DNA from: Halarcobacter anaerophilus
Lineage (GTDB): Bacteria; Campylobacterota; Campylobacteria; Campylobacterales; Arcobacteraceae
Assembly: GCF_006459125.1 (NCBI RefSeq)
Contig: NZ_CP041070.1
Span: 2,666,001 to 2,730,000 of the forward strand
Direction: 5' to 3'
DNA: 64,000 bases
Below are positions 1 to 64,000 of this stretch, piece by piece. How positions within the stretch are numbered: the stretch's first letter is position 1; the number at the start of each line of letters is the position of its first letter. The translations under genes and the position numbers were made by a program. The notes under the pieces were generated by a model. That model had not been told where the DNA came from, made no database searches, and saw only the letters and a program-made list of their open reading frames with translations.

Positions 1-23
1 ACTTTTAAGTTACATAAGTTTTA

Positions 24-1019
24 TTAATCTTTTTGTAGTTTTTTAAGTAAATCTTTAAATGAGTTTTTAAAAGCTCCAAGCCCGTCATTTAACAGTTTTG
101 TATAAACCGCTTGAACATCGACTTTACTCTCTTTTAATGTTTTAAAATATTTATCGCATTTCTCTTCACTTGGAATTTCACTCGGTTCTTTTTTTCCGTT
201 TTCAAGCCATTGATCAATAGTTGCAAGAGGTGCCGTATTTATAGAGTTTGGATAAATTAAATTATCAACATAATAACTACCCTCTAAATCGTTACCTTTT
301 ACTCCCGTACTTGCAAAAAGAGTTCTTATATTTTTATTTCCTATTTTTTCAACTTCATGATAACATTTTGTAGCATTTATAATTCCTAATTTACCCTTTT
401 TAAGACCTTTTGCAAAGAGTTCGGAATCACACATTCTATCAAGTCTTGAAACAAAAACCGATATAACCGCCTTTGTATCTTTATTAGATAATTTTATTCC
501 CTCATTTAAAGCTTTTGCACACTCTATTGCTTGTTGGGGTGAAAAAATCAATGTTGCATTTACGTTTATTCCTTGTGAAGTCAACTCTTTCATTGCTTCA
601 TAACCCGCTTGCGTTGCAGGAACTTTAATCATTACATTTTCCGCACCGATTGTAGAGTTTAGTCTAATTCCCTCTTCAATAGTTCCTTTTGTATCATCAC
701 AAAGTTCAGGATCAACTTCAATTGATATAAATCCGTCATTTTGATTTTCTACATATAAATCATTTAAAAGCTCAGCTGCTCTTTTTATATCTGTTAAAGC
801 CAACTCTTCATATATTGTTTTTGCTTCATTTGCCTGAAGCATTTGAAGCTGCTGTCCGTATGCAACAGAGTTTGAGATTGATGATTCAAAAATTGCAGGG
901 TTTGAAGTAGCCCCGTGAATTATCTCATCGTTTATCAAATCTTTAAATCTATTTTCTAAAAAATCTCTTTCAATAAAATCACACCACAGTGAAAAGTTTA
1001 TGTCCTCTTTTAAACTCAT
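24..1019 (-). CDS. tal: Transaldolase
   Basis: Transaldolase of the non-oxidative pentose phosphate pathway; it moves a dihydroxyacetone unit between sugar phosphates in the cytoplasm. The 331-residue length is normal for the long TalA/TalB-like form. Visible motifs are GATSNPAIF at residues 36-44 and the Schiff-base lysine in VMIKVPAT (Lys132), followed by FVSRLDRM. The ATG has an AAGGGA-type ribosome binding site. It lies 10 bases downstream of serB on the same strand, so the two are probably co-transcribed. The partner enzyme transketolase is encoded at 27050-28960 in this window. Nothing looks broken. The assignment is very secure at family level. Confidence 0.95.
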   Translation of the reverse strand: MSLKEDINFSLWCDFIERDFLENRFKDLINDEIIHGATSNPAIFESSISNSVAYGQQLQMLQANEAKTIYEELALTDIKRAAELLNDLYVENQNDGFISIEVDPELCDDTKGTIEEGIRLNSTIGAENVMIKVPATQAGYEAMKELTSQGINVNATLIFSPQQAIECAKALNEGIKLSNKDTKAVISVFVSRLDRMCDSELFAKGLKKGKLGIINATKCYHEVEKIGNKNIRTLFASTGVKGNDLEGSYYVDNLIYPNSINTAPLATIDQWLENGKKEPSEIPSEEKCDKYFKTLKESKVDVQAVYTKLLNDGLGAFKNSFKDLLKKLQKD

Positions 1020-1029
1020 AATTAATCCC

Positions 1030-1650
1030 TTAAATATACTCTAATATTTTTGTCAAATCTTTTTCTTCAACAATAATATTAGCCTCTTTTTTTATGATAT
1101 CTCTTCCGCAAAATGCAACTTTTTTTGCTGCATAAGGAAACATCGAAACATCATTTGCTCCGTCACCTGCAACAAGAGTATTCTCTTTTGAAACTCCTAA
1201 AAGAGATTGAACTCTTTGAATCATATCCCCTTTGGAGAATCCAAACATCATATCTCCACCCACTAGTCCTGTTAAAATGCCCTCTTTTTCATGTAAAATA
1301 TTTGAAAAATCCGCATCAAGTCTTAATTTCTCTTTTGCAGGGGTCGTACCTATTCTAAACCCTCCTGAAAAACATACCACTTTATAGCCACTCTCTTTTA
1401 GTTTTGAAACTGTTTCAAAAGCTCCTGGCATAAGCGGTAAATCTTTACAAATTTCTACAGCCTTTGAATACTCTAATCCTTTTAATAATGATACTCTTTC
1501 GATTAATGATTCAAAAAAATCTAATTCTCCCGCCATTGCTTTTTCAGTAATAGCCGCAACTTTCTCTTCAAGCCCCAAAGGCTTAGCTAAGAAATCAATT
1601 GTTTCCCCGTCCATAAGGGTTGAATCAAAATCAAAAACTGCTAATTTCAT
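1030..1650 (-). CDS. serB: Phosphoserine phosphatase SerB
   Basis: HAD-superfamily phosphoserine phosphatase, the last step of L-serine biosynthesis. The N-terminal DFDST motif (nucleophile Asp7, general acid Asp9) opens the protein. The second HAD motif is SGGF at residues 95-98, a conserved Lys lies near 140, and GDGANDVSM at 162-170 is the Mg-binding motif. At 206 residues it is the short form without an N-terminal ACT domain, as is common in Campylobacterota. It is transcribed away from ruvX, and the 67-base gap must hold both promoters. tal follows 10 bases downstream. A related HAD phosphatase with another substrate cannot be fully excluded, but the motif set fits SerB well. Confidence 0.9.
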   Translation of the reverse strand: MKLAVFDFDSTLMDGETIDFLAKPLGLEEKVAAITEKAMAGELDFFESLIERVSLLKGLEYSKAVEICKDLPLMPGAFETVSKLKESGYKVVCFSGGFRIGTTPAKEKLRLDADFSNILHEKEGILTGLVGGDMMFGFSKGDMIQRVQSLLGVSKENTLVAGDGANDVSMFPYAAKKVAFCGRDIIKKEANIIVEEKDLTKILEYI

Positions 1651-1682
1651 ACTCTATTTTCCTAGTTTTATTCTTTTAAGGC

Positions 1683-1688
1683 TATAAT
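1683..1688 (+). promoter_or_regulatory. -10 element of the ruvX promoter
   Basis: A perfect TATAAT lies about 30 bases upstream of the ruvX start in the serB-ruvX divergent gap. An AAAGGA ribosome binding site (about 1706-1711) lies between it and the TTG start. No clear -35 box is visible, which is usual for promoters of this phylum. This is inferred from sequence only. Confidence 0.55.
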
Positions 1689-1717
1689 ATTATCCAAATT
1701 TAACTAAAGGAAACTGA

Positions 1718-2095
1718 TTGAAAATTGCTTCTCTTGATATTGGTCTTAAAAGAATAGGTATAGCAATATCTCTTCACAAGGAGATAGTAACCCCTCTTCC
1801 TGCCGTTCTAAGAAAAAATAGAAATCAAGCTTCAAATGATGTTTTAAAAGTTTTAAAAGAGTGGGAAATTGATAAATTAGTTATAGGGTTTCCAAGTGCA
1901 AGTGAAGATATGCAAAAAAGAGTTAAACACTTCACCTCTTTGCTAAATCTTGATATTCCTTATGAGTTTCAAGAAGAAAATATGAGTTCAATCGAAGCAG
2001 AAGAGCTTATAAAAGGTGAAATAAAATATAAAAGAGACGGAAGAGTCGACTCAATAGCCGCAAAAATTATTTTAGAAAGATATCTGAACAGATAA
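1718..2095 (+). CDS. ruvX: RuvX/YqgF-type putative Holliday junction resolvase
   Basis: RNase H-fold protein of the YqgF/RuvX family, implicated in Holliday junction resolution or pre-16S rRNA 5' maturation. The N terminus SLDIGLKRIGIAI contains the catalytic Asp of the first strand (Asp7). A KLVIGFP segment and a C-terminal RDGRVDSIAA segment with the last acidic residue follow. The length of 125 residues is typical. The TTG start was chosen because an AAAGGA ribosome binding site lies at the right spacing and the conserved D-I-G-L motif begins within a few residues. It ends one base before convergent acpS. Confidence 0.87.
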   Translation: MKIASLDIGLKRIGIAISLHKEIVTPLPAVLRKNRNQASNDVLKVLKEWEIDKLVIGFPSASEDMQKRVKHFTSLLNLDIPYEFQEENMSSIEAEELIKGEIKYKRDGRVDSIAAKIILERYLNR

Positions 2096-2096
2096 C

Positions 2097-2447
2097 TTAT
2101 TTTTTTATATTATAAACAACTGCTATAGCTAATCCGCTTTCATGAGTTATAGAGAGACAAGACTTTTTAATCTTAAACTTTTTTCTAATCTCTTTTGAAT
2201 ACTTGATTTTAGGGGCTCCTAATTTACTTTTTTTTATTTTTATATCATGAAAAGAGCACTCTTTCCCTATTCCCGTACCTAAAGCTTTGCTCGCCGCTTC
2301 TTTCGCCGCCCAAAATCCGGCTGCCGTTTCTGGACGTTTGATTAACTCAATTTCATCCTCGTTTAAAAACCTTTCATATGCCTTGTTTCCAAACTTTTCA
2401 TACATTTTTTTAATTCTGTCGATTGAAGCTACATCTATACCTATCAT
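2097..2447 (-). CDS. acpS: Holo-[acyl-carrier-protein] synthase
   Basis: Transfers 4'-phosphopantetheine from coenzyme A to acyl carrier protein in fatty acid synthesis. At 116 residues it matches the AcpS length. The N-terminal GIDVASIDRI supplies a Mg-binding Asp, FWAAKEAASKAL carries the conserved Glu-Ala-Lys stretch, and KLGAPKI and SITHESGLAIAVV are typical of the C-terminal half. The gene is convergent with ruvX, with a 1-base gap. It is divergent from the permease gene at 2478, so a 30-base gap serves both. Confidence 0.92.
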   Translation of the reverse strand: MIGIDVASIDRIKKMYEKFGNKAYERFLNEDEIELIKRPETAAGFWAAKEAASKALGTGIGKECSFHDIKIKKSKLGAPKIKYSKEIRKKFKIKKSCLSITHESGLAIAVVYNIKK

Positions 2448-2465
2448 TTTTAACCTATGTGCTAG

Positions 2466-2471
2466 TATAAT
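2466..2471 (+). promoter_or_regulatory. -10 element close to the 2478 start codon
   Basis: TATAAT ends only six bases before the ATG at 2478, so a transcript starting at the usual distance would have almost no leader. A hairpin-forming pair GCTCAT (2474-2479) and ATGAGC (2490-2495) spans the start. The element could instead reflect the divergent acpS promoter, since the complementary strand is also -10-like here. Confidence 0.4.
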
Positions 2472-2477
2472 ACGCTC

Positions 2478-3437
2478 ATGAAACTATTTATGAGCAAATT
2501 ATTATATCTTATTATCATGCTTTTTATAATAAGCTTAATCTCTTTTTTGGCAATTCATTTAGCTCCCAATTCATTTTTTGCAAGCGGACAGCTAAATCCG
2601 AATATCACGCCTGAATCAATTGAGCAGTTAAAAGCTGTATATGGATTAGATAAACCTCTGTATATTCAATTTTTCTCATGGATTACTGCACTTTTGCATT
2701 TGGATTTCGGTATCTCTTTTGCAAGCGGGCAGATGGTAAAAAATGAGATTTTAAGCAGAGTTCCTATTACTCTTACAATAAATATTATATCAATGTTTTT
2801 GATCTTTGTCGTTTCCTTATATTTAGGAATCAAAGCAGCACTGCAAAAGGATTCAAAACTAGATAAAGCAGTAGGACAACTTTCACTTTTAAGTTTTTCG
2901 ATGCCCTCTTTTTATTTAGCTCTTTTGTTAGTTTTGATTTTTTCGATATATTTTGAAATTCTACCTATTGCAGGACTTCATTCAATTCCAAATGACGGCA
3001 GTTTAAACTACTATTTGGATTTTGCATGGCATCTTGTTTTACCGATTTTTATTATAACTTTCAGTGGAATCGGAAGTCTAATTTTATATATTAGATCTTT
3101 GACAATTGAGATTTTAAAATCCGATTATATATTTTTTGCAAGAGCAAGAGGGTTAGATAAAAAAAAGATATTAAGATACTATATTTTGCCCAATTTATAC
3201 CCTCCTGTGATAACTCTTTTAGGACTTTCATTGCCCGGAATTATTGGAGGAAGTGTAATTTTAGAAACAATCTTTTCCATTGATGGAATGGGTTTACTTT
3301 TTTATCAAAGTGCTTTAAGTCATGATTATCCCGTTATTATGGGAATTTTGATAATAGGTGCCTTTTTAACTCTGCTTGGAAATATGCTGGCAGATCTGAT
3401 TTTACTTAAACTCAATCCAAACTATGACGAAAAGTAG
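2478..3437 (+). CDS. Oligopeptide/dipeptide-type ABC transporter permease (DppB/OppB family)
   Basis: Inner-membrane permease of the peptide/nickel ABC importer family. The 319-residue protein begins with a hydrophobic segment. It carries the family's SFLAIHLAPN N-terminal region, LTINIISMF and FARARGLDKKKI (the EAA loop that contacts the ATPase), and ends in further membrane helices. No second permease, ATPase or binding protein lies nearby, so it is an orphan here; partners may be elsewhere. The start is uncertain: ATG at 2478 lacks a clear ribosome binding site, and a second ATG at 2490 is in frame. The substrate cannot be told from sequence. Confidence 0.85.
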   Translation: MKLFMSKLLYLIIMLFIISLISFLAIHLAPNSFFASGQLNPNITPESIEQLKAVYGLDKPLYIQFFSWITALLHLDFGISFASGQMVKNEILSRVPITLTINIISMFLIFVVSLYLGIKAALQKDSKLDKAVGQLSLLSFSMPSFYLALLLVLIFSIYFEILPIAGLHSIPNDGSLNYYLDFAWHLVLPIFIITFSGIGSLILYIRSLTIEILKSDYIFFARARGLDKKKILRYYILPNLYPPVITLLGLSLPGIIGGSVILETIFSIDGMGLLFYQSALSHDYPVIMGILIIGAFLTLLGNMLADLILLKLNPNYDEK

Positions 3438-3448
3438 TATATCGTAAA

Positions 3449-3466
3449 AGAGTAATTCGTTACTCT
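3449..3466 (+). terminator. Hairpin after the permease gene, possible terminator
   Basis: A perfect 7-bp stem AGAGTAA/TTACTCT capped by TTCG lies 12 bases after the permease stop. Only a short interrupted T tract follows (CTTTAGAG), so termination may be partial. It sits in the 103-base gap before panC. Confidence 0.45.
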
Positions 3467-3540
3467 CTTTAGAGTTTGCTTCTTTAAATGAAATTTATTT
3501 TCATTGGTAAAAGAAGTTATAAAAGACAAAAGGAAAATTA

Positions 3541-4359
3541 TTGAAAGTTTTAAAAACTATTGAAGAACTGCAAGAAGTTCGAAAAAACACTAAAGGAAGT
3601 GTCGGTTTCGTTCCTACAATGGGAGCATTGCATGACGGACATATCTCTTTAATAAAAAAAGCAAGAAGTGAAAACGATACTGTTTTCGTATCAATTTTTG
3701 TTAATCCGACACAATTTTTGCCGGGTGAAGATTTAGAAGCTTATCCTAGAAAAGAGCAAGCAGATATTAAAATTTGTGAAATGTGCAAAGCCGATTATCT
3801 TTTTATGCCGCAAGCTGATACTATGTATTCGCCTGAAGAGGTTTTAGTAAAAGCTCCAAATAAAAGCTATATACTAGAAGGTAAAACAAGACCGGGACAT
3901 TTTGACGGAGTTTTACAAGTTGTTTTAAAACTATTTGGATTAACTCAACCTACAAATGCCTATTTCGGTAAAAAAGATGCCCAACAGTTATCTCTTATTC
4001 AACAAATGGTAAAAAACTTTTTCTTACCTATTAATATTGTTCCTTGCGATATCGTAAGAGAAAACGACGGTTTGGCAAAAAGTTCAAGAAATGTTTATTT
4101 AAGTACTACTCAAAGAAAAGATGCACTTTTAATTTCAAAATCTTTATATAAAGCTGCTTCTCTTGCCGCAAAAAAAGAGAAAGATGTAAAAGTTATAAAA
4201 GATAAAATGCTTGAAGTTATGCAAGGACTTGATGTAGAATATGTAGCTTTTGTAGACAGAGAGTTTAATGAAATCAAACAAATCCAATTAGGAAATACAA
4301 TAATTTTAGTTGTGGCAAGATTTGATAAAACTAGACTTTTAGATAATATTTGGATATAA
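3541..4359 (+). CDS. panC: Pantothenate synthetase
   Basis: Condenses pantoate and beta-alanine with ATP to make pantothenate, the coenzyme A precursor. The 272-residue protein carries [10 protein letters not shown] (residues 25-34), the HIGH-like ATP-binding segment. It also has [21 protein letters not shown] and the KSSRN segment that acts like the KMSKS loop. Translation starts at TTG behind an AAAGGA ribosome binding site; no better in-frame ATG precedes the conserved motif. CoA is also the donor used by AcpS nearby. The assignment is secure. Confidence 0.94.
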
Positions 4360-4423
4360 GTTTTACAATTTTTTTATAATATGATAAAATTCGCGAAAAA
4401 TTAGAAGAAAGATAAAAATATAT

Positions 4424-5773
4424 ATGAAATTTACAGATAAGAAACCTTCAAAATCTTTACACTTAGTTAGTCTTGGCTGCACTAAAAACCTTGTTGACTC
4501 GGAAATTATGTTAGGTAGACTCAAAGATTATGAGATTACCGATGATTCCTCAAAAGCCGATGTGATTATTGTTAATACCTGTGGTTTTATCGATAGTGCA
4601 AAAGAAGAGAGTATAAATACCATACTAACTTTACATGATGAAAGAAAAAAAGATTCTGTTTTGGTTATGGCAGGATGTTTAAGTGAAAGATATAAAGAAG
4701 AACTTCAAAAAGAGTTACCTGAAATAGATATTTTCACGGGAGTTGGAGATTATGACAGAATCGACCGACTTGTAAATGAAAGAAGAAGCTCTTTTACGGA
4801 AGAAGTTTTTTTATTAAATGAAGAGAATGACAGAGTTATCACAGGTTCATCTTATCATGCTTATGTAAAATTAAGCGAAGGTTGTAACCAAAGCTGTTCT
4901 TTTTGTGCAATTCCGAGTTTCAAAGGGAAACTTCATTCAAGAACATTGGAATCTCTTGTAAAAGAGGTTAAAAATCTTGTAAAAAACGGTTATACCGATT
5001 TCTCTTTTGTTTCTCAGGATTCATCATCTTTTTTAAGAGACTTAAATATCAAAAACGGTTTAGAAAGATTAATTGATGAAGTAGAAAAAATAGAAGGAGT
5101 AAATAGTGCCAGAATTTTATACCTTTATCCTTCGACTACTACTTTAAGTCTGATTGAAAAAATTCAAAATTCAAAAGTATTTCAAAACTACTTTGATATG
5201 CCTCTTCAACATATCTCGTCATCAATGCTTAAAATTATGAAAAGAGGTAAAGGTGTTGAAAAGCTAAAAGAGTTGATGGATGCAATGAGAAAAGTTCCAA
5301 ACAGCTTTGTAAGAACAACTTTTATTGTAGGACACCCGGGAGAGACTCAAGAAGATTTTGACAAATTATGTGAATATGTAAAAGAGTACGGTTTTGACAG
5401 AGCAAACGTATTTGCTTATTCTGATGAAGAGGGAACAGATGCCTATGCAAGAATGGATAAAGTTGAAGAGGATCTTATAAATGAAAGAGCCGAAATTTTA
5501 GGTGAAATTATTTCTGAAACTACTCAGCAATCTTTAGAAAAAGAGATAGGAAAAACTTTTGAAGTCTATATTGATTCAGAAAGCTTAGAACATGAATATC
5601 TTTTAAGTGCAAGAAAAACTACTTGGGCACCTGATATTGACGGAGAAATTTATATAAACGATAACGAATTATATGATGAAAACAATCCACAAAAACTTCA
5701 ATTCGGAAAAATTTACAAAGTAAAAGTAACCCAACTTGTCGGAGACAAACTTTTAGCAACCGTAATTAAATAA
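4424..5773 (+). CDS. rimO: Ribosomal protein S12 methylthiotransferase RimO
   Basis: Radical-SAM methylthiotransferase that adds a methylthio group to an aspartate of ribosomal protein S12. The N-terminal domain supplies three conserved cysteines (Cys19 in LGCTKN, Cys53 in NTCGF, Cys84 in AGCLS) for one iron-sulfur cluster. CNQSCSFC (Cys154, 158, 161) binds the radical-SAM cluster. A C-terminal TRAM-like domain occupies about the last 70 residues. The 449-residue length and the S-L-G-C-T-K-N-L-V-D-S-E opening favour RimO over MiaB. tilS follows one base after the stop, suggesting co-translation. Confidence 0.94.
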   Translation: MKFTDKKPSKSLHLVSLGCTKNLVDSEIMLGRLKDYEITDDSSKADVIIVNTCGFIDSAKEESINTILTLHDERKKDSVLVMAGCLSERYKEELQKELPEIDIFTGVGDYDRIDRLVNERRSSFTEEVFLLNEENDRVITGSSYHAYVKLSEGCNQSCSFCAIPSFKGKLHSRTLESLVKEVKNLVKNGYTDFSFVSQDSSSFLRDLNIKNGLERLIDEVEKIEGVNSARILYLYPSTTTLSLIEKIQNSKVFQNYFDMPLQHISSSMLKIMKRGKGVEKLKELMDAMRKVPNSFVRTTFIVGHPGETQEDFDKLCEYVKEYGFDRANVFAYSDEEGTDAYARMDKVEEDLINERAEILGEIISETTQQSLEKEIGKTFEVYIDSESLEHEYLLSARKTTWAPDIDGEIYINDNELYDENNPQKLQFGKIYKVKVTQLVGDKLLATVIK

Positions 5774-5774
5774 A

Positions 5775-6758
5775 ATGAAACTACAAATCAATACAATCAA
5801 CACTTCAAGAAATCTTTTAGCTTTTTCAGGAGGTGTTGATTCTTCTGCTTTGTTTTTTATTCTATTAGAAAACAATATCCCTTTTGACTTGGCGATTGTA
5901 AATTATAATGTAAGAGAGCAATCCAAACAAGAAGTTGAATATGCAAAATTTTTGGCAAAAAAATATAATAAAAAAATCTATTTAAAAGATGTGAAATTTG
6001 AAGATAATTCAAATTTTGAAAAAAAAGCAAGAGACAGTAGATACTCTTTTTTTGAAAAAATTATAGAAGAGAACAGCTATGAAACTTTGATTACTGCACA
6101 TCAGTTAAATGATAAATTGGAGTGGTTTTTTATGCAGTTAAGCCGTGGAGCGGGACTTATCGAACTAATCTCTTTTGAAGAGATTACAAAAAAAGAGACT
6201 TACCGAATTTACAGACCTCTTTTAAATATTACAAAAGAGGAATTAAAAACTTACCTAAAAGAAAACTCAATTAAATACTTTGTTGATGAAACAAATTTTG
6301 ATGAGAGATATAGAAGAAACTATTTTAGAAAGAACTTTTCGGATAATTTTTTAAAAGAGTTTAAAGAGGGTGTAAAAAGAAGTTTTGAGTATCTAAAAGA
6401 AGATATAAACTCTTTAAATATTGAAGAGAAGGCATTATTAAAAGAAAAAGAGTTAGAAGTTTTTAAAAATCTAAATGATGATAATTTAAATATAAGAAAT
6501 ATAGATTTATCTTTAAAAAAAAGAGGTATACTTTTAACCAAAGCCCAAAGAGATGAGATTTTAAAGCAAAAAGAGTTGGTGATTTCTCATAAAATTTCTA
6601 TAAATATTACTACAAAATATATTTTTATTTCACCTTATGAAAAAGAGATAATGCCAAAAGATTTTAAAGAGAAGTGTAGAGTTAATAAAATTCCCAAAAA
6701 TATAAGAGCTTATATTTTCAAAGAAAAAATTAATAAAATATTCGATTTAATGTTTTAG
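5775..6758 (+). CDS. tilS: tRNA(Ile)-lysidine synthase
   Basis: N-type ATP pyrophosphatase that converts C34 of tRNA-Ile(CAU) to lysidine so that it reads AUA. The PP-loop SGGVDS is at residues 18-23, followed by a TAHQLNDKLEWF segment. The protein is 327 residues, shorter than the E. coli enzyme (about 430), as seen in this phylum, which often lacks part of the C-terminal tRNA-binding region. It begins directly behind rimO. Its 3' end overlaps the convergent 89-aa gene at 6747 by 12 bases. AT-rich codon use matches its neighbours. Confidence 0.9.
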   Translation: MKLQINTINTSRNLLAFSGGVDSSALFFILLENNIPFDLAIVNYNVREQSKQEVEYAKFLAKKYNKKIYLKDVKFEDNSNFEKKARDSRYSFFEKIIEENSYETLITAHQLNDKLEWFFMQLSRGAGLIELISFEEITKKETYRIYRPLLNITKEELKTYLKENSIKYFVDETNFDERYRRNYFRKNFSDNFLKEFKEGVKRSFEYLKEDINSLNIEEKALLKEKELEVFKNLNDDNLNIRNIDLSLKKRGILLTKAQRDEILKQKELVISHKISINITTKYIFISPYEKEIMPKDFKEKCRVNKIPKNIRAYIFKEKINKIFDLMF

Positions 6759-7016
6759 AAACTTTCTTAGTTTTCTATTTTCAACCATATCTTTTCTGGT
6801 TTTTTCTTTATGCTCTTTTAAAAAATTAATATTTTTATAAAAGAGTTCGTAAAGCTTTTTGAAACCGTCTTGGTCTAATTCAAAATCGCTTATTTGATTT
6901 TCTGCAAGATATTTATTATTCCATCGTACAAGAGCATCAGCCCTTTCATAAGAATCTAAAGTATCAATATAAGTTAACTCTTTAAGAGCATTTATAGACC
7001 AGTTTCCTCTTTCCAT
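6747..7016 (-). CDS. Small FliT-like protein downstream of fliS
   Basis: An 89-residue, highly charged, probably all-helical protein with no membrane segment or signal peptide. The start overlaps the end of fliS by 25 bases in another frame, so translation is probably coupled. That position, right after fliS, is where fliT-type export chaperone genes lie in many bacteria. I do not recognise a diagnostic motif, so the FliT link rests on context and size only. The C terminus is very basic (KTRKDMVENRKLRKFLKH). The gene is conserved-looking rather than spurious because it continues an operon without a gap. Confidence 0.6.
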   Translation of the reverse strand: MERGNWSINALKELTYIDTLDSYERADALVRWNNKYLAENQISDFELDQDGFKKLYELFYKNINFLKEHKEKTRKDMVENRKLRKFLKH

Positions 7017-7348
7017 GCTTCAATTAAACCTTGTACAACTTTCATAACTTGATTTACCGAATTAATATTATCATCTATTCCGGCACTAAATAAAGTTTCA
7101 ATTTGATAAAGATATAATCCATCTAAATAGTATGAAACATCACCACCTTCAAAATCAAGTACATTTCTAAGCTCATCAAAGATTGAAACCGATTTATTAA
7201 TGTATTTGAATTTAGCTTCTATATCACCACTTTCCATTGCAGCTTTTACAAAAGATAAATATTTCAGCAATCCTTCATATAGCTTTAGAATTAATAAATA
7301 TGGATCATCAGACACTGCATTCTGTTGTTGGTATGCTTCTATTCCCAT
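6992..7348 (-). CDS. fliS: Flagellar export chaperone FliS
   Basis: Cytoplasmic chaperone that binds the C terminus of flagellin and stops premature polymerisation. The 118-residue helical protein begins with the family signature AYQQQ. A LILKLYEGLLKYL helix and the INKSVSIFDELRNVLDFEGGDVS region typical of FliS follow. A GGAG-type ribosome binding site precedes the ATG. A 133-base gap with a TATAAT on this strand separates it from flgH, so it probably has its own promoter. Flagellin and FliD genes are not in the window. Confidence 0.92.
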   Translation of the reverse strand: MGIEAYQQQNAVSDDPYLLILKLYEGLLKYLSFVKAAMESGDIEAKFKYINKSVSIFDELRNVLDFEGGDVSYYLDGLYLYQIETLFSAGIDDNINSVNQVMKVVQGLIEAWKEETGL

Positions 7349-7386
7349 AAAATAACTCCATTAAATCAATATTGAATATAGAGTAT

Positions 7387-7392
7387 ATTATA
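7387..7392 (-). promoter_or_regulatory. -10 element of the fliS promoter
   Basis: TATAAT reads on the minus strand 38 bases upstream of the fliS ATG in the flgH-fliS gap. I see neither a sigma-28 nor a sigma-54 flagellar promoter signature here, so this looks like a vegetative-type element. Sequence inference only. Confidence 0.4.
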
Positions 7393-7481
7393 TGTATACT
7401 TAAAAAAAGTTATATTTAAAAATTTTAAATAAGAATCTTCTAATTATTTTTAACTAGTAATATAAAAAGTTATTTTACTAA

Positions 7482-8177
7482 TTAAAAAGGCCAGAATAAT
7501 TGGATAATTTTTAATCCCCAAGGTACATGCATAACATCTTGTTCCTCACCGTCTTTTTCATACAGAATTTTTAAATTTGCTATTTGAGAGGAGTCTACTG
7601 AATTATCCGAAGTTATATCATAAGGTCTAATAACACCCGTAAGAGTTAAAGACTGTTTTTGTCCGTCAATAAGTATCTCTTTTGTTCCGCTTATGTAGTA
7701 GTTTCCGTTTTGATAAGTCTCTTCAATTATTGCAGATACGCTTGTTGAGAACGTTTCATCTAATTTTGTTTTTACTTCACCATCATTTTCTACACTAGAG
7801 TTTGATTCAAATCCCAAGTTCGTAACAGGATTTAAACTTTTTGCTATTTTTGAAGCCAATCCGTTATTTTGTCCGGCAGTTACAACACCGCCGCCTAAAG
7901 AGCTATTCCTGTCATTTGATAATTCTCTTTTGTTATGGCTATTTGAATATAAAGACTCATCAATTTGAACTTGTATGATATCGCCTATTTGCAAATCTTT
8001 TTTATCCGCAAATAAAGATGAACCTTTTACGGCATATAAAGACCCTTTATTTCTTTTTACTATAGGTTGTTCTTTTGGAACTTGTATTTTAGGTTTTGTA
8101 AATTTAATTTCAGGATCTTGTCCGCATCCAACAAAAGAGAAGATTAGAAGAAAAGGCAGAAAATATTTAATTCGCAT
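7482..8177 (-). CDS. flgH: Flagellar L-ring lipoprotein FlgH
   Basis: Outer-membrane lipoprotein forming the L-ring around the flagellar rod. A signal peptide with lipobox FSFVGC (Cys near residue 18) gives lipid anchoring. The family segments GSLYA, DIIQVQIDE, ISGTKEILIDGQKQSLTLTG and IRPYDI are present. The length of 231 residues is usual. The start overlaps the end of the upstream 142-aa gene by 11 bases. It is the last gene of the operon that begins at 11298. The P-ring partner FlgI is encoded divergently at 11389. Confidence 0.94.
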   Translation of the reverse strand: MRIKYFLPFLLIFSFVGCGQDPEIKFTKPKIQVPKEQPIVKRNKGSLYAVKGSSLFADKKDLQIGDIIQVQIDESLYSNSHNKRELSNDRNSSLGGGVVTAGQNNGLASKIAKSLNPVTNLGFESNSSVENDGEVKTKLDETFSTSVSAIIEETYQNGNYYISGTKEILIDGQKQSLTLTGVIRPYDITSDNSVDSSQIANLKILYEKDGEEQDVMHVPWGLKIIQLFWPF

Positions 8178-8595
8178 TATATTTACTCTCTATAACATAT
8201 TTTAAATCAATAGCGATTTTAGTATCTTTTAAACCTTTTTTTATCAATGCCGCACTTCCGTATCTTACTTTCAAAGCATCAAGATTCGTATCAGGATCCA
8301 CTACAATCAAAACTCTGTTTGAAATTAGTTTTACGTCAATTACTTTTCTTTGCCCTATTAGATCGACTGCCGTTTCAATCTCTCTATATATTATTCTTTC
8401 AAGTTTTTTACTTTTTTGTTTCTCTTCTTCAAGTTTTAACTGCTCAAGTTTTTCTTGACTTTCAAGTTTTTCTTGATTTGCATACTCATCGCTCATATGA
8501 AAATAATATGCAGTAAACATTACTATTACTGCCCCTATTGAAAGCAGTTTAATAAGAGCTCTTTTTTTACTGTTTGTTTTAACGGCTACTATCAT
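8167..8595 (-). CDS. Unknown membrane-anchored protein in the flagellar operon
   Basis: A 142-residue protein I do not recognise. It has a short basic N terminus, one membrane helix at about residues 14-31, a charged coiled-coil stretch at about 37-65 rich in Glu, Lys and Leu, and a small C-terminal domain of alternating beta segments. That layout predicts an inner-membrane protein with a periplasmic C-terminal domain. It lies between fliL (4-base gap) and flgH (11-base overlap), so a role in the basal body, stator or L-ring assembly is likely by context, but no function can be assigned from the sequence. Confidence 0.8.
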   Translation of the reverse strand: MIVAVKTNSKKRALIKLLSIGAVIVMFTAYYFHMSDEYANQEKLESQEKLEQLKLEEEKQKSKKLERIIYREIETAVDLIGQRKVIDVKLISNRVLIVVDPDTNLDALKVRYGSAALIKKGLKDTKIAIDLKYVIESKYNAN

Positions 8596-8599
8596 CTTT

Positions 8600-9124
8600 T
8601 TATTTTATAACAAAAGAGGTAAACAATATTTGTTTAACGCAATCTTTTTGAATATCACTATTTGAAGTAACTTCATTTAAAATTGAGTTAATCTCATCTA
8701 ATAACTCCTCTTTAAGAAGGGCTTTACCGCCGACAGTTAAAAGTTCTTCCGAACTTCTTGAGCTAACTTGGGCAATAACTGCATCTACAATTTCAGGTTT
8801 ATACTCTTCAACGATTGACTCAATTGTAGGTTCCGTACTTTTTACGGAAAAAGATAGTTTCATAAGTTTTTCTCTACCTTTTGCATTTGTAATATTCAAC
8901 ACCAAATCATTTATGCTTGCTTTAAACATTTCACCCGGATTTGCTTTTTGGCTATCTTGTACTTGTTCTTGATTATTTTGTTGTTGTCCGCTTAATACTC
9001 CGCTTGAATACAACATATATCCACCCACTCCTACCGCAACTAATAGAAGTACTACGAGTACTACAAGTACTATTATTAAACCTTTTCCTCCGCCAGATTG
9101 ATTTGCTTCTTGATTATCAGCCAT
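8600..9124 (-). CDS. fliL: Flagellar basal body-associated protein FliL
   Basis: Inner-membrane protein that surrounds and supports the MotAB stator at the flagellar motor. The 174-residue protein has a Gly-rich cytoplasmic N terminus, one long membrane helix at about residues 15-40, a Gln/Asn-rich linker and the FliL periplasmic domain with LVLNITN and LMKLSFSV strands. It lies in the seven-gene operon, 2 bases after the motE-like gene. Its usual length and domain order leave little doubt. Confidence 0.9.
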   Translation of the reverse strand: MADNQEANQSGGGKGLIIVLVVLVVLLLVAVGVGGYMLYSSGVLSGQQQNNQEQVQDSQKANPGEMFKASINDLVLNITNAKGREKLMKLSFSVKSTEPTIESIVEEYKPEIVDAVIAQVSSRSSEELLTVGGKALLKEELLDEINSILNEVTSNSDIQKDCVKQILFTSFVIK

Positions 9125-9126
9125 AT

Positions 9127-9615
9127 TTACCCTTCATTATTGTTATTTTCTTTATAGTCCTGTAACATTTGTGTTAGCATCGAGGCATTCATAGGACTTA
9201 TATATTTCATTAAAGATGTTACTTTACTATCTTTTAATCTCAAAATTATATCAAAAACATCTTCAATTTTTCCCTCACTAATCATTTGATTGAAAATATT
9301 AGCTGCAATTTTCGGTTTCATTTTATTATATATTTTCGCCGTTTTATTTTCAACTTCACCTTTTATATTACTTAAAAGTTCTCTATTTTCATCTCTTAGA
9401 GATTGTATTTCATTCTTCTCTTTTTCAATTTTAGATAATAAAGTTTCAAGCTCTTTTTTTCTTGTTTGATACTCTTTCTCTTTTTTATTATAAAAATTAT
9501 TTAAATCTTTTTTTAACTCTTTTATCTCTATTTTCTGTTTTATTAAAGTTGCACTACTTACTTCTTGTGCTTCTAAATTAAAAATAACAAAAAGAAGAAT
9601 AATTAATAATCTCAT
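9127..9615 (-). CDS. MotE-like periplasmic flagellar protein
   Basis: A 162-residue secreted protein with an N-terminal signal peptide (cleavage probably after LEA near residue 16). A long Lys/Glu-rich coiled coil covers about residues 30-90. The C-terminal helical module with KMKPKIAANIFNQM and ISPMNASMLTQML resembles the MgtE-N-like fold of MotE-type motility chaperones. MotE family proteins act in the periplasm on stator-associated partners. Its position between fliJ-like and fliL genes supports this. The family call is based on domain order and motifs, not on a search. Confidence 0.75.
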   Translation of the reverse strand: MRLLIILLFVIFNLEAQEVSSATLIKQKIEIKELKKDLNNFYNKKEKEYQTRKKELETLLSKIEKEKNEIQSLRDENRELLSNIKGEVENKTAKIYNKMKPKIAANIFNQMISEGKIEDVFDIILRLKDSKVTSLMKYISPMNASMLTQMLQDYKENNNNEG

Positions 9616-9619
9616 AATT

Positions 9620-10036
9620 TCATCCTGTTATATATTTGCTTTGTATATATTCGTTTGAGGCCTCTTCTTCACTTAAAAGTATTTTTCTGAACTCCTCTTC
9701 TTTTTGCTCTTGTAAAATATATTTATACTGTTCACTCTGTTTTTGAAGTTCAATAATCTCTTTTACTAAAATATCCAACTCTTTATTTAATACGGCTTTT
9801 TGTTTTTCTAACTCTTGAATATGGTGAGCCATAGTATTTTTATGCATTTGTAAAATGGAAAAATCGGAAATTGCTCCGAATTTTTGTACACTTGTAGTGT
9901 TTATTTTATTTTCCGTAAACATTATTTCATCGTCGATATGTCCTATTTTAGAGACTATCTGACCTTTTTGCATTAATTTTTGATCAGTCTGCATTTTTTT
10001 GAGATTATAAAGCTTTTCTATCATATTACTGCCCAA
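9620..10036 (-). CDS. fliJ: FliJ-like flagellar export coiled-coil protein
   Basis: A 138-residue protein that is almost entirely coiled coil, with no signal peptide. FliJ is the coiled-coil stalk of the flagellar export ATPase, and this protein has the right size, the K-M-Q-x-D-Q-K-L N-terminal helix style and the right operon (fliQ upstream, motE-like and fliL downstream). FliJ proteins diverge strongly, so the assignment relies on structure and context. The ATG start near 10036 overlaps the end of fliQ by 11 bases, which supports coupled translation. Confidence 0.65.
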   Translation of the reverse strand: MGSNMIEKLYNLKKMQTDQKLMQKGQIVSKIGHIDDEIMFTENKINTTSVQKFGAISDFSILQMHKNTMAHHIQELEKQKAVLNKELDILVKEIIELQKQSEQYKYILQEQKEEEFRKILLSEEEASNEYIQSKYITG

Positions 10037-10286
10037 AAGTTAAAATTATATCCCATAAATCTTTGGTATAAGTCTCAATATGATCACCGATCCAAGGTAA
10101 AGAGATAAGAACAAATACCGAAACAAATATAATCTTAGGAACAAAAGACAAAGATGCGTCAGAGACCTGAGTTACTGCTTGGAATATAGAAATAATAAGC
10201 CCTATTACCATACTTACGATTAATGAAGGTAATCCTAAAATTAGAATGATTTTAACTGTGTTTTCCGCAATACCTATTAAATCCAT
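10026..10286 (-). CDS. fliQ: Flagellar export protein FliQ
   Basis: Small two-helix component of the flagellar type III export gate. The 86-residue protein contains the family hallmarks GLPSLIVSMVIGLIISIFQA, VTQVSDASLSFVPKI and a second helix ending in LPWIG. It starts one base after the 336-aa acidic protein gene and overlaps fliJ. Other gate genes (fliP, fliR, flhA, flhB) are not in the window. The assignment is secure. Confidence 0.95.
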   Translation of the reverse strand: MDLIGIAENTVKIILILGLPSLIVSMVIGLIISIFQAVTQVSDASLSFVPKIIFVSVFVLISLPWIGDHIETYTKDLWDIILTFGQ

Positions 10287-10287
10287 A

Positions 10288-11298
10288 CTAATCTTTTACT
10301 TTTATAGTTATCTCCAATGTTTTATTATTGAGAAGTTGTGATATAAGTTTTGCGATATCATCAGCGCTAGAACTGCCCAAATCCAAATTTTGTTTTTCTT
10401 CACTCTTTTTTACCTCTTCAGTAGAGATAGTATTTGAAGCTTTAGTCTCCACAGGTTCACTGTCCGTCATATCTAACGCTGCTAATAAATCTGCTTCATT
10501 TAAAGAATCAAACTCTGAAAACTCATCTGCCATCGCTTCTCCTTGCTCACTGCCTTTTTGCTCTAAATTATTCTCATTTTTTTCTTCATTTGTTAAATCA
10601 ATCTTACCTGAATCTTCTTCAAAACTCAAATCTTTTAATGCCTCTTGATCTTCTTGTAAATTCTCTTCATCCTCATCTACCATACTGCCAAGTTCATTTA
10701 ATAAAGGATCATTCATCAAAGGATTCTCTTTTTCATCAGAAATAGGTTCAACCTCTTCTTCTAACATTGAAGAGATATCATCAATCTGTTCTACTTGCGC
10801 TTGAGGTTCTTCTTCATCTGTACTTCTATGAGAAAGAAGCTCTTTTAATTCATCGTCTAATTGAATATATTCTTTGTCATCATCGCTGTTTTCATATGCA
10901 TCCTCAACGATTTCAACAATAGAATCCTGAATATTTTCGGATTCCTTTTTATCTACTATGGAATCAAGTTTATTTTTAATATGTTTAGAGAGTTCTTCAA
11001 TAGAGTTTACCGAAATATCACCAATTCCGTGATCTAATAAAAAATCTTCCTCAATTCCGTCTTTAGGTTTTAAGAATTTAAATTTATCGTTTAATAAAGA
11101 ATTTTTTTTGATTATTTTCGAGTCATCGATTAGATATATATTTTTAGGATTATCTTCAATAGCATTTTTCAAATCTTCTAGAGTAGAAAGATCTACTACT
11201 TCACCATTTTCATCCAATCTAAACTTTATATTAGAATGTTCCAATAGTTCATGTATATCTTTTCTAAAATCATCACTTCCGTAAACATAAATAATCAA
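10288..11298 (-). CDS. Uncharacterised highly acidic protein at the head of the fliQ operon
   Basis: A 336-residue protein with no signal peptide or membrane helix. The first 115 residues look like a folded alpha/beta domain (IIYVYGSD, NPKNIYLIDD). Residues about 125-300 are extremely acidic and low-complexity, rich in Glu, Asp and Ser, hence probably disordered. The last 40 residues become ordered again (KLISQLLNNKTLEITIKVK). It is the first gene of the flagellar operon, with a TATAAT 28 bases upstream on this strand. I do not recognise it; it may be a Campylobacterota-specific flagellar protein, but no function is assigned. Confidence 0.75.
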   Translation of the reverse strand: MIIYVYGSDDFRKDIHELLEHSNIKFRLDENGEVVDLSTLEDLKNAIEDNPKNIYLIDDSKIIKKNSLLNDKFKFLKPKDGIEEDFLLDHGIGDISVNSIEELSKHIKNKLDSIVDKKESENIQDSIVEIVEDAYENSDDDKEYIQLDDELKELLSHRSTDEEEPQAQVEQIDDISSMLEEEVEPISDEKENPLMNDPLLNELGSMVDEDEENLQEDQEALKDLSFEEDSGKIDLTNEEKNENNLEQKGSEQGEAMADEFSEFDSLNEADLLAALDMTDSEPVETKASNTISTEEVKKSEEKQNLDLGSSSADDIAKLISQLLNNKTLEITIKVKD

Positions 11299-11326
11299 AA
11301 GATATCCTAATATTATTTTTTTAAAG

Positions 11327-11332
11327 ATTATA
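11327..11332 (-). promoter_or_regulatory. -10 element of the acidic protein-fliQ-flgH operon
   Basis: TATAAT on the minus strand, about 28 bases ahead of the ATG at 11298, in the 90-base divergent gap with flgI. A weaker TAAAAT on the plus strand at 11356-11361 could serve flgI. No GG-N10-GC sigma-54 signature is visible in the gap. Confidence 0.45.
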
Positions 11333-11388
11333 CCTATATTTTATAAAATTTTAGATAAAATTTACTCAATTATGTCTAAGGTGCAAAA

Positions 11389-12441
11389 TTGAGATTTCTA
11401 ATACTAATTATTCTAATTGTCAATTCAGTTTTTGCTGTAACAATTAAGGATATATCAAATATTGTGGGAATTAGAGATAACCAACTTATTGGTTATGGTC
11501 TAGTAGTAGGTTTAGCAGGGACAGGAGACAAATCCCAGTTTACTATGCAAAGCCTTCAAAACCTGCTTAGAAATTCATATATAAAAATCCCTACCTCATC
11601 AATAAAGTCAAAGAATATTGCAGCTGTTATGGTAACGGCAGATTTACCGGCTTTTTCTAGGCAAGGGGATAAAATAAAAATAAAAATATCGGCAATAGGC
11701 GATGCAAAATCAATTGACCACGGAGAGCTTCTTCTTACTCAGCTAAAAGCCGTAGACGGACAAGTTTATGCTTTGGCTCAAGGAACTATCGTAGCTGATT
11801 CAAAAAACAGTACGACAGGTTTTATTTATGACGGAGCAACAATAGAAAATGAAGTAGAATACTCTTTAAGAGGAGAAGATTCCGTAACATTAAGTCTTCT
11901 AAAAAATGATGCCAAACAAGCTTATGAAGTCCAAAAAAGAATAAATGAAAAATTCGGTGAAAGACTTGCCGTAGCTACAGATACAAGAACTGTGGATGTA
12001 AGAAAACCTAAAGATATTTCAATTGTTAAATTTATTTCAGACATCCAAAGTATAGAATTGGATTCGGATTTTAAAAAGAAAATTATAATTGATATGCAAA
12101 GAGAGACTATTATAGCAGGAGCCGATATTGTTATAGATCCTGTAACTGTTGCAAAAGAGAACTTTACGATTAGAATTAAAAAATCACCTCTTGATGATAC
12201 GCAGTGGGAGGACAAAGGTTTAAATCCGGGAAGAGATATAGGGGATGATGTAGTTTTAGATAATAAACCTACGGCTGTTAATATCGATAATACTTTGCTA
12301 AACAGTAAAAAACAGCCTACGGTTTCAGATTTAGTAAGAGCGATGAAAGTAATGAAAGTGCCGATGACTGACATTATAGAAACCATAAAAATGATAAGAG
12401 ATCTCGGCGCATTAAACGTAGAAGTGGAGATAAGAGGATAA
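11389..12441 (+). CDS. flgI: Flagellar P-ring protein FlgI
   Basis: Periplasmic protein forming the P-ring in the peptidoglycan layer. A cleavable signal peptide occupies residues 1 to about 16 (ends in NSVFA). Family motifs follow: DISNIVGIRDNQLIGYGLVVGL, GTGDKSQFT, NIAAVMVTADLPAF and the C-terminal VSDLVRAMKVMKVPMTDIIE. The length of 350 residues is normal. Translation starts at TTG, with AAGG a few bases upstream. fliM follows one base after the stop, so the two form a short operon. Confidence 0.95.
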   Translation: MRFLILIILIVNSVFAVTIKDISNIVGIRDNQLIGYGLVVGLAGTGDKSQFTMQSLQNLLRNSYIKIPTSSIKSKNIAAVMVTADLPAFSRQGDKIKIKISAIGDAKSIDHGELLLTQLKAVDGQVYALAQGTIVADSKNSTTGFIYDGATIENEVEYSLRGEDSVTLSLLKNDAKQAYEVQKRINEKFGERLAVATDTRTVDVRKPKDISIVKFISDIQSIELDSDFKKKIIIDMQRETIIAGADIVIDPVTVAKENFTIRIKKSPLDDTQWEDKGLNPGRDIGDDVVLDNKPTAVNIDNTLLNSKKQPTVSDLVRAMKVMKVPMTDIIETIKMIRDLGALNVEVEIRG

Positions 12442-12442
12442 T

Positions 12443-13561
12443 ATGGCTGAGTTTTTAAGTCAAGATGAAATTGATGCCCTGTTAGATATTGCAGAAGCAG
12501 GAGAAGAGATTGATCCGGATTCTGAAGAACAGATTATATCTAAAGAGAAAAATTACTCAATTTATGATTTTAAAAAACCTAATAGAATTTCAAATGAGCA
12601 GTTTAAGGCCTTTTCTACACTGCATGATAAAATGTTACGGGATTTAATTACAGATCTCTCTGCAATGTTAAGAAAAGTTGTCGATATAAAACTTTATTCA
12701 ATAGAGCAGATGACTTACGGAGAATTTATTCTTTCAATTCCTCAATTAACTTCATTAAATACTTTATCTATAAAACCTTTAGACGGAAGAATTGTTGTTG
12801 AATGTAATCCCGGAATTTCCCATAAAATTATTGCCGAACTTTTAGGTTCGGGGGCAGTTGCTGCTAATGATAATTTAGATAGAGAGTTAACGGAGATAGA
12901 AGTAAATATTTTTGAACACTTTTATAAAATGTTTGTTAAACATATGTATAGAGCTTGGGAAGAGGTTACGACTTTAAATTTTAAAATAGAATCAAGAGAT
13001 ACAAATGCAAATGCGATTCAAATTATTTCCGACCATGAAATCGTACTTTTGGTTGTACTTGAAATTACAATTGATGAAGAATCAGGCTTTTTGTCAATTT
13101 GCTATCCTATTGCATATATTGAACCCTTATTAAATAAAATCGTCGAAAAAATGTTTAATGAAGGTAAAAATAAAAAAGCAAGTAGAAAGCCTGATATTAC
13201 CACACTTATTTCCGGTGCGAAAATGAAAGTTGAAGCTATTATGGCAGAGACTGAATTAACAGCAGGGGATCTTTTAAAACTAAAACCTGAAGATATAATA
13301 GTATTTAATAAAAATGCAACTTCATCTGCTTCTAAGATATATATAAACGGTACAGAAAAATTTTTAGGAGTATCCGGAATATCTAATAATAGAAAAGCTA
13401 TTCAGATGCAGACAAATATAGATCATGAGAAACAAGAGACATTAGAAATTTTAAGAAATATGAGAGAAGAGAGAATAAAAAGATCAGAAGAGTCAAATGC
13501 AAATATAAAAAGACTTCTTAAAGAGAGAAATGAAGCCTCTTCGGCTAGATCTCACTCATAA
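12443..13561 (+). CDS. fliM: Flagellar motor switch protein FliM
   Basis: C-ring switch protein that binds phosphorylated CheY and sets rotation direction. The N-terminal peptide LSQDEIDALL is the CheY-binding motif. The middle domain follows from about residue 45 with RISNEQFKAFSTLHDKMLR and YGEFILSIPQLTSL. The C-terminal SpoA-like surface is at about 255-330. At 372 residues it is slightly long because of a charged C-terminal tail. fliN/fliY is not in the window. It converges with pyrC three bases downstream. Confidence 0.94.
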   Translation: MAEFLSQDEIDALLDIAEAGEEIDPDSEEQIISKEKNYSIYDFKKPNRISNEQFKAFSTLHDKMLRDLITDLSAMLRKVVDIKLYSIEQMTYGEFILSIPQLTSLNTLSIKPLDGRIVVECNPGISHKIIAELLGSGAVAANDNLDRELTEIEVNIFEHFYKMFVKHMYRAWEEVTTLNFKIESRDTNANAIQIISDHEIVLLVVLEITIDEESGFLSICYPIAYIEPLLNKIVEKMFNEGKNKKASRKPDITTLISGAKMKVEAIMAETELTAGDLLKLKPEDIIVFNKNATSSASKIYINGTEKFLGVSGISNNRKAIQMQTNIDHEKQETLEILRNMREERIKRSEESNANIKRLLKERNEASSARSHS

Positions 13562-13564
13562 AGA

Positions 13565-14581
13565 CTATTCTTCAATACTCCAAGACAGGCTCTGCCCTGC
13601 AAACATCGGAACAACAATCTCTTCATTATATCTGTATGCATCAGGAACTATAAACTCTTTTTTTACCAATTTAATAGCTTTTTCTTTTGCTTTGAAGTTA
13701 TATATTCTTTGAGCATTTAAACTAATAAAACTATTTAAATTTTCCAATTTATTGTTTTTATCAAAAAGTTCGGTTAAAACTTGCAAAGCAATAGGAGAGG
13801 TAAAAACTCCTGCAGCACAACCGCAGCACTCTTTTTTATGTTTAGGATGCGGAGCTGAATCACTACCGAACATAAGTTTTGGATGGGCATTTAAAGCAGC
13901 TTCCAATAAAGCACTTCTATCTTCAGGTCTTTTTGCAATGGGTTTGCAGAAAAGATGCGGCTTTAACATTCCTCCTGCTAAATCATCAAGTGTTATTAAA
14001 AGATGGTGTAAAGTTACAGTCGCGTAAAGATTTTCATATTTATCCAAAAGTTTTACGGCATCTTTTGTGGTAATATGCTCCATTATAATTTTCAAATCAG
14101 GAAAAGACGAAGCAATTGACTCATAAATAGGCATAAACTCTTTTTCTCTATCCATAACAAAACCGTTTGTCTCACCATGAATACAAAGAGGAATATTCAG
14201 TTTACTCATTGACTCTAACGTAGGTCTTAAACTCTCTACATCCATTGATGAAACACCTGTTTCGGAATTTGTCGTGATTCCTGCAGGATAAAGTTTAAGT
14301 GCAATTATTTCATCTTTTATATCTTTTAAAAACTCATAAGAGTAATCATTTTTAAAAAAAAGAGTCATTTTAGGCTCAAAATCATCTTTTTTACAAGCCT
14401 CTTTTATTCTTTCTTTATATCCTAAAAGTGCCTCTTTTGTAGTAACGGGAGGCACAAGATTAGGCATAATCAAAGCTGCTGCAAAAGTTTTTGAAGTCAA
14501 AGGAGCTACCAGCTTTAACATCTCTTCATCTCTTAAATGAAGATGCATATCCAAAGCTGAATTTATAGTAAATGTCTGCAT
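13565..14581 (-). CDS. pyrC: Dihydroorotase (class II, PyrC type)
   Basis: Zinc amidohydrolase that closes carbamoyl-aspartate to dihydroorotate in pyrimidine synthesis. DMHLHLRD near residue 12 provides the first metal histidines. ALKLYPAG contains the lysine that becomes carboxylated, CIHGE and EHITT give further metal ligands, and MFGSDSAPH supplies the catalytic Asp. The 338-residue length fits the PyrC homodimeric class. It starts one base after glnK (14583) and so probably ends the amt-glnK operon, linking nitrogen status to pyrimidine synthesis by position only. Confidence 0.93.
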
Positions 14582-14582
14582 A

Positions 14583-14948
<366 letters not shown>

Positions 14949-15013
14949 TTAACTAAATAATTTTAAATTATCTTTTTATAACTGATAATTTAAAATTTTA
15001 GCAATATTATTGT

Positions 15014-16201
15014 TTAAAAAGCTCTCTTAAATTCAGGATAAGCTTCAAGTCCACACTCGTCAACATCAAGACCTTCCATCTCTTCATCTTTATTTGCTCT
15101 TAAAGGAATCACTTTATTAATTATATATAAAATAATATATGAAGTAACAAATACAAAAATCGCTACAATAATAACACCTTTTATCTGTCCTAATAAGGTT
15201 ATATCTTCGCCATTGTTTGCAAATATTCCAACTGCAATCGTTCCCCAAATACCGTTTAATAAATGCACGGAAAGAGCACCTACAGGATCATCCAGTCTTA
15301 ATTTATCAAAAAAACTTACACCAAAAACAACTAAAACTCCACCTATTGCACCGATTAATATAGGAGTATAAATATTATATAAATCAGGACCTGCGGTAAT
15401 TGCGACTAATCCTCCTAAAGCTCCGTTTAGAATCATTGTAATATCAAATTTTTTATACATCAAATACATTAATATTGCAACAATTATTGCTCCTGATAAT
15501 CCCGCCGTATTTGTATTTAATATAGTTAAAGCAACCGTATTTGCCGCTTCTTTTGAGGAAATTGTTCCCACAGAACCTCCGTTAAATCCAAACCATCCAA
15601 TCCATAAAAGAAAAGCACCCAAAGTAACAAGAGGAATATTTGAAGCGGGAATTACTCGAATTCCTCCCTCTTTAGGGTATCTGCCTTTTCTTGCTCCTAT
15701 TACTAATATTGCAGCAAGAAGTGCCCAACCGCCTGTACTGTGAATTACAGTTGAACCTGCAAGATCATACATAGTAATATCCAAAATAGTTCCTTCAAGC
15801 ATATCATTTCCCCATGACCAATTAACTACGGTTGGATAAATCAAAGCTCCTATAATAACTGTAAAAACAGCCAATGGAATAATTTTTGCTCTCTCACTGA
15901 CTCCACCTGACATAATATTAATTACTTTACCGACAAATGCCATTTGAAATAAAAATGCAGCCCACTTTGACATAGTTTCACTACCGAAGTCGCCAAAGGC
16001 AAGATGATATCCTATGAGTAAAAAGGCAAGCGATGCTACTGCATAAATCATCGTATTAACCATTAACACCGTTGAAACATTTTTTGTTCTGACAAGCCCT
16101 GCTTCTAACATAGCAAAACCCGGAACCATAAATATTATTAATGTCATTGTAAAGATTGTAAAAAAAGTATCAATAACATAATTTATTGATTGTAAATCCA
16201 T
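15014..16201 (-). CDS. amt: Ammonium transporter Amt (copy 1)
   Basis: Eleven-helix ammonium channel of the Amt/MEP family, 395 residues. Visible family segments are DTFFTIFTMTLIIFMVPGFAMLEAG near the N terminus (residues about 11-35), DLAGSTVIHSTGGWA (the GS-x-VH-x-x-GG segment with a pore histidine), GWFGFNGGS and DDPVGALSVHLLNGIWGT with the second pore histidine. It forms the first member of an amt-glnK-pyrC run. It resembles copy 2 throughout but is clearly diverged, so the pair is an old duplication or a pair of specialised channels. Confidence 0.94.
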   Translation of the reverse strand: MDLQSINYVIDTFFTIFTMTLIIFMVPGFAMLEAGLVRTKNVSTVLMVNTMIYAVASLAFLLIGYHLAFGDFGSETMSKWAAFLFQMAFVGKVINIMSGGVSERAKIIPLAVFTVIIGALIYPTVVNWSWGNDMLEGTILDITMYDLAGSTVIHSTGGWALLAAILVIGARKGRYPKEGGIRVIPASNIPLVTLGAFLLWIGWFGFNGGSVGTISSKEAANTVALTILNTNTAGLSGAIIVAILMYLMYKKFDITMILNGALGGLVAITAGPDLYNIYTPILIGAIGGVLVVFGVSFFDKLRLDDPVGALSVHLLNGIWGTIAVGIFANNGEDITLLGQIKGVIIVAIFVFVTSYIILYIINKVIPLRANKDEEMEGLDVDECGLEAYPEFKRAF

Positions 16202-16210
16202 ATTTTAATC

Positions 16211-16239
16211 CTCGCTTAATATAATTGGCGAGCATTATA
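16211..16239 (-). promoter_or_regulatory. Promoter -10 and leader hairpin ahead of amt copy 1
   Basis: On the minus strand a TATAAT (16234-16239) is followed by a CTCGC/GCGAG inverted repeat (16211-16215 and 16228-16232) that lies at the predicted 5' end of the message, just before the ATG at 16201. A role in ammonium-dependent control is possible but not shown. Confidence 0.35.
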
Positions 16240-16305
16240 TATTTTTTTGAAAGATTTAAAAAGTAGTATCCTGTATAATATATATACAAGTATATATTAT
16301 TTATA

Positions 16306-16331
16306 GAAGTGGAGATAAAATCTCACACTTC
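16306..16331 (-). terminator. Hairpin after glnK copy 2, possible terminator
   Basis: GAAGTGGAGAT pairs with ATCTCACACTTC as an 11-bp stem with one bulged base and an AAA loop, 10 bases beyond the glnK copy 2 stop. On the minus strand no long T tract follows, so it may be an mRNA-stabilising or weak termination element separating the two amt-glnK pairs. Confidence 0.45.
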
Positions 16332-16340
16332 CAATAGAAG

Positions 16341-16691
<351 letters not shown>

Positions 16692-16698
16692 CTATTTA

Positions 16699-17913
16699 TT
16701 AAGCTTTTTTGAACTCTGGGTAACACTCTAATCCAGTTTCGTGGATATCAAGTCCAGTAATTTCAGTCTCTTCATCTACTCTTAATCCCATAATTACATC
16801 TAAAATTTTCCATACGATAAAAGATGTGATGAATACAAATGCTCCGATTACAACAACACCTTTGATTTGAGCTAAAATCGTAACATCAGGGTTAAAAATA
16901 CCAACGGCAATTGTTCCCCAGATTCCTGCTACTAAGTGAACAGATAAAGCACCAACTGGATCATCAATTCTTAATTTATCAAAGAAAGGAACAGCAAATA
17001 CAACAATAGCACCACCTACTAAACCTTCAATAAATGCAACTAACATACCTAAATCAGGTCCCGCAGTACAAGATACAAGTCCTGCTAAAGCACCGTTTAA
17101 AACCATAGTTAAATCAACTTTTTTGTAAAGTAGTTGAGTTAATAAAGCTGCCATAACTGCACCTGCAGCTGCTGCCATATTTGTATCAGCAACTACTAAA
17201 GCAATACCTTCAATATCTGCTTTTGAACCTAATGCTAATTGTGAACCACCGTTAAATCCAAACCATCCCATCCATAAAATGAATGTACCAAGTGTAGCAA
17301 GTGTTAAGTTTGAACCAGGGATTGGTTTAACTTTACCGTCTTTTGTATATTTACCTTTTCTAGCTCCAAGGATAAGAACACCAGCTAATGCAGCCCATCC
17401 ACCGACAGAGTGAACAAGTGTAGAACCGGCAAAATCAGAGAAACCTGCAATTAAACCGCCAAGTTCAGTTCCACCCCAAACCCAGTGACCTTGGATTGGA
17501 TAAATAACACCACTTAAAACAACAACAAAGATTAAAAATGGCCATAATTTCATTCTTTCAGCAATTGATCCTGAAATAACAGATGCAGCAGTAGCTACGA
17601 ACATAACTTGAAAGAAGAAGTCTGCAGGTACCGGATATGAAGCATCCGCACCAGTTTCCATACTAATAGTAGAGAAACTTCCCATAAAAGAAGAACCTTC
17701 TCCATACATTAAGTTGTAACCTATGAAGTAATACATAATACAAGAGATTGCAAACAATGCAATATTTTTAGTTAAAACCGTTGCATTATTTTTTGATCTT
17801 GTAAGACCAGACTCAAGCATTGCAAAACCTGCAGCCATCCACATTACTAAGACTCCCATTACAACAAATAAGAATCCGTCAAGAATATATTTTACATCAG
17901 CAAAATTTTCCAT
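16699..17913 (-). CDS. amt: Ammonium transporter Amt (copy 2)
   Basis: Second Amt/MEP channel, 404 residues, with MWMAAGFAMLESGL, DFAGSTLVHSVGGWA, GWFGFNGGSQLALGS and DDPVGALSVHLVAGIWGT as hallmark segments, including both pore histidines. The C-terminal tail ends ETGLECYPEFKKA, nearly the same as copy 1 (CGLEAYPEFKRAF). This is the tail that communicates with PII in studied Amt proteins. An AAAGGA ribosome binding site precedes the ATG. It is the first gene of its operon, with a 283-base AT-rich divergent gap upstream. Confidence 0.94.
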   Translation of the reverse strand: MENFADVKYILDGFLFVVMGVLVMWMAAGFAMLESGLTRSKNNATVLTKNIALFAISCIMYYFIGYNLMYGEGSSFMGSFSTISMETGADASYPVPADFFFQVMFVATAASVISGSIAERMKLWPFLIFVVVLSGVIYPIQGHWVWGGTELGGLIAGFSDFAGSTLVHSVGGWAALAGVLILGARKGKYTKDGKVKPIPGSNLTLATLGTFILWMGWFGFNGGSQLALGSKADIEGIALVVADTNMAAAAGAVMAALLTQLLYKKVDLTMVLNGALAGLVSCTAGPDLGMLVAFIEGLVGGAIVVFAVPFFDKLRIDDPVGALSVHLVAGIWGTIAVGIFNPDVTILAQIKGVVVIGAFVFITSFIVWKILDVIMGLRVDEETEITGLDIHETGLECYPEFKKA

Positions 17914-18166
17914 ATTTTTCCTTTACAAAAATGTTATGACGAAATTCTATCAGATAAATAAGTTAATTTTTCATTTAATATGTATATTATTTATACAAAA
18001 AAATACCGTTTTTTTGACTTTTAAATAAAAGAAGTCCCTAAACGTCGAACTTTTACAAGTATTACATTTTTGTAGATTATTTGTTACATTTTTTTAATAT
18101 ATGAACAGATTCTTATTTTTTAGATAATTGTTTATATTTTATACATACAATTTATATACAGTATGA

Positions 18167-18172
18167 TATAAT
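18167..18172 (+). promoter_or_regulatory. -10 element upstream of the sensor-like membrane protein
   Basis: TATAAT with a TG two bases upstream lies 25 bases before the ATG at 18197. An AAGGAG ribosome binding site is at 18185-18190. The rest of the 283-base divergent gap (17914-18196) is AT-rich; I see a possible amt -10 on the other strand (17944-17949) and no gene. Confidence 0.5.
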
Positions 18173-18196
18173 ATCAGATTAAACAAGGAGTCTTAA

Positions 18197-19054
18197 ATGA
18201 AGGAATATTTAGAAGTATATTTCCAAAATCAAGATAAAATTGAAAACTTTTTACAAGAGAGTTTACTGAAACTTGGGGAGTTAAAGGCACTAAGAGAATC
18301 AAATTTTAAAGAAATTTTCTCTATGTTTCCCTCTTTAGAATTAGTATATATAATAAACAAAGATACTAAACTACAAATCTCACCAAACTATTTTAAAAAC
18401 AGAATAGAAAAAAGTGCTCAAAATGTATCAAGAGAGTATTTGCTTTCTAAACTTCACTTCAAAGAACACTGTGTTGCATTTAGTACTCCTTATGTAAGCA
18501 ATGCAACCAAAAACAGTTGTATTACTATGTCGGTTAAAGAGGGCAATTATATTCTGTTTTTTGATTTTCAAATAGAATCTCTTTTGGAGAGGTTGAGTTT
18601 AATTGAATTAAATAAACCTTTTCACACTATAACAAAAGCTTTTTATACTGTTGCGGGATACTCAATGTTTTTGCTCTCCTTGTTTATGGTTTTTTACTCT
18701 TTATATGAATTTGTCCACTCTTTTACGGTAAGAGGCATCTTCAATTTAGACACCATATTTAAACCTATTATTGCATTAACTTTGGGAGTTGCAATATTTG
18801 ATTTGGCAAAAACTATTTTAGAACAGGAAGTATATTTTAAAAGCTACTCTAAAACTGCCAAAGTTGAAACTAAAATGATTACGAAATTTTTAATATCGAT
18901 TATTATTGCCTTATCTATAGAGGCTTTGATGGTTGTATTTAAAATTGCGATAAATGATTATGATAAGATGATAAATGCACTATATTTAATCACAGGAATA
19001 TCTCTTATCTTAATTGCGTTATCTATATTTATATATTTAACAAAGAAAAAATAA
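18197..19054 (+). CDS. Membrane protein with N-terminal PDC-like sensor domain
   Basis: A 285-residue protein. The first 140 residues look like a soluble alpha/beta sensor region (MFPSLELVYIIN, YLLSKLHFKEHCVAFSTPYVS) of the PDC/Cache type found in chemoreceptors. The rest carries about four membrane helices (about residues 150-175, 190-210, 230-250 and 258-280). There is no signal peptide before the first domain and no signalling domain after the helices, so output is unknown. It is followed by the NtrC-like gene 32 bases later. The PDC link is inferred from pattern, not from a search. Confidence 0.65.
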   Translation: MKEYLEVYFQNQDKIENFLQESLLKLGELKALRESNFKEIFSMFPSLELVYIINKDTKLQISPNYFKNRIEKSAQNVSREYLLSKLHFKEHCVAFSTPYVSNATKNSCITMSVKEGNYILFFDFQIESLLERLSLIELNKPFHTITKAFYTVAGYSMFLLSLFMVFYSLYEFVHSFTVRGIFNLDTIFKPIIALTLGVAIFDLAKTILEQEVYFKSYSKTAKVETKMITKFLISIIIALSIEALMVVFKIAINDYDKMINALYLITGISLILIALSIFIYLTKKK

Positions 19055-19086
19055 AGATTTAATATAATTAATTAAGAAGGTAAAAA

Positions 19087-19845
19087 ATGGAAAACTATAT
19101 AGCAATATCTAAAAACTCAAAAGAGATTTTAAATTCAGCTCATCTTTTACAAAGTGTACAGGTTAATGCTTTAATTTCGGGAGAACCGGGTGTCGGGAAA
19201 AAATCTCTTTCTCAATATATAGTGCCCAAAGCGCCTATATTTAAAGCAAAAAATCTGCAACAGGATATAAGTGATAATATAATCAATCTCCAAAATTGTT
19301 CTGTAATTATAGATAAAATTGAAAATATCACAAATGTTGATCTGTTTATAAACTGGGTAAACGAGAATGGAATTAGAGTTATTGCTACTACATTAAAAGA
19401 TGAATTAAACAGTAAACTTTCAGAACTTTTTTCAATAACAATAGAACTTCCTCCTTTAAAAGAGAGAGAAGAGGATGTAAAAGCTTTAACGCAAAAGTTT
19501 TCAAAAGAGGCTAGTATTACGCTGGATTTGGATCAGATTATTCCTTCAAAATTGATGATTAATATCTCAAACAATGCCCATAGTCTTAGAAAATCTATCT
19601 ACTTTTCATATCTGTTTGAAACAATCGGGGAAGATGAAATTTTAATGTTTATGGAAAACTATATGTACGCAAATATGCAAGGTGAGAATTCTTATAAAGA
19701 TTTTTTATATCTTTTAGAAGTCCCTATTTTAAAAGCTGCAAACAAAAAATATAAATCTCAAGTTCAAATGGCAAAACATTTGGGACTTAATAGAATTACT
19801 CTTAGAAAAAAACTTGATATTCATAAGGAATATTTGAATGACTGA
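19087..19845 (+). CDS. Reduced NtrC-like AAA+ protein with Fis-type DNA-binding domain
   Basis: A 252-residue protein resembling the AAA+ and DNA-binding parts of sigma-54 activators. Walker A is GEPGVGKK (residues 32-39), a Walker B-like VIIDKI is near 74, and LPPLKEREEDV is the usual segment after sensor I. A Fis-type helix-turn-helix closes the protein (QVQMAKHLGLNRITLRKKL). There is no receiver domain, and the GAFTGA loop needed to contact sigma-54 is not visible. It may therefore act as a repressor or accessory regulator. It overlaps glnD by 8 bases, so a link to nitrogen control is likely. Confidence 0.75.
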   Translation: MENYIAISKNSKEILNSAHLLQSVQVNALISGEPGVGKKSLSQYIVPKAPIFKAKNLQQDISDNIINLQNCSVIIDKIENITNVDLFINWVNENGIRVIATTLKDELNSKLSELFSITIELPPLKEREEDVKALTQKFSKEASITLDLDQIIPSKLMINISNNAHSLRKSIYFSYLFETIGEDEILMFMENYMYANMQGENSYKDFLYLLEVPILKAANKKYKSQVQMAKHLGLNRITLRKKLDIHKEYLND

Positions 19846-22372
19846 ACTAAATCTTCAAATTGAAGAGTTGATTTCAAAAAATGCTAAAGATTTCGAAATT
19901 TCAAAAGTATTTAGAAATTATTACAAAAACTATTTAAATTCAATAGAAACCGCCTTTGAGACAACAGGCGGAAAAGATTTTTTTGTAAAACATACAAAAC
20001 ATACCGATAAGTTTTTAATCCAACTTTATAAATATATGCAAAGAAAATATTTCGGCAATTATCAACCTATGAGTTCTTCTATTCCCGTAATATTAGTAGC
20101 TTTGGGAAGTTACGGAAGAGAACAGCTCTGCGTCTATTCCGATGTTGATTTAATGATTCTTTACAAAGATATAAAAGGTTACAACATAAAACCTTTAATG
20201 GAAGAGTTAATTACTCTAGCTTGGGATTGCGGGCTTAAATTAGGTTCCAGAGTTCATGAAATAAAAGAGATTGAAGAGGGTGTAAAAGAGGATATTACGA
20301 TAAAAACTTCAATCTTGGAATCCAGAATGATTTACGGTTCAAAACAGCTGTGGTTTGAATATCAAACCGTTTTAAGAAATATTAGAAAAACTGCTCAGAA
20401 AGAGTTTGTAGTGGAAAAACTTGAAGAACACAAACAAAGACTACTAAAAAATCCTCTAAAAATGGAACCGAATATAAAAGACGGTTACGGAGGAATGAGA
20501 GAATCCAATATGGTTTTTTGGATGGCTACTGTTATTTTCGGAGTTTCGGATGTAAAACAACTTATAGGAAAAGAGTTTTCGGAAGATGAATATAAAAAAT
20601 ATCGTTCGGCATTAGAGTATATCTTTCAAGTTAGAAATGCTTTACATAATATTGCAAAAAAGAAACTTGATATAGTAAATTTTGATCTTCTTCCGGAGCT
20701 TAGTTCCAAACTAGGGTTTGAACATACTCCAAGAATGACAAAAGAGAGACAATGTATGGCAAAAATTCTTGAATCTCTGCATCGAATACACTTTTTCTCA
20801 ACAATAATGGTAAAAAAATTTACAAGAAGAGTTATCTTTGAAAAAGAGAATATCCATAAATTAAAAGAGTATAGATATATAAAAAATCTATATATAGTTG
20901 ATAATAGATTATATACCTCTTTTAATGCAAAACCGAAAACTCTGATAGAACTTTTAAAAGAGTTGATTAATCTGCCAAATGATGTAAAAAGTTTTGATAG
21001 ATCATATATATATTATGCCAGTAAAAGTATACTTCCAAATAAACAGACTTTAGAATTAAAAAAGATAATCAAACTCCTTTTACAAAAACCGAATCTTTAT
21101 GCGCTTATGAAACTTATTTATAACAGCAGACTTTTTCAAACTGTGTTGCCTATTACAAAAAAAATAGTAAATCAGCCGCAATTTGACGGATATCACCAAC
21201 ATCCGGTTGATATTCACTCAATAAAAGCTTTAAAACAACTTGAAAATATAAAAGATTCTTATGTAAACTCTTTATATAAAAGTTTAGATGAAAAAGAGAA
21301 AGCTCTTGTTAGAATTGTTTCTTTGCTTCATGATGTAGGAAAAGGAAGAGTTACGGACCACCATATTTCAGGAGAAAAGCTTTTTAAGAATATGACAACA
21401 GCTTATGATTTTGAGCATGAATATATCCAATTAGGAGCCCTTCTGGTTCGATATCATAATATGATGAGCAAAGTTGCTACAAGTGAAGATATATATTCAG
21501 AAAAAGTTATTCTCTCTTTTACGGCATTAATAAAATCTAAAAGAGCTTTAAAAATGCTTTTTGTAGTAACTTATGCCGATATTTCTGCTGTAGGAGACAA
21601 TATATATAAAAGTGCCACTGCTTCACTTTTAAAACAGCTTTATTTACAATCTTTACCTGCTTTTGAGAATAGTGCTCTTTTAAATGAAAGTGCAAGAAGA
21701 AATGCGAAACAAGAGAGAATTAAAAAATCTCAAAAATATAAAGAGCTTCCTAATATCTTGAAAAAGAAAATCTTTTATATCGCTTCAAATCATATTTTCT
21801 TAAAACTTAAAGCCGATGAGATAATCAATATTGCAATAAAAGCACAAAAAGTGGAGAGTTTTGATTATGAAATTTTAAACAATACTAATCTAATAATCAG
21901 AATTATTAGAAAAGTTCCTTTAAACTTGGGATTTTTATTAGGAAAATTAGAGTTTTTAAATATTTCTACAATGAATATCTTTAAACTATATGATGAAAAA
22001 AAATTCTTTGAAATAAGTTTCTCCGAAAAAGTCGATAATGAAGATTTGACCTATATTTCACAAATTATAGAAAGCTCTTTTGATATGAGCAAAAAAACAA
22101 AACTTCTTACTCCTATTATAAAAAAAGAGGGGATAGAGATAGATTCAAATCATACAACATATTTGGCTTCAATGAATGTAAGAGCAGAAGATCAAAAAGG
22201 ACTTTTAGCCTATATAGCAAAAGTTTTTGATGATTACGGTATAGAGATTGAAACAGCCAAATTAAGTTCTATTAAAGGAAAGGCTCAAGATCTTTTTTTA
22301 ATTGAAAAAAATGGGAATTTTTGTGCAAAACAAGATGAGATTATAAAAGATTTATGTGTAGATGAAAAATAA
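19838..22372 (+). CDS. glnD: PII uridylyltransferase/uridylyl-removing enzyme GlnD
   Basis: Bifunctional nitrogen sensor that uridylylates PII when glutamine is low and removes UMP when it is high. The nucleotidyltransferase motif GSYGRE at residues 90-95 with DVD at 102-104 supplies the metal ligands. The PII-UTase central region (MEPNIKDGYGGMRE) follows. An HD hydrolase domain has HDVGKG near residue 498, and a C-terminal ACT region lies at about 775-830. The 844-residue length is full for GlnD. Both PII copies at 14583 and 16341 keep Tyr51. It is translated from an ATG overlapping the upstream regulator gene. Confidence 0.9.
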   Translation: MTELNLQIEELISKNAKDFEISKVFRNYYKNYLNSIETAFETTGGKDFFVKHTKHTDKFLIQLYKYMQRKYFGNYQPMSSSIPVILVALGSYGREQLCVYSDVDLMILYKDIKGYNIKPLMEELITLAWDCGLKLGSRVHEIKEIEEGVKEDITIKTSILESRMIYGSKQLWFEYQTVLRNIRKTAQKEFVVEKLEEHKQRLLKNPLKMEPNIKDGYGGMRESNMVFWMATVIFGVSDVKQLIGKEFSEDEYKKYRSALEYIFQVRNALHNIAKKKLDIVNFDLLPELSSKLGFEHTPRMTKERQCMAKILESLHRIHFFSTIMVKKFTRRVIFEKENIHKLKEYRYIKNLYIVDNRLYTSFNAKPKTLIELLKELINLPNDVKSFDRSYIYYASKSILPNKQTLELKKIIKLLLQKPNLYALMKLIYNSRLFQTVLPITKKIVNQPQFDGYHQHPVDIHSIKALKQLENIKDSYVNSLYKSLDEKEKALVRIVSLLHDVGKGRVTDHHISGEKLFKNMTTAYDFEHEYIQLGALLVRYHNMMSKVATSEDIYSEKVILSFTALIKSKRALKMLFVVTYADISAVGDNIYKSATASLLKQLYLQSLPAFENSALLNESARRNAKQERIKKSQKYKELPNILKKKIFYIASNHIFLKLKADEIINIAIKAQKVESFDYEILNNTNLIIRIIRKVPLNLGFLLGKLEFLNISTMNIFKLYDEKKFFEISFSEKVDNEDLTYISQIIESSFDMSKKTKLLTPIIKKEGIEIDSNHTTYLASMNVRAEDQKGLLAYIAKVFDDYGIEIETAKLSSIKGKAQDLFLIEKNGNFCAKQDEIIKDLCVDEK

Positions 22373-22376
22373 GTTT

Positions 22377-23264
22377 TCATCTACTACTTTTTCTTTTTAT
22401 AAAGGAATCTAAAGAGAAGATAACAAGAGCTATCCAAATTAAAATAAAGGTAATAAGTCTATCTAAATTAAACTCCTCTTTATAAACAAAAACTGCCAAT
22501 AAAAAAGATACCGTAGGAGCTATATATTGAAAAAATCCCAAAGTTGTAAGTTTTATTCTTGTTGCGGCACTGTTAAAAAAAAGAAGAGGAACAACAGTTA
22601 CAAGTCCTGCTAAAATAAGCATAAAAGAAGTATATGAAGAACTGTTTTGTATAAAAGCCATATTCCCATTTAAGTATAAATAGATTAAATATCCCAAAGA
22701 GAAAGGAAATAGCAATAAAACCTCAACAAAAAGTCCAACTTGGGATCCCACATTTATCTTTTTTCTAAGAAGCCCGTAAATTCCAAAACTAAGAGCCAAA
22801 GAAAAAGCAATATAAGGTATATGTCCCAAAGTTACAAGTTGATATAAAACAGCAATAAAAGCTATAAAAATAGCAAGATACTGATATTTGGATACTCTTT
22901 CACTAAAAAATAAAAAACCTAAAACTACATTTACCAGAGGATTAATATAGTATCCAAGAGAAGTTTCCAGAATTTTGTTATTTCCTATTGCCCATATAAA
23001 AATAAGCCAGTTTAAAGAGACAAAAAAAGTTGAAGCAAAAAGATACTTAACTTTTCTAAAATCTCTTAAAATATAAAAAAGTAACTTAATCTCTTTTTTC
23101 AAAAAAAGAAAAGGAAGAAGTGTAAAAACAGAAAAAATAATTCTATACAAAAGAATTTCAAAAGCATCTACACCTGCAACCTCTTTAAAATAGACAGGGG
23201 ATAAACCTCCCCAAAAAAGAAATGCTAAAGTCGCATAAATATGTCCTAAACGTTCCTCTTTCAA
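22377..23264 (-). CDS. rarD: EamA-family transporter, RarD type
   Basis: Inner-membrane drug/metabolite superfamily protein with about ten membrane helices in two repeated halves, 295 residues. The N terminus (ATLAFLFWGGLSPVYFK) and the SLNWLIFIWAI, YYINPLVNVVLGF and LGFFQYIAPT segments match the RarD subgroup. The substrate is unknown. It converges with glnD and begins 4 bases after the thioredoxin-like gene, so it may be the last gene of the arsB operon. That would be an odd partner, and a separate role is equally possible. Confidence 0.8.
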   Translation of the reverse strand: MKEERLGHIYATLAFLFWGGLSPVYFKEVAGVDAFEILLYRIIFSVFTLLPFLFLKKEIKLLFYILRDFRKVKYLFASTFFVSLNWLIFIWAIGNNKILETSLGYYINPLVNVVLGFLFFSERVSKYQYLAIFIAFIAVLYQLVTLGHIPYIAFSLALSFGIYGLLRKKINVGSQVGLFVEVLLLFPFSLGYLIYLYLNGNMAFIQNSSSYTSFMLILAGLVTVVPLLFFNSAATRIKLTTLGFFQYIAPTVSFLLAVFVYKEEFNLDRLITFILIWIALVIFSLDSFIKRKSSR

Positions 23265-23268
23265 AACT

Positions 23269-23502
23269 CTACTTTTGGAAATAAGCTTTTATTTCATCCG
23301 GCGTTAAAACCTTACCTGTGGATTTAACTTCACCGTTTATAACAAGTCCGGGTGTACTCATAACACCGTATTGCATAATTTTAACCATATCTTCTACTTT
23401 TTCAACTTGTGCAAAAATTCCTGCATCGGCAACGGCTTTTTTCACGTTTTGTGTTAAAGCCTCACATTTTGAACAACCTGTCCCCAAAATCTCTATTTTC
23501 AT
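23269..23502 (-). CDS. Small thioredoxin-fold protein (redox-active disulfide protein 2 family)
   Basis: A 77-residue thioredoxin-fold protein with active site GTGCSKC (Cys10, Cys13), cis-proline segment MSTPGLVING and no signal peptide. Such small proteins often sit next to DUF318 permeases and arsenic genes. Here it follows the permease gene by 26 bases. It may pass electrons to the thioredoxin-coupled arsenate reductase or to the permease cysteines, which is an inference from context. Confidence 0.88.
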   Translation of the reverse strand: MKIEILGTGCSKCEALTQNVKKAVADAGIFAQVEKVEDMVKIMQYGVMSTPGLVINGEVKSTGKVLTPDEIKAYFQK

Positions 23503-23528
23503 CTTTATATCCTTAAAAAAATTCTATT

Positions 23529-24488
23529 TTATAATATTGTATTGAATATATATCCAATCAAAATTATACCACTTCCTACTATCAAAAAGAATGTAACAAT
23601 CAATTTTGTATGCAATAATCTTTTTAATATCATAGCCTCAGGTAGGGAAAGTGCAGTAACTGCCATCATAAAAGATAAAGCACTTCCAAGCAGCATACCT
23701 TTAGAAGTAAGCACCTCAACCAAAGGCATAACTCCTGCCGCGCTTGCATACATAGGAATACCTAAAACTACAGCAAGAGGAACTGTATACCAAGCATCAC
23801 CGCCTGTATAACGGGCAATAAAATCAGTAGGAATATAACCGTGGATAAACGCTCCTACGGCTACTCCTATAATTACATAAAGATATATTTTTTTGAATAT
23901 ATCAAAAGTATAATCCCAAGCCTCTTTTACTCTTTGTTTGTTGTTTAATGCAATATTTGGATTTTCACAACACCCTTCCATCGGTTTTACGTCAAGTAAA
24001 ATATACTTCTGCATATTAAATTTACCTATTACAAATCCGCCTATTATAGCTACGATAAGTCCAAAACCTATATATATAGCAGTAATTTTCCAGCCAAAAA
24101 GTGAAAAAAGCATTGCTATTGCAATTTCATTATTAAGTGGAGCCGAGATTAAAAAAGAGAACGTTACTCCAAGAGGAATTCTTGCTTGTAAAAAACCTAA
24201 GAAAAGAGGAATTGCGCTACACGTACAAAAAGGTGTTATTATTCCGAAAATACTTGCTAAAACATTTCCAGTAAACTCTGATTTTCCTTGTAAGTAAGCT
24301 CTTACTTTTTCTACATTAAACCAAGTTCTAAGATAAGATACTAAAAAGATTATTACTATTAAAAGAATAAATATCTTAACTGTATCAAAAATAAAAAAGT
24401 GTAAAGCTTGAGTTAAATGAGACTGCTTATCTAAACCTAAAAGACTAAATACCAAAAAATCTACAAATTTTTCCCATGGCGTAAACAT
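23529..24488 (-). CDS. DUF318/ArsP-like permease
   Basis: A 319-residue inner-membrane protein with about eight helices. The cysteine motif TPFCTCSAIPLFLGF near residue 90 and a second conserved segment, PMYASAAGVMPLVE, are hallmarks of the DUF318 permease family. That family includes ArsP, an exporter of trivalent organoarsenicals. A loop with GCCENPN sits in the middle and may bind metal. The position between arsC and a small thioredoxin supports an arsenic or thiol-metal role. The substrate is not established here. Confidence 0.85.
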   Translation of the reverse strand: MFTPWEKFVDFLVFSLLGLDKQSHLTQALHFFIFDTVKIFILLIVIIFLVSYLRTWFNVEKVRAYLQGKSEFTGNVLASIFGIITPFCTCSAIPLFLGFLQARIPLGVTFSFLISAPLNNEIAIAMLFSLFGWKITAIYIGFGLIVAIIGGFVIGKFNMQKYILLDVKPMEGCCENPNIALNNKQRVKEAWDYTFDIFKKIYLYVIIGVAVGAFIHGYIPTDFIARYTGGDAWYTVPLAVVLGIPMYASAAGVMPLVEVLTSKGMLLGSALSFMMAVTALSLPEAMILKRLLHTKLIVTFFLIVGSGIILIGYIFNTIL

Positions 24489-24506
24489 TCTATCCTCCTA
24501 ATTTTT

Positions 24507-24938
24507 TTAACTTTTTACAATATTTTTTTCATCATCCAATGAAAAAAGCGCATTTGCTACTTTTGGAAGTAAAACTTCTTCTATCTCTTTATATATATTT
24601 TCAAAAGCCTTAAAATCTTTTCCGTCAGGATCTTCAAACCCCACATGAATCTTTTTTACAGGCTTTGGAAACATAGGACAAGTTTCATTTGCATGATCAC
24701 AAACCGTTACGACTAAATCGTATTCATTGTTTAAAATCTTATCAATAGTTTTACTATGATACTGCTCTTTCCAAATTCCTTTTTGCTCTAAAAGTTTTTT
24801 TGCATTTGGATTAACTCTACCGCTGGCTTTTACTCCTGATGAATGGGCTAAAACTTCTTCTAATTTTGCATTTATAAGAGCTTCTGCAATAATACTTCTG
24901 CAAGAGTTTCCAGTACATAAAATCAAAACTTTTTTCAC
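24507..24938 (-). CDS. arsC: Thioredoxin-coupled arsenate reductase ArsC
   Basis: Reduces arsenate to arsenite using a low-molecular-weight tyrosine phosphatase fold. The P-loop LCTGNSCRS begins with Cys8 and includes Arg14. CDHANETCP supplies Cys80 and Cys87, giving the three-cysteine relay of the Bacillus/Staphylococcus class rather than the glutaredoxin-coupled E. coli class. The length of 143 residues fits. It is 21 bases downstream of arsB in the operon led by arsB. The product arsenite would be pumped out by ArsB. Confidence 0.93.
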   Translation of the reverse strand: MKKVLILCTGNSCRSIIAEALINAKLEEVLAHSSGVKASGRVNPNAKKLLEQKGIWKEQYHSKTIDKILNNEYDLVVTVCDHANETCPMFPKPVKKIHVGFEDPDGKDFKAFENIYKEIEEVLLPKVANALFSLDDEKNIVKS

Positions 24939-24959
24939 TTTTTTTCCTTTTTTAATTTT

Positions 24960-26213
24960 TTAAACTAATGACAGCAAGACTATAAATAGTACAGGTGGCG
25001 TTACCATAAGTCCAAATTTACTATATTGCCAAAAGCTGATTTTGACACCTTTTTTATTTAAAACGTGAAGCCAAAGAAGAGTTGCTAAACTTCCAAAAGG
25101 AGTCATTTTAGGTCCCAAATTACACCCTACTATATTTGCATAAGCCAAAGCTTCATTGGGTATATCTTTTAATGAAATATCCATTATCATGACTGTGGGC
25201 ATATTATTCATAAGGGCACTTAAAAAAGCAGAAATAAACCCTGTTCCCAATACTGCTATAAGATTACTTTTTTGAGCCAACTCATTTAAAACAATACTTA
25301 GATAATCCGTAAGTCCAGCATTTTTTAATCCGTATACCACAATATAAAGACCGATACTAAACCATACAACCTGCCAAGGTGCTGTTTTAATTGTAAGCCA
25401 GAGCTTTGCACTTTTTGTATAACTTGCAATAATCAAAAAAATAATTGCTCCTCCAAGGGCAAATAAAGAGATTGGCAAATTAAAGATATCGCCTATAAAA
25501 TATCCAAAGATAAGAAGAGCTAAAAAGAACCAAGAGAATTTAAAAAGTGCTCTGTTTTTTAAAACTTCATCTGCTTTTTTTAACAAAGAGACATCTACTT
25601 TTTTGGGAATATCTTTTCTTAAAAATATCCATAAAACAATAATTGAAACTACGGTACTAACAATATAAGGAACTATCATATTTGCCAAATATTGGGCAAA
25701 ACCTATATTAAAATAGTTTGCCGTAACGATATTTGTTAAATTTGAAAAAACAAAAGGTAAAGAAGCACTGTCACTTATAAATCCACCTGCTAATAAAAAT
25801 GCCAAAATTGTTTTTGTATTTAATTTTAATACTCTCATTTTTGCAAGCAAAATCGGTGTAAGAATCAAAGCCGCTCCGTCATTTGCAAAAAGTGCAGAGA
25901 CTAAAGAACCTAAAAGAAGAGAATATATAAACATTTTATTTCCGCTTCCTTTAGAAACTCTTGCCATTTTTATAGCACACCACTCAAAAAAACCAATTTC
26001 ATCTAATACCATTGAAAGAAGAATAATACCTATAAAAGCAAAAGTTGCATCCCAAACTATTGTTGTTACATCTATTACATCTTTAAAATTAACAACTCCA
26101 AATAATAAAGCAGCACTTGCACCTATAACGGCACTTGTTCCTATTTGCAGATTTTTTGGCTGCCATATAACAAAAATGAGTGTAACAATAAAAATTAAAC
26201 TTGCTAAAAACAT
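24960..26213 (-). CDS. arsB: Arsenite efflux transporter ArsB
   Basis: Inner-membrane arsenite/antimonite antiporter of the ArsB/NhaD superfamily, 417 residues with about 12 helices. The segments WDATFAFIGIILLSMVLDEIGFF, LFANDGAALILTPI and MNNMPTVMIMD are typical of ArsB. It is the first gene of a run including arsC, the DUF318 permease, a thioredoxin-fold protein and rarD. A palindrome like the one before arsR lies 23 bases upstream of its start, so ArsR control is likely. Confidence 0.92.
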   Translation of the reverse strand: MFLASLIFIVTLIFVIWQPKNLQIGTSAVIGASAALLFGVVNFKDVIDVTTIVWDATFAFIGIILLSMVLDEIGFFEWCAIKMARVSKGSGNKMFIYSLLLGSLVSALFANDGAALILTPILLAKMRVLKLNTKTILAFLLAGGFISDSASLPFVFSNLTNIVTANYFNIGFAQYLANMIVPYIVSTVVSIIVLWIFLRKDIPKKVDVSLLKKADEVLKNRALFKFSWFFLALLIFGYFIGDIFNLPISLFALGGAIIFLIIASYTKSAKLWLTIKTAPWQVVWFSIGLYIVVYGLKNAGLTDYLSIVLNELAQKSNLIAVLGTGFISAFLSALMNNMPTVMIMDISLKDIPNEALAYANIVGCNLGPKMTPFGSLATLLWLHVLNKKGVKISFWQYSKFGLMVTPPVLFIVLLSLV

Positions 26214-26235
26214 CTATTTCCTTTTATTTCAATAC

Positions 26236-26251
26236 ATCAAGATATATTGAT
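26236..26251. promoter_or_regulatory. Probable ArsR operator upstream of arsB
   Basis: ATCAA-GATATA-TTGAT is a perfect 5+5 palindrome with a 6-base spacer. The same half sites and spacing recur at 26987-27002 ahead of arsR. ArsR/SmtB repressors bind palindromes of this general type, so this is probably the operator for the arsB operon. Direct binding is inferred. Confidence 0.65.
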
Positions 26252-26260
26252 ATATTTTAT

Positions 26261-26289
26261 AAAAAAAAGAGTAATCTTTGATTACTCTT
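26261..26289 (-). terminator. Rho-independent terminator of the arsR-GGCT operon
   Basis: A perfect 10-bp stem AAGAGTAATC/GATTACTCTT with a 3-base loop is followed on the minus strand by a run of T residues (26261-26268 as A on the plus strand). The stem overlaps the last codons and stop of the cyclotransferase-like gene, so the gene end and terminator are fused. Confidence 0.8.
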
Positions 26290-26635
26290 CCAACATCTCT
26301 TCAACTTCAGGTTTTAAAGTATATACAAAAGTCTCTACTTCCAACTCATCGTATCTTTCTACTTTAATCGGTGTTCTTTCAAACTCTCTTCCTTCAAACT
26401 CATCTAAAAAATCCCAATGATTTATTAGATTACTTGAGTAAAAAAGAAAACCATGAACCGTATCCCCGTTTTCATCAAGTTTCATACCGGGATATCCCAT
26501 ACTGGCACTCCAGCCTGCATCAACTAATTTTCCCTTAACAGTAGCAGGAATAAACTTTCCTACAATATTTTCTAATACATAAGCATTTGGACAATTTGGC
26601 ATTAGTGTCCCGTAAACAAATAGTGTTTCTCTCAT
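26282..26635 (-). CDS. Gamma-glutamylcyclotransferase-like protein
   Basis: A 117-residue protein of the GGCT/AIG2-like family. The substrate-binding YGTL is at residues 8-11, GYPGMKLDENGDTVHGFLF is the central strand region, and a conserved acidic DEFEG segment holds the probable catalytic Glu. Family members cleave gamma-glutamyl peptides to 5-oxoproline. Its start overlaps arsR by 4 bases, so it is expressed with the arsenic repressor. A role in turning over glutathione or gamma-glutamyl-thiol adducts during arsenic stress is possible but unproven. Confidence 0.85.
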   Translation of the reverse strand: MRETLFVYGTLMPNCPNAYVLENIVGKFIPATVKGKLVDAGWSASMGYPGMKLDENGDTVHGFLFYSSNLINHWDFLDEFEGREFERTPIKVERYDELEVETFVYTLKPEVEEMLEE

Positions 26636-26943
26636 TTTATTTCACAAACCTTTTTTAAATCCGGTAGAGTTACATCTAAAGTCATAATCTCTTTGATGCT
26701 TGCTTGTCTAAACTCATCAAGAGGAGTTCTAATAGAATAATAAGCCCATCTGCCTACTCTATCAACTCTTAAAAAGCCTGCCTCTTTTAATATCTTTAAA
26801 TGTCTTGAAAGCCTTGATTGAATCATATCAAATGAGTTTTCCAAGTCACATACACAACATTTACCGTGAATATTTATAAATTTCAATATCTTTACTCTTG
26901 TTTCATCATTTAAAGAAGAGACTGTTTTTAAAAAAATATCCAT
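26632..26943 (-). CDS. arsR: ArsR-family arsenic-responsive repressor
   Basis: Winged-helix repressor, 103 residues. The cysteine motif KCCVCDLE (Cys29, Cys30, Cys32) matches the classical ELCVCDL arsenite-binding site at the start of the DNA-binding helices. SRLSRHLKILKEAGFL is the recognition helix, and GRWAYYSI is the wing. It likely represses its own operon and the arsB operon until trivalent arsenic binds. The promoter -10 (26963-26968) lies upstream, with an ATCAA-N6-TTGAT palindrome overlapping the expected -35 zone. Confidence 0.92.
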   Translation of the reverse strand: MDIFLKTVSSLNDETRVKILKFINIHGKCCVCDLENSFDMIQSRLSRHLKILKEAGFLRVDRVGRWAYYSIRTPLDEFRQASIKEIMTLDVTLPDLKKVCEIK

Positions 26944-26962
26944 GATAAACTCCTTAAAAAGT

Positions 26963-26968
26963 ATTATA
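26963..26968 (-). promoter_or_regulatory. -10 element of the arsR promoter
   Basis: TATAAT on the minus strand, 20 bases ahead of the arsR ATG. The palindrome at 26987-27002 covers the place where the -35 contact would be, a layout expected for repression by steric block. Confidence 0.6.
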
Positions 26969-26986
26969 ACAATTTTATATCAATAT

Positions 26987-27002
26987 ATCAAGATAAATTG
27001 AT
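26987..27002. promoter_or_regulatory. Probable ArsR operator upstream of arsR
   Basis: ATCAA-GATAAA-TTGAT, with half sites and spacing the same as the site at 26236-26251 upstream of arsB. The repeat in two places, each just ahead of an arsenic gene, is the main evidence that it is an operator and not chance AT-rich sequence. Confidence 0.65.
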
Positions 27003-27010
27003 ATATTTTT

Positions 27011-27045
27011 TTAAAAAAGAAAAAAAGGGGAAGACCTATCCCCTT
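27011..27045 (-). terminator. Rho-independent terminator of tkt
   Basis: AAGGGGA (27025-27031) pairs with TCCCCTT (27039-27045), and the minus-strand transcript continues into a T-rich run (A-rich 27011-27024 on the plus strand). It begins 5 bases after the tkt stop. This is the strongest GC-stem terminator in the window. Confidence 0.85.
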
Positions 27046-27049
27046 CCTT

Positions 27050-28960
27050 CTATAACTCTTTTTTAATTTTTTCTACTAATATTTCAGGAGTAAATCCAAA
27101 CTCGTTAAACAGTTCTGACGCAGGTCCTGAAGCTCCGAAAGTAACCATACCGTAAACTACGTCCGCAAACTTATAATACTCCAAGCCTCTTGCTGCCTCA
27201 ACTGCAAAGACTTTTGTATTTGGATCTATAATCGTACTGATATACTCTTTATCTTGCTCCAAAAGAAGATCAAAACAAGGAACAGAAACAACATTTGCTT
27301 TAACTCCCTCTTCTTCTAACTTACAAGCAACTTGCAAACTTAAAAATACTTCACTACCGCTTGCCATTATCGTAACTGTAGCACCTTCTCTTTTTTTCAG
27401 CAAATAACCGCCGTTTTCAACATTTCCGTATGCTCTTTCGTTTTTCAATACTTGCAGACCTTGTCTTGAACAAACAAATGCCGTAGGTGATTTCATTTTT
27501 AAAGCAACTTTCCATGATTCAACATTTTCCGTAGCATCTGCCGGTCTAAATGTATAAAAATTCGGTAAAGCTCTAAATTGACTTAAGTGTTCTATAGGTT
27601 GGTGCGTAGGTCCGTCTTCTCCAACGCCGATTGAATCGTGAGTCCAAATAAAGTGTTGTGGAATACTTGCTAAAGCTGCAATTCTTGCACTTGGTTTTAA
27701 ATAATCGGAAAATACAAAGAATGTTGCAGAAAATACCCTAAATAATCCATAAAGATTCATTGCATTTGTCATTGCTGCCATTGCATGTTCTTTAATTCCA
27801 AAGTGGATATTTCTTCCGTTTGGAAAATCACCCAGACCTTTTAATTCTGTTTTATTTGACGGAGCAAGATCGGCACTTCCACCTAAAAAGCCAGGGATTG
27901 CTTTTGCGATTGCATTTAAAATCTGATGGTTTGATGCTCTTGTCGCTACAGATGTACCTTCTTCAAATTCAGGATAAACAATAGAATCAAAATCCGGGTT
28001 TTGTAGTTTTTTGATTTTTTCTTTTGTTTCTTGGCTTAAAGACTCTTTCCAAGCATTTTCAGCTTCAACACCTTTGATTAATTTATCAAAAGCTCCTTTA
28101 ATATCATAAGGAACTACAAATTTTTCATCAGGATTAAAACCGGCTTTAATTTTTGATTCTCTAATCTCTTCTTCGCCTAAAGGAGCTCCGTGAGTATGAT
28201 GGCTTCCTTCCAATGTTGAAGCACCTTTACCTATTGAAGTAGTTGCTATGATAATTACAGGTTTATCACAAGATTTTGCAGTAACTATTGCTTTATCAAT
28301 TTGATCAAAATTATGACCGTCTATTTCTAAAACTTCAAAATTGGCTGCTTGAAATCTTTTTTTAACATTTTCACTCCAAGAAATAGAAGTATCACCTTCA
28401 ATAGTAATAGAGTTTGAATCATAAATTAATATTAGATTATCCAAACCTAAGTGCCCTGCCGTTGCACATGCTTCATATGAGATCCCTTCTTGTAAATCTC
28501 CATCTCCGCAAAGACAATATACTTTATGAGTGATTACATCTTTTCCTAAAAGGTTTTGTGCATATTTTGCTGCCATTGCAAAACCTACGGCATTTGCAAT
28601 ACCTTGACCTAAAGGTCCCGTTGTTATCTCTACACCGTGAGTATGACCGTATTCAGGGTGTCCGGGTGTTTTTGAGTTAAATTGTCTAAATTCTCTCATA
28701 TCAGGCAGACTTACGTCAAATCCCCAAAGATGAAGTAATGAATATACTAAAGCCGAAGCATGCCCGCCGCTAAATACCAATCTATCTCTGTTTAACCATT
28801 TATCATTTGCGGGATTTAAATTTAAATGAGAGCTTAATACTGTTGCTATATCCGCCATTCCCATTGGTGCACCAGGATGTCCGGAGTTTGCTTTTTGAAC
28901 CATATCAGCAGCTAAAAATCTTATTGTATCAGCTTGCTTTTGAAGTAGTTGTTTTGACAT
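27050..28960 (-). CDS. tkt: Transketolase
   Basis: Thiamine-diphosphate enzyme that transfers two-carbon units in the non-oxidative pentose phosphate pathway. The 636-residue protein shows NSGHPGAPMGMADI near the N terminus and the ThDP-Mg motif GDGDLQEGISYEA. The pyrimidine-domain GIKEHAMAAMTNAMNLYG contains the catalytic Glu, and THDSIGVGEDGPTHQP and a C-terminal domain follow. The length is typical. It stands alone, with its own terminator. Together with transaldolase at 24-1019 it completes the non-oxidative branch. Confidence 0.95.
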   Translation of the reverse strand: MSKQLLQKQADTIRFLAADMVQKANSGHPGAPMGMADIATVLSSHLNLNPANDKWLNRDRLVFSGGHASALVYSLLHLWGFDVSLPDMREFRQFNSKTPGHPEYGHTHGVEITTGPLGQGIANAVGFAMAAKYAQNLLGKDVITHKVYCLCGDGDLQEGISYEACATAGHLGLDNLILIYDSNSITIEGDTSISWSENVKKRFQAANFEVLEIDGHNFDQIDKAIVTAKSCDKPVIIIATTSIGKGASTLEGSHHTHGAPLGEEEIRESKIKAGFNPDEKFVVPYDIKGAFDKLIKGVEAENAWKESLSQETKEKIKKLQNPDFDSIVYPEFEEGTSVATRASNHQILNAIAKAIPGFLGGSADLAPSNKTELKGLGDFPNGRNIHFGIKEHAMAAMTNAMNLYGLFRVFSATFFVFSDYLKPSARIAALASIPQHFIWTHDSIGVGEDGPTHQPIEHLSQFRALPNFYTFRPADATENVESWKVALKMKSPTAFVCSRQGLQVLKNERAYGNVENGGYLLKKREGATVTIMASGSEVFLSLQVACKLEEEGVKANVVSVPCFDLLLEQDKEYISTIIDPNTKVFAVEAARGLEYYKFADVVYGMVTFGASGPASELFNEFGFTPEILVEKIKKEL

Positions 28961-29034
28961 AATAATCCTATGTTTTGTGATTTGTAATTCTATAAATTTT
29001 TGCGATTATAGCTAAAAAGTGTTAAATAGTTTTT

Positions 29035-29070
29035 GAAGTGTTTAATTATACTAAAATAAATAAACACTTC
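29035..29070 (-). terminator. Inverted repeat between the WG-lipoprotein gene and tkt
   Basis: GAAGTGTTTA and TAAACACTTC form a perfect 10-bp stem with a 16-base loop, starting about 12 bases after the stop of the WG-repeat gene. No T tract follows on the minus strand, so it is only a possible terminator or processing signal at the end of the secretion operon. Confidence 0.4.
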
Positions 29071-29082
29071 ATATAAATTAGG

Positions 29083-29835
29083 TTAAAAATCAAGTCCTTG
29101 ATTAAATGTTTTCCCGACAATCTCTTTACCGTCTAAATCAATATAGGTATAAAGACCGTCTGTTTTTTGAACTTTTGCCAGACCGTTTGAGTAATCTTTT
29201 TCAAATTTATATTGGGGAGATACGACTACGTTACACTCATTATCCATAAATCCCCATAAGTTATCTTTTTTGATTCTCATTCTATCTTCGCTTGATAAAA
29301 AAATCATATCATAGTCCAAAGATGACACTTCTTCCATATTTTTATTTAAACATCCATATTTAGATTTACTATCTTTTGTATAGTTTTTAACAATAATTGT
29401 TCCGTTTAAAGGTGTTCTCACATCATCATAAATCGGTTTTAGCACAACCTCAAAATTTTCATTTATAAGTCCATATTTTTTATCGACTTCAATTTTTGCA
29501 AAACCGTTTATAAACTGACCGATTGAGTCATAAACAACTTTTAATTTTAGATTGCCCTCTTCATCAATAATTCCATATTTATTATCGATATTTTTTACAA
29601 CTGCATATTTTTCACCTGATAAATGCAGCCAATGAAAGTTTAAATAATGAGGATATTTATACTCATTGTTTTCAACAGTCTTAAACTTTGATACTCTTTT
29701 ATATGTAGGTTTTACTAAAACTTTACCCTCACTGTTTAATATCCCCTCTTTATCTCCCACAGACACAACAGTACTGTTTGTACCGCACCCACTTAATAAT
29801 GCTATAAAAGCAGCTCCTGCTAAATACTTTTTCAT
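29083..29835 (-). CDS. WG-repeat lipoprotein
   Basis: A 250-residue lipoprotein with lipobox ALLSGC near the N terminus. The mature part consists of WG-type repeats: G-I-L-N-S-E-G-K, Y-G-I-I-D-E-E-G-N, Y-G-L-I-N-E-N-F, W-G-F-M-D-N-E-C and a final YTYIDLDGKEI. WG repeats are common in surface and periplasmic proteins, with unknown ligands. It is the last gene of the type I secretion operon, 10 bases after the ankyrin-OmpA gene. A role in adhesin export, anchoring or protection of the exporter is inferred from this position only. Confidence 0.8.
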   Translation of the reverse strand: MKKYLAGAAFIALLSGCGTNSTVVSVGDKEGILNSEGKVLVKPTYKRVSKFKTVENNEYKYPHYLNFHWLHLSGEKYAVVKNIDNKYGIIDEEGNLKLKVVYDSIGQFINGFAKIEVDKKYGLINENFEVVLKPIYDDVRTPLNGTIIVKNYTKDSKSKYGCLNKNMEEVSSLDYDMIFLSSEDRMRIKKDNLWGFMDNECNVVVSPQYKFEKDYSNGLAKVQKTDGLYTYIDLDGKEIVGKTFNQGLDF

Positions 29836-29845
29836 GAAGGATCCT

Positions 29846-31135
29846 TTATTTTTTATTTATCTTAAACTCAACTCTTCTAGATAAAACTTTATCTTCTATG
29901 CCGTTTTCGTCATAAATCAAATTATCATATGACATCCCTTTAAAAGAGTAAACTTTATCTAACCAATCTTTACTGTTTTCAACTATTTTTTTATCAATAT
30001 TAAAGGTGTAACTATATACTTCACTTGCTCTTTTTTCAGAAAGAATTTTATTTAATTTATATCTCTCTTCATCACTTCTTGCACTTCCGTATTCAGAAGA
30101 AGTATGCCCTTCAACTCTTATTTGCGCAATTTGATTTTTATATTTTTCAAGAACTTTCAAATATCTCGGGAAAAAATCATCCAAAATAGTTTTAAATTTT
30201 CTATTTATTTCACTGCTTCCTACTTTATATAAAACATTTGGATCTTTGAATCTGAAAATCAAACCGTTCTTATCTAGCTGCGCATTCCAAGGTTTAAAAT
30301 CTTCGGCAAACTCACTTTCTAAAGCCTCATAAAGCCCTTTGATATACTCATTTTTTACCTCTTTTTTTATTTGTAACTCTTTTAAAGATGCTGTTGCAAT
30401 AGCTCTATCTATACTATTTGTTCCTACTGCCGTTACTAAATAGTCTGACTCATCTTTTATATTGTTTAATGTTGCACAATATTCACTGCCTTCTATCTGT
30501 GCGTTAAAAGGACCTACAGGTTTCATTGAATCAATAGAATCTTTTGATAAGGTTATATCTATATTTGTTGCTACTCCAGTAGGAATTTCTCCGCAGATTT
30601 TTTTTGAGCCTTCATCATAACTTTTAAGATTGATTGTCAAATTCTCACACATCTTTGTAATATCATCACTTTGTAGCATCATTGCAATATACAAATCTCT
30701 GTTTTTTGAAGCATTATGTAAAGGAGTCATTTTAAATCTATCTTTTACACTCTTTTCTGCCTTATTACAAATTAAAAATCTCGACATTGCATTTGTACCG
30801 TTTCTTGTTGAGTCTAAAAGAGGTGTATCACCGTAAATATCCACACTATTTACGCCGGCATTATGTTCAAGCAGTTTTTTTGCAATATCTAATTGATTTA
30901 ATCTCACGGCCAGATGCATCGGTGTATATCCGTATTTATCTCTTGCATTTACATCAGTTCCTTTTGAGATAAGCTCATCTGCCAGTGCTTTATCCTTTGC
31001 TCTAATAGCATCATGAAGAGGTAACTCATTTAAAATATCGCTTCCATTGTTAGTTATCTCTGTTTTTTGACTACACCCTATAAATGTAAATAACGTAATA
31101 ATTGTAATAAATATAACATTTTTAAATTTTTTCAC
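29846..31135 (-). CDS. Ankyrin-repeat lipoprotein with C-terminal OmpA domain
   Basis: A 429-residue lipoprotein with lipobox FIGC near residue 20. Three to four ankyrin repeats lie at about residues 38-165 (PLHDAIRAKD, YGYTPMHLAVRLNQ, GDTPLLDSTRNG, MTPLHNASKN). A middle region carries a cysteine pair. The C-terminal OmpA-like peptidoglycan-binding domain at about 300-429 has IRVEGHTSSEYG and LSEKRASEVYSY. OmpA-type proteins often accompany type I adhesin exporters. Here it lies between hlyD and the WG-lipoprotein gene. It is a paralogue of the ankyrin lipoprotein at 57305, which lacks the OmpA domain. Confidence 0.85.
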   Translation of the reverse strand: MKKFKNVIFITIITLFTFIGCSQKTEITNNGSDILNELPLHDAIRAKDKALADELISKGTDVNARDKYGYTPMHLAVRLNQLDIAKKLLEHNAGVNSVDIYGDTPLLDSTRNGTNAMSRFLICNKAEKSVKDRFKMTPLHNASKNRDLYIAMMLQSDDITKMCENLTINLKSYDEGSKKICGEIPTGVATNIDITLSKDSIDSMKPVGPFNAQIEGSEYCATLNNIKDESDYLVTAVGTNSIDRAIATASLKELQIKKEVKNEYIKGLYEALESEFAEDFKPWNAQLDKNGLIFRFKDPNVLYKVGSSEINRKFKTILDDFFPRYLKVLEKYKNQIAQIRVEGHTSSEYGSARSDEERYKLNKILSEKRASEVYSYTFNIDKKIVENSKDWLDKVYSFKGMSYDNLIYDENGIEDKVLSRRVEFKINKK

Positions 31136-31153
31136 TTTTAATCCTTAATATGA

Positions 31154-32497
31154 TTATCGTTCGTGTAACGAATTTTGTTTTATCTTAAGTATTGGTTTAA
31201 GAATAAAATCCATAATTGATTTTTCTCCCGTAACAATATCCACACTTGCTACCATACCGGGAATAATAGGCAGTTTTTCACCATCTTTTTCCAAATAGTT
31301 TTGTTTAGTTTTTACTACGACTTTATAATAACTTTTCCCATCTTTGCTATCTTTATCAATTATACTATCTGCCGAAATTTCAACAATCTGTCCTTCTAAT
31401 CCGCCGTAAATAGAAAAATCATAAGCAGTAATTTTCACTATTGCTTTTTGTTTAGGATTAATAAAAGCAATATCCCTTGGATCGATTTTTGCCTCAACCA
31501 ATAAAATTTCACTGTCAGGCACAATATCTATTAGTTCTTGTCCCGGTTGAACAACTCCTCCTATTGTATTTACATATATCTCTTTTATAATACCGTCAAC
31601 AGGCGATTTCATTACTGTTTTTTGTACTTTATCGCTATCTGAAACTTTTCTGGCTTCTGCTTTATTTAACTCAACTAAAATTTTTTGATACTCTTTTGAA
31701 GCCTCTGTCCTAAAAGATCTAATTTTTTCAGATACCTTATTTTCTGCCTCACTTATAGCAAATCTAGATCTAGGAATCGATAATTCGGCAGACTTTAAAT
31801 CCCCTTTTAATTCTTGATACTCTTTTTCTATATTTATTAAATCTACTTTTGATTTTGCACCTGATTGAACTAGATTTTTAATAGTTTTTCTTTGTAATTG
31901 AACTAATTTTAAATTTCTTTCTAATTGTGATTTTTGGGCTTTTATCTCTTCTAATTCTTGTTTTTTTTGATTTAATTGTGCTTTTAAAACTTGAACCGAA
32001 CTTTTTAATTCTTGAACCCTGTTTTTAAAAAGGGTTGTCTCCGAAGCTATATAATCTCCTGCTATTTTTTTAACATCATCATTATATTTAAGTTCCGGAA
32101 TAGGTTTGTCAACATCAATATTAGATTCAATTTTCAGCCGTTCTAACATTGCCATCCATTGACTGATTCCTTCTTGATTTTCTTCTAATGTTGCTTGAAA
32201 TCTTGTTGTATCAATTTTGACCAAAGGCTGCCCTATTTTCACATGCTCACCGTTTTTTACCAAAATTTCTTCAATTTCTCCACCGTCATAAGATTGTATC
32301 GTTTGTATTTTATTTGTAGGAATAACTTTCCCTTGACCTCTTGTAAGTTCATCTATTTTTGCAAAATTTGCCCAAATAATTACAAATAGAAAAAATCCCA
32401 CTATTGTAAAAAAGATTAAATCTATTTTAAATTTTGGTTTTTCATGGGCTTGTCCGTATAAAGAATGAACAAAATTTACATCATTTTCTTTTGTCAT
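31154..32497 (-). CDS. Type I secretion membrane-fusion protein (HlyD/LapC family)
   Basis: Periplasmic adaptor linking the ABC exporter to the TolC-like channel. The 447-residue protein has a short cytoplasmic N terminus and one membrane helix at about residues 27-47. A lipoyl-like half motif follows (IQTIQSYDGGEIEEILVKNGEHV), then long coiled coils at about 140-290, the second lipoyl half (VKSPVDGIIKEIYVNTIGGVVQPG) and a beta-barrel domain. Its start overlaps the ABC exporter gene by 4 bases. Most probably it exports the giant adhesin at 38135-57220. Confidence 0.92.
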   Translation of the reverse strand: MTKENDVNFVHSLYGQAHEKPKFKIDLIFFTIVGFFLFVIIWANFAKIDELTRGQGKVIPTNKIQTIQSYDGGEIEEILVKNGEHVKIGQPLVKIDTTRFQATLEENQEGISQWMAMLERLKIESNIDVDKPIPELKYNDDVKKIAGDYIASETTLFKNRVQELKSSVQVLKAQLNQKKQELEEIKAQKSQLERNLKLVQLQRKTIKNLVQSGAKSKVDLINIEKEYQELKGDLKSAELSIPRSRFAISEAENKVSEKIRSFRTEASKEYQKILVELNKAEARKVSDSDKVQKTVMKSPVDGIIKEIYVNTIGGVVQPGQELIDIVPDSEILLVEAKIDPRDIAFINPKQKAIVKITAYDFSIYGGLEGQIVEISADSIIDKDSKDGKSYYKVVVKTKQNYLEKDGEKLPIIPGMVASVDIVTGEKSIMDFILKPILKIKQNSLHER

Positions 32498-34656
32498 CTT
32501 ATATTCCCGCCTTTTGCAAAAATTTCTTCTTTTTTCCCGTCGGCAATTACTTGACCGTTTTCTAAAACAATTACTCTGTCAACTAAAGATAAAATTGAGA
32601 CTTTATGAGTAATAAGAATTAATGTTTTATCTTTTATTATTCTAGACATCTTATCAATAAATACTTTTTCCGTTTGTCTATCCATTGAATTAGTCGGTTC
32701 ATCCAAAATCATTATATTTGGATTAGAGACTAAAGCTCTGGCTAATGCAACAGATTGAATCTCCCCACCGCTTAAACCTTCACCTCTTTCACCTACTATT
32801 AAATCATATCCCGATTCATGTTTTGATAAAAAATCATGAACTCCTGCAATCATTGAAGCCCTTAAAACTTCTTCATCCGTCGCAAAAGGTTCCCCTATGG
32901 TAATATTATCTTTAATACTACCCATAAAAAGAAAAGGTTCTTGAGGAACAACCCCTATTGCACGTCTTAAATCCACCGGGTCAATCTGTCTTACATCTGT
33001 TTGATCCACAAGCACGGAACCGCTTGTAGGGACATAAAGGTTTTGTAATAGTTTAATCAAAGTAGATTTTCCTGAGCCGATTTTTCCTAATATTGCAACT
33101 TTTTCACCCTCTTTTATCTTTAAATTAATTCCTTTTAAAGCATTAAAATTTTGTGTTTTATAAGAAAAAACAACATCTTTAAACTCTATATCACCTTTTA
33201 AATCAGGTCTGCTTAAATAAGTTTTATTCTCCCTTTCTACTTGCATATTCATAACTTCATCTATATTTCTAAGAGAAAGCATTGTTCTGTCAAATCTTAT
33301 AATCATTCCTACAACATGTGAAATTGGGGCAATTACTCGTCCGTTTAGAATCATAGAAGCAATTATTCCACCCATTGTCATTTCACCTTCACTTGCCAAA
33401 TATACTCCGCCTATTACTATAGCTATATTTGAAAACTGAGAAATAAAAGTGGTAAAATATGTGGCAATTTGAGATAGAAATTGAGATTTTTCATTATGAT
33501 ACACTGTTTGATTAATCGATTTATCCCAATGTGTTTTCATACGATTTTGACCTCGTACACTCTTTATAATATCTAAACCTGCAACCGTTTCATTTAAAGT
33601 TGTATGCTTTATTTGATCCTCTTTTGTTGAAGCTTCAACGGTTTTTTTAATAGGTTTTTTTATAAACCATGAAAAAATCAGAGTAATAAAAATAGAAGCA
33701 ATACTAATCCAACCAAGAGCTCCTCCGATGTAAAAAATTATTGCTACAAAAATAAAAATAAAAGGAATATCCACTAAAGTTGTAATAGTGGCTGTAGCAA
33801 AAAAATCTCTTATTGATTCAAATGATTGTAAACGGTTTACAAACATTCCCGTTGAAGCAGGTCTCTCCTCAAGCCTTAAATTAAGTAATTGATCAAAAAT
33901 TTTATTACTCATTACAACATCGGCACGTTTACTGGCTTTTCCAAGATAATAAGACCTAATAAGTTTTAATGCCAAATCAAAAAGCATAACAAAAAGTATA
34001 CCTATAGCCAAAGCCCATAAGGTATCAATTGCATTATTAGGCAAAACTCTGTCATAAACATTCATTGTAAAAAGAGGAGTTGCTATTACGAACATATTAA
34101 TAAAAATTGAAGCTAAGGCTGTTTTTAAGTATATATCTTTATTTCTTTTTATTGCATCCCAAAACCATTTTTGGGGTTTTGGAATAATAATACTGTTAGT
34201 AACTCTATTTTCAAAATTATATTCAGGTTTTATGATTATGGCTTTACCCACATATTGGTCTTCAAGCTCATCAATTTTCATATTTACCTGCCCTTCACTA
34301 AGTCCGGGAACCATAACGATTGCTTCATTTTTTTCTAAGTCATAATCAAGCAGTACCATAGATCTACTCTTATCGGTAATTAAAACTACGGGAAGAGCTA
34401 ATTTTGAAATATCTTTTATCTTTTCTCTTGAAACAAATTTAGAGATTAGACCGATTTTTTTTGAAGATAAAATAAAAGTGTCTACATCCATTATGCTATT
34501 ATGTAAAGCCATACCGTAAATCAAAGACTCTTTTGAAGTTGCCCTTTGATAAAACTTTGCTAGGAAAAGCAGACTCTCTAAAAGAGTATCTACTTTTCGT
34601 CTTTCTTGAAGAACCTCTACTTTTTCATCAAATTGATCAATCTCTGTATTGGACAA
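32494..34656 (-). CDS. Type I secretion ABC transporter (LapB-like)
   Basis: A 720-residue fused permease-ATPase. Residues 1 to about 150 form a C39-peptidase-like domain without an evident catalytic Cys, as in exporters of RTX adhesins that do not cleave a leader. Five to six membrane helices follow at about 170-450. The nucleotide-binding domain has Walker A GKIGSGKST near residue 525, signature LSGGEIQSVALARAL near 628 and Walker B IMILDEP near 650. It lies between tolC-like (14-base gap) and hlyD-like genes. The full adhesin exporter set is therefore present. Confidence 0.92.
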   Translation of the reverse strand: MSNTEIDQFDEKVEVLQERRKVDTLLESLLFLAKFYQRATSKESLIYGMALHNSIMDVDTFILSSKKIGLISKFVSREKIKDISKLALPVVLITDKSRSMVLLDYDLEKNEAIVMVPGLSEGQVNMKIDELEDQYVGKAIIIKPEYNFENRVTNSIIIPKPQKWFWDAIKRNKDIYLKTALASIFINMFVIATPLFTMNVYDRVLPNNAIDTLWALAIGILFVMLFDLALKLIRSYYLGKASKRADVVMSNKIFDQLLNLRLEERPASTGMFVNRLQSFESIRDFFATATITTLVDIPFIFIFVAIIFYIGGALGWISIASIFITLIFSWFIKKPIKKTVEASTKEDQIKHTTLNETVAGLDIIKSVRGQNRMKTHWDKSINQTVYHNEKSQFLSQIATYFTTFISQFSNIAIVIGGVYLASEGEMTMGGIIASMILNGRVIAPISHVVGMIIRFDRTMLSLRNIDEVMNMQVERENKTYLSRPDLKGDIEFKDVVFSYKTQNFNALKGINLKIKEGEKVAILGKIGSGKSTLIKLLQNLYVPTSGSVLVDQTDVRQIDPVDLRRAIGVVPQEPFLFMGSIKDNITIGEPFATDEEVLRASMIAGVHDFLSKHESGYDLIVGERGEGLSGGEIQSVALARALVSNPNIMILDEPTNSMDRQTEKVFIDKMSRIIKDKTLILITHKVSILSLVDRVIVLENGQVIADGKKEEIFAKGGNIR

Positions 34657-34670
34657 ATAATTTCCTTATT

Positions 34671-36449
34671 TTAATTAATAGTTTTATTTTTTTCTATTAG
34701 CTTTCTATGTTTATCTAAATAATCAACATAAACATTTGATTTTATTCCTTTAGCACTTAAAGCTACCATCGCATTATTAGCATCTTTTAAGTTATTATAA
34801 CTTCCATATAATAACTTTGTATCAGAACCAACATTATAGCTATATAAAGATTTATCGTCTTTTAAATTATATTTTTGTCTAAAACTATTAATATCCTCTT
34901 CTTTAGTATCTAAAGTAGCGACATTTATCGTATATTTTCCTTTAGGCAAGATATCTTTTTGGGCTTTTTTATCTGCAAGACTCTCTTTTGGAGGATTATT
35001 AATTAAATTATTTATCTCCAAATCTAAATTTGATTCTATTCCCAACTCTTTTAACACATCTTCATCTAAAGGCATATCTTTGTCATTCATATTCGTATCG
35101 GGTTTTTTCATCGGATTAACGTACTCTTTATGAACATATGCTTTACACGTTTGATCTTTTGATTTTAAAAGAGCTTCACTTAGAATTCCCATTTTTTCTA
35201 ATAAATCAAAATATTTTGCATATACGTCCATCTCTTGACTTAAAGTATCAACTTGAGAATTATACAAATCCGATTCAGCATCCAAAATATCAATAAAAGT
35301 TCTAGTTCCGTCTTGAAGTTGTTTTAAATATACATCTCTTATATTTCTATTATCTACTACATATCTTCTTAAATTTGCCAATCTTTGTTTTGAGATTGTG
35401 TAAGCATTATAAGATGTAGTAATTTCCTCTTTTACTTCATTTACGACATTATCTAAAACTTTTTGCTGCTCTTTTAAGAAGAGTTTTTCTCTTTGAGTTG
35501 CGTGATAAGTTTTCCCTCCTTCAAAAATATTCCAATCTAAAAGAAGTCTTGCTCTATGAATATCTTGACTTCCATTCTCTTCATACTCCAAATCATCGTC
35601 CCATACGGACTGCCATTGAAACCGTAAGGTAGGTAAATATCTAGATTCTGCTTGTGCTATATTTTCCCTTTGTTCTTTTACTTTTTCAATCTGTTCTAGG
35701 ATTTTAAAGTTTTTTATATTTGCCACTTCAACCGTTTTTTCCAATGTATTAGGGATCAAAGTTTGATTAATCTCAGGTCTACAAACCTTTCCGTCAGTCG
35801 GAGTTTGAGTAAATTTTATATATTTGTTTAGAGCTTCATCTTCTAATTGTTTTTGCTCTAAATATCTATCTGTTATATAATGTTTTTTAGAATTTACTTC
35901 ATAACTTTCAAGTATCTCTCCACTAATTGACTCTTTCTCTTTTGCAATTACAAGATAATCATCATGTAATTTTAAATTATTCTCCGAAAGATTCATAAGT
36001 TCTTCATACATAACTAAATCCATATAACTGTCAATAGCACCTCTGATTATCTCTTCGACTCTTTGGGTACTTCTATACTTATTCCCGTAATATTGATACC
36101 TTGCTCCTGCAACTTCACTTGGAGTTCTTCCTCCGTCATAAAGTATCTGCTCTAAGGTTAAAGTGGCATTATATCCATCTTTATCCTGAGTGCTTGGATC
36201 ATCAGGATAATTATCATCTCTATCAGACCTTGTTTTAGAATCTTCTAGATATCCTGAAAAATCAATTGTCGGATAATAATCACCCTTTTCTTCATCCACA
36301 TATTTTTTATAGGCATCTTTATTGAACTTCTCTGATAAGATATCAGGGTTTGCTCCTATTGTTTGCTCTACAACATCTTTTACGCTTGTAGCATATAATG
36401 TAGAAGTTAAAATAGAAGATACGGCTATACTTATAATATACTTGTTCAT
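34671..36449 (-). CDS. TolC-family outer membrane protein with C-terminal SPOR-like domain
   Basis: Outer-membrane channel of the type I secretion system, 592 residues against about 430-480 for most relatives. A signal peptide ends near residue 20. The two TolC-type helical repeats cover about 25-425, including the YDGGRTPSEVAGARYQYYG and LDWNIFEGGKTYHATQREK segments. A charged linker follows. Residues about 504-580 (KGKYTINVATL, KLLYGSYNNLKDANNAMVAL) look like a SPOR peptidoglycan-binding domain. That would tie the channel to the cell wall. It heads the operon, followed by ABC, HlyD, ankyrin-OmpA and WG genes. Confidence 0.87.
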   Translation of the reverse strand: MNKYIISIAVSSILTSTLYATSVKDVVEQTIGANPDILSEKFNKDAYKKYVDEEKGDYYPTIDFSGYLEDSKTRSDRDDNYPDDPSTQDKDGYNATLTLEQILYDGGRTPSEVAGARYQYYGNKYRSTQRVEEIIRGAIDSYMDLVMYEELMNLSENNLKLHDDYLVIAKEKESISGEILESYEVNSKKHYITDRYLEQKQLEDEALNKYIKFTQTPTDGKVCRPEINQTLIPNTLEKTVEVANIKNFKILEQIEKVKEQRENIAQAESRYLPTLRFQWQSVWDDDLEYEENGSQDIHRARLLLDWNIFEGGKTYHATQREKLFLKEQQKVLDNVVNEVKEEITTSYNAYTISKQRLANLRRYVVDNRNIRDVYLKQLQDGTRTFIDILDAESDLYNSQVDTLSQEMDVYAKYFDLLEKMGILSEALLKSKDQTCKAYVHKEYVNPMKKPDTNMNDKDMPLDEDVLKELGIESNLDLEINNLINNPPKESLADKKAQKDILPKGKYTINVATLDTKEEDINSFRQKYNLKDDKSLYSYNVGSDTKLLYGSYNNLKDANNAMVALSAKGIKSNVYVDYLDKHRKLIEKNKTIN

Positions 36450-36577
36450 AATAACCCTTCTTTTAAGAATATTTATAGATTTTACTTAAAAATTTATAAA
36501 AGTTACTTCAAAAAAAGTAGATTCTTTATTATTTTCTTATTTTTATTTAAATAAAATTATATTTATTAACAAAAAGG

Positions 36578-36583
36578 TATAAT
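36578..36583 (+). promoter_or_regulatory. -10 element next to the response regulator start
   Basis: TATAAT ends five bases before the ATG at 36589, so a transcript starting at the usual distance would be leaderless. An AAAAAGG stretch (36571-36577) could instead be a ribosome binding site on a longer message. The 139-base divergent gap also serves the tolC-like operon. Confidence 0.45.
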
Positions 36584-36588
36584 TTTAT

Positions 36589-37287
36589 ATGACTTCAACA
36601 TTTTTTTTGAACTTTTTAAAATCGCTGAATATTTTATATATTGAAGATGAAGAAAAAATTCGTAAAAACGTATCAAATACATTAAATCTTATCTCAAATA
36701 AAGTTTTTGATCTGCCAAACTGTATTGAGGCACTCAATCTTTTTTCAAAAGAGCATATTGATATAATATTGAGTGATATAAGTATGCCTGAGATGAACGG
36801 TATTGAATTTGTAAAAAAAGTTCGTCAAAATAATAAAAGAATACCTATAATCTTGCTTACTGCCCACACTGATACTCCGTTTTTACTTGAAGCAACAAAA
36901 TTGAAATTAGTAGATTATCTCGTTAAACCTTTGGATTTTAATCAGTTAAAAGAGGCTTTGATAAAAGCTTCTCAAGAAATTTATGAAAATGGAGATTATT
37001 GTATATATTTTCCTAACAATACTTGTTACAATATCACCGAAAAGAAACTTTATAAAGATTCAAAAGAGCAAAATATAACAACTAAAGAGATATCTCTGCT
37101 TGAACTGTTGTATAAAAATAAGACCCGTGTTGTTCCCACAACAGAGATAAAAAACAGCATTTGGGAAGATAGTTTTGAAGCAACTGATTCTGCACTAAAA
37201 GCTGTTTTAAGTAAACTAAGGAAAAAAATAGGGAAAGACTCTATTCGAAATGTTTCAGGAATAGGTTATCAGTTGCAAGATACTTAA
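36589..37287 (+). CDS. OmpR-family two-component response regulator
   Basis: A 232-residue DNA-binding regulator. The receiver domain (residues about 14-130) has the acidic pair ED at 19-20, phosphoacceptor Asp63 in LSDISMPEMNG, Thr91 and Lys113. The C-terminal winged helix (about 145-230) has TTKEISLLELL and LKAVLSKLRKKIG as recognition elements. It overlaps the convergent kinase gene by 4 bases. Its place between the exporter operon and the adhesin gene suggests it controls one or both. The target is unproven. Confidence 0.88.
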   Translation: MTSTFFLNFLKSLNILYIEDEEKIRKNVSNTLNLISNKVFDLPNCIEALNLFSKEHIDIILSDISMPEMNGIEFVKKVRQNNKRIPIILLTAHTDTPFLLEATKLKLVDYLVKPLDFNQLKEALIKASQEIYENGDYCIYFPNNTCYNITEKKLYKDSKEQNITTKEISLLELLYKNKTRVVPTTEIKNSIWEDSFEATDSALKAVLSKLRKKIGKDSIRNVSGIGYQLQDT

Positions 37288-38084
37288 AAACTTTTAGGAA
37301 TAACAATAATAAATTTTGCTCCTTTTGAACTATTTTTTACCAACAATCTTCCATCCATATTATTTTCAACAATTAATTTTGACATAAAAAGTCCTACACC
37401 GGTACCGTTTGCCTTATCTTTTGTATAAAAAGGCTCAAAAACTTTATCTATAGGTTCTATTTTTATTCCACCGGCATTATCCTCTATTTCAACTATACTT
37501 TTACCCTCTTTTTCTCCTATTTTAAGAGTAATTTTTGGATCTTTTATCTTTCTATTTACAAGCTCATCTTTTGCATTTGATAAAATATTTATAAGAACTT
37601 GAGAATACTCATTTTTAAACCCTATAATTGAAGAATTTTTTATAACTATAATTTCAAGTTTTATATTATGTTGCTTTAAAGATGAATTTATCATATTGAT
37701 TGCAGAACTGATTTGTTCGGTAATTTTAAATTGTACTCTTTTTTTATCTTTTGCAAAAAAGTTCCTAAAATCATCTATAGTTTGAGACATATATTGAATA
37801 ATATCATTTGATTTTTCTATTGATTCTATTATCTCTTCATTTGTAACTTTTCCTAGAAGCTCAATTTTTGCTTGAAGTTCCATAGTCACAGAAGAGAGTT
37901 CCATCAAAGGCTGTCTCCACTGGTGGGCTATATTTCCAAGCATTTCTCCTAAAGATGCCATTTTACTTTGTTTAAAAAGTACTTTGTCATTTTTATGATT
38001 TTTCTCAATTTCTTGGGAAATTTCTCTTTTTAACTTTTTAATCTCTTCTTTTAAACGGTAATTCTCTTTTTCTAAATTTTCCAA
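37284..38084 (-). CDS. Soluble sensor histidine kinase
   Basis: A 266-residue kinase without membrane helices or a recognisable sensor domain. Residues 1-40 form a coiled coil. The H-box NIAHQWRQPL places phospho-His54. The ATPase domain has INILSNAKDEL (N box), EDNAGGI (G1) and GTGVGLFMSK (G2). It probably pairs with the response regulator encoded tail-to-tail at 36589. With no input domain it must sense through partner proteins or the coiled coil. It lies just downstream of the adhesin gene and its hairpin. Confidence 0.85.
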   Translation of the reverse strand: MENLEKENYRLKEEIKKLKREISQEIEKNHKNDKVLFKQSKMASLGEMLGNIAHQWRQPLMELSSVTMELQAKIELLGKVTNEEIIESIEKSNDIIQYMSQTIDDFRNFFAKDKKRVQFKITEQISSAINMINSSLKQHNIKLEIIVIKNSSIIGFKNEYSQVLINILSNAKDELVNRKIKDPKITLKIGEKEGKSIVEIEDNAGGIKIEPIDKVFEPFYTKDKANGTGVGLFMSKLIVENNMDGRLLVKNSSKGAKFIIVIPKSF

Positions 38085-38103
38085 ATATTTACGCCTTTAA
38101 AGA

Positions 38104-38128
38104 TATAAAAGAGGAAACCTCTTTTATA
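38104..38128 (-). terminator. Hairpin terminator after the giant adhesin gene
   Basis: TATAAAAGAGG and CCTCTTTTATA form a perfect 11-bp stem with an AAA loop, 6 bases beyond the adhesin stop and 19 bases ahead of the kinase start. T residues lie within the 3' arm and after it on the minus strand. It probably ends or reduces transcription before the kinase gene. Confidence 0.65.
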
Positions 38129-38134
38129 CCTGAA

Positions 38135-41100
38135 TTATAAATCAGTATTTATATCATCATCTACAAAAATAGAAATATTTGGGTTTGTTGTACTTGTGTA
38201 CTCGGTAAAAGTACCGTCTTCACCCTCAATTTGTGTTTTATCTATTGCTTTATTCCAATTTTCTGAATCATTAAACTCAATTTCGTCACCGTTGTCTCCT
38301 CTGATAATTAATTCATTATCATCACTATCCACTATATCTTTTATATCATCTAAACTTAAATTCAATGTTTGACTACTATCATTTTCCAAATCAATAACTT
38401 TGATATTAGAAGCCGTAATATCGGATAAGTCAATAGTATCATTAGGTTCATCAAAAGAGAGAGTAGAAGCAGCACTATCATTAGGAGTTGTATCTACTTT
38501 AATAGTTACATCAAAAGATGTTGTATCTCCATCTTCATCTGAAGAGTTTACTTCAAATGATTTTATTGCATTTTCATCAAATTCCGATGATTTTGCACTG
38601 TATGAATAAGTTCCATCATCAAAATTAAATTTGAATGTTCCATCTCCGTCTAAAGAGATACCATCTTGAGGGAAATCATCTTTTGTATATGTAACATCAT
38701 CCACAACAATATTATCAATAGTAATTTCACCGTCTCCACCTTGGATGTTATCTGAAACATCCCCTGTGATTGTTGTATTAACAGTATTTAAAAGTTCATC
38801 TCCTAAAGTTGAGTCATCATTTACCATAATAACTTCATCACCGTCTTGAACTTGCACAATTTTTAAATAATCTTCTTCTGCTCCGCTACCTACTCCAATT
38901 GCATATAGTTTATCTATATTATCTTCTACATAATCTTTCCAATCTTTTATTGTAGAATCTCTATCACTATTAACATAGTTTTCATGTTCGGTAGGCTCTC
39001 CGTCTGATAAGAAATAGGCAACAGTATTATCCGCATCATGACCGTTAAAATTAATTTCCATAGTTTCATCTAAAGCATCTTTATAATCTGTTCCTGAAGA
39101 GCTATCTAAATCATCTATATCTTGATTATTATATTGAATTAAATATCCTGATCTACCCCAACCGAAATCGGTATATTTGAAACTTAAATTACTTAAATAA
39201 GCTATTGCATCGTCAGCACTCATCCATCCGATATTTTTTGAAGTTGAGTTAAATAAAGTTAGATTAACTTCTGTTTCTCCATTGGTTTTATATGCTTCAA
39301 TAGTAGATTTTATAGATTCTACAGCAATATCTAATCTAGTTGTCCAGTTACCGTTACTATCTCTTACACTATCATTCATAGAACCTGAAACGTCTAAAGT
39401 AAATAATAGATTTGTTGATGATTCACTTAAATTTATAGTATTTATCTCGTTATAAGAGTATGGAATTGCATCACTATTTGTTTCAACTGAAATATCACCG
39501 TTTCCTGCTTCTGTTGCTGTTGCTTTAATAGTTAAATTTACATCTTCTGTTCCTGCAGGTACAGTCATTTTAATATCTTGATAATCAATTGATCTTTCAC
39601 CTTCTGAAATTGTCAATTCCCATACTCCGTTGCCTTTATCAACTAAAACATCTGTATTAAATGTAGCTCCATCCGGTACACCTTCTATTTGCACAGTTAA
39701 ACTTTCACTACCGTCTAAATCATTTAAAGCAGCATTTAAATCAACATCATATACATCTTCTGTTGAAATTACTTGTTCAGGTTCTTTTCCAATATAACTA
39801 CCATCACTAAAAACTATAGTTTCCATTTGATTATATTGAATAGTTCCTCCTCCTCTAATATCAGTTATAGATCCTTCTATCATTCCATTATTATTTGTTT
39901 GCCAATTAAAGTCATAATCAGATTGATTTCCATCTAAATAAAGGGTGTCTTTTCCATCTCCACCTAGAATATGTGTATTATTTGTAACTATATTATTTAT
40001 TCTAATTACATCATCTCCACTACCCAAGTCAATGTTATTTGTTCCATTAATTTTTCCATTAATAATAACTTCATCATCACCTTCACCAAGATTAAGACTC
40101 ACTTGATTAATATCTTTATTTAGAATTAAAGTATCATCTCCTTCTTTTAATTCAACTCTATCATTCATTACTAATTCTTTATTAATTTGAATTATATCAT
40201 CCTCTGAAGTTCCGATATTATTTATAGAGTCTCCATTTTCAATTTCTACAGCAAAATCATTGTTTGAATCTGCTGTTCCCTCAGCTACCTTAGTTACATT
40301 TATACTAGCATCAGGAGTATCTGCCACAGGAGTTATCTCAATGGTTGTCGTATTGCTTTGAGCACTCCAATTTGTCCCATCACTTACTTTAAAATCAAAA
40401 CTGCTATCTTCATCAGTATCTTCTGTAGGTTCAAATTTTAGTTTACCATCTTCAATATCTCTTATTGATATTTCAGCCGCACTAGAAATTGCTACTCCTG
40501 CTAAGAATAAAATTCCGTTTACAGGCAATGTTTCAATTCTAACTTTTGTTATATCATCACTTAAATTACCAAAATCATCTGTTGTCAAAGTATATGTTTG
40601 ATCTTCATTTATGGTAATACTATCATCCTCAGATTCCGGCAATGCTACAGTTAATTGTAATGAAGCATCATCTAAGTTTACATCTTCAAAATTTCCGTTA
40701 ACTTCTGTTACTGTTGCAGTTAAACTATCCTCTCCGTTAGAAGGAACTGTTAGTGTACCCGTACCATATTCATTTAATTTTACGGTATAAGTCGAAACAT
40801 TACCGCTTCCATCTTCAACTTCCACAGTTGCTGTAGGGAAAGTATTTATATAATCATATTTAGAAGGATCCGGAACATTTGATGTTTGAATTGTAAAAGT
40901 AACCTCTTCCGTATCATCTGTAATTTCTGTCGAGTCAGATATTACCTCTTTATAGGCTATGTTATGAATTAAGTAATCATGATCTGTATAATTATCATTA
41001 ATAGCTGCTGAGAATTCAATACTATCAAAAGGCTCACCGTTTGATGGTCTAAAAGTAAGAACATCATCTATTGTATCACTTCCTCCGTGATCATAAATTG

Positions 41101-44100
41101 TTTCTCCGACTTTTACTCCATCTTTATAAAAATTTATTACGGCTTTTTCGTTAGAATTTTTCCATGCAAAAGATATATCTATACTTAAAAGTTCTTTATC
41201 TCCAAAATCGACAACTAATTTTTCACTTTTCCATTCTCCGTGAGAATAAACTGAACCTAATTCACTATCAGCAGCTGATCCACCTTCATTAGATGTATTA
41301 CTTGAAACACCAAATCCTGAATGGTTAGGATCATAATTTTTAGATACAGAAACTTCATTACCGTTTAAATCATAGGCTTTTATAGTATAACTTCCTTCTT
41401 CACCCACATTTGTTACATCAATTGTTGTTGTTTTTGTAATCGTAGCAGAAAGAGATACATCCGTTACATCAGCATCATCTTTTATAATCACTTCATTATT
41501 ATCATTATTGTAAGAAACTGTTTCGTAATTTCCTCCATCATGATCTACTATTTCTGCTGATATAGTATCATTTTCTTCAAGATATGGATCATCTTCTCTT
41601 ACATCAACATCAAATGTTGTAGATGTTTGACCATCCGGAATTGTAATATGTATTTCTTCTCCGTTTACCTCTACAGTTACATCTAAATCTCCTTGAGGAG
41701 GGTTACTTACTTCTAGAGTATAAGTAACTTTTGTTGAATTTTCATCTACATCGTCAGGAGCAATAAGAGTTAATGTTGTTGTATCTTTTGTATCACTTAC
41801 TGTTACTGTTGCTGTATCACTTGTATCTAGATCCTCGAAGTTTCCTCCAGTTGTACTTGTTACACTTACATCATAACTCTCACCATCGTTATATACATCA
41901 TCACCTTGGATATCAAACGCTGTTGATTCTACTACTGTTCCTGCTTCATAATCAGTTCCAAACGTTACTGTTGCTCCGTTTGAAAGTGTTACTGTTAACT
42001 CTGTTTCAGGTGTATAATTTAAGCTTGCTCCTATGGTTGCTGTTCCACTTCCTTCATCTACATTTACATCATTTAACGTTAATGTTGTTGTATCTTTTGT
42101 ATCACTTACTGTTACTGTTGCTGTATCACTTGTATCTAGATCCTCGAAGTTTCCTCCAGTTGTACTTGTTACACTTACATCATAACTCTCACCATCGTTA
42201 TATACATCATCACCTTGGATATCAAACGCTGTTGATTCTACTACTGTTCCTGCTTCATAATCAGTTCCAAACGTTACTGTTGCTCCGTTTGAAAGTGTTA
42301 CTGTTAACTCTGTTTCAGGTGTATAATTTAAGCTTGCTCCTATGGTTGCTGTTCCACTTCCTTCATCTACATTTACATCATTTAACGTTAATGTTGTTGT
42401 ATCTTTTGTATCACTTACTGTTACTGTTGCTGTATCACTTGTATCTAGATCCTCGAAGTTTCCTCCAGTTGTACTTGTTACACTTACATCATAACTCTCA
42501 CCATCGTTATATACATCATCACCTTGGATATCAAACGCTGTTGATTCTACTACTGTTCCTGCTTCATAATCAGTTCCAAACGTTACTGTTGCTCCGTTTG
42601 AAAGTGTTACTGTTAACTCTGTTTCAGGTGTATAATTTAAGCTTGCTCCTATGGTTGCTGTTCCACTTCCTTCATCTACATTTACATCATTTAACGTTAA
42701 TGTTGTTGTATCTTTTGTATCACTTACTGTTACTGTTGCTGTATCACTTGTATCTAGATCCTCGAAGTTTCCTCCAGTTGTACTTGTTACACTTACATCA
42801 TAACTCTCACCATCGTTATATACATCATCACCTTGGATATCAAACGCTGTTGATTCTACTACTGTTCCTGCTTCATAATCAGTTCCAAACGTTACTGTTG
42901 CTCCGTTTGAAAGTGTTACTGTTAACTCTGTTTCAGGTGTATAATTTAAGCTTGCTCCTATGGTTGCTGTTCCACTTCCTTCATCTACATTTACATCATT
43001 TAACGTTAATGTTGTTGTATCTTTTGTATCACTTACTGTTACTGTTGCTGTATCACTTGTATCTAGATCCTCGAAGTTTCCTCCAGTTGTACTTGTTACA
43101 CTTACATCATAACTCTCACCATCGTTATATACATCATCACCTTGGATATCAAACGCTGTTGATTCTACTACTGTTCCTGCTTCATAATCAGTTCCAAACG
43201 TTACTGTTGCTCCGTTTGAAAGTGTTACTGTTAACTCTGTTTCAGGTGTATAATTTAAGCTTGCTCCTATGGTTGCTGTTCCACTTCCTTCATCTACATT
43301 TACATCATTTAACGTTAATGTTGTTGTATCTTTTGTATCACTTACTGTTACTGTTGCTGTATCACTTGTATCTAGATCCTCGAAGTTTCCTCCAGTTGTA
43401 CTTGTTACACTTACATCATAACTCTCACCATCGTTATATACATCATCACCTTGGATATCAAACGCTGTTGATTCTACTACTGTTCCTGCTTCATAATCAG
43501 TTCCAAACGTTACTGTTGCTCCGTTTGAAAGTGTTACTGTTAACTCTGTTTCAGGTGTATAATTTAAGCTTGCTCCTATGGTTGCTGTTCCACTTCCTTC
43601 ATCTACATTTACATCATTTAACGTTAATGTTGTTGTATCTTTTGTATCACTTACTGTTACTGTTGCTGTATCACTTGTATCTAGATCCTCGAAGTTTCCT
43701 CCAGTTGTACTTGTTACACTTACATCATAACTCTCACCATCGTTATATACATCATCACCTTGGATATCAAACGCTGTTGATTCTACTACTGTTCCTGCTT
43801 CATAATCAGTTCCAAACGTTACTGTTGCTCCGTTTGAAAGTGTTACTGTTAACTCTGTTTCAGGTGTATAATTTAAGCTTGCTCCTATGGTTGCTGTTCC
43901 ACTTCCTTCATCTACATTTACATCATTTAACGTTAATGTTGTTGTATCTTTTGTATCACTTACTGTTACTGTTGCTGTATCACTTGTATCTAGATCCTCG
44001 AAGTTTCCTCCAGTTGTACTTGTTACACTTACATCATAACTCTCACCATCGTTATATACATCATCACCTTGGATATCAAACGCTGTTGATTCTACTACTG

Positions 44101-47100
44101 TTCCTGCTTCATAATCAGTTCCAAACGTTACTGTTGCTCCGTTTGAAAGTGTTACTGTTAACTCTGTTTCAGGTGTATAATTTAAGCTTGCTCCTATGGT
44201 TGCTGTTCCACTTCCTTCATCTACATTTACATCATTTAACGTTAATGTTGTTGTATCTTTTGTATCACTTACTGTTACTGTTGCTGTATCACTTGTATCT
44301 AGATCCTCGAAGTTTCCTCCAGTTGTACTTGTTACACTTACATCATAACTCTCACCATCGTTATATACATCATCACCTTGGATATCAAACGCTGTTGATT
44401 CTACTACTGTTCCTGCTTCATAATCAGTTCCAAACGTTACTGTTGCTCCGTTTGAAAGTGTTACTGTTAACTCTGTTTCAGGTGTATAATTTAAGCTTGC
44501 TCCTATGGTTGCTGTTCCACTTCCTTCATCTACATTTACATCATTTAACGTTAATGTTGTTGTATCTTTTGTATCACTTACTGTTACTGTTGCTGTATCA
44601 CTTGTATCTAGATCCTCGAAGTTTCCTCCAGTTGTACTTGTTACACTTACATCATAACTCTCACCATCGTTATATACATCATCACCTTGGATATCAAACG
44701 CTGTTGATTCTACTACTGTTCCTGCTTCATAATCAGTTCCAAACGTTACTGTTGCTCCGTTTGAAAGTGTTACTGTTAACTCTGTTTCAGGTGTATAATT
44801 TAAGCTTGCTCCTATGGTTGCTGTTCCACTTCCTTCATCTACATTTACATCATTTAACGTTAATGTTGTTGTATCTTTTGTATCACTTACTGTTACTGTT
44901 GCTGTATCACTTGTATCTAGATCCTCGAAGTTTCCTCCAGTTGTACTTGTTACACTTACATCATAACTCTCACCATCGTTATATACATCATCACCTTGGA
45001 TATCAAACGCTGTTGATTCTACTACTGTTCCTGCTTCATAATCAGTTCCAAACGTTACTGTTGCTCCGTTTGAAAGTGTTACTGTTAACTCTGTTTCAGG
45101 TGTATAATTTAAGCTTGCTCCTATGGTTGCTGTTCCACTTCCTTCATCTACATTTACATCATTTAACGTTAATGTTGTTGTATCTTTTGTATCACTTACT
45201 GTTACTGTTGCTGTATCACTTGTATCTAGATCCTCGAAGTTTCCTCCAGTTGTACTTGTTACACTTACATCATAACTCTCACCATCGTTATATACATCAT
45301 CACCTTGGATATCAAACGCTGTTGATTCTACTACTGTTCCTGCTTCATAATCAGTTCCAAACGTTACTGTTGCTCCGTTTGAAAGTGTTACTGTTAACTC
45401 TGTTTCAGGTGTATAATTTAAGCTTGCTCCTATGGTTGCTGTTCCACTTCCTTCATCTACATTTACATCATTTAACGTTAATGTTGTTGTATCTTTTGTA
45501 TCACTTACTGTTACTGTTGCTGTATCACTTGTATCTAGATCCTCGAAGTTTCCTCCAGTTGTACTTGTTACACTTACATCATAACTCTCACCATCGTTAT
45601 ATACATCATCACCTTGGATATCAAACGCTGTTGATTCTACTACTGTTCCTGCTTCATAATCAGTTCCAAACGTTACTGTTGCTCCGTTTGAAAGTGTTAC
45701 TGTTAACTCTGTTTCAGGTGTATAATTTAAGCTTGCTCCTATGGTTGCTGTTCCACTTCCTTCATCTACATTTACATCATTTAACGTTAATGTTGTTGTA
45801 TCTTTTGTATCACTTACTGTTACTGTTGCTGTATCACTTGTATCTAGATCCTCGAAGTTTCCTCCAGTTGTACTTGTTACACTTACATCATAACTCTCAC
45901 CATCGTTATATACATCATCACCTTGGATATCAAACGCTGTTGATTCTACTACTGTTCCTGCTTCATAATCAGTTCCAAACGTTACTGTTGCTCCGTTTGA
46001 AAGTGTTACTGTTAACTCTGTTTCAGGTGTATAATTTAAGCTTGCTCCTATGGTTGCTGTTCCACTTCCTTCATCTACATTTACATCATTTAACGTTAAT
46101 GTTGTTGTATCTTTTGTATCACTTACTGTTACTGTTGCTGTATCACTTGTATCTAGATCCTCGAAGTTTCCTCCAGTTGTACTTGTTACACTTACATCAT
46201 AACTCTCACCATCGTTATATACATCATCACCTTGGATATCAAACGCTGTTGATTCTACTACTGTTCCTGCTTCATAATCAGTTCCAAACGTTACTGTTGC
46301 TCCGTTTGAAAGTGTTACTGTTAACTCTGTTTCAGGTGTATAATTTAAGCTTGCTCCTATGGTTGCTGTTCCACTTCCTTCATCTACATTTACATCATTT
46401 AACGTTAATGTTGTTGTATCTTTTGTATCACTTACTGTTACTGTTGCTGTATCACTTGTATCTAGATCCTCGAAGTTTCCTCCAGTTGTACTTGTTACAC
46501 TTACATCATAACTCTCACCATCGTTATATACATCATCACCTTGGATATCAAACGCTGTTGATTCTACTACTGTTCCTGCTTCATAATCAGTTCCAAACGT
46601 TACTGTTGCTCCGTTTGAAAGTGTTACTGTTAACTCTGTTTCAGGTGTATAATTTAAGCTTGCTCCTATGGTTGCTGTTCCACTTCCTTCATCTACATTT
46701 ACATCATTTAACGTTAATGTTGTTGTATCTTTTGTATCACTTACTGTTACTGTTGCTGTATCACTTGTATCTAGATCCTCGAAGTTTCCTCCAGTTGTAC
46801 TTGTTACACTTACATCATAACTCTCACCATCGTTATATACATCATCACCTTGGATATCAAACGCTGTTGATTCTACTACTGTTCCTGCTTCATAATCAGT
46901 TCCAAACGTTACTGTTGCTCCGTTTGAAAGTGTTACTGTTAACTCTGTTTCAGGTGTATAATTTAAGCTTGCTCCTATGGTTGCTGTTCCACTTCCTTCA
47001 TCTACATTTACATCATTTAACGTTAATGTTGTTGTATCTTTTGTATCACTTACTGTTACTGTTGCTGTATCACTTGTATCTAGATCCTCGAAGTTTCCTC

Positions 47101-50100
47101 CAGTTGTACTTGTTACACTTACATCATAACTCTCACCATCGTTATATACATCATCACCTTGGATATCAAACGCTGTTGATTCTACTACTGTTCCTGCTTC
47201 ATAATCAGTTCCAAACGTTACTGTTGCTCCGTTTGAAAGTGTTACTGTTAACTCTGTTTCAGGTGTATAATTTAAGCTTGCTCCTATGGTTGCTGTTCCA
47301 CTTCCTTCATCTACATTTACATCATTTAACGTTAATGTTGTTGTATCTTTTGTATCACTTACTGTTACTGTTGCTGTATCACTTGTATCTAGATCCTCGA
47401 AGTTTCCTCCAGTTGTACTTGTTACACTTACATCATAACTCTCACCATCGTTATATACATCATCACCTTGGATATCAAACGCTGTTGATTCTACTACTGT
47501 TCCTGCTTCATAATCAGTTCCAAACGTTACTGTTGCTCCGTTTGAAAGTGTTACTGTTAACTCTGTTTCAGGTGTATAATTTAAGCTTGCTCCTATGGTT
47601 GCTGTTCCACTTCCTTCATCTACATTTACATCATTTAACGTTAATGTTGTTGTATCTTTTGTATCACTTACTGTTACTGTTGCTGTATCACTTGTATCTA
47701 GATCCTCGAAGTTTCCTCCAGTTGTACTTGTTACACTTACATCATAACTCTCACCATCGTTATATACATCATCACCTTGGATATCAAACGCTGTTGATTC
47801 TACTACTGTTCCTGCTTCATAATCAGTTCCAAACGTTACTGTTGCTCCGTTTGAAAGTGTTACTGTTAACTCTGTTTCAGGTGTATAATTTAAGCTTGCT
47901 CCTATGGTTGCTGTTCCACTTCCTTCATCTACATTTACATCATTTAACGTTAATGTTGTTGTATCTTTTGTATCACTTACTGTTACTGTTGCTGTATCAC
48001 TTGTATCTAGATCCTCGAAGTTTCCTCCAGTTGTACTTGTTACACTTACATCATAACTCTCACCATCGTTATATACATCATCACCTTGGATATCAAACGC
48101 TGTTGATTCTACTACTGTTCCTGCTTCATAATCAGTTCCAAACGTTACTGTTGCTCCGTTTGAAAGTGTTACTGTTAACTCTGTTTCAGGTGTATAATTT
48201 AAGCTTGCTCCTATGGTTGCTGTTCCACTTCCTTCATCTACATTTACATCATTTAACGTTAATGTTGTTGTATCTTTTGTATCACTTACTGTTACTGTTG
48301 CTGTATCACTTGTATCTAGATCCTCGAAGTTTCCTCCAGTTGTACTTGTTACACTTACATCATAACTCTCACCATCGTTATATACATCATCACCTTGGAT
48401 ATCAAACGCTGTTGATTCTACTACTGTTCCTGCTTCATAATCAGTTCCAAACGTTACTGTTGCTCCGTTTGAAAGTGTTACTGTTAACTCTGTTTCAGGT
48501 GTATAATTTAAGCTTGCTCCTATGGTTGCTGTTCCACTTCCTTCATCTACATTTACATCATTTAACGTTAATGTTGTTGTATCTTTTGTATCACTTACTG
48601 TTACTGTTGCTGTATCACTTGTATCTAGATCCTCGAAGTTTCCTCCAGTTGTACTTGTTACACTTACATCATAACTCTCACCATCGTTATATACATCATC
48701 ACCTTGGATATCAAACGCTGTTGATTCTACTACTGTTCCTGCTTCATAATCAGTTCCAAACGTTACTGTTGCTCCGTTTGAAAGTGTTACTGTTAACTCT
48801 GTTTCAGGTGTATAATTTAAGCTTGCTCCTATGGTTGCTGTTCCACTTCCTTCATCTACATTTACATCATTTAACGTTAATGTTGTTGTATCTTTTGTAT
48901 CACTTACTGTTACTGTTGCTGTATCACTTGTATCTAGATCCTCGAAGTTTCCTCCAGTTGTACTTGTTACACTTACATCATAACTCTCACCATCGTTATA
49001 TACATCATCACCTTGGATATCAAACGCTGTTGATTCTACTACTGTTCCTGCTTCATAATCAGTTCCAAACGTTACTGTTGCTCCGTTTGAAAGTGTTACT
49101 GTTAACTCTGTTTCAGGTGTATAATTTAAGCTTGCTCCTATGGTTGCTGTTCCACTTCCTTCATCTACATTTACATCATTTAACGTTAATGTTGTTGTAT
49201 CTTTTGTATCACTTACTGTTACTGTTGCTGTATCACTTGTATCTAGATCCTCGAAGTTTCCTCCAGTTGTACTTGTTACACTTACATCATAACTCTCACC
49301 ATCGTTATATACATCATCACCTTGGATATCAAACGCTGTTGATTCTACTACTGTTCCTGCTTCATAATCAGTTCCAAACGTTACTGTTGCTCCGTTTGAA
49401 AGTGTTACTGTTAACTCTGTTTCAGGTGTATAATTTAAGCTTGCTCCTATGGTTGCTGTTCCACTTCCTTCATCTACATTTACATCATTTAACGTTAATG
49501 TTGTTGTATCTTTTGTATCACTTACTGTTACTGTTGCTGTATCACTTGTATCTAGATCCTCGAAGTTTCCTCCAGTTGTACTTGTTACACTTACATCATA
49601 ACTCTCACCATCGTTATATACATCATCACCTTGGATATCAAACGCTGTTGATTCTACTACTGTTCCTGCTTCATAATCAGTTCCAAACGTTACTGTTGCT
49701 CCGTTTGAAAGTGTTACTGTTAACTCTGTTTCAGGTGTATAATTTAAGCTTGCTCCTATGGTTGCTGTTCCACTTCCTTCATCTACATTTACATCATTTA
49801 ACGTTAATGTTGTTGTATCTTTTGTATCACTTACTGTTACTGTTGCTGTATCACTTGTATCTAGATCCTCGAAGTTTCCTCCAGTTGTACTTGTTACACT
49901 TACATCATAACTCTCACCATCGTTATATACATCATCACCTTGGATATCAAACGCTGTTGATTCTACTACTGTTCCTGCTTCATAATCAGTTCCAAACGTT
50001 ACTGTTGCTCCGTTTGAAAGTGTTACTGTTAACTCTGTTTCAGGTGTATAATTTAAGCTTGCTCCTATGGTTGCTGTTCCACTTCCTTCATCTACATTTA

Positions 50101-53100
50101 CATCATTTAACGTTAATGTTGTTGTATCTTTTGTATCACTTACTGTTACTGTTGCTGTATCACTTGTATCTAGATCCTCGAAGTTTCCTCCAGTTGTACT
50201 TGTTACACTTACATCATAACTCTCACCATCGTTATATACATCATCACCTTGGATATCAAACGCTGTTGATTCTACTACTGTTCCTGCTTCATAATCAGTT
50301 CCAAACGTTACTGTTGCTCCGTTTGAAAGTGTTACTGTTAACTCTGTTTCAGGTGTATAATTTAAGCTTGCTCCTATGGTTGCTGTTCCACTTCCTTCAT
50401 CTACATTTACATCATTTAACGTTAATGTTGTTGTATCTTTTGTATCACTTACTGTTACTGTTGCTGTATCACTTGTATCTAGATCCTCGAAGTTTCCTCC
50501 AGTTGTACTTGTTACACTTACATCATAACTCTCACCATCGTTATATACATCATCACCTTGGATATCAAACGCTGTTGATTCTACTACTGTTCCTGCTTCA
50601 TAATCAGTTCCAAACGTTACTGTTGCTCCGTTTGAAAGTGTTACTGTTAACTCTGTTTCAGGTGTATAATTTAAGCTTGCTCCTATGGTTGCTGTTCCAC
50701 TTCCTTCATCTACATTTACATCATTTAACGTTAATGTTGTTGTATCTTTTGTATCACTTACTGTTACTGTTGCTGTATCACTTGTATCTAGATCCTCGAA
50801 GTTTCCTCCAGTTGTACTTGTTACACTTACATCATAACTCTCACCATCGTTATATACATCATCACCTTGGATATCAAACGCTGTTGATTCTACTACTGTT
50901 CCTGCTTCATAATCAGTTCCAAACGTTACTGTTGCTCCGTTTGAAAGTGTTACTGTTAACTCTGTTTCAGGTGTATAATTTAAGCTTGCTCCTATGGTTG
51001 CTGTTCCACTTCCTTCATCTACATTTACATCATTTAACGTTAATGTTGTTGTATCTTTTGTATCACTTACTGTTACTGTTGCTGTATCACTTGTATCTAG
51101 ATCCTCGAAGTTTCCTCCAGTTGTACTTGTTACACTTACATCATAACTCTCACCATCGTTATATACATCATCACCTTGGATATCAAACGCTGTTGATTCT
51201 ACTACTGTTCCTGCTTCATAATCAGTTCCAAACGTTACTGTTGCTCCGTTTGAAAGTGTTACTGTTAACTCTGTTTCAGGTGTATAATTTAAGCTTGCTC
51301 CTATGGTTGCTGTTCCACTTCCTTCATCTACATTTACATCATTTAACGTTAATGTTGTTGTATCTTTTGTATCACTTACTGTTACTGTTGCTGTATCACT
51401 TGTATCTAGATCCTCGAAGTTTCCTCCAGTTGTACTTGTTACACTTACATCATAACTCTCACCATCGTTATATACATCATCACCTTGGATATCAAACGCT
51501 GTTGATTCTACTACTGTTCCTGCTTCATAATCAGTTCCAAACGTTACTGTTGCTCCGTTTGAAAGTGTTACTGTTAACTCTGTTTCAGGTGTATAATTTA
51601 AGCTTGCTCCTATGGTTGCTGTTCCACTTCCTTCATCTACATTTACATCATTTAACGTTAATGTTGTTGTATCTTTTGTATCACTTACTGTTACTGTTGC
51701 TGTATCACTTGTATCTAGATCCTCGAAGTTTCCTCCAGTTGTACTTGTTACACTTACATCATAACTCTCACCATCGTTATATACATCATCACCTTGGATA
51801 TCAAACGCTGTTGATTCTACTACTGTTCCTGCTTCATAATCAGTTCCAAACGTTACTGTTGCTCCGTTTGAAAGTGTTACTGTTAACTCTGTTTCAGGTG
51901 TATAATTTAAGCTTGCTCCTATGGTTGCTGTTCCACTTCCTTCATCTACATTTACATCATTTAACGTTAATGTTGTTGTATCTTTTGTATCACTTACTGT
52001 TACTGTTGCTGTATCACTTGTATCTAGATCCTCGAAGTTTCCTCCAGTTGTACTTGTTACACTTACATCATAACTCTCACCATCGTTATATACATCATCA
52101 CCTTGGATATCAAACGCTGTTGATTCTACTACTGTTCCTGCTTCATAATCAGTTCCAAACGTTACTGTTGCTCCGTTTGAAAGTGTTACTGTTAACTCTG
52201 TTTCAGGTGTATAATTTAAGCTTGCTCCTATGGTTGCTGTTCCACTTCCTTCATCTACATTTACATCATTTAACGTTAATGTTGTTGTATCTTTTGTATC
52301 ACTTACTGTTACTGTTGCTGTATCACTTGTATCTAGATCCTCGAAGTTTCCTCCAGTTGTACTTGTTACACTTACATCATAACTCTCACCATCGTTATAT
52401 ACATCATCACCTTGGATATCAAACGCTGTTGATTCTACTACTGTTCCTGCTTCATAATCAGTTCCAAACGTTACTGTTGCTCCGTTTGAAAGTGTTACTG
52501 TTAACTCTGTTTCAGGTGTATAATTTAAGCTTGCTCCTATGGTTGCTGTTCCACTTCCTTCATCTACATTTACATCATTTAACGTTAATGTTGTTGTATC
52601 TTTTGTATCACTTACTGTTACTGTTGCTGTATCACTTGTATCTAGATCCTCGAAGTTTCCTCCAGTTGTACTTGTTACACTTACATCATAACTCTCACCA
52701 TCGTTATATACATCATCACCTTGGATATCAAACGCTGTTGATTCTACTACTGTTCCTGCTTCATAATCAGTTCCAAACGTTACTGTTGCTCCGTTTGAAA
52801 GTGTTACTGTTAACTCTGTTTCAGGTGTATAATTTAAGCTTGCTCCTATGGTTGCTGTTCCACTTCCTTCATCTACATTTACATCATTTAACGTTAATGT
52901 TGTTGTATCTTTTGTATCACTTACTGTTACTGTTGCTGTATCACTTGTATCTAGATCCTCGAAGTTTCCTCCAGTTGTACTTGTTACACTTACATCATAA
53001 CTCTCACCATCGTTATATACATCATCACCTTGGATATCAAACGCTGTTGATTCTACTACTGTTCCTGCTTCATAATCAGTTCCAAACGTTACTGTTGCTC

Positions 53101-56100
53101 CGTTTGAAAGTGTTACTGTTAACTCTGTTTCAGGTGTATAATTTAAGCTTGCTCCTATGGTTGCTGTTCCACTTCCTTCATCTACATTTACATCATTTAA
53201 CGTTAATGTTGTTGTATCTTTTGTATCACTTACTGTTACTGTTGCTGTATCACTTGTATCTAGATCCTCGAAGTTTCCTCCAGTTGTACTTGTTACACTT
53301 ACATCATAACTCTCACCATCGTTATATACATCATCACCTTGGATATCAAACGCTGTTGATTCTACTACTGTTCCTGCTTCATAATCAGTTCCAAACGTTA
53401 CTGTTGCTCCGTTTGAAAGTGTTACTGTTAACTCTGTTTCAGGTGTATAATTTAAGCTTGCTCCTATGGTTGCTGTTCCACTTCCTTCATCTACATTTAC
53501 ATCATTTAACGTTAATGTTGTTGTATCTTTTGTATCACTTACTGTTACTGTTGCTGTATCACTTGTATCTAGATCCTCGAAGTTTCCTCCAGTTGTACTT
53601 GTTACACTTACATCATAACTCTCACCATCGTTATATACATCATCACCTTGGATATCAAACGCTGTTGATTCTACTACTGTTCCTGCTTCATAATCAGTTC
53701 CAAACGTTACTGTTGCTCCGTTTGAAAGTGTTACTGTTAACTCTGTTTCAGGTGTATAATTTAAGCTTGCTCCTATGGTTGCTGTTCCACTTCCTTCATC
53801 TACATTTACATCATTTAACGTTAATGTTGTTGTATCTTTTGTATCACTTACTGTTACTGTTGCTGTATCACTTGTATCTAGATCCTCGAAGTTTCCTCCA
53901 GTTGTACTTGTTACACTTACATCATAACTCTCACCATCGTTATATACATCATCACCTTGGATATCAAACGCTGTTGATTCTACTACTGTTCCTGCTTCAT
54001 AATCAGTTCCAAACGTTACTGTTGCTCCGTTTGAAAGTGTTACTGTTAACTCTGTTTCAGGTGTATAATTTAAGCTTGCTCCTATGGTTGCTGTTCCACT
54101 TCCTTCATCTACATTTACATCATTTAACGTTAATGTTGTTGTATCTTTTGTATCACTTACTGTTACTGTTGCTGTATCACTTGTATCTAGATCCTCGAAG
54201 TTTCCTCCAGTTGTACTTGTTACACTTACATCATAACTCTCACCATCGTTATATACATCATCACCTTGGATATCAAACGCTGTTGATTCTACTACTGTTC
54301 CTGCTTCATAATCAGTTCCAAACGTTACTGTTGCTCCGTTTGAAAGTGTTACTGTTAACTCTGTTTCAGGTGTATAATTTAAGCTTGCTCCTATGGTTGC
54401 TGTTCCACTTCCTTCATCTACATTTACATCATTTAACGTTAATGTTGTTGTATCTTTTGTATCACTTACTGTTACTGTTGCTGTATCACTTGTATCTAGA
54501 TCCTCGAAGTTTCCTCCAGTTGTACTTGTTACACTTACATCATAACTCTCACCATCGTTATATACATCATCACCTTGGATATCAAACGCTGTTGATTCTA
54601 CTACTGTTCCTGCTTCATAATCAGTTCCAAACGTTACTGTTGCTCCGTTTGAAAGTGTTACTGTTAACTCTGTTTCAGGTGTATAATTTAAGCTTGCTCC
54701 TATGGTTGCTGTTCCACTTCCTTCATCTACATTTACATCATTTAACGTTAATGTTGTTGTATCTTTTGTATCACTTACTGTTACTGTTGCTGTATCACTT
54801 GTATCTAGATCCTCGAAGTTTCCTCCAGTTGTACTTGTTACACTTACATCATAACTCTCACCATCGTTATATACATCATCACCTTGGATATCAAACGCTG
54901 TTGATTCTACTACTGTTCCTGCTTCATAATCAGTTCCAAACGTTACTGTTGCTCCGTTTGAAAGTGTTACTGTTAACTCTGTTTCAGGTGTATAATTTAA
55001 GCTTGCTCCTATGGTTGCTGTTCCACTTCCTTCATCTACATTTACATCATTTAACGTTAATGTTGTTGTATCTTTTGTATCACTTACTGTTACTGTTGCT
55101 GTATCACTTGTATCTAGATCCTCGAAGTTTCCTCCAGTTGTACTTGTTACACTTACATCATAACTCTCACCATCGTTATATACATCATCACCTTGGATAT
55201 CAAACGCTGTTGATTCTACTACTGTTCCTGCTTCATAATCAGTTCCAAACGTTACTGTTGCTCCGTTTGAAAGTGTTACTGTTAACTCTGTTTCAGGTGT
55301 ATAATTTAAGCTTGCTCCTATGGTTGCTGTTCCACTTCCTTCATCTACATTTACATCATTTAACGTTAATGTTGTTGTATCTTTTGTATCACTTACTGTT
55401 ACTGTTGCTGTATCACTTGTATCTAGATCCTCGAAGTTTCCTCCAGTTGTACTTGTTACACTTACATCATAACTCTCACCATCGTTATATACATCATCAC
55501 CTTGGATATCAAACGCTGTTGATTCTACTACTGTTCCTGCTTCATAATCAGTTCCAAACGTTACTGTTGCTCCGTTTGAAAGTGTTACTGTTAACTCTGT
55601 TTCAGGTGTATAATTTAAGCTTGCTCCTATGGTTGCTGTTCCACTTCCTTCATCTACATTTACATCATTTAACGTTAATGTTGTTGTATCTTTTGTATCA
55701 CTTACTGTTACTGTTGCTGTATCACTTGTATCTAGATCCTCGAAGTTTCCTCCAGTTGTACTTGTTACACTTACATCATAACTCTCACCATCGTTATATA
55801 CATCATCACCTTGGATATCAAACGCTGTTGATTCTACTACTGTTCCTGCTTCATAATCAGTTCCAAACGTTACTGTTGCTCCGTTTGAAAGTGTTACTGT
55901 TAACTCTGTTTCAGGTGTATAATTTAAGCTTGCTCCTATGGTTGCTGTTCCACTTCCTTCATCTACATTTACATCATTTAACGTTAATGTTGTTGTATCT
56001 TTTGTATCACTTACTGTTACTGTTGCTGTATCACTTGTATCTAGATCCTCGAAGTTTCCTCCAGTTGTACTTGTTACACTTACATCATAACTCTCACCAT

Positions 56101-57220
56101 CGTTATATACATCATCACCTTGGATATCAAACGCTGTTGATTCTACTACTGTTCCTGCTTCATAATCAGTTCCAAACGTTACTGTTGCTCCGTTTGAAAG
56201 TGTTACTGTTAACTCTGTTTCAGGTGTATAATTTAAGCTTGCTCCTATGGTTGCTGTTCCACTTCCTTCATCTACATTTACATCATTTAACGTTAATGTT
56301 GTTGTATCTTTTGTATCACTTACTGTTACTGTTGCTGTATCACTTGTATCTAGATTATTATACTCACCTCCACCTGTCATACTTGAAACTGATACATCAT
56401 AAGATTCTGCATCTTTATATATATCATCTCCTTGTACAGGAAACGGTGTTGATGTTGATGTTGTTTCTCCTATATTAAATGTTATTGTTGAACCGTTGCT
56501 TAAAGTAAAAGTTACAGGACCATTGATTGGTGCGTCACTTAGGCTTGCCGTTATTGAAGCAGTTCCACTTCCTTCATAAACTGAAACACTATTTAAAGTT
56601 AACGATGCATTATTAATAACAATTTCCGGATTTGGATTTTCTTCAGGATCACTAAGATTAGGACCTGCATCAGTATCCAATCTTTCTCCTCTTGCAGTAT
56701 CATCAGCAGGAGTTACATCTTGTTCTGAAGTTTCATCTATACTTAAACTTTGATTGCTTATTAGGTCATCACCGGCTGCTGCTGCTTCCATTAGATCTAC
56801 CAATGCTCCAAAATTATCTATTATTGAACCATCATTATCGGCTAATGAACTTACAGACAGACTCTCTTTTAAAGCATTTATTATCTCTCCACTTTTAAAG
56901 TCAGGATTATTTACGGCATCTAATATCTCTTTTTCACCATCTGAAGTAGAAGAAACTCCCAATGCTGTGTTTAAAGCAAAGATATCATCAGGCTTATTAT
57001 TTTTAATAAGTTCAGCCATATTGTCAAGAGTTATTTCAAATCGTTGTCCCTCTCCTTGTAAGAATAATCGGACAGTCTGCTGTGAATCTGCCAAAGAGAA
57101 AGTAAATTTATCTGCTCCTAAAAAGTAGTATTGTTCCCCTTCTTGCGGCTTAAATTCCATTTTATTGGTAACATCTATTTGTTCTAAATCCCCGTTAATG
57201 TGTCTGATAATAAGTTTCAT
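38135..57220 (-). CDS. Giant type I secreted repeat adhesin (LapA/RTX-like)
   Basis: A 6361-residue surface adhesin, probably secreted by the exporter encoded at 31154-36449. Residues 1 to about 150 resemble a LapA-type retention module and end in the AAAAG motif (146-150), a possible LapG-type cleavage site. A Pro/Asp-rich linker and one diverged Calx-beta-like unit follow. Residues about 289-5151 are about 47 copies of a 103-aa Calx-beta/Ig-like unit (D-E-G-S-G-T-A-T, TGGNFEDLDTSDTATVTV). The C-terminal 1210 residues hold further Calx-beta-like domains, RTX-like GEGDDEV/GSGDDVI repeats (about 5690-5760), a VWA domain with MIDAS DVSGSMNDS (about 5940) and a type I secretion target region. 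It has no Sec signal. Start: ATG with an AAAAGG-type site. Confidence 0.93.
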   Translation of the reverse strand: MKLIIRHINGDLEQIDVTNKMEFKPQEGEQYYFLGADKFTFSLADSQQTVRLFLQGEGQRFEITLDNMAELIKNNKPDDIFALNTALGVSSTSDGEKEILDAVNNPDFKSGEIINALKESLSVSSLADNDGSIIDNFGALVDLMEAAAAGDDLISNQSLSIDETSEQDVTPADDTARGERLDTDAGPNLSDPEENPNPEIVINNASLTLNSVSVYEGSGTASITASLSDAPINGPVTFTLSNGSTITFNIGETTSTSTPFPVQGDDIYKDAESYDVSVSSMTGGGEYNNLDTSDTATVTVSDTKDTTTLTLNDVNVDEGSGTATIGASLNYTPETELTVTLSNGATVTFGTDYEAGTVVESTAFDIQGDDVYNDGESYDVSVTSTTGGNFEDLDTSDTATVTVSDTKDTTTLTLNDVNVDEGSGTATIGASLNYTPETELTVTLSNGATVTFGTDYEAGTVVESTAFDIQGDDVYNDGESYDVSVTSTTGGNFEDLDTSDTATVTVSDTKDTTTLTLNDVNVDEGSGTATIGASLNYTPETELTVTLSNGATVTFGTDYEAGTVVESTAFDIQGDDVYNDGESYDVSVTSTTGGNFEDLDTSDTATVTVSDTKDTTTLTLNDVNVDEGSGTATIGASLNYTPETELTVTLSNGATVTFGTDYEAGTVVESTAFDIQGDDVYNDGESYDVSVTSTTGGNFEDLDTSDTATVTVSDTKDTTTLTLNDVNVDEGSGTATIGASLNYTPETELTVTLSNGATVTFGTDYEAGTVVESTAFDIQGDDVYNDGESYDVSVTSTTGGNFEDLDTSDTATVTVSDTKDTTTLTLNDVNVDEGSGTATIGASLNYTPETELTVTLSNGATVTFGTDYEAGTVVESTAFDIQGDDVYNDGESYDVSVTSTTGGNFEDLDTSDTATVTVSDTKDTTTLTLNDVNVDEGSGTATIGASLNYTPETELTVTLSNGATVTFGTDYEAGTVVESTAFDIQGDDVYNDGESYDVSVTSTTGGNFEDLDTSDTATVTVSDTKDTTTLTLNDVNVDEGSGTATIGASLNYTPETELTVTLSNGATVTFGTDYEAGTVVESTAFDIQGDDVYNDGESYDVSVTSTTGGNFEDLDTSDTATVTVSDTKDTTTLTLNDVNVDEGSGTATIGASLNYTPETELTVTLSNGATVTFGTDYEAGTVVESTAFDIQGDDVYNDGESYDVSVTSTTGGNFEDLDTSDTATVTVSDTKDTTTLTLNDVNVDEGSGTATIGASLNYTPETELTVTLSNGATVTFGTDYEAGTVVESTAFDIQGDDVYNDGESYDVSVTSTTGGNFEDLDTSDTATVTVSDTKDTTTLTLNDVNVDEGSGTATIGASLNYTPETELTVTLSNGATVTFGTDYEAGTVVESTAFDIQGDDVYNDGESYDVSVTSTTGGNFEDLDTSDTATVTVSDTKDTTTLTLNDVNVDEGSGTATIGASLNYTPETELTVTLSNGATVTFGTDYEAGTVVESTAFDIQGDDVYNDGESYDVSVTSTTGGNFEDLDTSDTATVTVSDTKDTTTLTLNDVNVDEGSGTATIGASLNYTPETELTVTLSNGATVTFGTDYEAGTVVESTAFDIQGDDVYNDGESYDVSVTSTTGGNFEDLDTSDTATVTVSDTKDTTTLTLNDVNVDEGSGTATIGASLNYTPETELTVTLSNGATVTFGTDYEAGTVVESTAFDIQGDDVYNDGESYDVSVTSTTGGNFEDLDTSDTATVTVSDTKDTTTLTLNDVNVDEGSGTATIGASLNYTPETELTVTLSNGATVTFGTDYEAGTVVESTAFDIQGDDVYNDGESYDVSVTSTTGGNFEDLDTSDTATVTVSDTKDTTTLTLNDVNVDEGSGTATIGASLNYTPETELTVTLSNGATVTFGTDYEAGTVVESTAFDIQGDDVYNDGESYDVSVTSTTGGNFEDLDTSDTATVTVSDTKDTTTLTLNDVNVDEGSGTATIGASLNYTPETELTVTLSNGATVTFGTDYEAGTVVESTAFDIQGDDVYNDGESYDVSVTSTTGGNFEDLDTSDTATVTVSDTKDTTTLTLNDVNVDEGSGTATIGASLNYTPETELTVTLSNGATVTFGTDYEAGTVVESTAFDIQGDDVYNDGESYDVSVTSTTGGNFEDLDTSDTATVTVSDTKDTTTLTLNDVNVDEGSGTATIGASLNYTPETELTVTLSNGATVTFGTDYEAGTVVESTAFDIQGDDVYNDGESYDVSVTSTTGGNFEDLDTSDTATVTVSDTKDTTTLTLNDVNVDEGSGTATIGASLNYTPETELTVTLSNGATVTFGTDYEAGTVVESTAFDIQGDDVYNDGESYDVSVTSTTGGNFEDLDTSDTATVTVSDTKDTTTLTLNDVNVDEGSGTATIGASLNYTPETELTVTLSNGATVTFGTDYEAGTVVESTAFDIQGDDVYNDGESYDVSVTSTTGGNFEDLDTSDTATVTVSDTKDTTTLTLNDVNVDEGSGTATIGASLNYTPETELTVTLSNGATVTFGTDYEAGTVVESTAFDIQGDDVYNDGESYDVSVTSTTGGNFEDLDTSDTATVTVSDTKDTTTLTLNDVNVDEGSGTATIGASLNYTPETELTVTLSNGATVTFGTDYEAGTVVESTAFDIQGDDVYNDGESYDVSVTSTTGGNFEDLDTSDTATVTVSDTKDTTTLTLNDVNVDEGSGTATIGASLNYTPETELTVTLSNGATVTFGTDYEAGTVVESTAFDIQGDDVYNDGESYDVSVTSTTGGNFEDLDTSDTATVTVSDTKDTTTLTLNDVNVDEGSGTATIGASLNYTPETELTVTLSNGATVTFGTDYEAGTVVESTAFDIQGDDVYNDGESYDVSVTSTTGGNFEDLDTSDTATVTVSDTKDTTTLTLNDVNVDEGSGTATIGASLNYTPETELTVTLSNGATVTFGTDYEAGTVVESTAFDIQGDDVYNDGESYDVSVTSTTGGNFEDLDTSDTATVTVSDTKDTTTLTLNDVNVDEGSGTATIGASLNYTPETELTVTLSNGATVTFGTDYEAGTVVESTAFDIQGDDVYNDGESYDVSVTSTTGGNFEDLDTSDTATVTVSDTKDTTTLTLNDVNVDEGSGTATIGASLNYTPETELTVTLSNGATVTFGTDYEAGTVVESTAFDIQGDDVYNDGESYDVSVTSTTGGNFEDLDTSDTATVTVSDTKDTTTLTLNDVNVDEGSGTATIGASLNYTPETELTVTLSNGATVTFGTDYEAGTVVESTAFDIQGDDVYNDGESYDVSVTSTTGGNFEDLDTSDTATVTVSDTKDTTTLTLNDVNVDEGSGTATIGASLNYTPETELTVTLSNGATVTFGTDYEAGTVVESTAFDIQGDDVYNDGESYDVSVTSTTGGNFEDLDTSDTATVTVSDTKDTTTLTLNDVNVDEGSGTATIGASLNYTPETELTVTLSNGATVTFGTDYEAGTVVESTAFDIQGDDVYNDGESYDVSVTSTTGGNFEDLDTSDTATVTVSDTKDTTTLTLNDVNVDEGSGTATIGASLNYTPETELTVTLSNGATVTFGTDYEAGTVVESTAFDIQGDDVYNDGESYDVSVTSTTGGNFEDLDTSDTATVTVSDTKDTTTLTLNDVNVDEGSGTATIGASLNYTPETELTVTLSNGATVTFGTDYEAGTVVESTAFDIQGDDVYNDGESYDVSVTSTTGGNFEDLDTSDTATVTVSDTKDTTTLTLNDVNVDEGSGTATIGASLNYTPETELTVTLSNGATVTFGTDYEAGTVVESTAFDIQGDDVYNDGESYDVSVTSTTGGNFEDLDTSDTATVTVSDTKDTTTLTLNDVNVDEGSGTATIGASLNYTPETELTVTLSNGATVTFGTDYEAGTVVESTAFDIQGDDVYNDGESYDVSVTSTTGGNFEDLDTSDTATVTVSDTKDTTTLTLNDVNVDEGSGTATIGASLNYTPETELTVTLSNGATVTFGTDYEAGTVVESTAFDIQGDDVYNDGESYDVSVTSTTGGNFEDLDTSDTATVTVSDTKDTTTLTLNDVNVDEGSGTATIGASLNYTPETELTVTLSNGATVTFGTDYEAGTVVESTAFDIQGDDVYNDGESYDVSVTSTTGGNFEDLDTSDTATVTVSDTKDTTTLTLNDVNVDEGSGTATIGASLNYTPETELTVTLSNGATVTFGTDYEAGTVVESTAFDIQGDDVYNDGESYDVSVTSTTGGNFEDLDTSDTATVTVSDTKDTTTLTLNDVNVDEGSGTATIGASLNYTPETELTVTLSNGATVTFGTDYEAGTVVESTAFDIQGDDVYNDGESYDVSVTSTTGGNFEDLDTSDTATVTVSDTKDTTTLTLNDVNVDEGSGTATIGASLNYTPETELTVTLSNGATVTFGTDYEAGTVVESTAFDIQGDDVYNDGESYDVSVTSTTGGNFEDLDTSDTATVTVSDTKDTTTLTLNDVNVDEGSGTATIGASLNYTPETELTVTLSNGATVTFGTDYEAGTVVESTAFDIQGDDVYNDGESYDVSVTSTTGGNFEDLDTSDTATVTVSDTKDTTTLTLNDVNVDEGSGTATIGASLNYTPETELTVTLSNGATVTFGTDYEAGTVVESTAFDIQGDDVYNDGESYDVSVTSTTGGNFEDLDTSDTATVTVSDTKDTTTLTLNDVNVDEGSGTATIGASLNYTPETELTVTLSNGATVTFGTDYEAGTVVESTAFDIQGDDVYNDGESYDVSVTSTTGGNFEDLDTSDTATVTVSDTKDTTTLTLNDVNVDEGSGTATIGASLNYTPETELTVTLSNGATVTFGTDYEAGTVVESTAFDIQGDDVYNDGESYDVSVTSTTGGNFEDLDTSDTATVTVSDTKDTTTLTLNDVNVDEGSGTATIGASLNYTPETELTVTLSNGATVTFGTDYEAGTVVESTAFDIQGDDVYNDGESYDVSVTSTTGGNFEDLDTSDTATVTVSDTKDTTTLTLNDVNVDEGSGTATIGASLNYTPETELTVTLSNGATVTFGTDYEAGTVVESTAFDIQGDDVYNDGESYDVSVTSTTGGNFEDLDTSDTATVTVSDTKDTTTLTLNDVNVDEGSGTATIGASLNYTPETELTVTLSNGATVTFGTDYEAGTVVESTAFDIQGDDVYNDGESYDVSVTSTTGGNFEDLDTSDTATVTVSDTKDTTTLTLIAPDDVDENSTKVTYTLEVSNPPQGDLDVTVEVNGEEIHITIPDGQTSTTFDVDVREDDPYLEENDTISAEIVDHDGGNYETVSYNNDNNEVIIKDDADVTDVSLSATITKTTTIDVTNVGEEGSYTIKAYDLNGNEVSVSKNYDPNHSGFGVSSNTSNEGGSAADSELGSVYSHGEWKSEKLVVDFGDKELLSIDISFAWKNSNEKAVINFYKDGVKVGETIYDHGGSDTIDDVLTFRPSNGEPFDSIEFSAAINDNYTDHDYLIHNIAYKEVISDSTEITDDTEEVTFTIQTSNVPDPSKYDYINTFPTATVEVEDGSGNVSTYTVKLNEYGTGTLTVPSNGEDSLTATVTEVNGNFEDVNLDDASLQLTVALPESEDDSITINEDQTYTLTTDDFGNLSDDITKVRIETLPVNGILFLAGVAISSAAEISIRDIEDGKLKFEPTEDTDEDSSFDFKVSDGTNWSAQSNTTTIEITPVADTPDASINVTKVAEGTADSNNDFAVEIENGDSINNIGTSEDDIIQINKELVMNDRVELKEGDDTLILNKDINQVSLNLGEGDDEVIINGKINGTNNIDLGSGDDVIRINNIVTNNTHILGGDGKDTLYLDGNQSDYDFNWQTNNNGMIEGSITDIRGGGTIQYNQMETIVFSDGSYIGKEPEQVISTEDVYDVDLNAALNDLDGSESLTVQIEGVPDGATFNTDVLVDKGNGVWELTISEGERSIDYQDIKMTVPAGTEDVNLTIKATATEAGNGDISVETNSDAIPYSYNEINTINLSESSTNLLFTLDVSGSMNDSVRDSNGNWTTRLDIAVESIKSTIEAYKTNGETEVNLTLFNSTSKNIGWMSADDAIAYLSNLSFKYTDFGWGRSGYLIQYNNQDIDDLDSSSGTDYKDALDETMEINFNGHDADNTVAYFLSDGEPTEHENYVNSDRDSTIKDWKDYVEDNIDKLYAIGVGSGAEEDYLKIVQVQDGDEVIMVNDDSTLGDELLNTVNTTITGDVSDNIQGGDGEITIDNIVVDDVTYTKDDFPQDGISLDGDGTFKFNFDDGTYSYSAKSSEFDENAIKSFEVNSSDEDGDTTSFDVTIKVDTTPNDSAASTLSFDEPNDTIDLSDITASNIKVIDLENDSSQTLNLSLDDIKDIVDSDDNELIIRGDNGDEIEFNDSENWNKAIDKTQIEGEDGTFTEYTSTTNPNISIFVDDDINTDL
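41769..56355. repeat. Tandem array of about 47 copies of a 309-bp coding repeat
   Basis: The same landmark (TTGTATCTAG) occurs at 41821, 42130 and so on to 56344, a span of 14523 bases, exactly 47 times 309. The copies I compared are identical base for base, and translations of both the coding frame and the opposite strand are the same in every unit, so almost no substitution can be present. Homology starts at the GTTAATG at 41769 and ends near 56355. The 309-bp length keeps the frame. The copy number may vary or be mis-assembled, because the array exceeds short-read length. Confidence 0.95.
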
Positions 57221-57304
57221 AATCTTGCCTTTTTAAGTATAGATTTTTTTATAATTAACTATATAATAATTTAGTTTCTAAAAAGTTTCTTTAATTTTTT
57301 TTGA

Positions 57305-58117
57305 TTATTTTTCAATAGATTTGATTATCAAGCTATCTTCTGCTTTGCCTCTTTGCCCCAAAGAGTTTATTGCCATTGCCCAAACGGTATAAGTTCCGTT
57401 TGCCAATTTATTTTTTGTTTGAGCGCACCATCTGTTTTTTTGTAATTGTGCTTCAATAACTGTTTTTCCTCTATCAAAAGTTATTTGTACCTGTCTTACA
57501 TCTAAATCCAATATATTCCCGCATATTTTTGGAGTATTACTCTCTATAACATCATAATTATCCATTGTTATTAAATCATAAAACTCTTTTTTCTGTACTT
57601 TTTTTCCTGAGCATACAGCTTCAATATTATTTGATTTAAGAAGTTTTGCTACTGTTACGTCATTTACTTTTAGAGCATATTCAAATGCCGTTACTCCTTT
57701 TTTATCTGCTGTATTAACGTCTGCACCGTTACATACTAAAAGTTTAGACATATTTGTATACCCTTTTTTTGTTGAGTCTATCAAAGGTGAATCAAAAAAA
57801 TTATCTTTTGTATTTACTAAAACATTATGAGATATAAGTTCTTTTGCAATTTTATAATGATTAAATTTTGCAGCAAGATGTAAAGGAGTATATCCGTACT
57901 TGTCTTTTTTATTTAAATCAGCTTTTTTTTGAATAAAGGTTTTAACTAAATTTAAGTCATTTACTCTTACTGCTTCGTGTAGAGTTGTCCCAACTGTTTT
58001 TTCATTATCGTCGGAAGTAGTAATCATAGATAAGTTTAGCTGCTTCTCATTTTTTGTGCATCCTGTAAAAACCGTTATTAAAAGTATTAAAACAAGAGTT
58101 AATATCTTTTTTTGCAT
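57305..58117 (-). CDS. Ankyrin-repeat lipoprotein upstream of the adhesin gene
   Basis: A 270-residue lipoprotein with lipobox VFTGC near residue 19. Ankyrin repeats run from about 45 to 165 (TTLHEAVRVND, YGYTPLHLAAKFNH, DSPLIDSTKKG, ADKKGVTAFEYALK). A C-terminal domain contains PKICGNI and RWCAQTK, a Cys pair shared with the ankyrin-OmpA protein at 29846. It lacks the OmpA domain of that paralogue. It is 84 bases upstream of the adhesin gene on the same strand, so the two may be co-transcribed. A TATAAT lies upstream. Its function is unknown; a chaperone or anchoring role for the adhesin is an inference. Confidence 0.8.
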   Translation of the reverse strand: MQKKILTLVLILLITVFTGCTKNEKQLNLSMITTSDDNEKTVGTTLHEAVRVNDLNLVKTFIQKKADLNKKDKYGYTPLHLAAKFNHYKIAKELISHNVLVNTKDNFFDSPLIDSTKKGYTNMSKLLVCNGADVNTADKKGVTAFEYALKVNDVTVAKLLKSNNIEAVCSGKKVQKKEFYDLITMDNYDVIESNTPKICGNILDLDVRQVQITFDRGKTVIEAQLQKNRWCAQTKNKLANGTYTVWAMAINSLGQRGKAEDSLIIKSIEK

Positions 58118-58145
58118 TTAAACCCTTTAAATAAAATTTTAAATT

Positions 58146-58151
58146 ATTATA
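58146..58151 (-). promoter_or_regulatory. -10 element of the ankyrin-adhesin transcription unit
   Basis: TATAAT on the minus strand, about 29 bases before the ankyrin lipoprotein ATG, with AAAGGG as the ribosome binding site between them. It may drive the adhesin gene too, since the 84-base gap between the two genes contains no GC-rich terminator. Confidence 0.45.
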
Positions 58152-58236
58152 CTTTTTAGTAATTAATCTAAGATTAAGTTGAATCAGGATTTTATTATAG
58201 CTTTTGTGCTAAATTTACATAAAATTTTACAAAGGT

Positions 58237-58542
58237 TTGAAAATAAATAGATTAATTAAAATTGTTTTACTTCCTGTAATTCTAGCTTTAGCTCTTGTTA
58301 CTGCAGCTTCAAATTATCTTCATTATAAGATGAAAGATGAAGTAATCCCTTATTATCTGTTAGTTGATGAATTAAACACTTTAAATGACACGTATGCCCT
58401 TTGTTCAGGCTTACTGCTAGCTAATCCAACGCAAATAAATATAAAAAACTGCAACTATATTAATAACAAACTTAATTTAAAACTTGAACAGATAAAAAGA
58501 CATTGCCCACATATATATTTTTATACTAAATATATAAAATAA
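58237..58542 (+). CDS. Small hypothetical membrane protein
   Basis: A 101-residue open frame starting at TTG, with one membrane helix at about residues 7-25 and a Cys-containing region behind it. The layout (basic start, single helix, then soluble part) resembles the first part of a sensor or chemoreceptor, and the frame ends without a signalling domain, so it could be a truncated gene. The AAAGG ribosome binding site is only one base from the TTG, which is too close, and no better start is visible. It is transcribed away from the ankyrin gene. Weak case, but the hydrophobic profile is gene-like. Confidence 0.4.
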   Translation: MKINRLIKIVLLPVILALALVTAASNYLHYKMKDEVIPYYLLVDELNTLNDTYALCSGLLLANPTQINIKNCNYINNKLNLKLEQIKRHCPHIYFYTKYIK

Positions 58543-58595
58543 TTAAATTATATCTTTTAATATAATAATATATTTACAAAAATAATTATTTTTGC

Positions 58596-58601
58596 TAAAA
58601 T
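58596..58601 (+). promoter_or_regulatory. -10 element of the riboswitch transcript
   Basis: TAAAAT with GC just upstream lies 10 bases before the aptamer. A start about seven bases downstream (near 58608) would place the aptamer at the very 5' end of the message, as expected for a riboswitch leader. Confidence 0.45.
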
Positions 58602-58610
58602 TAACTATTA

Positions 58611-58678
58611 CCTTGCCAAAACTAGAGTGATTTAGTGACGGAAAGCCGCGAGTCTCAAGTAGATAGTCGGGTTGCATA
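58611..58678 (+). promoter_or_regulatory. Class I cyclic-di-GMP riboswitch aptamer (GEMM-I)
   Basis: ACTAGA (58621-58626) pairs with TTTAGT (58631-58636) around a GTGA tetraloop, the GNRA-capped stem of the GEMM-I fold. GACGGAAAGCC (58637-58647) matches the conserved GACGCAAAGCC linker with one change. The second stem CGAGTCT...AGATAGTCG mirrors the consensus CGGGTCT...GGTAGCCG, with CGA/TCG replacing CGG/CCG, a compensatory pair. The conserved GGGTTGC (58669-58675) closes the element, and TTGCA can pair with TGC(C)AA at 58614-58619. It lies in the leader of the 68-aa membrane protein gene. Recognition is by eye; a covariance-model search would settle it. Confidence 0.75.
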
Positions 58679-58706
58679 CTATTATTGCATATAAACTTTG
58701 AGATTC
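58650..58706 (+). promoter_or_regulatory. Possible expression platform: alternative helix competing with the aptamer
   Basis: GAGTCTCAAG (58650-58659) inside the aptamer's second stem can pair with CTTTGAGATTC (within 58696-58706) over about 10 bp with two G-U pairs. This helix cannot coexist with the folded aptamer. No T tract follows, so a translational rather than terminating switch is more likely, acting on the AGGAG site at 58720-58724. Confidence 0.45.
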
Positions 58707-58732
58707 CAAGAATAGTCTTAGGAGTAGAAAAT

Positions 58733-58939
58733 ATGAAGTCTTTAATAAAATTTTTGGGTACTTACTTTTTTATATGGAGTTTGCCTTTTAGCACCATTAT
58801 ACTAAACATGATTTTTGATAGAGAGATATTTAACTTAAGTGTGTTAATAGCATTTATATTAGGGTTAATAATCAATCTTATCTGGGATTTTGCACTTATA
58901 AATATACAAAAAAAAGAGTACCATAAGAATTACTTATGA
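58733..58939 (+). CDS. 68-residue two-helix membrane protein under riboswitch control
   Basis: A small protein (68 residues) with two predicted membrane helices, about residues 4-26 (GTYFFIWSLPFSTIILNMIF) and 33-54 (VLIAFILGLIINLIWDFAL), and a short basic tail. The ATG at 58733 is chosen over an upstream in-frame TTG at 58685 because AGGAG lies 8 bases before it and the TTG would place coding sequence inside the riboswitch leader. I do not recognise the family. The cyclic-di-GMP aptamer in its leader suggests a role in the sessile-motile switch. Confidence 0.7.
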   Translation: MKSLIKFLGTYFFIWSLPFSTIILNMIFDREIFNLSVLIAFILGLIINLIWDFALINIQKKEYHKNYL

Positions 58940-58945
58940 TACTCT
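58915..58945. terminator. Hairpin overlapping the stop of the 68-aa gene
   Basis: AGAGTA-C-CATAAG pairs with CTTATG-A-TACTCT (one C/A mismatch, 5-base loop). On the plus strand no T tract follows; on the minus strand a run of eight T follows, so it fits a terminator reading leftward better, although no leftward gene is near. A further AT-only stem with TTTTT (59016-59043) lies downstream on the plus strand. Confidence 0.35.
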
Positions 58946-59015
58946 AATAGATATGCATGAAATTAATCAAGGTAATAATATCGGCATTTGTATAAAATTT
59001 GCCTTAATAATAGAT

Positions 59016-59043
59016 AACTTTTACTTATAATATAAAAGTTTTT
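59016..59043 (+). terminator. Weak AT-rich hairpin-plus-T terminator before hoxE
   Basis: AACTTTTA (59016-59023) pairs with TAAAAGTT (59033-59040), followed by TTT. All pairs but one are A-T, so stability is low. It overlaps the palindrome AAGTTTTTAAAAACTT (59036-59051). The whole 214-base gap before hoxE holds only this and AT-rich promoter-like sequence. Confidence 0.35.
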
Positions 59044-59153
59044 AAAAACTTAATTTTCCAATTTAAATAAAATCCTTTCATAAAATATACACAAGTAAGT
59101 AATATTTTTGAATATAATATAAAGATATAAAATATTTTTATAAAGGATCTATC

Positions 59154-59636
59154 TTGCTAGCAACTGTACCTAATGATTCCCGATATAAGATGGTTGAAAA
59201 AACCATGAAAAAGTTAAACTACGACAGAAGTGCATTGATTGAAACTTTGCATACTGCACAAGAGAGTTTCGGCTATTTGGAAAATGAGACTCTAAAATTC
59301 ATTGCAAGAAGGTTAAAATTACCCTTTTCGAAAGTTTACGGTGTTGTTACGTTTTACCATTTTTTCAGACTAAAACCAAAAGGCAGACATACAATTGTAG
59401 TTTGTACGGGTACAGCTTGTTATATAAAAAATAGTAACAAAATACTTGAACAACTAGAAAAAAAATTCGGTATAAAAGTTGGAGAGACTACGAAAGACAA
59501 TCTTCTTTCTCTTCTTAGTGCAAGATGTGTCGGTTCATGTTCTTTGGCTCCAATTGCCATTTATGATAATAAAACAGTGGGGCACTTAAGTTTAGAAGAA
59601 TCGGTAAAAGAAGCACAGGAGTTGATAAAATGTTAG
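59154..59636 (+). CDS. hoxE: Bidirectional NAD-linked hydrogenase diaphorase subunit HoxE
   Basis: NuoE-like [2Fe-2S] subunit of the HoxEFU diaphorase that passes electrons between hydrogenase and NAD. The 160-residue protein carries the thioredoxin-like ferredoxin cysteines Cys84 and Cys89 (CTGTAC) and Cys125 and Cys129 (CVGSC). An N-terminal helical domain with AQESFGYL precedes them. Translation begins at TTG behind AAAGGA (59142-59147). It is the first gene of the hox operon and overlaps hoxF by 7 bases. On its own it could be NuoE; the following hoxU, hoxY and hoxH settle the identity. Confidence 0.9.
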   Translation: MLATVPNDSRYKMVEKTMKKLNYDRSALIETLHTAQESFGYLENETLKFIARRLKLPFSKVYGVVTFYHFFRLKPKGRHTIVVCTGTACYIKNSNKILEQLEKKFGIKVGETTKDNLLSLLSARCVGSCSLAPIAIYDNKTVGHLSLEESVKEAQELIKC

Positions 59637-61249
59637 ATTCACTGGAAGATTTAAAAAAACTGGCTCTTGAGAAAAGAGATTTAAAAAGAAACTCCCATGA
59701 AGAGTTAAGAGTTTGTATAGGTAGCAGTTGTGCTTCTTTAAACTCAGAAGAGTTTTTAAAAGATTTGAAAAAAGAGGTTTCAAACAATAATTTAGAGAAA
59801 AGATGTAAAGTCAAAGGTGTAGGATGCAATGGACTTTGCTCTGAAGCTATTATGGTTTCACATTATCACAAAAAAGGAAACAGAGAATCTTTTTACAGCA
59901 AAGTTTCCTCTTTAGATACTGCAAAATTTATTGAAACATTAAATAGTGATACTCCTATTGAAGAGAAAAAATGTGATGTTTCCCAACCTTTTTTTACCAG
60001 ACAAAAAAAGATTGTTTTGGAAAATGCGGGGGTCATAGATCCAGATGATATAGATGATTATATTGCATATGACGGTTATTTGGCTTTATATACAGCTCTC
60101 GATGAGATGACGCCGCAAGATGTTTTAAATGAGATAAGCACAAGTGGCTTAAGAGGAAGAGGTGGAGGAGGTTATCCAACGGGGTTAAAATGGGAAGCTG
60201 TTTCAAAAGTTGAAGCTGAACAAAAGTATATCGTATGTAACGGAGATGAGGGAGATCCCGGTGCTTTTATGGATAGAGCCATTATGGAAGCAGACCCGCA
60301 TAAAATAATTGAAGGGATGGCACTTGCAGGTTATGCCTGTGGCGCAACAAAAGGTTATATTTATGTAAGAGCCGAATATCCAATTGCTGTTCAAAAATTA
60401 AATAAAGCTATAAAACAGGCAAGATTAAAAGGTATTTTAGGAAATCAAATAGCCGACAGCGGATTTAGTTTTGATGTTGAAGTAAGACTTGGAGGAGGTG
60501 CTTTTGTTTGTGGAGAAGCTACAGCCTTAATAGCTTCAATAGAAGGAAACAGAGGAAATCCCCGACAAAAACCTCCTCATCTTAGTGATTATGGTTTATG
60601 GAAGTTTCCAACTGTTTTAAACAATGTAGAAACTTTTGCCAATATTGCTCCTATAATCAGAAACGGTGGGAAATGGTTTAAGAATATAGGGACAGAGAAT
60701 TCCTCCGGAACCAAAGTATTTGCATTAAGCGGACATATAAAAAATACTGGGCTTGTTGAAGTTCCTATGGGGATAACATTAAGGGAACTTATTTTTGATA
60801 TAGGTGGAGGATTAAGTAACAATGCAAAATTAAAAGCAATACAAACAGGTGGTCCAAGTGGTGGTTGTATTCCTGAAGAGTTACTTGATATCCCTGTTGA
60901 TTATGAGTCTTTAAAATCTATTGGTTCTATTATGGGAAGCGGCGGTTTGATTGTTATGGATGAGAGTTCAAATATGGTTGAAGTTGCCAGATTTTTTATG
61001 GATTTTTGTCAAAGCGAATCTTGCGGGAGATGTGTTCCTTGCAGAGTAGGAACCGTTGAACTAACAGCTTTACTTGATAAATTTGTAAAAAAAGAGGCTT
61101 CAAAAAGTGATTTTGAACTTTTAAAACAGCTATGTGAAGTGGTAAAAAATAGCTCCCTTTGCGGCTTGGGACAAACTGCTCCAAATCCGGTATTAAGTAC
61201 TATTAAATATTTTGAAAATGAGTATTTGGAAGGAATAAAAGATGCTTAA
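59630..61249 (+). CDS. hoxF: Hydrogenase diaphorase flavoprotein subunit HoxF
   Basis: NuoF-like FMN subunit that binds NAD(H), 539 residues, close to cyanobacterial HoxF. The first 100 residues form a thioredoxin-like [2Fe-2S] domain with Cys29, Cys34, Cys66 and Cys70. The NADH/FMN domain follows, with GLRGRGGGGYPTGLKW and NGDEGDPGAFMDR. The GGGAFVCGEATALIASIEG segment is typical. The C-terminal SLBB and 4Fe-4S domain has ESCGRCVPCRVG and a later SSLCGLGQ. It overlaps both neighbours slightly (hoxE by 7 bases, hoxU by 8 bases), so translation is coupled. Confidence 0.95.
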   Translation: MLDSLEDLKKLALEKRDLKRNSHEELRVCIGSSCASLNSEEFLKDLKKEVSNNNLEKRCKVKGVGCNGLCSEAIMVSHYHKKGNRESFYSKVSSLDTAKFIETLNSDTPIEEKKCDVSQPFFTRQKKIVLENAGVIDPDDIDDYIAYDGYLALYTALDEMTPQDVLNEISTSGLRGRGGGGYPTGLKWEAVSKVEAEQKYIVCNGDEGDPGAFMDRAIMEADPHKIIEGMALAGYACGATKGYIYVRAEYPIAVQKLNKAIKQARLKGILGNQIADSGFSFDVEVRLGGGAFVCGEATALIASIEGNRGNPRQKPPHLSDYGLWKFPTVLNNVETFANIAPIIRNGGKWFKNIGTENSSGTKVFALSGHIKNTGLVEVPMGITLRELIFDIGGGLSNNAKLKAIQTGGPSGGCIPEELLDIPVDYESLKSIGSIMGSGGLIVMDESSNMVEVARFFMDFCQSESCGRCVPCRVGTVELTALLDKFVKKEASKSDFELLKQLCEVVKNSSLCGLGQTAPNPVLSTIKYFENEYLEGIKDA

Positions 61250-61961
61250 AGACAAAGTTAGAGTAAAAACCTTTAAAATTGATGATATTGATGTAACAGG
61301 GCGTTCAGATTCAACTATTTTGGAAGTTGCAAACGAACATGGAATAAAGATTCCAACTTTATGCTATTTAGAAGGATTAAGCAGTGTTGGTTCCTGTAGA
61401 ATGTGTTTAGTTGAAATAAAAGGGAATAAAAATCTAATTCCGGCTTGTACTTCAAAAATAAAAGAGGGAATGGAAGTTATTACAAACTCTGAAAAACTAA
61501 AAACCCACAGAAAAATGGTTTTATCAATGATATTTGCAGAAAGAACTCACACTTGCAGCGTTTGTGTTTCAAACGGGCATTGTGAACTACAAAATCAGGC
61601 AATAGAACTCGAACTTGAACATAGTTTTGTTCCCCATATCCACAAACATTTTGAAGTTGATGCTTCCCATAAAGATTATATTTATGATCCAAACAGATGT
61701 ATTCTTTGCAGCAGATGTGTAAGAGTCTGTGATGAAGTTGAAGGGGCTCACGCTTTGGATATAGCAGGAAGAGGAATTGATTCTAAAATTATTCATGATA
61801 TGGATGAACCTTGGGCTTTGAGTGAAAGCTGTACAAGCTGTGGAAAATGTGTTCAAGTCTGTCCTACTGGTTCACTTTTTGAAAAAGGATTAAGTGCAAC
61901 AGAAATGGTTAAAAAGAAAAATATTGTAACAAATCTAATCCAAGCAAGGAGAAACAAATGA
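61242..61961 (+). CDS. hoxU: Hydrogenase electron-transfer subunit HoxU
   Basis: NuoG N-terminal-like iron-sulfur subunit, 239 residues, the length of cyanobacterial HoxU. The [2Fe-2S] ligands are Cys41, Cys52, Cys55 and Cys69. HTCSVCVSNGHC (His103, Cys105, Cys108, Cys114) binds the His-ligated [4Fe-4S] cluster. Two ferredoxin-type [4Fe-4S] motifs follow at Cys153-156-159-163 and Cys197-200-203-207. It wires HoxF to the hydrogenase module HoxYH. It overlaps hoxY by 4 bases. Confidence 0.95.
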   Translation: MLKDKVRVKTFKIDDIDVTGRSDSTILEVANEHGIKIPTLCYLEGLSSVGSCRMCLVEIKGNKNLIPACTSKIKEGMEVITNSEKLKTHRKMVLSMIFAERTHTCSVCVSNGHCELQNQAIELELEHSFVPHIHKHFEVDASHKDYIYDPNRCILCSRCVRVCDEVEGAHALDIAGRGIDSKIIHDMDEPWALSESCTSCGKCVQVCPTGSLFEKGLSATEMVKKKNIVTNLIQARRNK

Positions 61962-62512
61962 TAGATTCTCTTTCTAAAACAAAACTAAAAGTTGCAACAA
62001 TCTGGTTGGACGGTTGTTCCGGATGCCATATGTCTTTTTTGGATATGGATGAAAGAATAATTGAACTTGCAAGATATATCGATATTGTATATAGTCCTTA
62101 TGTTGATACAAAAGAGATTCCTCAAAATATTGATCTGTTTATAGTTGAGGGAGCAATAAGTACAGACCATGATTTAAAAATCATAAAAGAGATTAGAAAA
62201 AATTCTAAAAAAATTTTGGCTTTGGGGGATTGTGCTATTACAGGGAATATCTCTTCTTTAAAGAATCTTGCGGGAACTCAAGCTGTTTTAGAAAAAGGTT
62301 ATTTTGATTTGGCAGATTTAAACAAAGGACAATATCCTGATAAAATAGTGCCTAAACTGCTTGATAAAGTTATTCCTTTAAATGAAGCTGTAGATATTGA
62401 TTATTTTGTACCTGGATGTCCAACTCCGGCTGATGCAATTTTTGAAGTTATAAAAGGTTTGATTGAAGGGATTAAAGTTGATGTTAGCAAATATACAAGA
62501 TTTGGGCTTTAA
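61958..62512 (+). CDS. hoxY: NAD-linked [NiFe] hydrogenase small subunit HoxY
   Basis: Small subunit carrying the proximal [4Fe-4S] cluster next to the active site. The 184-residue protein has Cys20 and Cys23 (DGCSGCHMSFLD), Cys92 (GDCAITGN) and Cys154 (PGCPTPAD), the four ligands. No twin-arginine signal is present, so the enzyme is cytoplasmic. The size is as in cyanobacterial HoxY, without the extra C-terminal cluster domain of membrane-bound uptake enzymes. hoxH starts 12 bases downstream. Confidence 0.94.
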   Translation: MIDSLSKTKLKVATIWLDGCSGCHMSFLDMDERIIELARYIDIVYSPYVDTKEIPQNIDLFIVEGAISTDHDLKIIKEIRKNSKKILALGDCAITGNISSLKNLAGTQAVLEKGYFDLADLNKGQYPDKIVPKLLDKVIPLNEAVDIDYFVPGCPTPADAIFEVIKGLIEGIKVDVSKYTRFGL

Positions 62513-62524
62513 AAGGATTTTAAG

Positions 62525-63952
62525 ATGAATGAAAAAATTATTATTAGTCCTGTTACAAGAATAGAAGGACATGCCAAGATAACTATTGATTTAAATGAAA
62601 AAAAAGAGGTTGAAGATGCAAGAATCCATGTAACCCAATACAGAGGTTTTGAAAAAATCTGCGAAGGCAGACCATACACGGAGATGCCAGCTCTTACAGC
62701 TAGAACTTGTGGAATTTGTCCTGTAAGTCATGCCATAGCTTCCTCAAAAGCTTGTGATAATCTCCTTGCAGTTCGTCCGCCAAAAGCAGCTAGAAATTTA
62801 AGAAGGATAATAAATCTAGCACAAATAGTTCAATCCCATGCTTTGAATTTTTACCATTTAAGCAGTCCGGATTTTGTATTTGGTTTTGATGCAAAACCCG
62901 AAGATAGAAATATTTTTAAACTAATGCAGACAAATCCACAAATGGCAAAAGATGGGATAGATTTAAGAGCTTTTGGGCAAAAGATAATTGAAACTTTAGG
63001 TGGCAAAAGGATACATCCAACGTGGATAGTACCTGGAGGGGTTAGCCATGAAATAACAAAAGAGACCAAAGATTCTATTTTAAAACAAATACCCCAAGCT
63101 CTTGAAATAGCCCAAAGTGCTTTAAACTTTTTTGTACAAAATCTTCATAAATTTGATAAAGAGATAAACTCTTTTGCAAATTTTCCCTCACTGTTTATGG
63201 CACTTGTGAGTAAAAAAGGAAAACTTGAACATTATGACGGTCTTTTAAGCTTTATTGACAGCCAAGGAAAAGTTCTAGAAGATAAAATTGAACCAAAAGA
63301 TTATAAAAAATTTATCGGTGAAGCAGTTGAAGAGGACAGTTTCCTAAAATCTCCTTATTACAAACCTTTTGGATATAAAGAGGGGATGTATAGAGTAGGA
63401 GCCCTTGCAAGATTGAATGTGGCAAAAAAATGCGGAACTGCTTTAGCCGACAAAGAGTTTGAAAGGTTTAAAAATCTAAACAACGGGAAGCCTATACTTC
63501 ACTCTTTTTACTATCATTATGCAAGACTTATTGAGATTATTTATGCAATTGAGAGAATAGAAGAACTTCTAAATGAAGAAGAGACGTTAAATCCTCAAAT
63601 AAGAGCCCATGCCCAAATAAACAGAAATCAAGGTGTAGGATGTTCTGAAGCTCCAAGAGGCACTTTGTTTCATGATTACCAAGCAGATAATAACGGGATT
63701 ATTACAGGGGTTAATCTTATAATTGCAACAGGAAACAATAATCTTGCAATGAACAAAGGGGTAAAACAAGTAGCCCAAGCTTTTATTGACGGGAAAAATA
63801 TAAAAGATGGGGATTTAAACAGAGTTGAAGCAGTTATCAGATGTTTTGATCCTTGTCTAAGTTGCTCAACTCATGCTTTGGGAATTGTTTCCTCAATAAT
63901 TGAAATAAGAGATGAAAAAAAAGAAGTAATAAAAGAGATAAAAAGGGGTTAA
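62525..63952 (+). CDS. hoxH: NAD-linked [NiFe] hydrogenase large subunit HoxH
   Basis: Catalytic subunit binding the Ni-Fe(CN)2CO site. L1 motif RTCGICPVSHA supplies Cys62 and Cys65; L2 motif DPCLSCSTH supplies Cys444 and Cys447. After His450 a 25-residue tail is present that a maturation protease must remove, so this gene encodes the precursor form. The 475-residue length matches the group 3d class. The hoxW-like protease gene begins two bases after the stop. Together with HoxEFUY it forms the complete bidirectional enzyme. Confidence 0.95.
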   Translation: MNEKIIISPVTRIEGHAKITIDLNEKKEVEDARIHVTQYRGFEKICEGRPYTEMPALTARTCGICPVSHAIASSKACDNLLAVRPPKAARNLRRIINLAQIVQSHALNFYHLSSPDFVFGFDAKPEDRNIFKLMQTNPQMAKDGIDLRAFGQKIIETLGGKRIHPTWIVPGGVSHEITKETKDSILKQIPQALEIAQSALNFFVQNLHKFDKEINSFANFPSLFMALVSKKGKLEHYDGLLSFIDSQGKVLEDKIEPKDYKKFIGEAVEEDSFLKSPYYKPFGYKEGMYRVGALARLNVAKKCGTALADKEFERFKNLNNGKPILHSFYYHYARLIEIIYAIERIEELLNEEETLNPQIRAHAQINRNQGVGCSEAPRGTLFHDYQADNNGIITGVNLIIATGNNNLAMNKGVKQVAQAFIDGKNIKDGDLNRVEAVIRCFDPCLSCSTHALGIVSSIIEIRDEKKEVIKEIKRG

Positions 63953-63953
63953 A

Positions 63954-64000
63954 TTGCAAATAATCATAGGGTTTGGAAATGAATTAAGAGGTGAAGATAG
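63954..64000 (+). CDS. hoxW: Hydrogenase maturation protease HoxW, 5' end only
   Basis: A partial frame that runs off the window. TTG start behind AAAAGGGG (63941-63948), then QIIIGFGNELRGED. The GFGNELRGED stretch is the G-x-G-N-x-x-x-x-D/E-D opening of HycI/HoxW-type endopeptidases that clip the large-subunit tail. It follows hoxH immediately, which fits. Only about 15 residues are visible, so the call rests on motif plus position. Confidence 0.8.
   Translation, partial: MQIIIGFGNELRGED

Follow-up and report, generated by a model that had tools for sequence, protein, structure and literature searches.

A c-di-GMP class I (c-di-GMP-I) riboswitch aptamer lies directly upstream of p68, a gene for a small two-helix membrane protein, and the leader between them probably works as an OFF switch on p68 translation. 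The window, that is, the whole 64-kb stretch of DNA analysed here, comes from Halarcobacter anaerophilus, a free-living Arcobacter relative (source genome G000; other G and L numbers label other genomes and loci). The aptamer, the conserved pairing of leader and gene, and two competing folds of the leader are computed results. The aptamer adds one more member to a known class, and translational repression is already known for Vc2 of Vibrio cholerae. The p68 protein is new and genus-specific, and the riboswitch gives a first functional clue to this small membrane protein, to which no Pfam or NCBIfam model matches at curated cut-offs. The features are listed in Table 1.

Table 1. Features of the p68 locus and its neighbourhood in the window
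Feature	Position	Strand	Basis or remark
LapA-type adhesin, 6,361 aa	38135-57220 (repeats 41769-56355)	-	LapA domain family, E 2.3e-156
Ankyrin-repeat protein, N-terminus resembling a lipoprotein signal	57305-58117	-	Left of the aptamer-p68 module
orf101, small protein with hydrophobic N-terminus, conserved upstream neighbour	58237-58542	+	tblastn
Promoter-like site TTTACA-17-TAAAAT, TG preceding the -10	58573-58601	+	10/12 consensus matches
c-di-GMP-I riboswitch aptamer (RF01051)	58605-58679	+	50.6 bits, cut-off 35
GNRA-capped stem	58621-58626/58631-58636, loop GUGA 58627-58630	+	Sequence
Conserved aptamer linker GACGGAAAGCC	58637-58647	+	Sequence
Second aptamer stem	about 58645-58672	+	Sequence
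P3 5' arm and continuation (CGAGUCUCAA), contested by linker	58649-58658	+	Alternative pairing with linker
GGGTTGC	58669-58675	+	Sequence
Anti-P3 segment UUGAGAUUC, 9 pairs with P3 arm, one G-U	about 58698-58706	+	Folding; own-versus-swapped tests
Hairpin closing the ribosome-binding site AGGAG: AUUCC with GGAGU, extended by AAGA/UCUU	58703-58725	+	Folding
Ribosome-binding site AGGAG of p68	58720-58724	+	Sequence
p68, 68-aa two-helix membrane protein, genus-restricted family	58733-58939	+	7/16 genus genomes, dN/dS, AlphaFold2
Candidate small-RNA gene, ends approximate	58906-59020	-	Terminator scan, conservation, stem covariation

The aptamer is a member of the c-di-GMP-I class

A cmscan search of the whole window gave one Rfam family above its gathering score, the RF01051 (c-di-GMP-I) match (E 6.1e-7), which is also the single copy found in the 3.0 Mb, one-contig genome. 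A first-pass annotation of this DNA had recognised a GEMM-I riboswitch by a GNRA-capped stem, a linker, a second stem and GGGTTGC, in an interval that starts 6 nt inside the match. All of these parts are present, and the covariance model that it proposed as a check scores them above threshold. The compensatory base pair claimed there is real. At the base of P2 the window has A-U where relatives have C-G, and it has GCC..GACGG in place of the Rfam consensus GGC..GACGC; all 28 Arcobacteraceae matches carry GC[C/T]..GAC[G/A]G. All three ligand-contact nucleotides (G20, A47 and C92 in Vc2 numbering) are kept as G58615, A58642 and C58675, the last two of which we take, by alignment, to correspond to A47 and C92. 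The window shares with the class the above-cut-off score, the GNRA-capped P2, the conserved linker and the G/A/C contacts. A full-length P3 with a tetraloop receptor is an accessory feature of the class. P3 is shortened in the window (a 75-nt match against an 87-position model); the GUGA loop is present, the tetraloop-receptor part is not visible, and the distal P3 of viral-contig examples is missing. Judged from its sequence, the element is a genuine c-di-GMP class I riboswitch.

Aptamers of the c-AMP-GMP type are expected to have A at the selectivity position. The window has G, as do all 28 Arcobacteraceae matches, and c-di-GMP is therefore the expected ligand. G20 is the selectivity position of Vc2 (PMC9262584). 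It is very improbable that the ligand is a different cyclic dinucleotide, for example c-AMP-GMP. Variants of the fold do sense such a ligand (PMC7266159), and the variant model RF03167 (c-di-GMP-I-GGC) gives the window 47.4 bits; however, this is under the cut-off of 59, the selectivity position speaks for c-di-GMP, and GGDEF and EAL domains are numerous in the genome. We thus rejected both the GGC and the c-AMP-GMP variant for the window. In a low-threshold scan, RF03167 displaces RF01051 in clan competition despite its lower score (47.4 < 50.6 bits). Two of nine viral-contig aptamers (L126 and L127, class I, on contigs classed as viral) have A at the selectivity position, unlike the window.

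The absence of P1 was considered as a distinctive trait and dropped, because nine viral-contig aptamers and 15 other Campylobacterota aptamers behave alike; RF01051 itself models no P1. Among 26 Arcobacteraceae loci, aptamer flanks paired with their own partner no better than with swapped ones (14,484/20,000 permutations; longer flanks 19,105), and the result was similar for the nine viral-contig aptamers, one of them of the GGC type (4,933/20,000), and the 15 other Campylobacterota loci (11,615/20,000). These 15 remain of 26 such other loci, of which L049, L050, L051, L056, L057, L059, L068 and L069 were removed by a motif filter and L064, L066 and L067 had no matching core.

Two competing folds of the p68 leader

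The linker can pair with one P3 arm or with the ribosome-binding site, never with both together, and the closing hairpin shares 4 nt with the anti-P3 segment. All six p68 leaders have, in the linker, a segment complementary to the P3 5' arm (GAGUCUCAA); it shares bases with a hairpin that covers or adjoins the ribosome-binding site. The anti-P3 helix has 9/9 pairs in four leaders including the window, 8/9 in L007, and 13 pairs over 16 positions in L006, where an altered P3 loop is matched by an altered linker and the helix therefore persists. The energy gap between the aptamer and anti-P3 states is -3.9 to +1.2 kcal/mol (six leaders, two lengths). A ligand-driven switch needs two states of nearly equal free energy, as here. 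Five of the six leaders have a closed ribosome-binding site in the aptamer state (0.03-0.23 unpaired), and the same five are more open in the anti-P3 state (0.36-0.89). The exception is L005, whose AAGGA is open in both states (0.86 in the aptamer state), with only the bases adjoining the start codon paired; with the longer L005 construct, it is the anti-P3 state that is less open (0.65). The contrast in the window is 0.22/0.64 with 3 nt of coding sequence and shrinks to 0.23/0.38 with 40 nt.

Because the aptamer fold closes the ribosome-binding site and the other fold opens it, repression by c-di-GMP is predicted. Transcription of p68 probably begins shortly ahead of the aptamer. When c-di-GMP is bound, both P3 arms would stay within the aptamer, and the linker segment would be free to fold back onto the ribosome-binding site, so that p68 would not be made. 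Without ligand, the linker would invade the P3 5' arm, the closing hairpin could not form and p68 would be translated. The protein would thus be a small inner-membrane protein made at low c-di-GMP, in a swimming or dispersing state, and would probably act on a membrane partner.

An ON switch, in which ligand binding favours the fold with p68 translated, is unlikely given that five of the six leaders close the ribosome-binding site in the aptamer fold and open it in the competing one, although the two folds are nearly balanced, so kinetics could decide either way, and highly homologous cyclic-dinucleotide aptamers act as ON or OFF switches (PMC9262584). We consider it quite unlikely that the riboswitch acts on transcription or mRNA stability instead of translation initiation. 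The terminator scan found no terminator-like site on the + strand between aptamer and p68, and the closing hairpins of the p68 leaders end near the start codon and are not followed by a T run; known c-di-GMP-I RNAs do use terminators or act at both levels (PMC11218506, PMC9262584).

The predicted OFF switch resembles Vc2, which lies ahead of a different gene, in that translation is repressed through the ribosome-binding site. Inuzuka and colleagues reportedly found in 2018 that c-di-GMP represses Vc2 translation by masking this site. In Cd1 and pilM, pairing of the competing fold with the aptamer's 3' part likewise disrupts the binding pocket (PMC9262584); these riboswitches act on transcription terminators, whereas here the ribosome-binding site is the predicted target.

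Statistics of the leaders

Linkers prefer their own aptamer over swapped ones. Over 26 Arcobacteraceae leaders, the summed pairing energy was -485.8 against a permutation mean of -380.6, and none of 20,000 permutations was as low, while the P2 region as a control gave nothing (7,917/20,000). The same was seen with 15 chosen representatives (0/20,000; P2 control 9,347) and with the 20 leaders left without those of p68 (0/20,000). These permutations leave kinship between loci in place. Within the six p68 leaders the signal is modest (615/20,000). Shuffled linkers equalled the real one in 77, 27, 2, 11, 24 and 9 of 300 cases for L001 (the window), L004, L005, L006, L007 and L008, respectively, so the window is the weakest of the six. 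The statistics took in 26 of the 28 Arcobacteraceae matches, leaving out L019, which has no clear start, and L028, a tandem copy upstream of the gene of L020; L013, L015 and L017 were included, though their frames have 33-40 codons.

Ribosome-binding sites were less open in 25 family leaders (mean 0.27; L009 has no recognisable motif) than in 25 genes of the window (0.60, p 2e-5), which are those with a motif among 30 gene starts. Dinucleotide-shuffled leaders close the site nearly as well (0.34 versus 0.27; 17 of 60 shuffles as closed for the window), and base composition therefore explains part of the closure. Six leaders of pilin-like genes have no closing hairpin (ribosome-binding site 0.35-0.56 unpaired) and no own-aptamer signal (4,248/20,000). 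Therefore, the OFF model is not general, and the direction of control at the pilin-like loci may differ from that of the p68 leaders.

Promoter-like sites are about as frequent in the stretch as in shuffles (11 versus 10.3), and the site ahead of the aptamer therefore carries no significance by itself. All six p68 leaders and 2/22 other Arcobacteraceae leaders have a TGnTAnnnT motif 21-30 nt upstream of the G20 position.

The p68 protein and its pairing with the riboswitch

Homologues of p68 were found in 7/16 genomes of the genus (E 1.8e-14 or better), with 49-71% identity to p68. dN/dS was defined for 17 of 21 homologue pairs and ranged there from 0.10 to 0.53, with dS > 1 in many of those pairs, and from these sequence comparisons p68 looks like a protein under purifying selection. 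The first-pass annotation had described a two-helix protein of no recognisable family, and both points agree with our results. The AlphaFold2 model (seven sequences) has helices at 2-27 and 35-67, with mean pLDDT 84.3 and pTM 0.61. Searches against Pfam (window and six homologues) and NCBIfam (window) gave nothing above the curated cut-offs, the matches shown having E 0.0055 or worse. The homologue search that had been suggested gave nothing convincing beyond the genus: among 104 family genomes the seven-sequence profile gave one 20.5-bit match in a 557-aa frame, and in a draw of 397 genomes of the phylum it matched four, all within the genus. Matches in frames of 308 to 557 aa (E 0.001-0.008) were taken as chance. 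One short conserved pattern, searched non-exhaustively in 84,980 species genomes, found two p68 loci, both in this genus. No description of p68 was found in the open-access literature.

Six of the seven p68 genomes have the aptamer directly upstream of p68, together with its own promoter-like motif, TGnTAnnnT. In the seventh, G003, p68 is in the same place and no RF01051 match was listed in 2.5 kb (Rfam, E up to 10). That one genome does without the aptamer, and that the window's copy has the lowest score of the eight in the genus (50.6 versus 56.7-64.1 bits), might indicate a decayed relic with p68 expressed regardless. This is very unlikely: the aptamer retains its core positions and, with compensatory changes, both stems, and the promoter-like motif and anti-P3 segment are preserved too.

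Upstream of the aptamer, orf101 has homologues in five of the six p68 relatives (L039, L040, L041, L043 and L079, not L080; tblastn). In G005 it starts 3 bases after a histidine kinase gene, which suggests that orf101 is a kinase accessory protein. Of the 14 genus genomes that carry the small-RNA element described below, 12 keep orf101 upstream of p68 or of that RNA. Directly downstream of p68, a hydrogenase operon (NADH-binding and NiFe subunits) occupies 59154-63952 (+). It follows p68 in the window, G003, G014 and G015, and is not in the stretches read of G005, G007 and G013.

A candidate small RNA on the opposite strand

Six of the seven p68 genomes show nucleotide-level conservation of the final p68 codons and about 90 bases beyond them. 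Read on the minus strand, this region is a candidate small-RNA gene. An invariant TATAA, which in the window is TATTATAA, could serve as its -10; GATTAATTTCATGCATATCT is likewise invariant, and there is a terminator hairpin with a T-rich run after it. The terminator stem (58945-58915), which overlaps the final p68 codons and stop, pairs in 90.4% of cells with 7/13 pairs changed on both sides, against 35-61% in slid controls. The element, with its invariant 20-base core, is present in 14/16 genomes of the genus, including eight without p68; G012 has no match and G007 only weak ones. For five loci, some with p68 and some without (L092, L098, L099, L100 and L104), no Rfam match was found at E 0.1, and the open-access literature gave no description of the RNA.

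Of the seven p68 genomes, six have p68 flanked by orf101 and this element; five of these six carry the aptamer, and the sixth, G003, does not. In six of the eight p68-less genomes an orf101 homologue ends just before the element (tblastn E 2e-20 or better), and in the other two a response-regulator homologue does. Since the p68 C-terminus overlaps a conserved terminator, its KKEYHKxYL motif is at least partly imposed by the opposite strand; G007, without the element, also lacks KKEYHKxYL. The OFF switch, p68 and the convergent small RNA, with its terminator in the last p68 codons, might form one genus-specific module in which the small RNA and the p68 mRNA overlap at their 3' ends and could influence one another. 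We regard this as speculative and, as a whole, unlikely. If true, it would tie the c-di-GMP state to a signalling and adhesin locus.

The neighbouring adhesin locus

LapA, LapD and LapG are known for c-di-GMP control of adhesins at the protein level. The neighbour of p68 is a LapA-family adhesin with a type I exporter, and its AAAAG at residue 146 resembles a LapG site. The source genome has four matches to LapG-like proteases. One, at 1277548, is less than 1 kb from a 630-aa frame with a weak GGDEF-EAL pair, and two near 765 kb are 1.2-1.9 kb from a 745-aa frame with another such pair; these frames are as would be expected of LapD. With a LapA-like adhesin, LapG-like proteases and LapD-like pairs, c-di-GMP control of the adhesin is plausible. 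Plausibly, then, c-di-GMP would hold the adhesin at the surface via LapD and LapG while p68 is silenced, although nothing links this system directly to p68.

A shared adhesion programme, as the first-pass annotation had proposed from the adjacency, is plausible. In its favour, besides the LapA-type neighbour, the exporter and the LapG-like matches, a giant adhesin lies near p68 in three of seven p68 genomes (window, G003 and G007), and exporter genes without a giant adhesin are beside p68 in a fourth, G013. The G003 orthologue, about 3 kb from p68, has 73% identity over the first 182 residues; its frame is 3,178 aa, with further repeats beyond. In G007, adhesin-like frames adjoin p68 at a contig edge, with 6.7 kb available. 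Against it, neither adhesin nor exporter was seen in the 8-10 kb read of G014, G015 and G005, G003 has no aptamer, and the genome-wide RF01051 search of the source genome found no aptamer ahead of the adhesin itself. We rejected adhesin adjacency as a fixed trait of p68, and the link between the two is suggestive but circumstantial. TolC matches (outer-membrane exporter frames) lie beside the small-RNA element in the p68-less G001, G011 and G006.

The adhesin repeats comprise 47.2 copies of a 309-base unit with 100% match, an identity that reflects recent expansion or gene conversion. A 4,901-aa frame on the + strand through these repeats is probably a by-product.

The riboswitch class and c-di-GMP signalling in the phylum

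Campylobacterota are known mostly from Campylobacter and Helicobacter. RF01051 matches occur in 8/16 genomes of the genus, 19/104 of the family and 43/397 of the phylum draw (42 over the cut-off; 13/68 genera), and two genomes of the phylum carry ten each. The first-pass annotation had held the class to be little described in this phylum. This stands as far as the literature goes, since no description in Campylobacterota was found in open-access papers, but the rarity that it implied is not supported, because 43 of 397 genomes match. The source genome has 42 GGDEF and 14 EAL matches. According to a 2026 paper (PMC12943098), GGDEF domains are missing from the phylum and c-di-GMP is not made there; an Arcobacter-like member with these domains and a conserved riboswitch contrasts with that statement.

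A search for the leader ahead of other genes, which had also been proposed, found adhesin-like genes among others. We scanned with Pfam 20 downstream proteins selected by hand among 47 listed starts, and 7 had no match at 0.001. The others include flagellin (L012), an outer-membrane efflux protein (L053), Calx-beta with DUF11 (L048), SdrD_B (L046), an HD domain (L045), PilJ (L050), a histidine-kinase ATPase (L054), CAP (L057), DUF4214 (L056) and DUF1800 (L021). At L002, L003, L022, L023, L025 and L026, a short pilin-like gene and then a prepilin-peptidase-like frame follow the aptamer; these names were assigned by eye, and Pfam gave nothing for L026, the one member scanned. Most of these six loci share a TGTGACAATT-like motif upstream. 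On contig 18 of G066, three c-di-GMP-I aptamers lie within about 460 bases (L012, L020 and L028): one precedes flagellin, and the other two stand in tandem on the opposite strand, ahead of a small secreted-looking protein.
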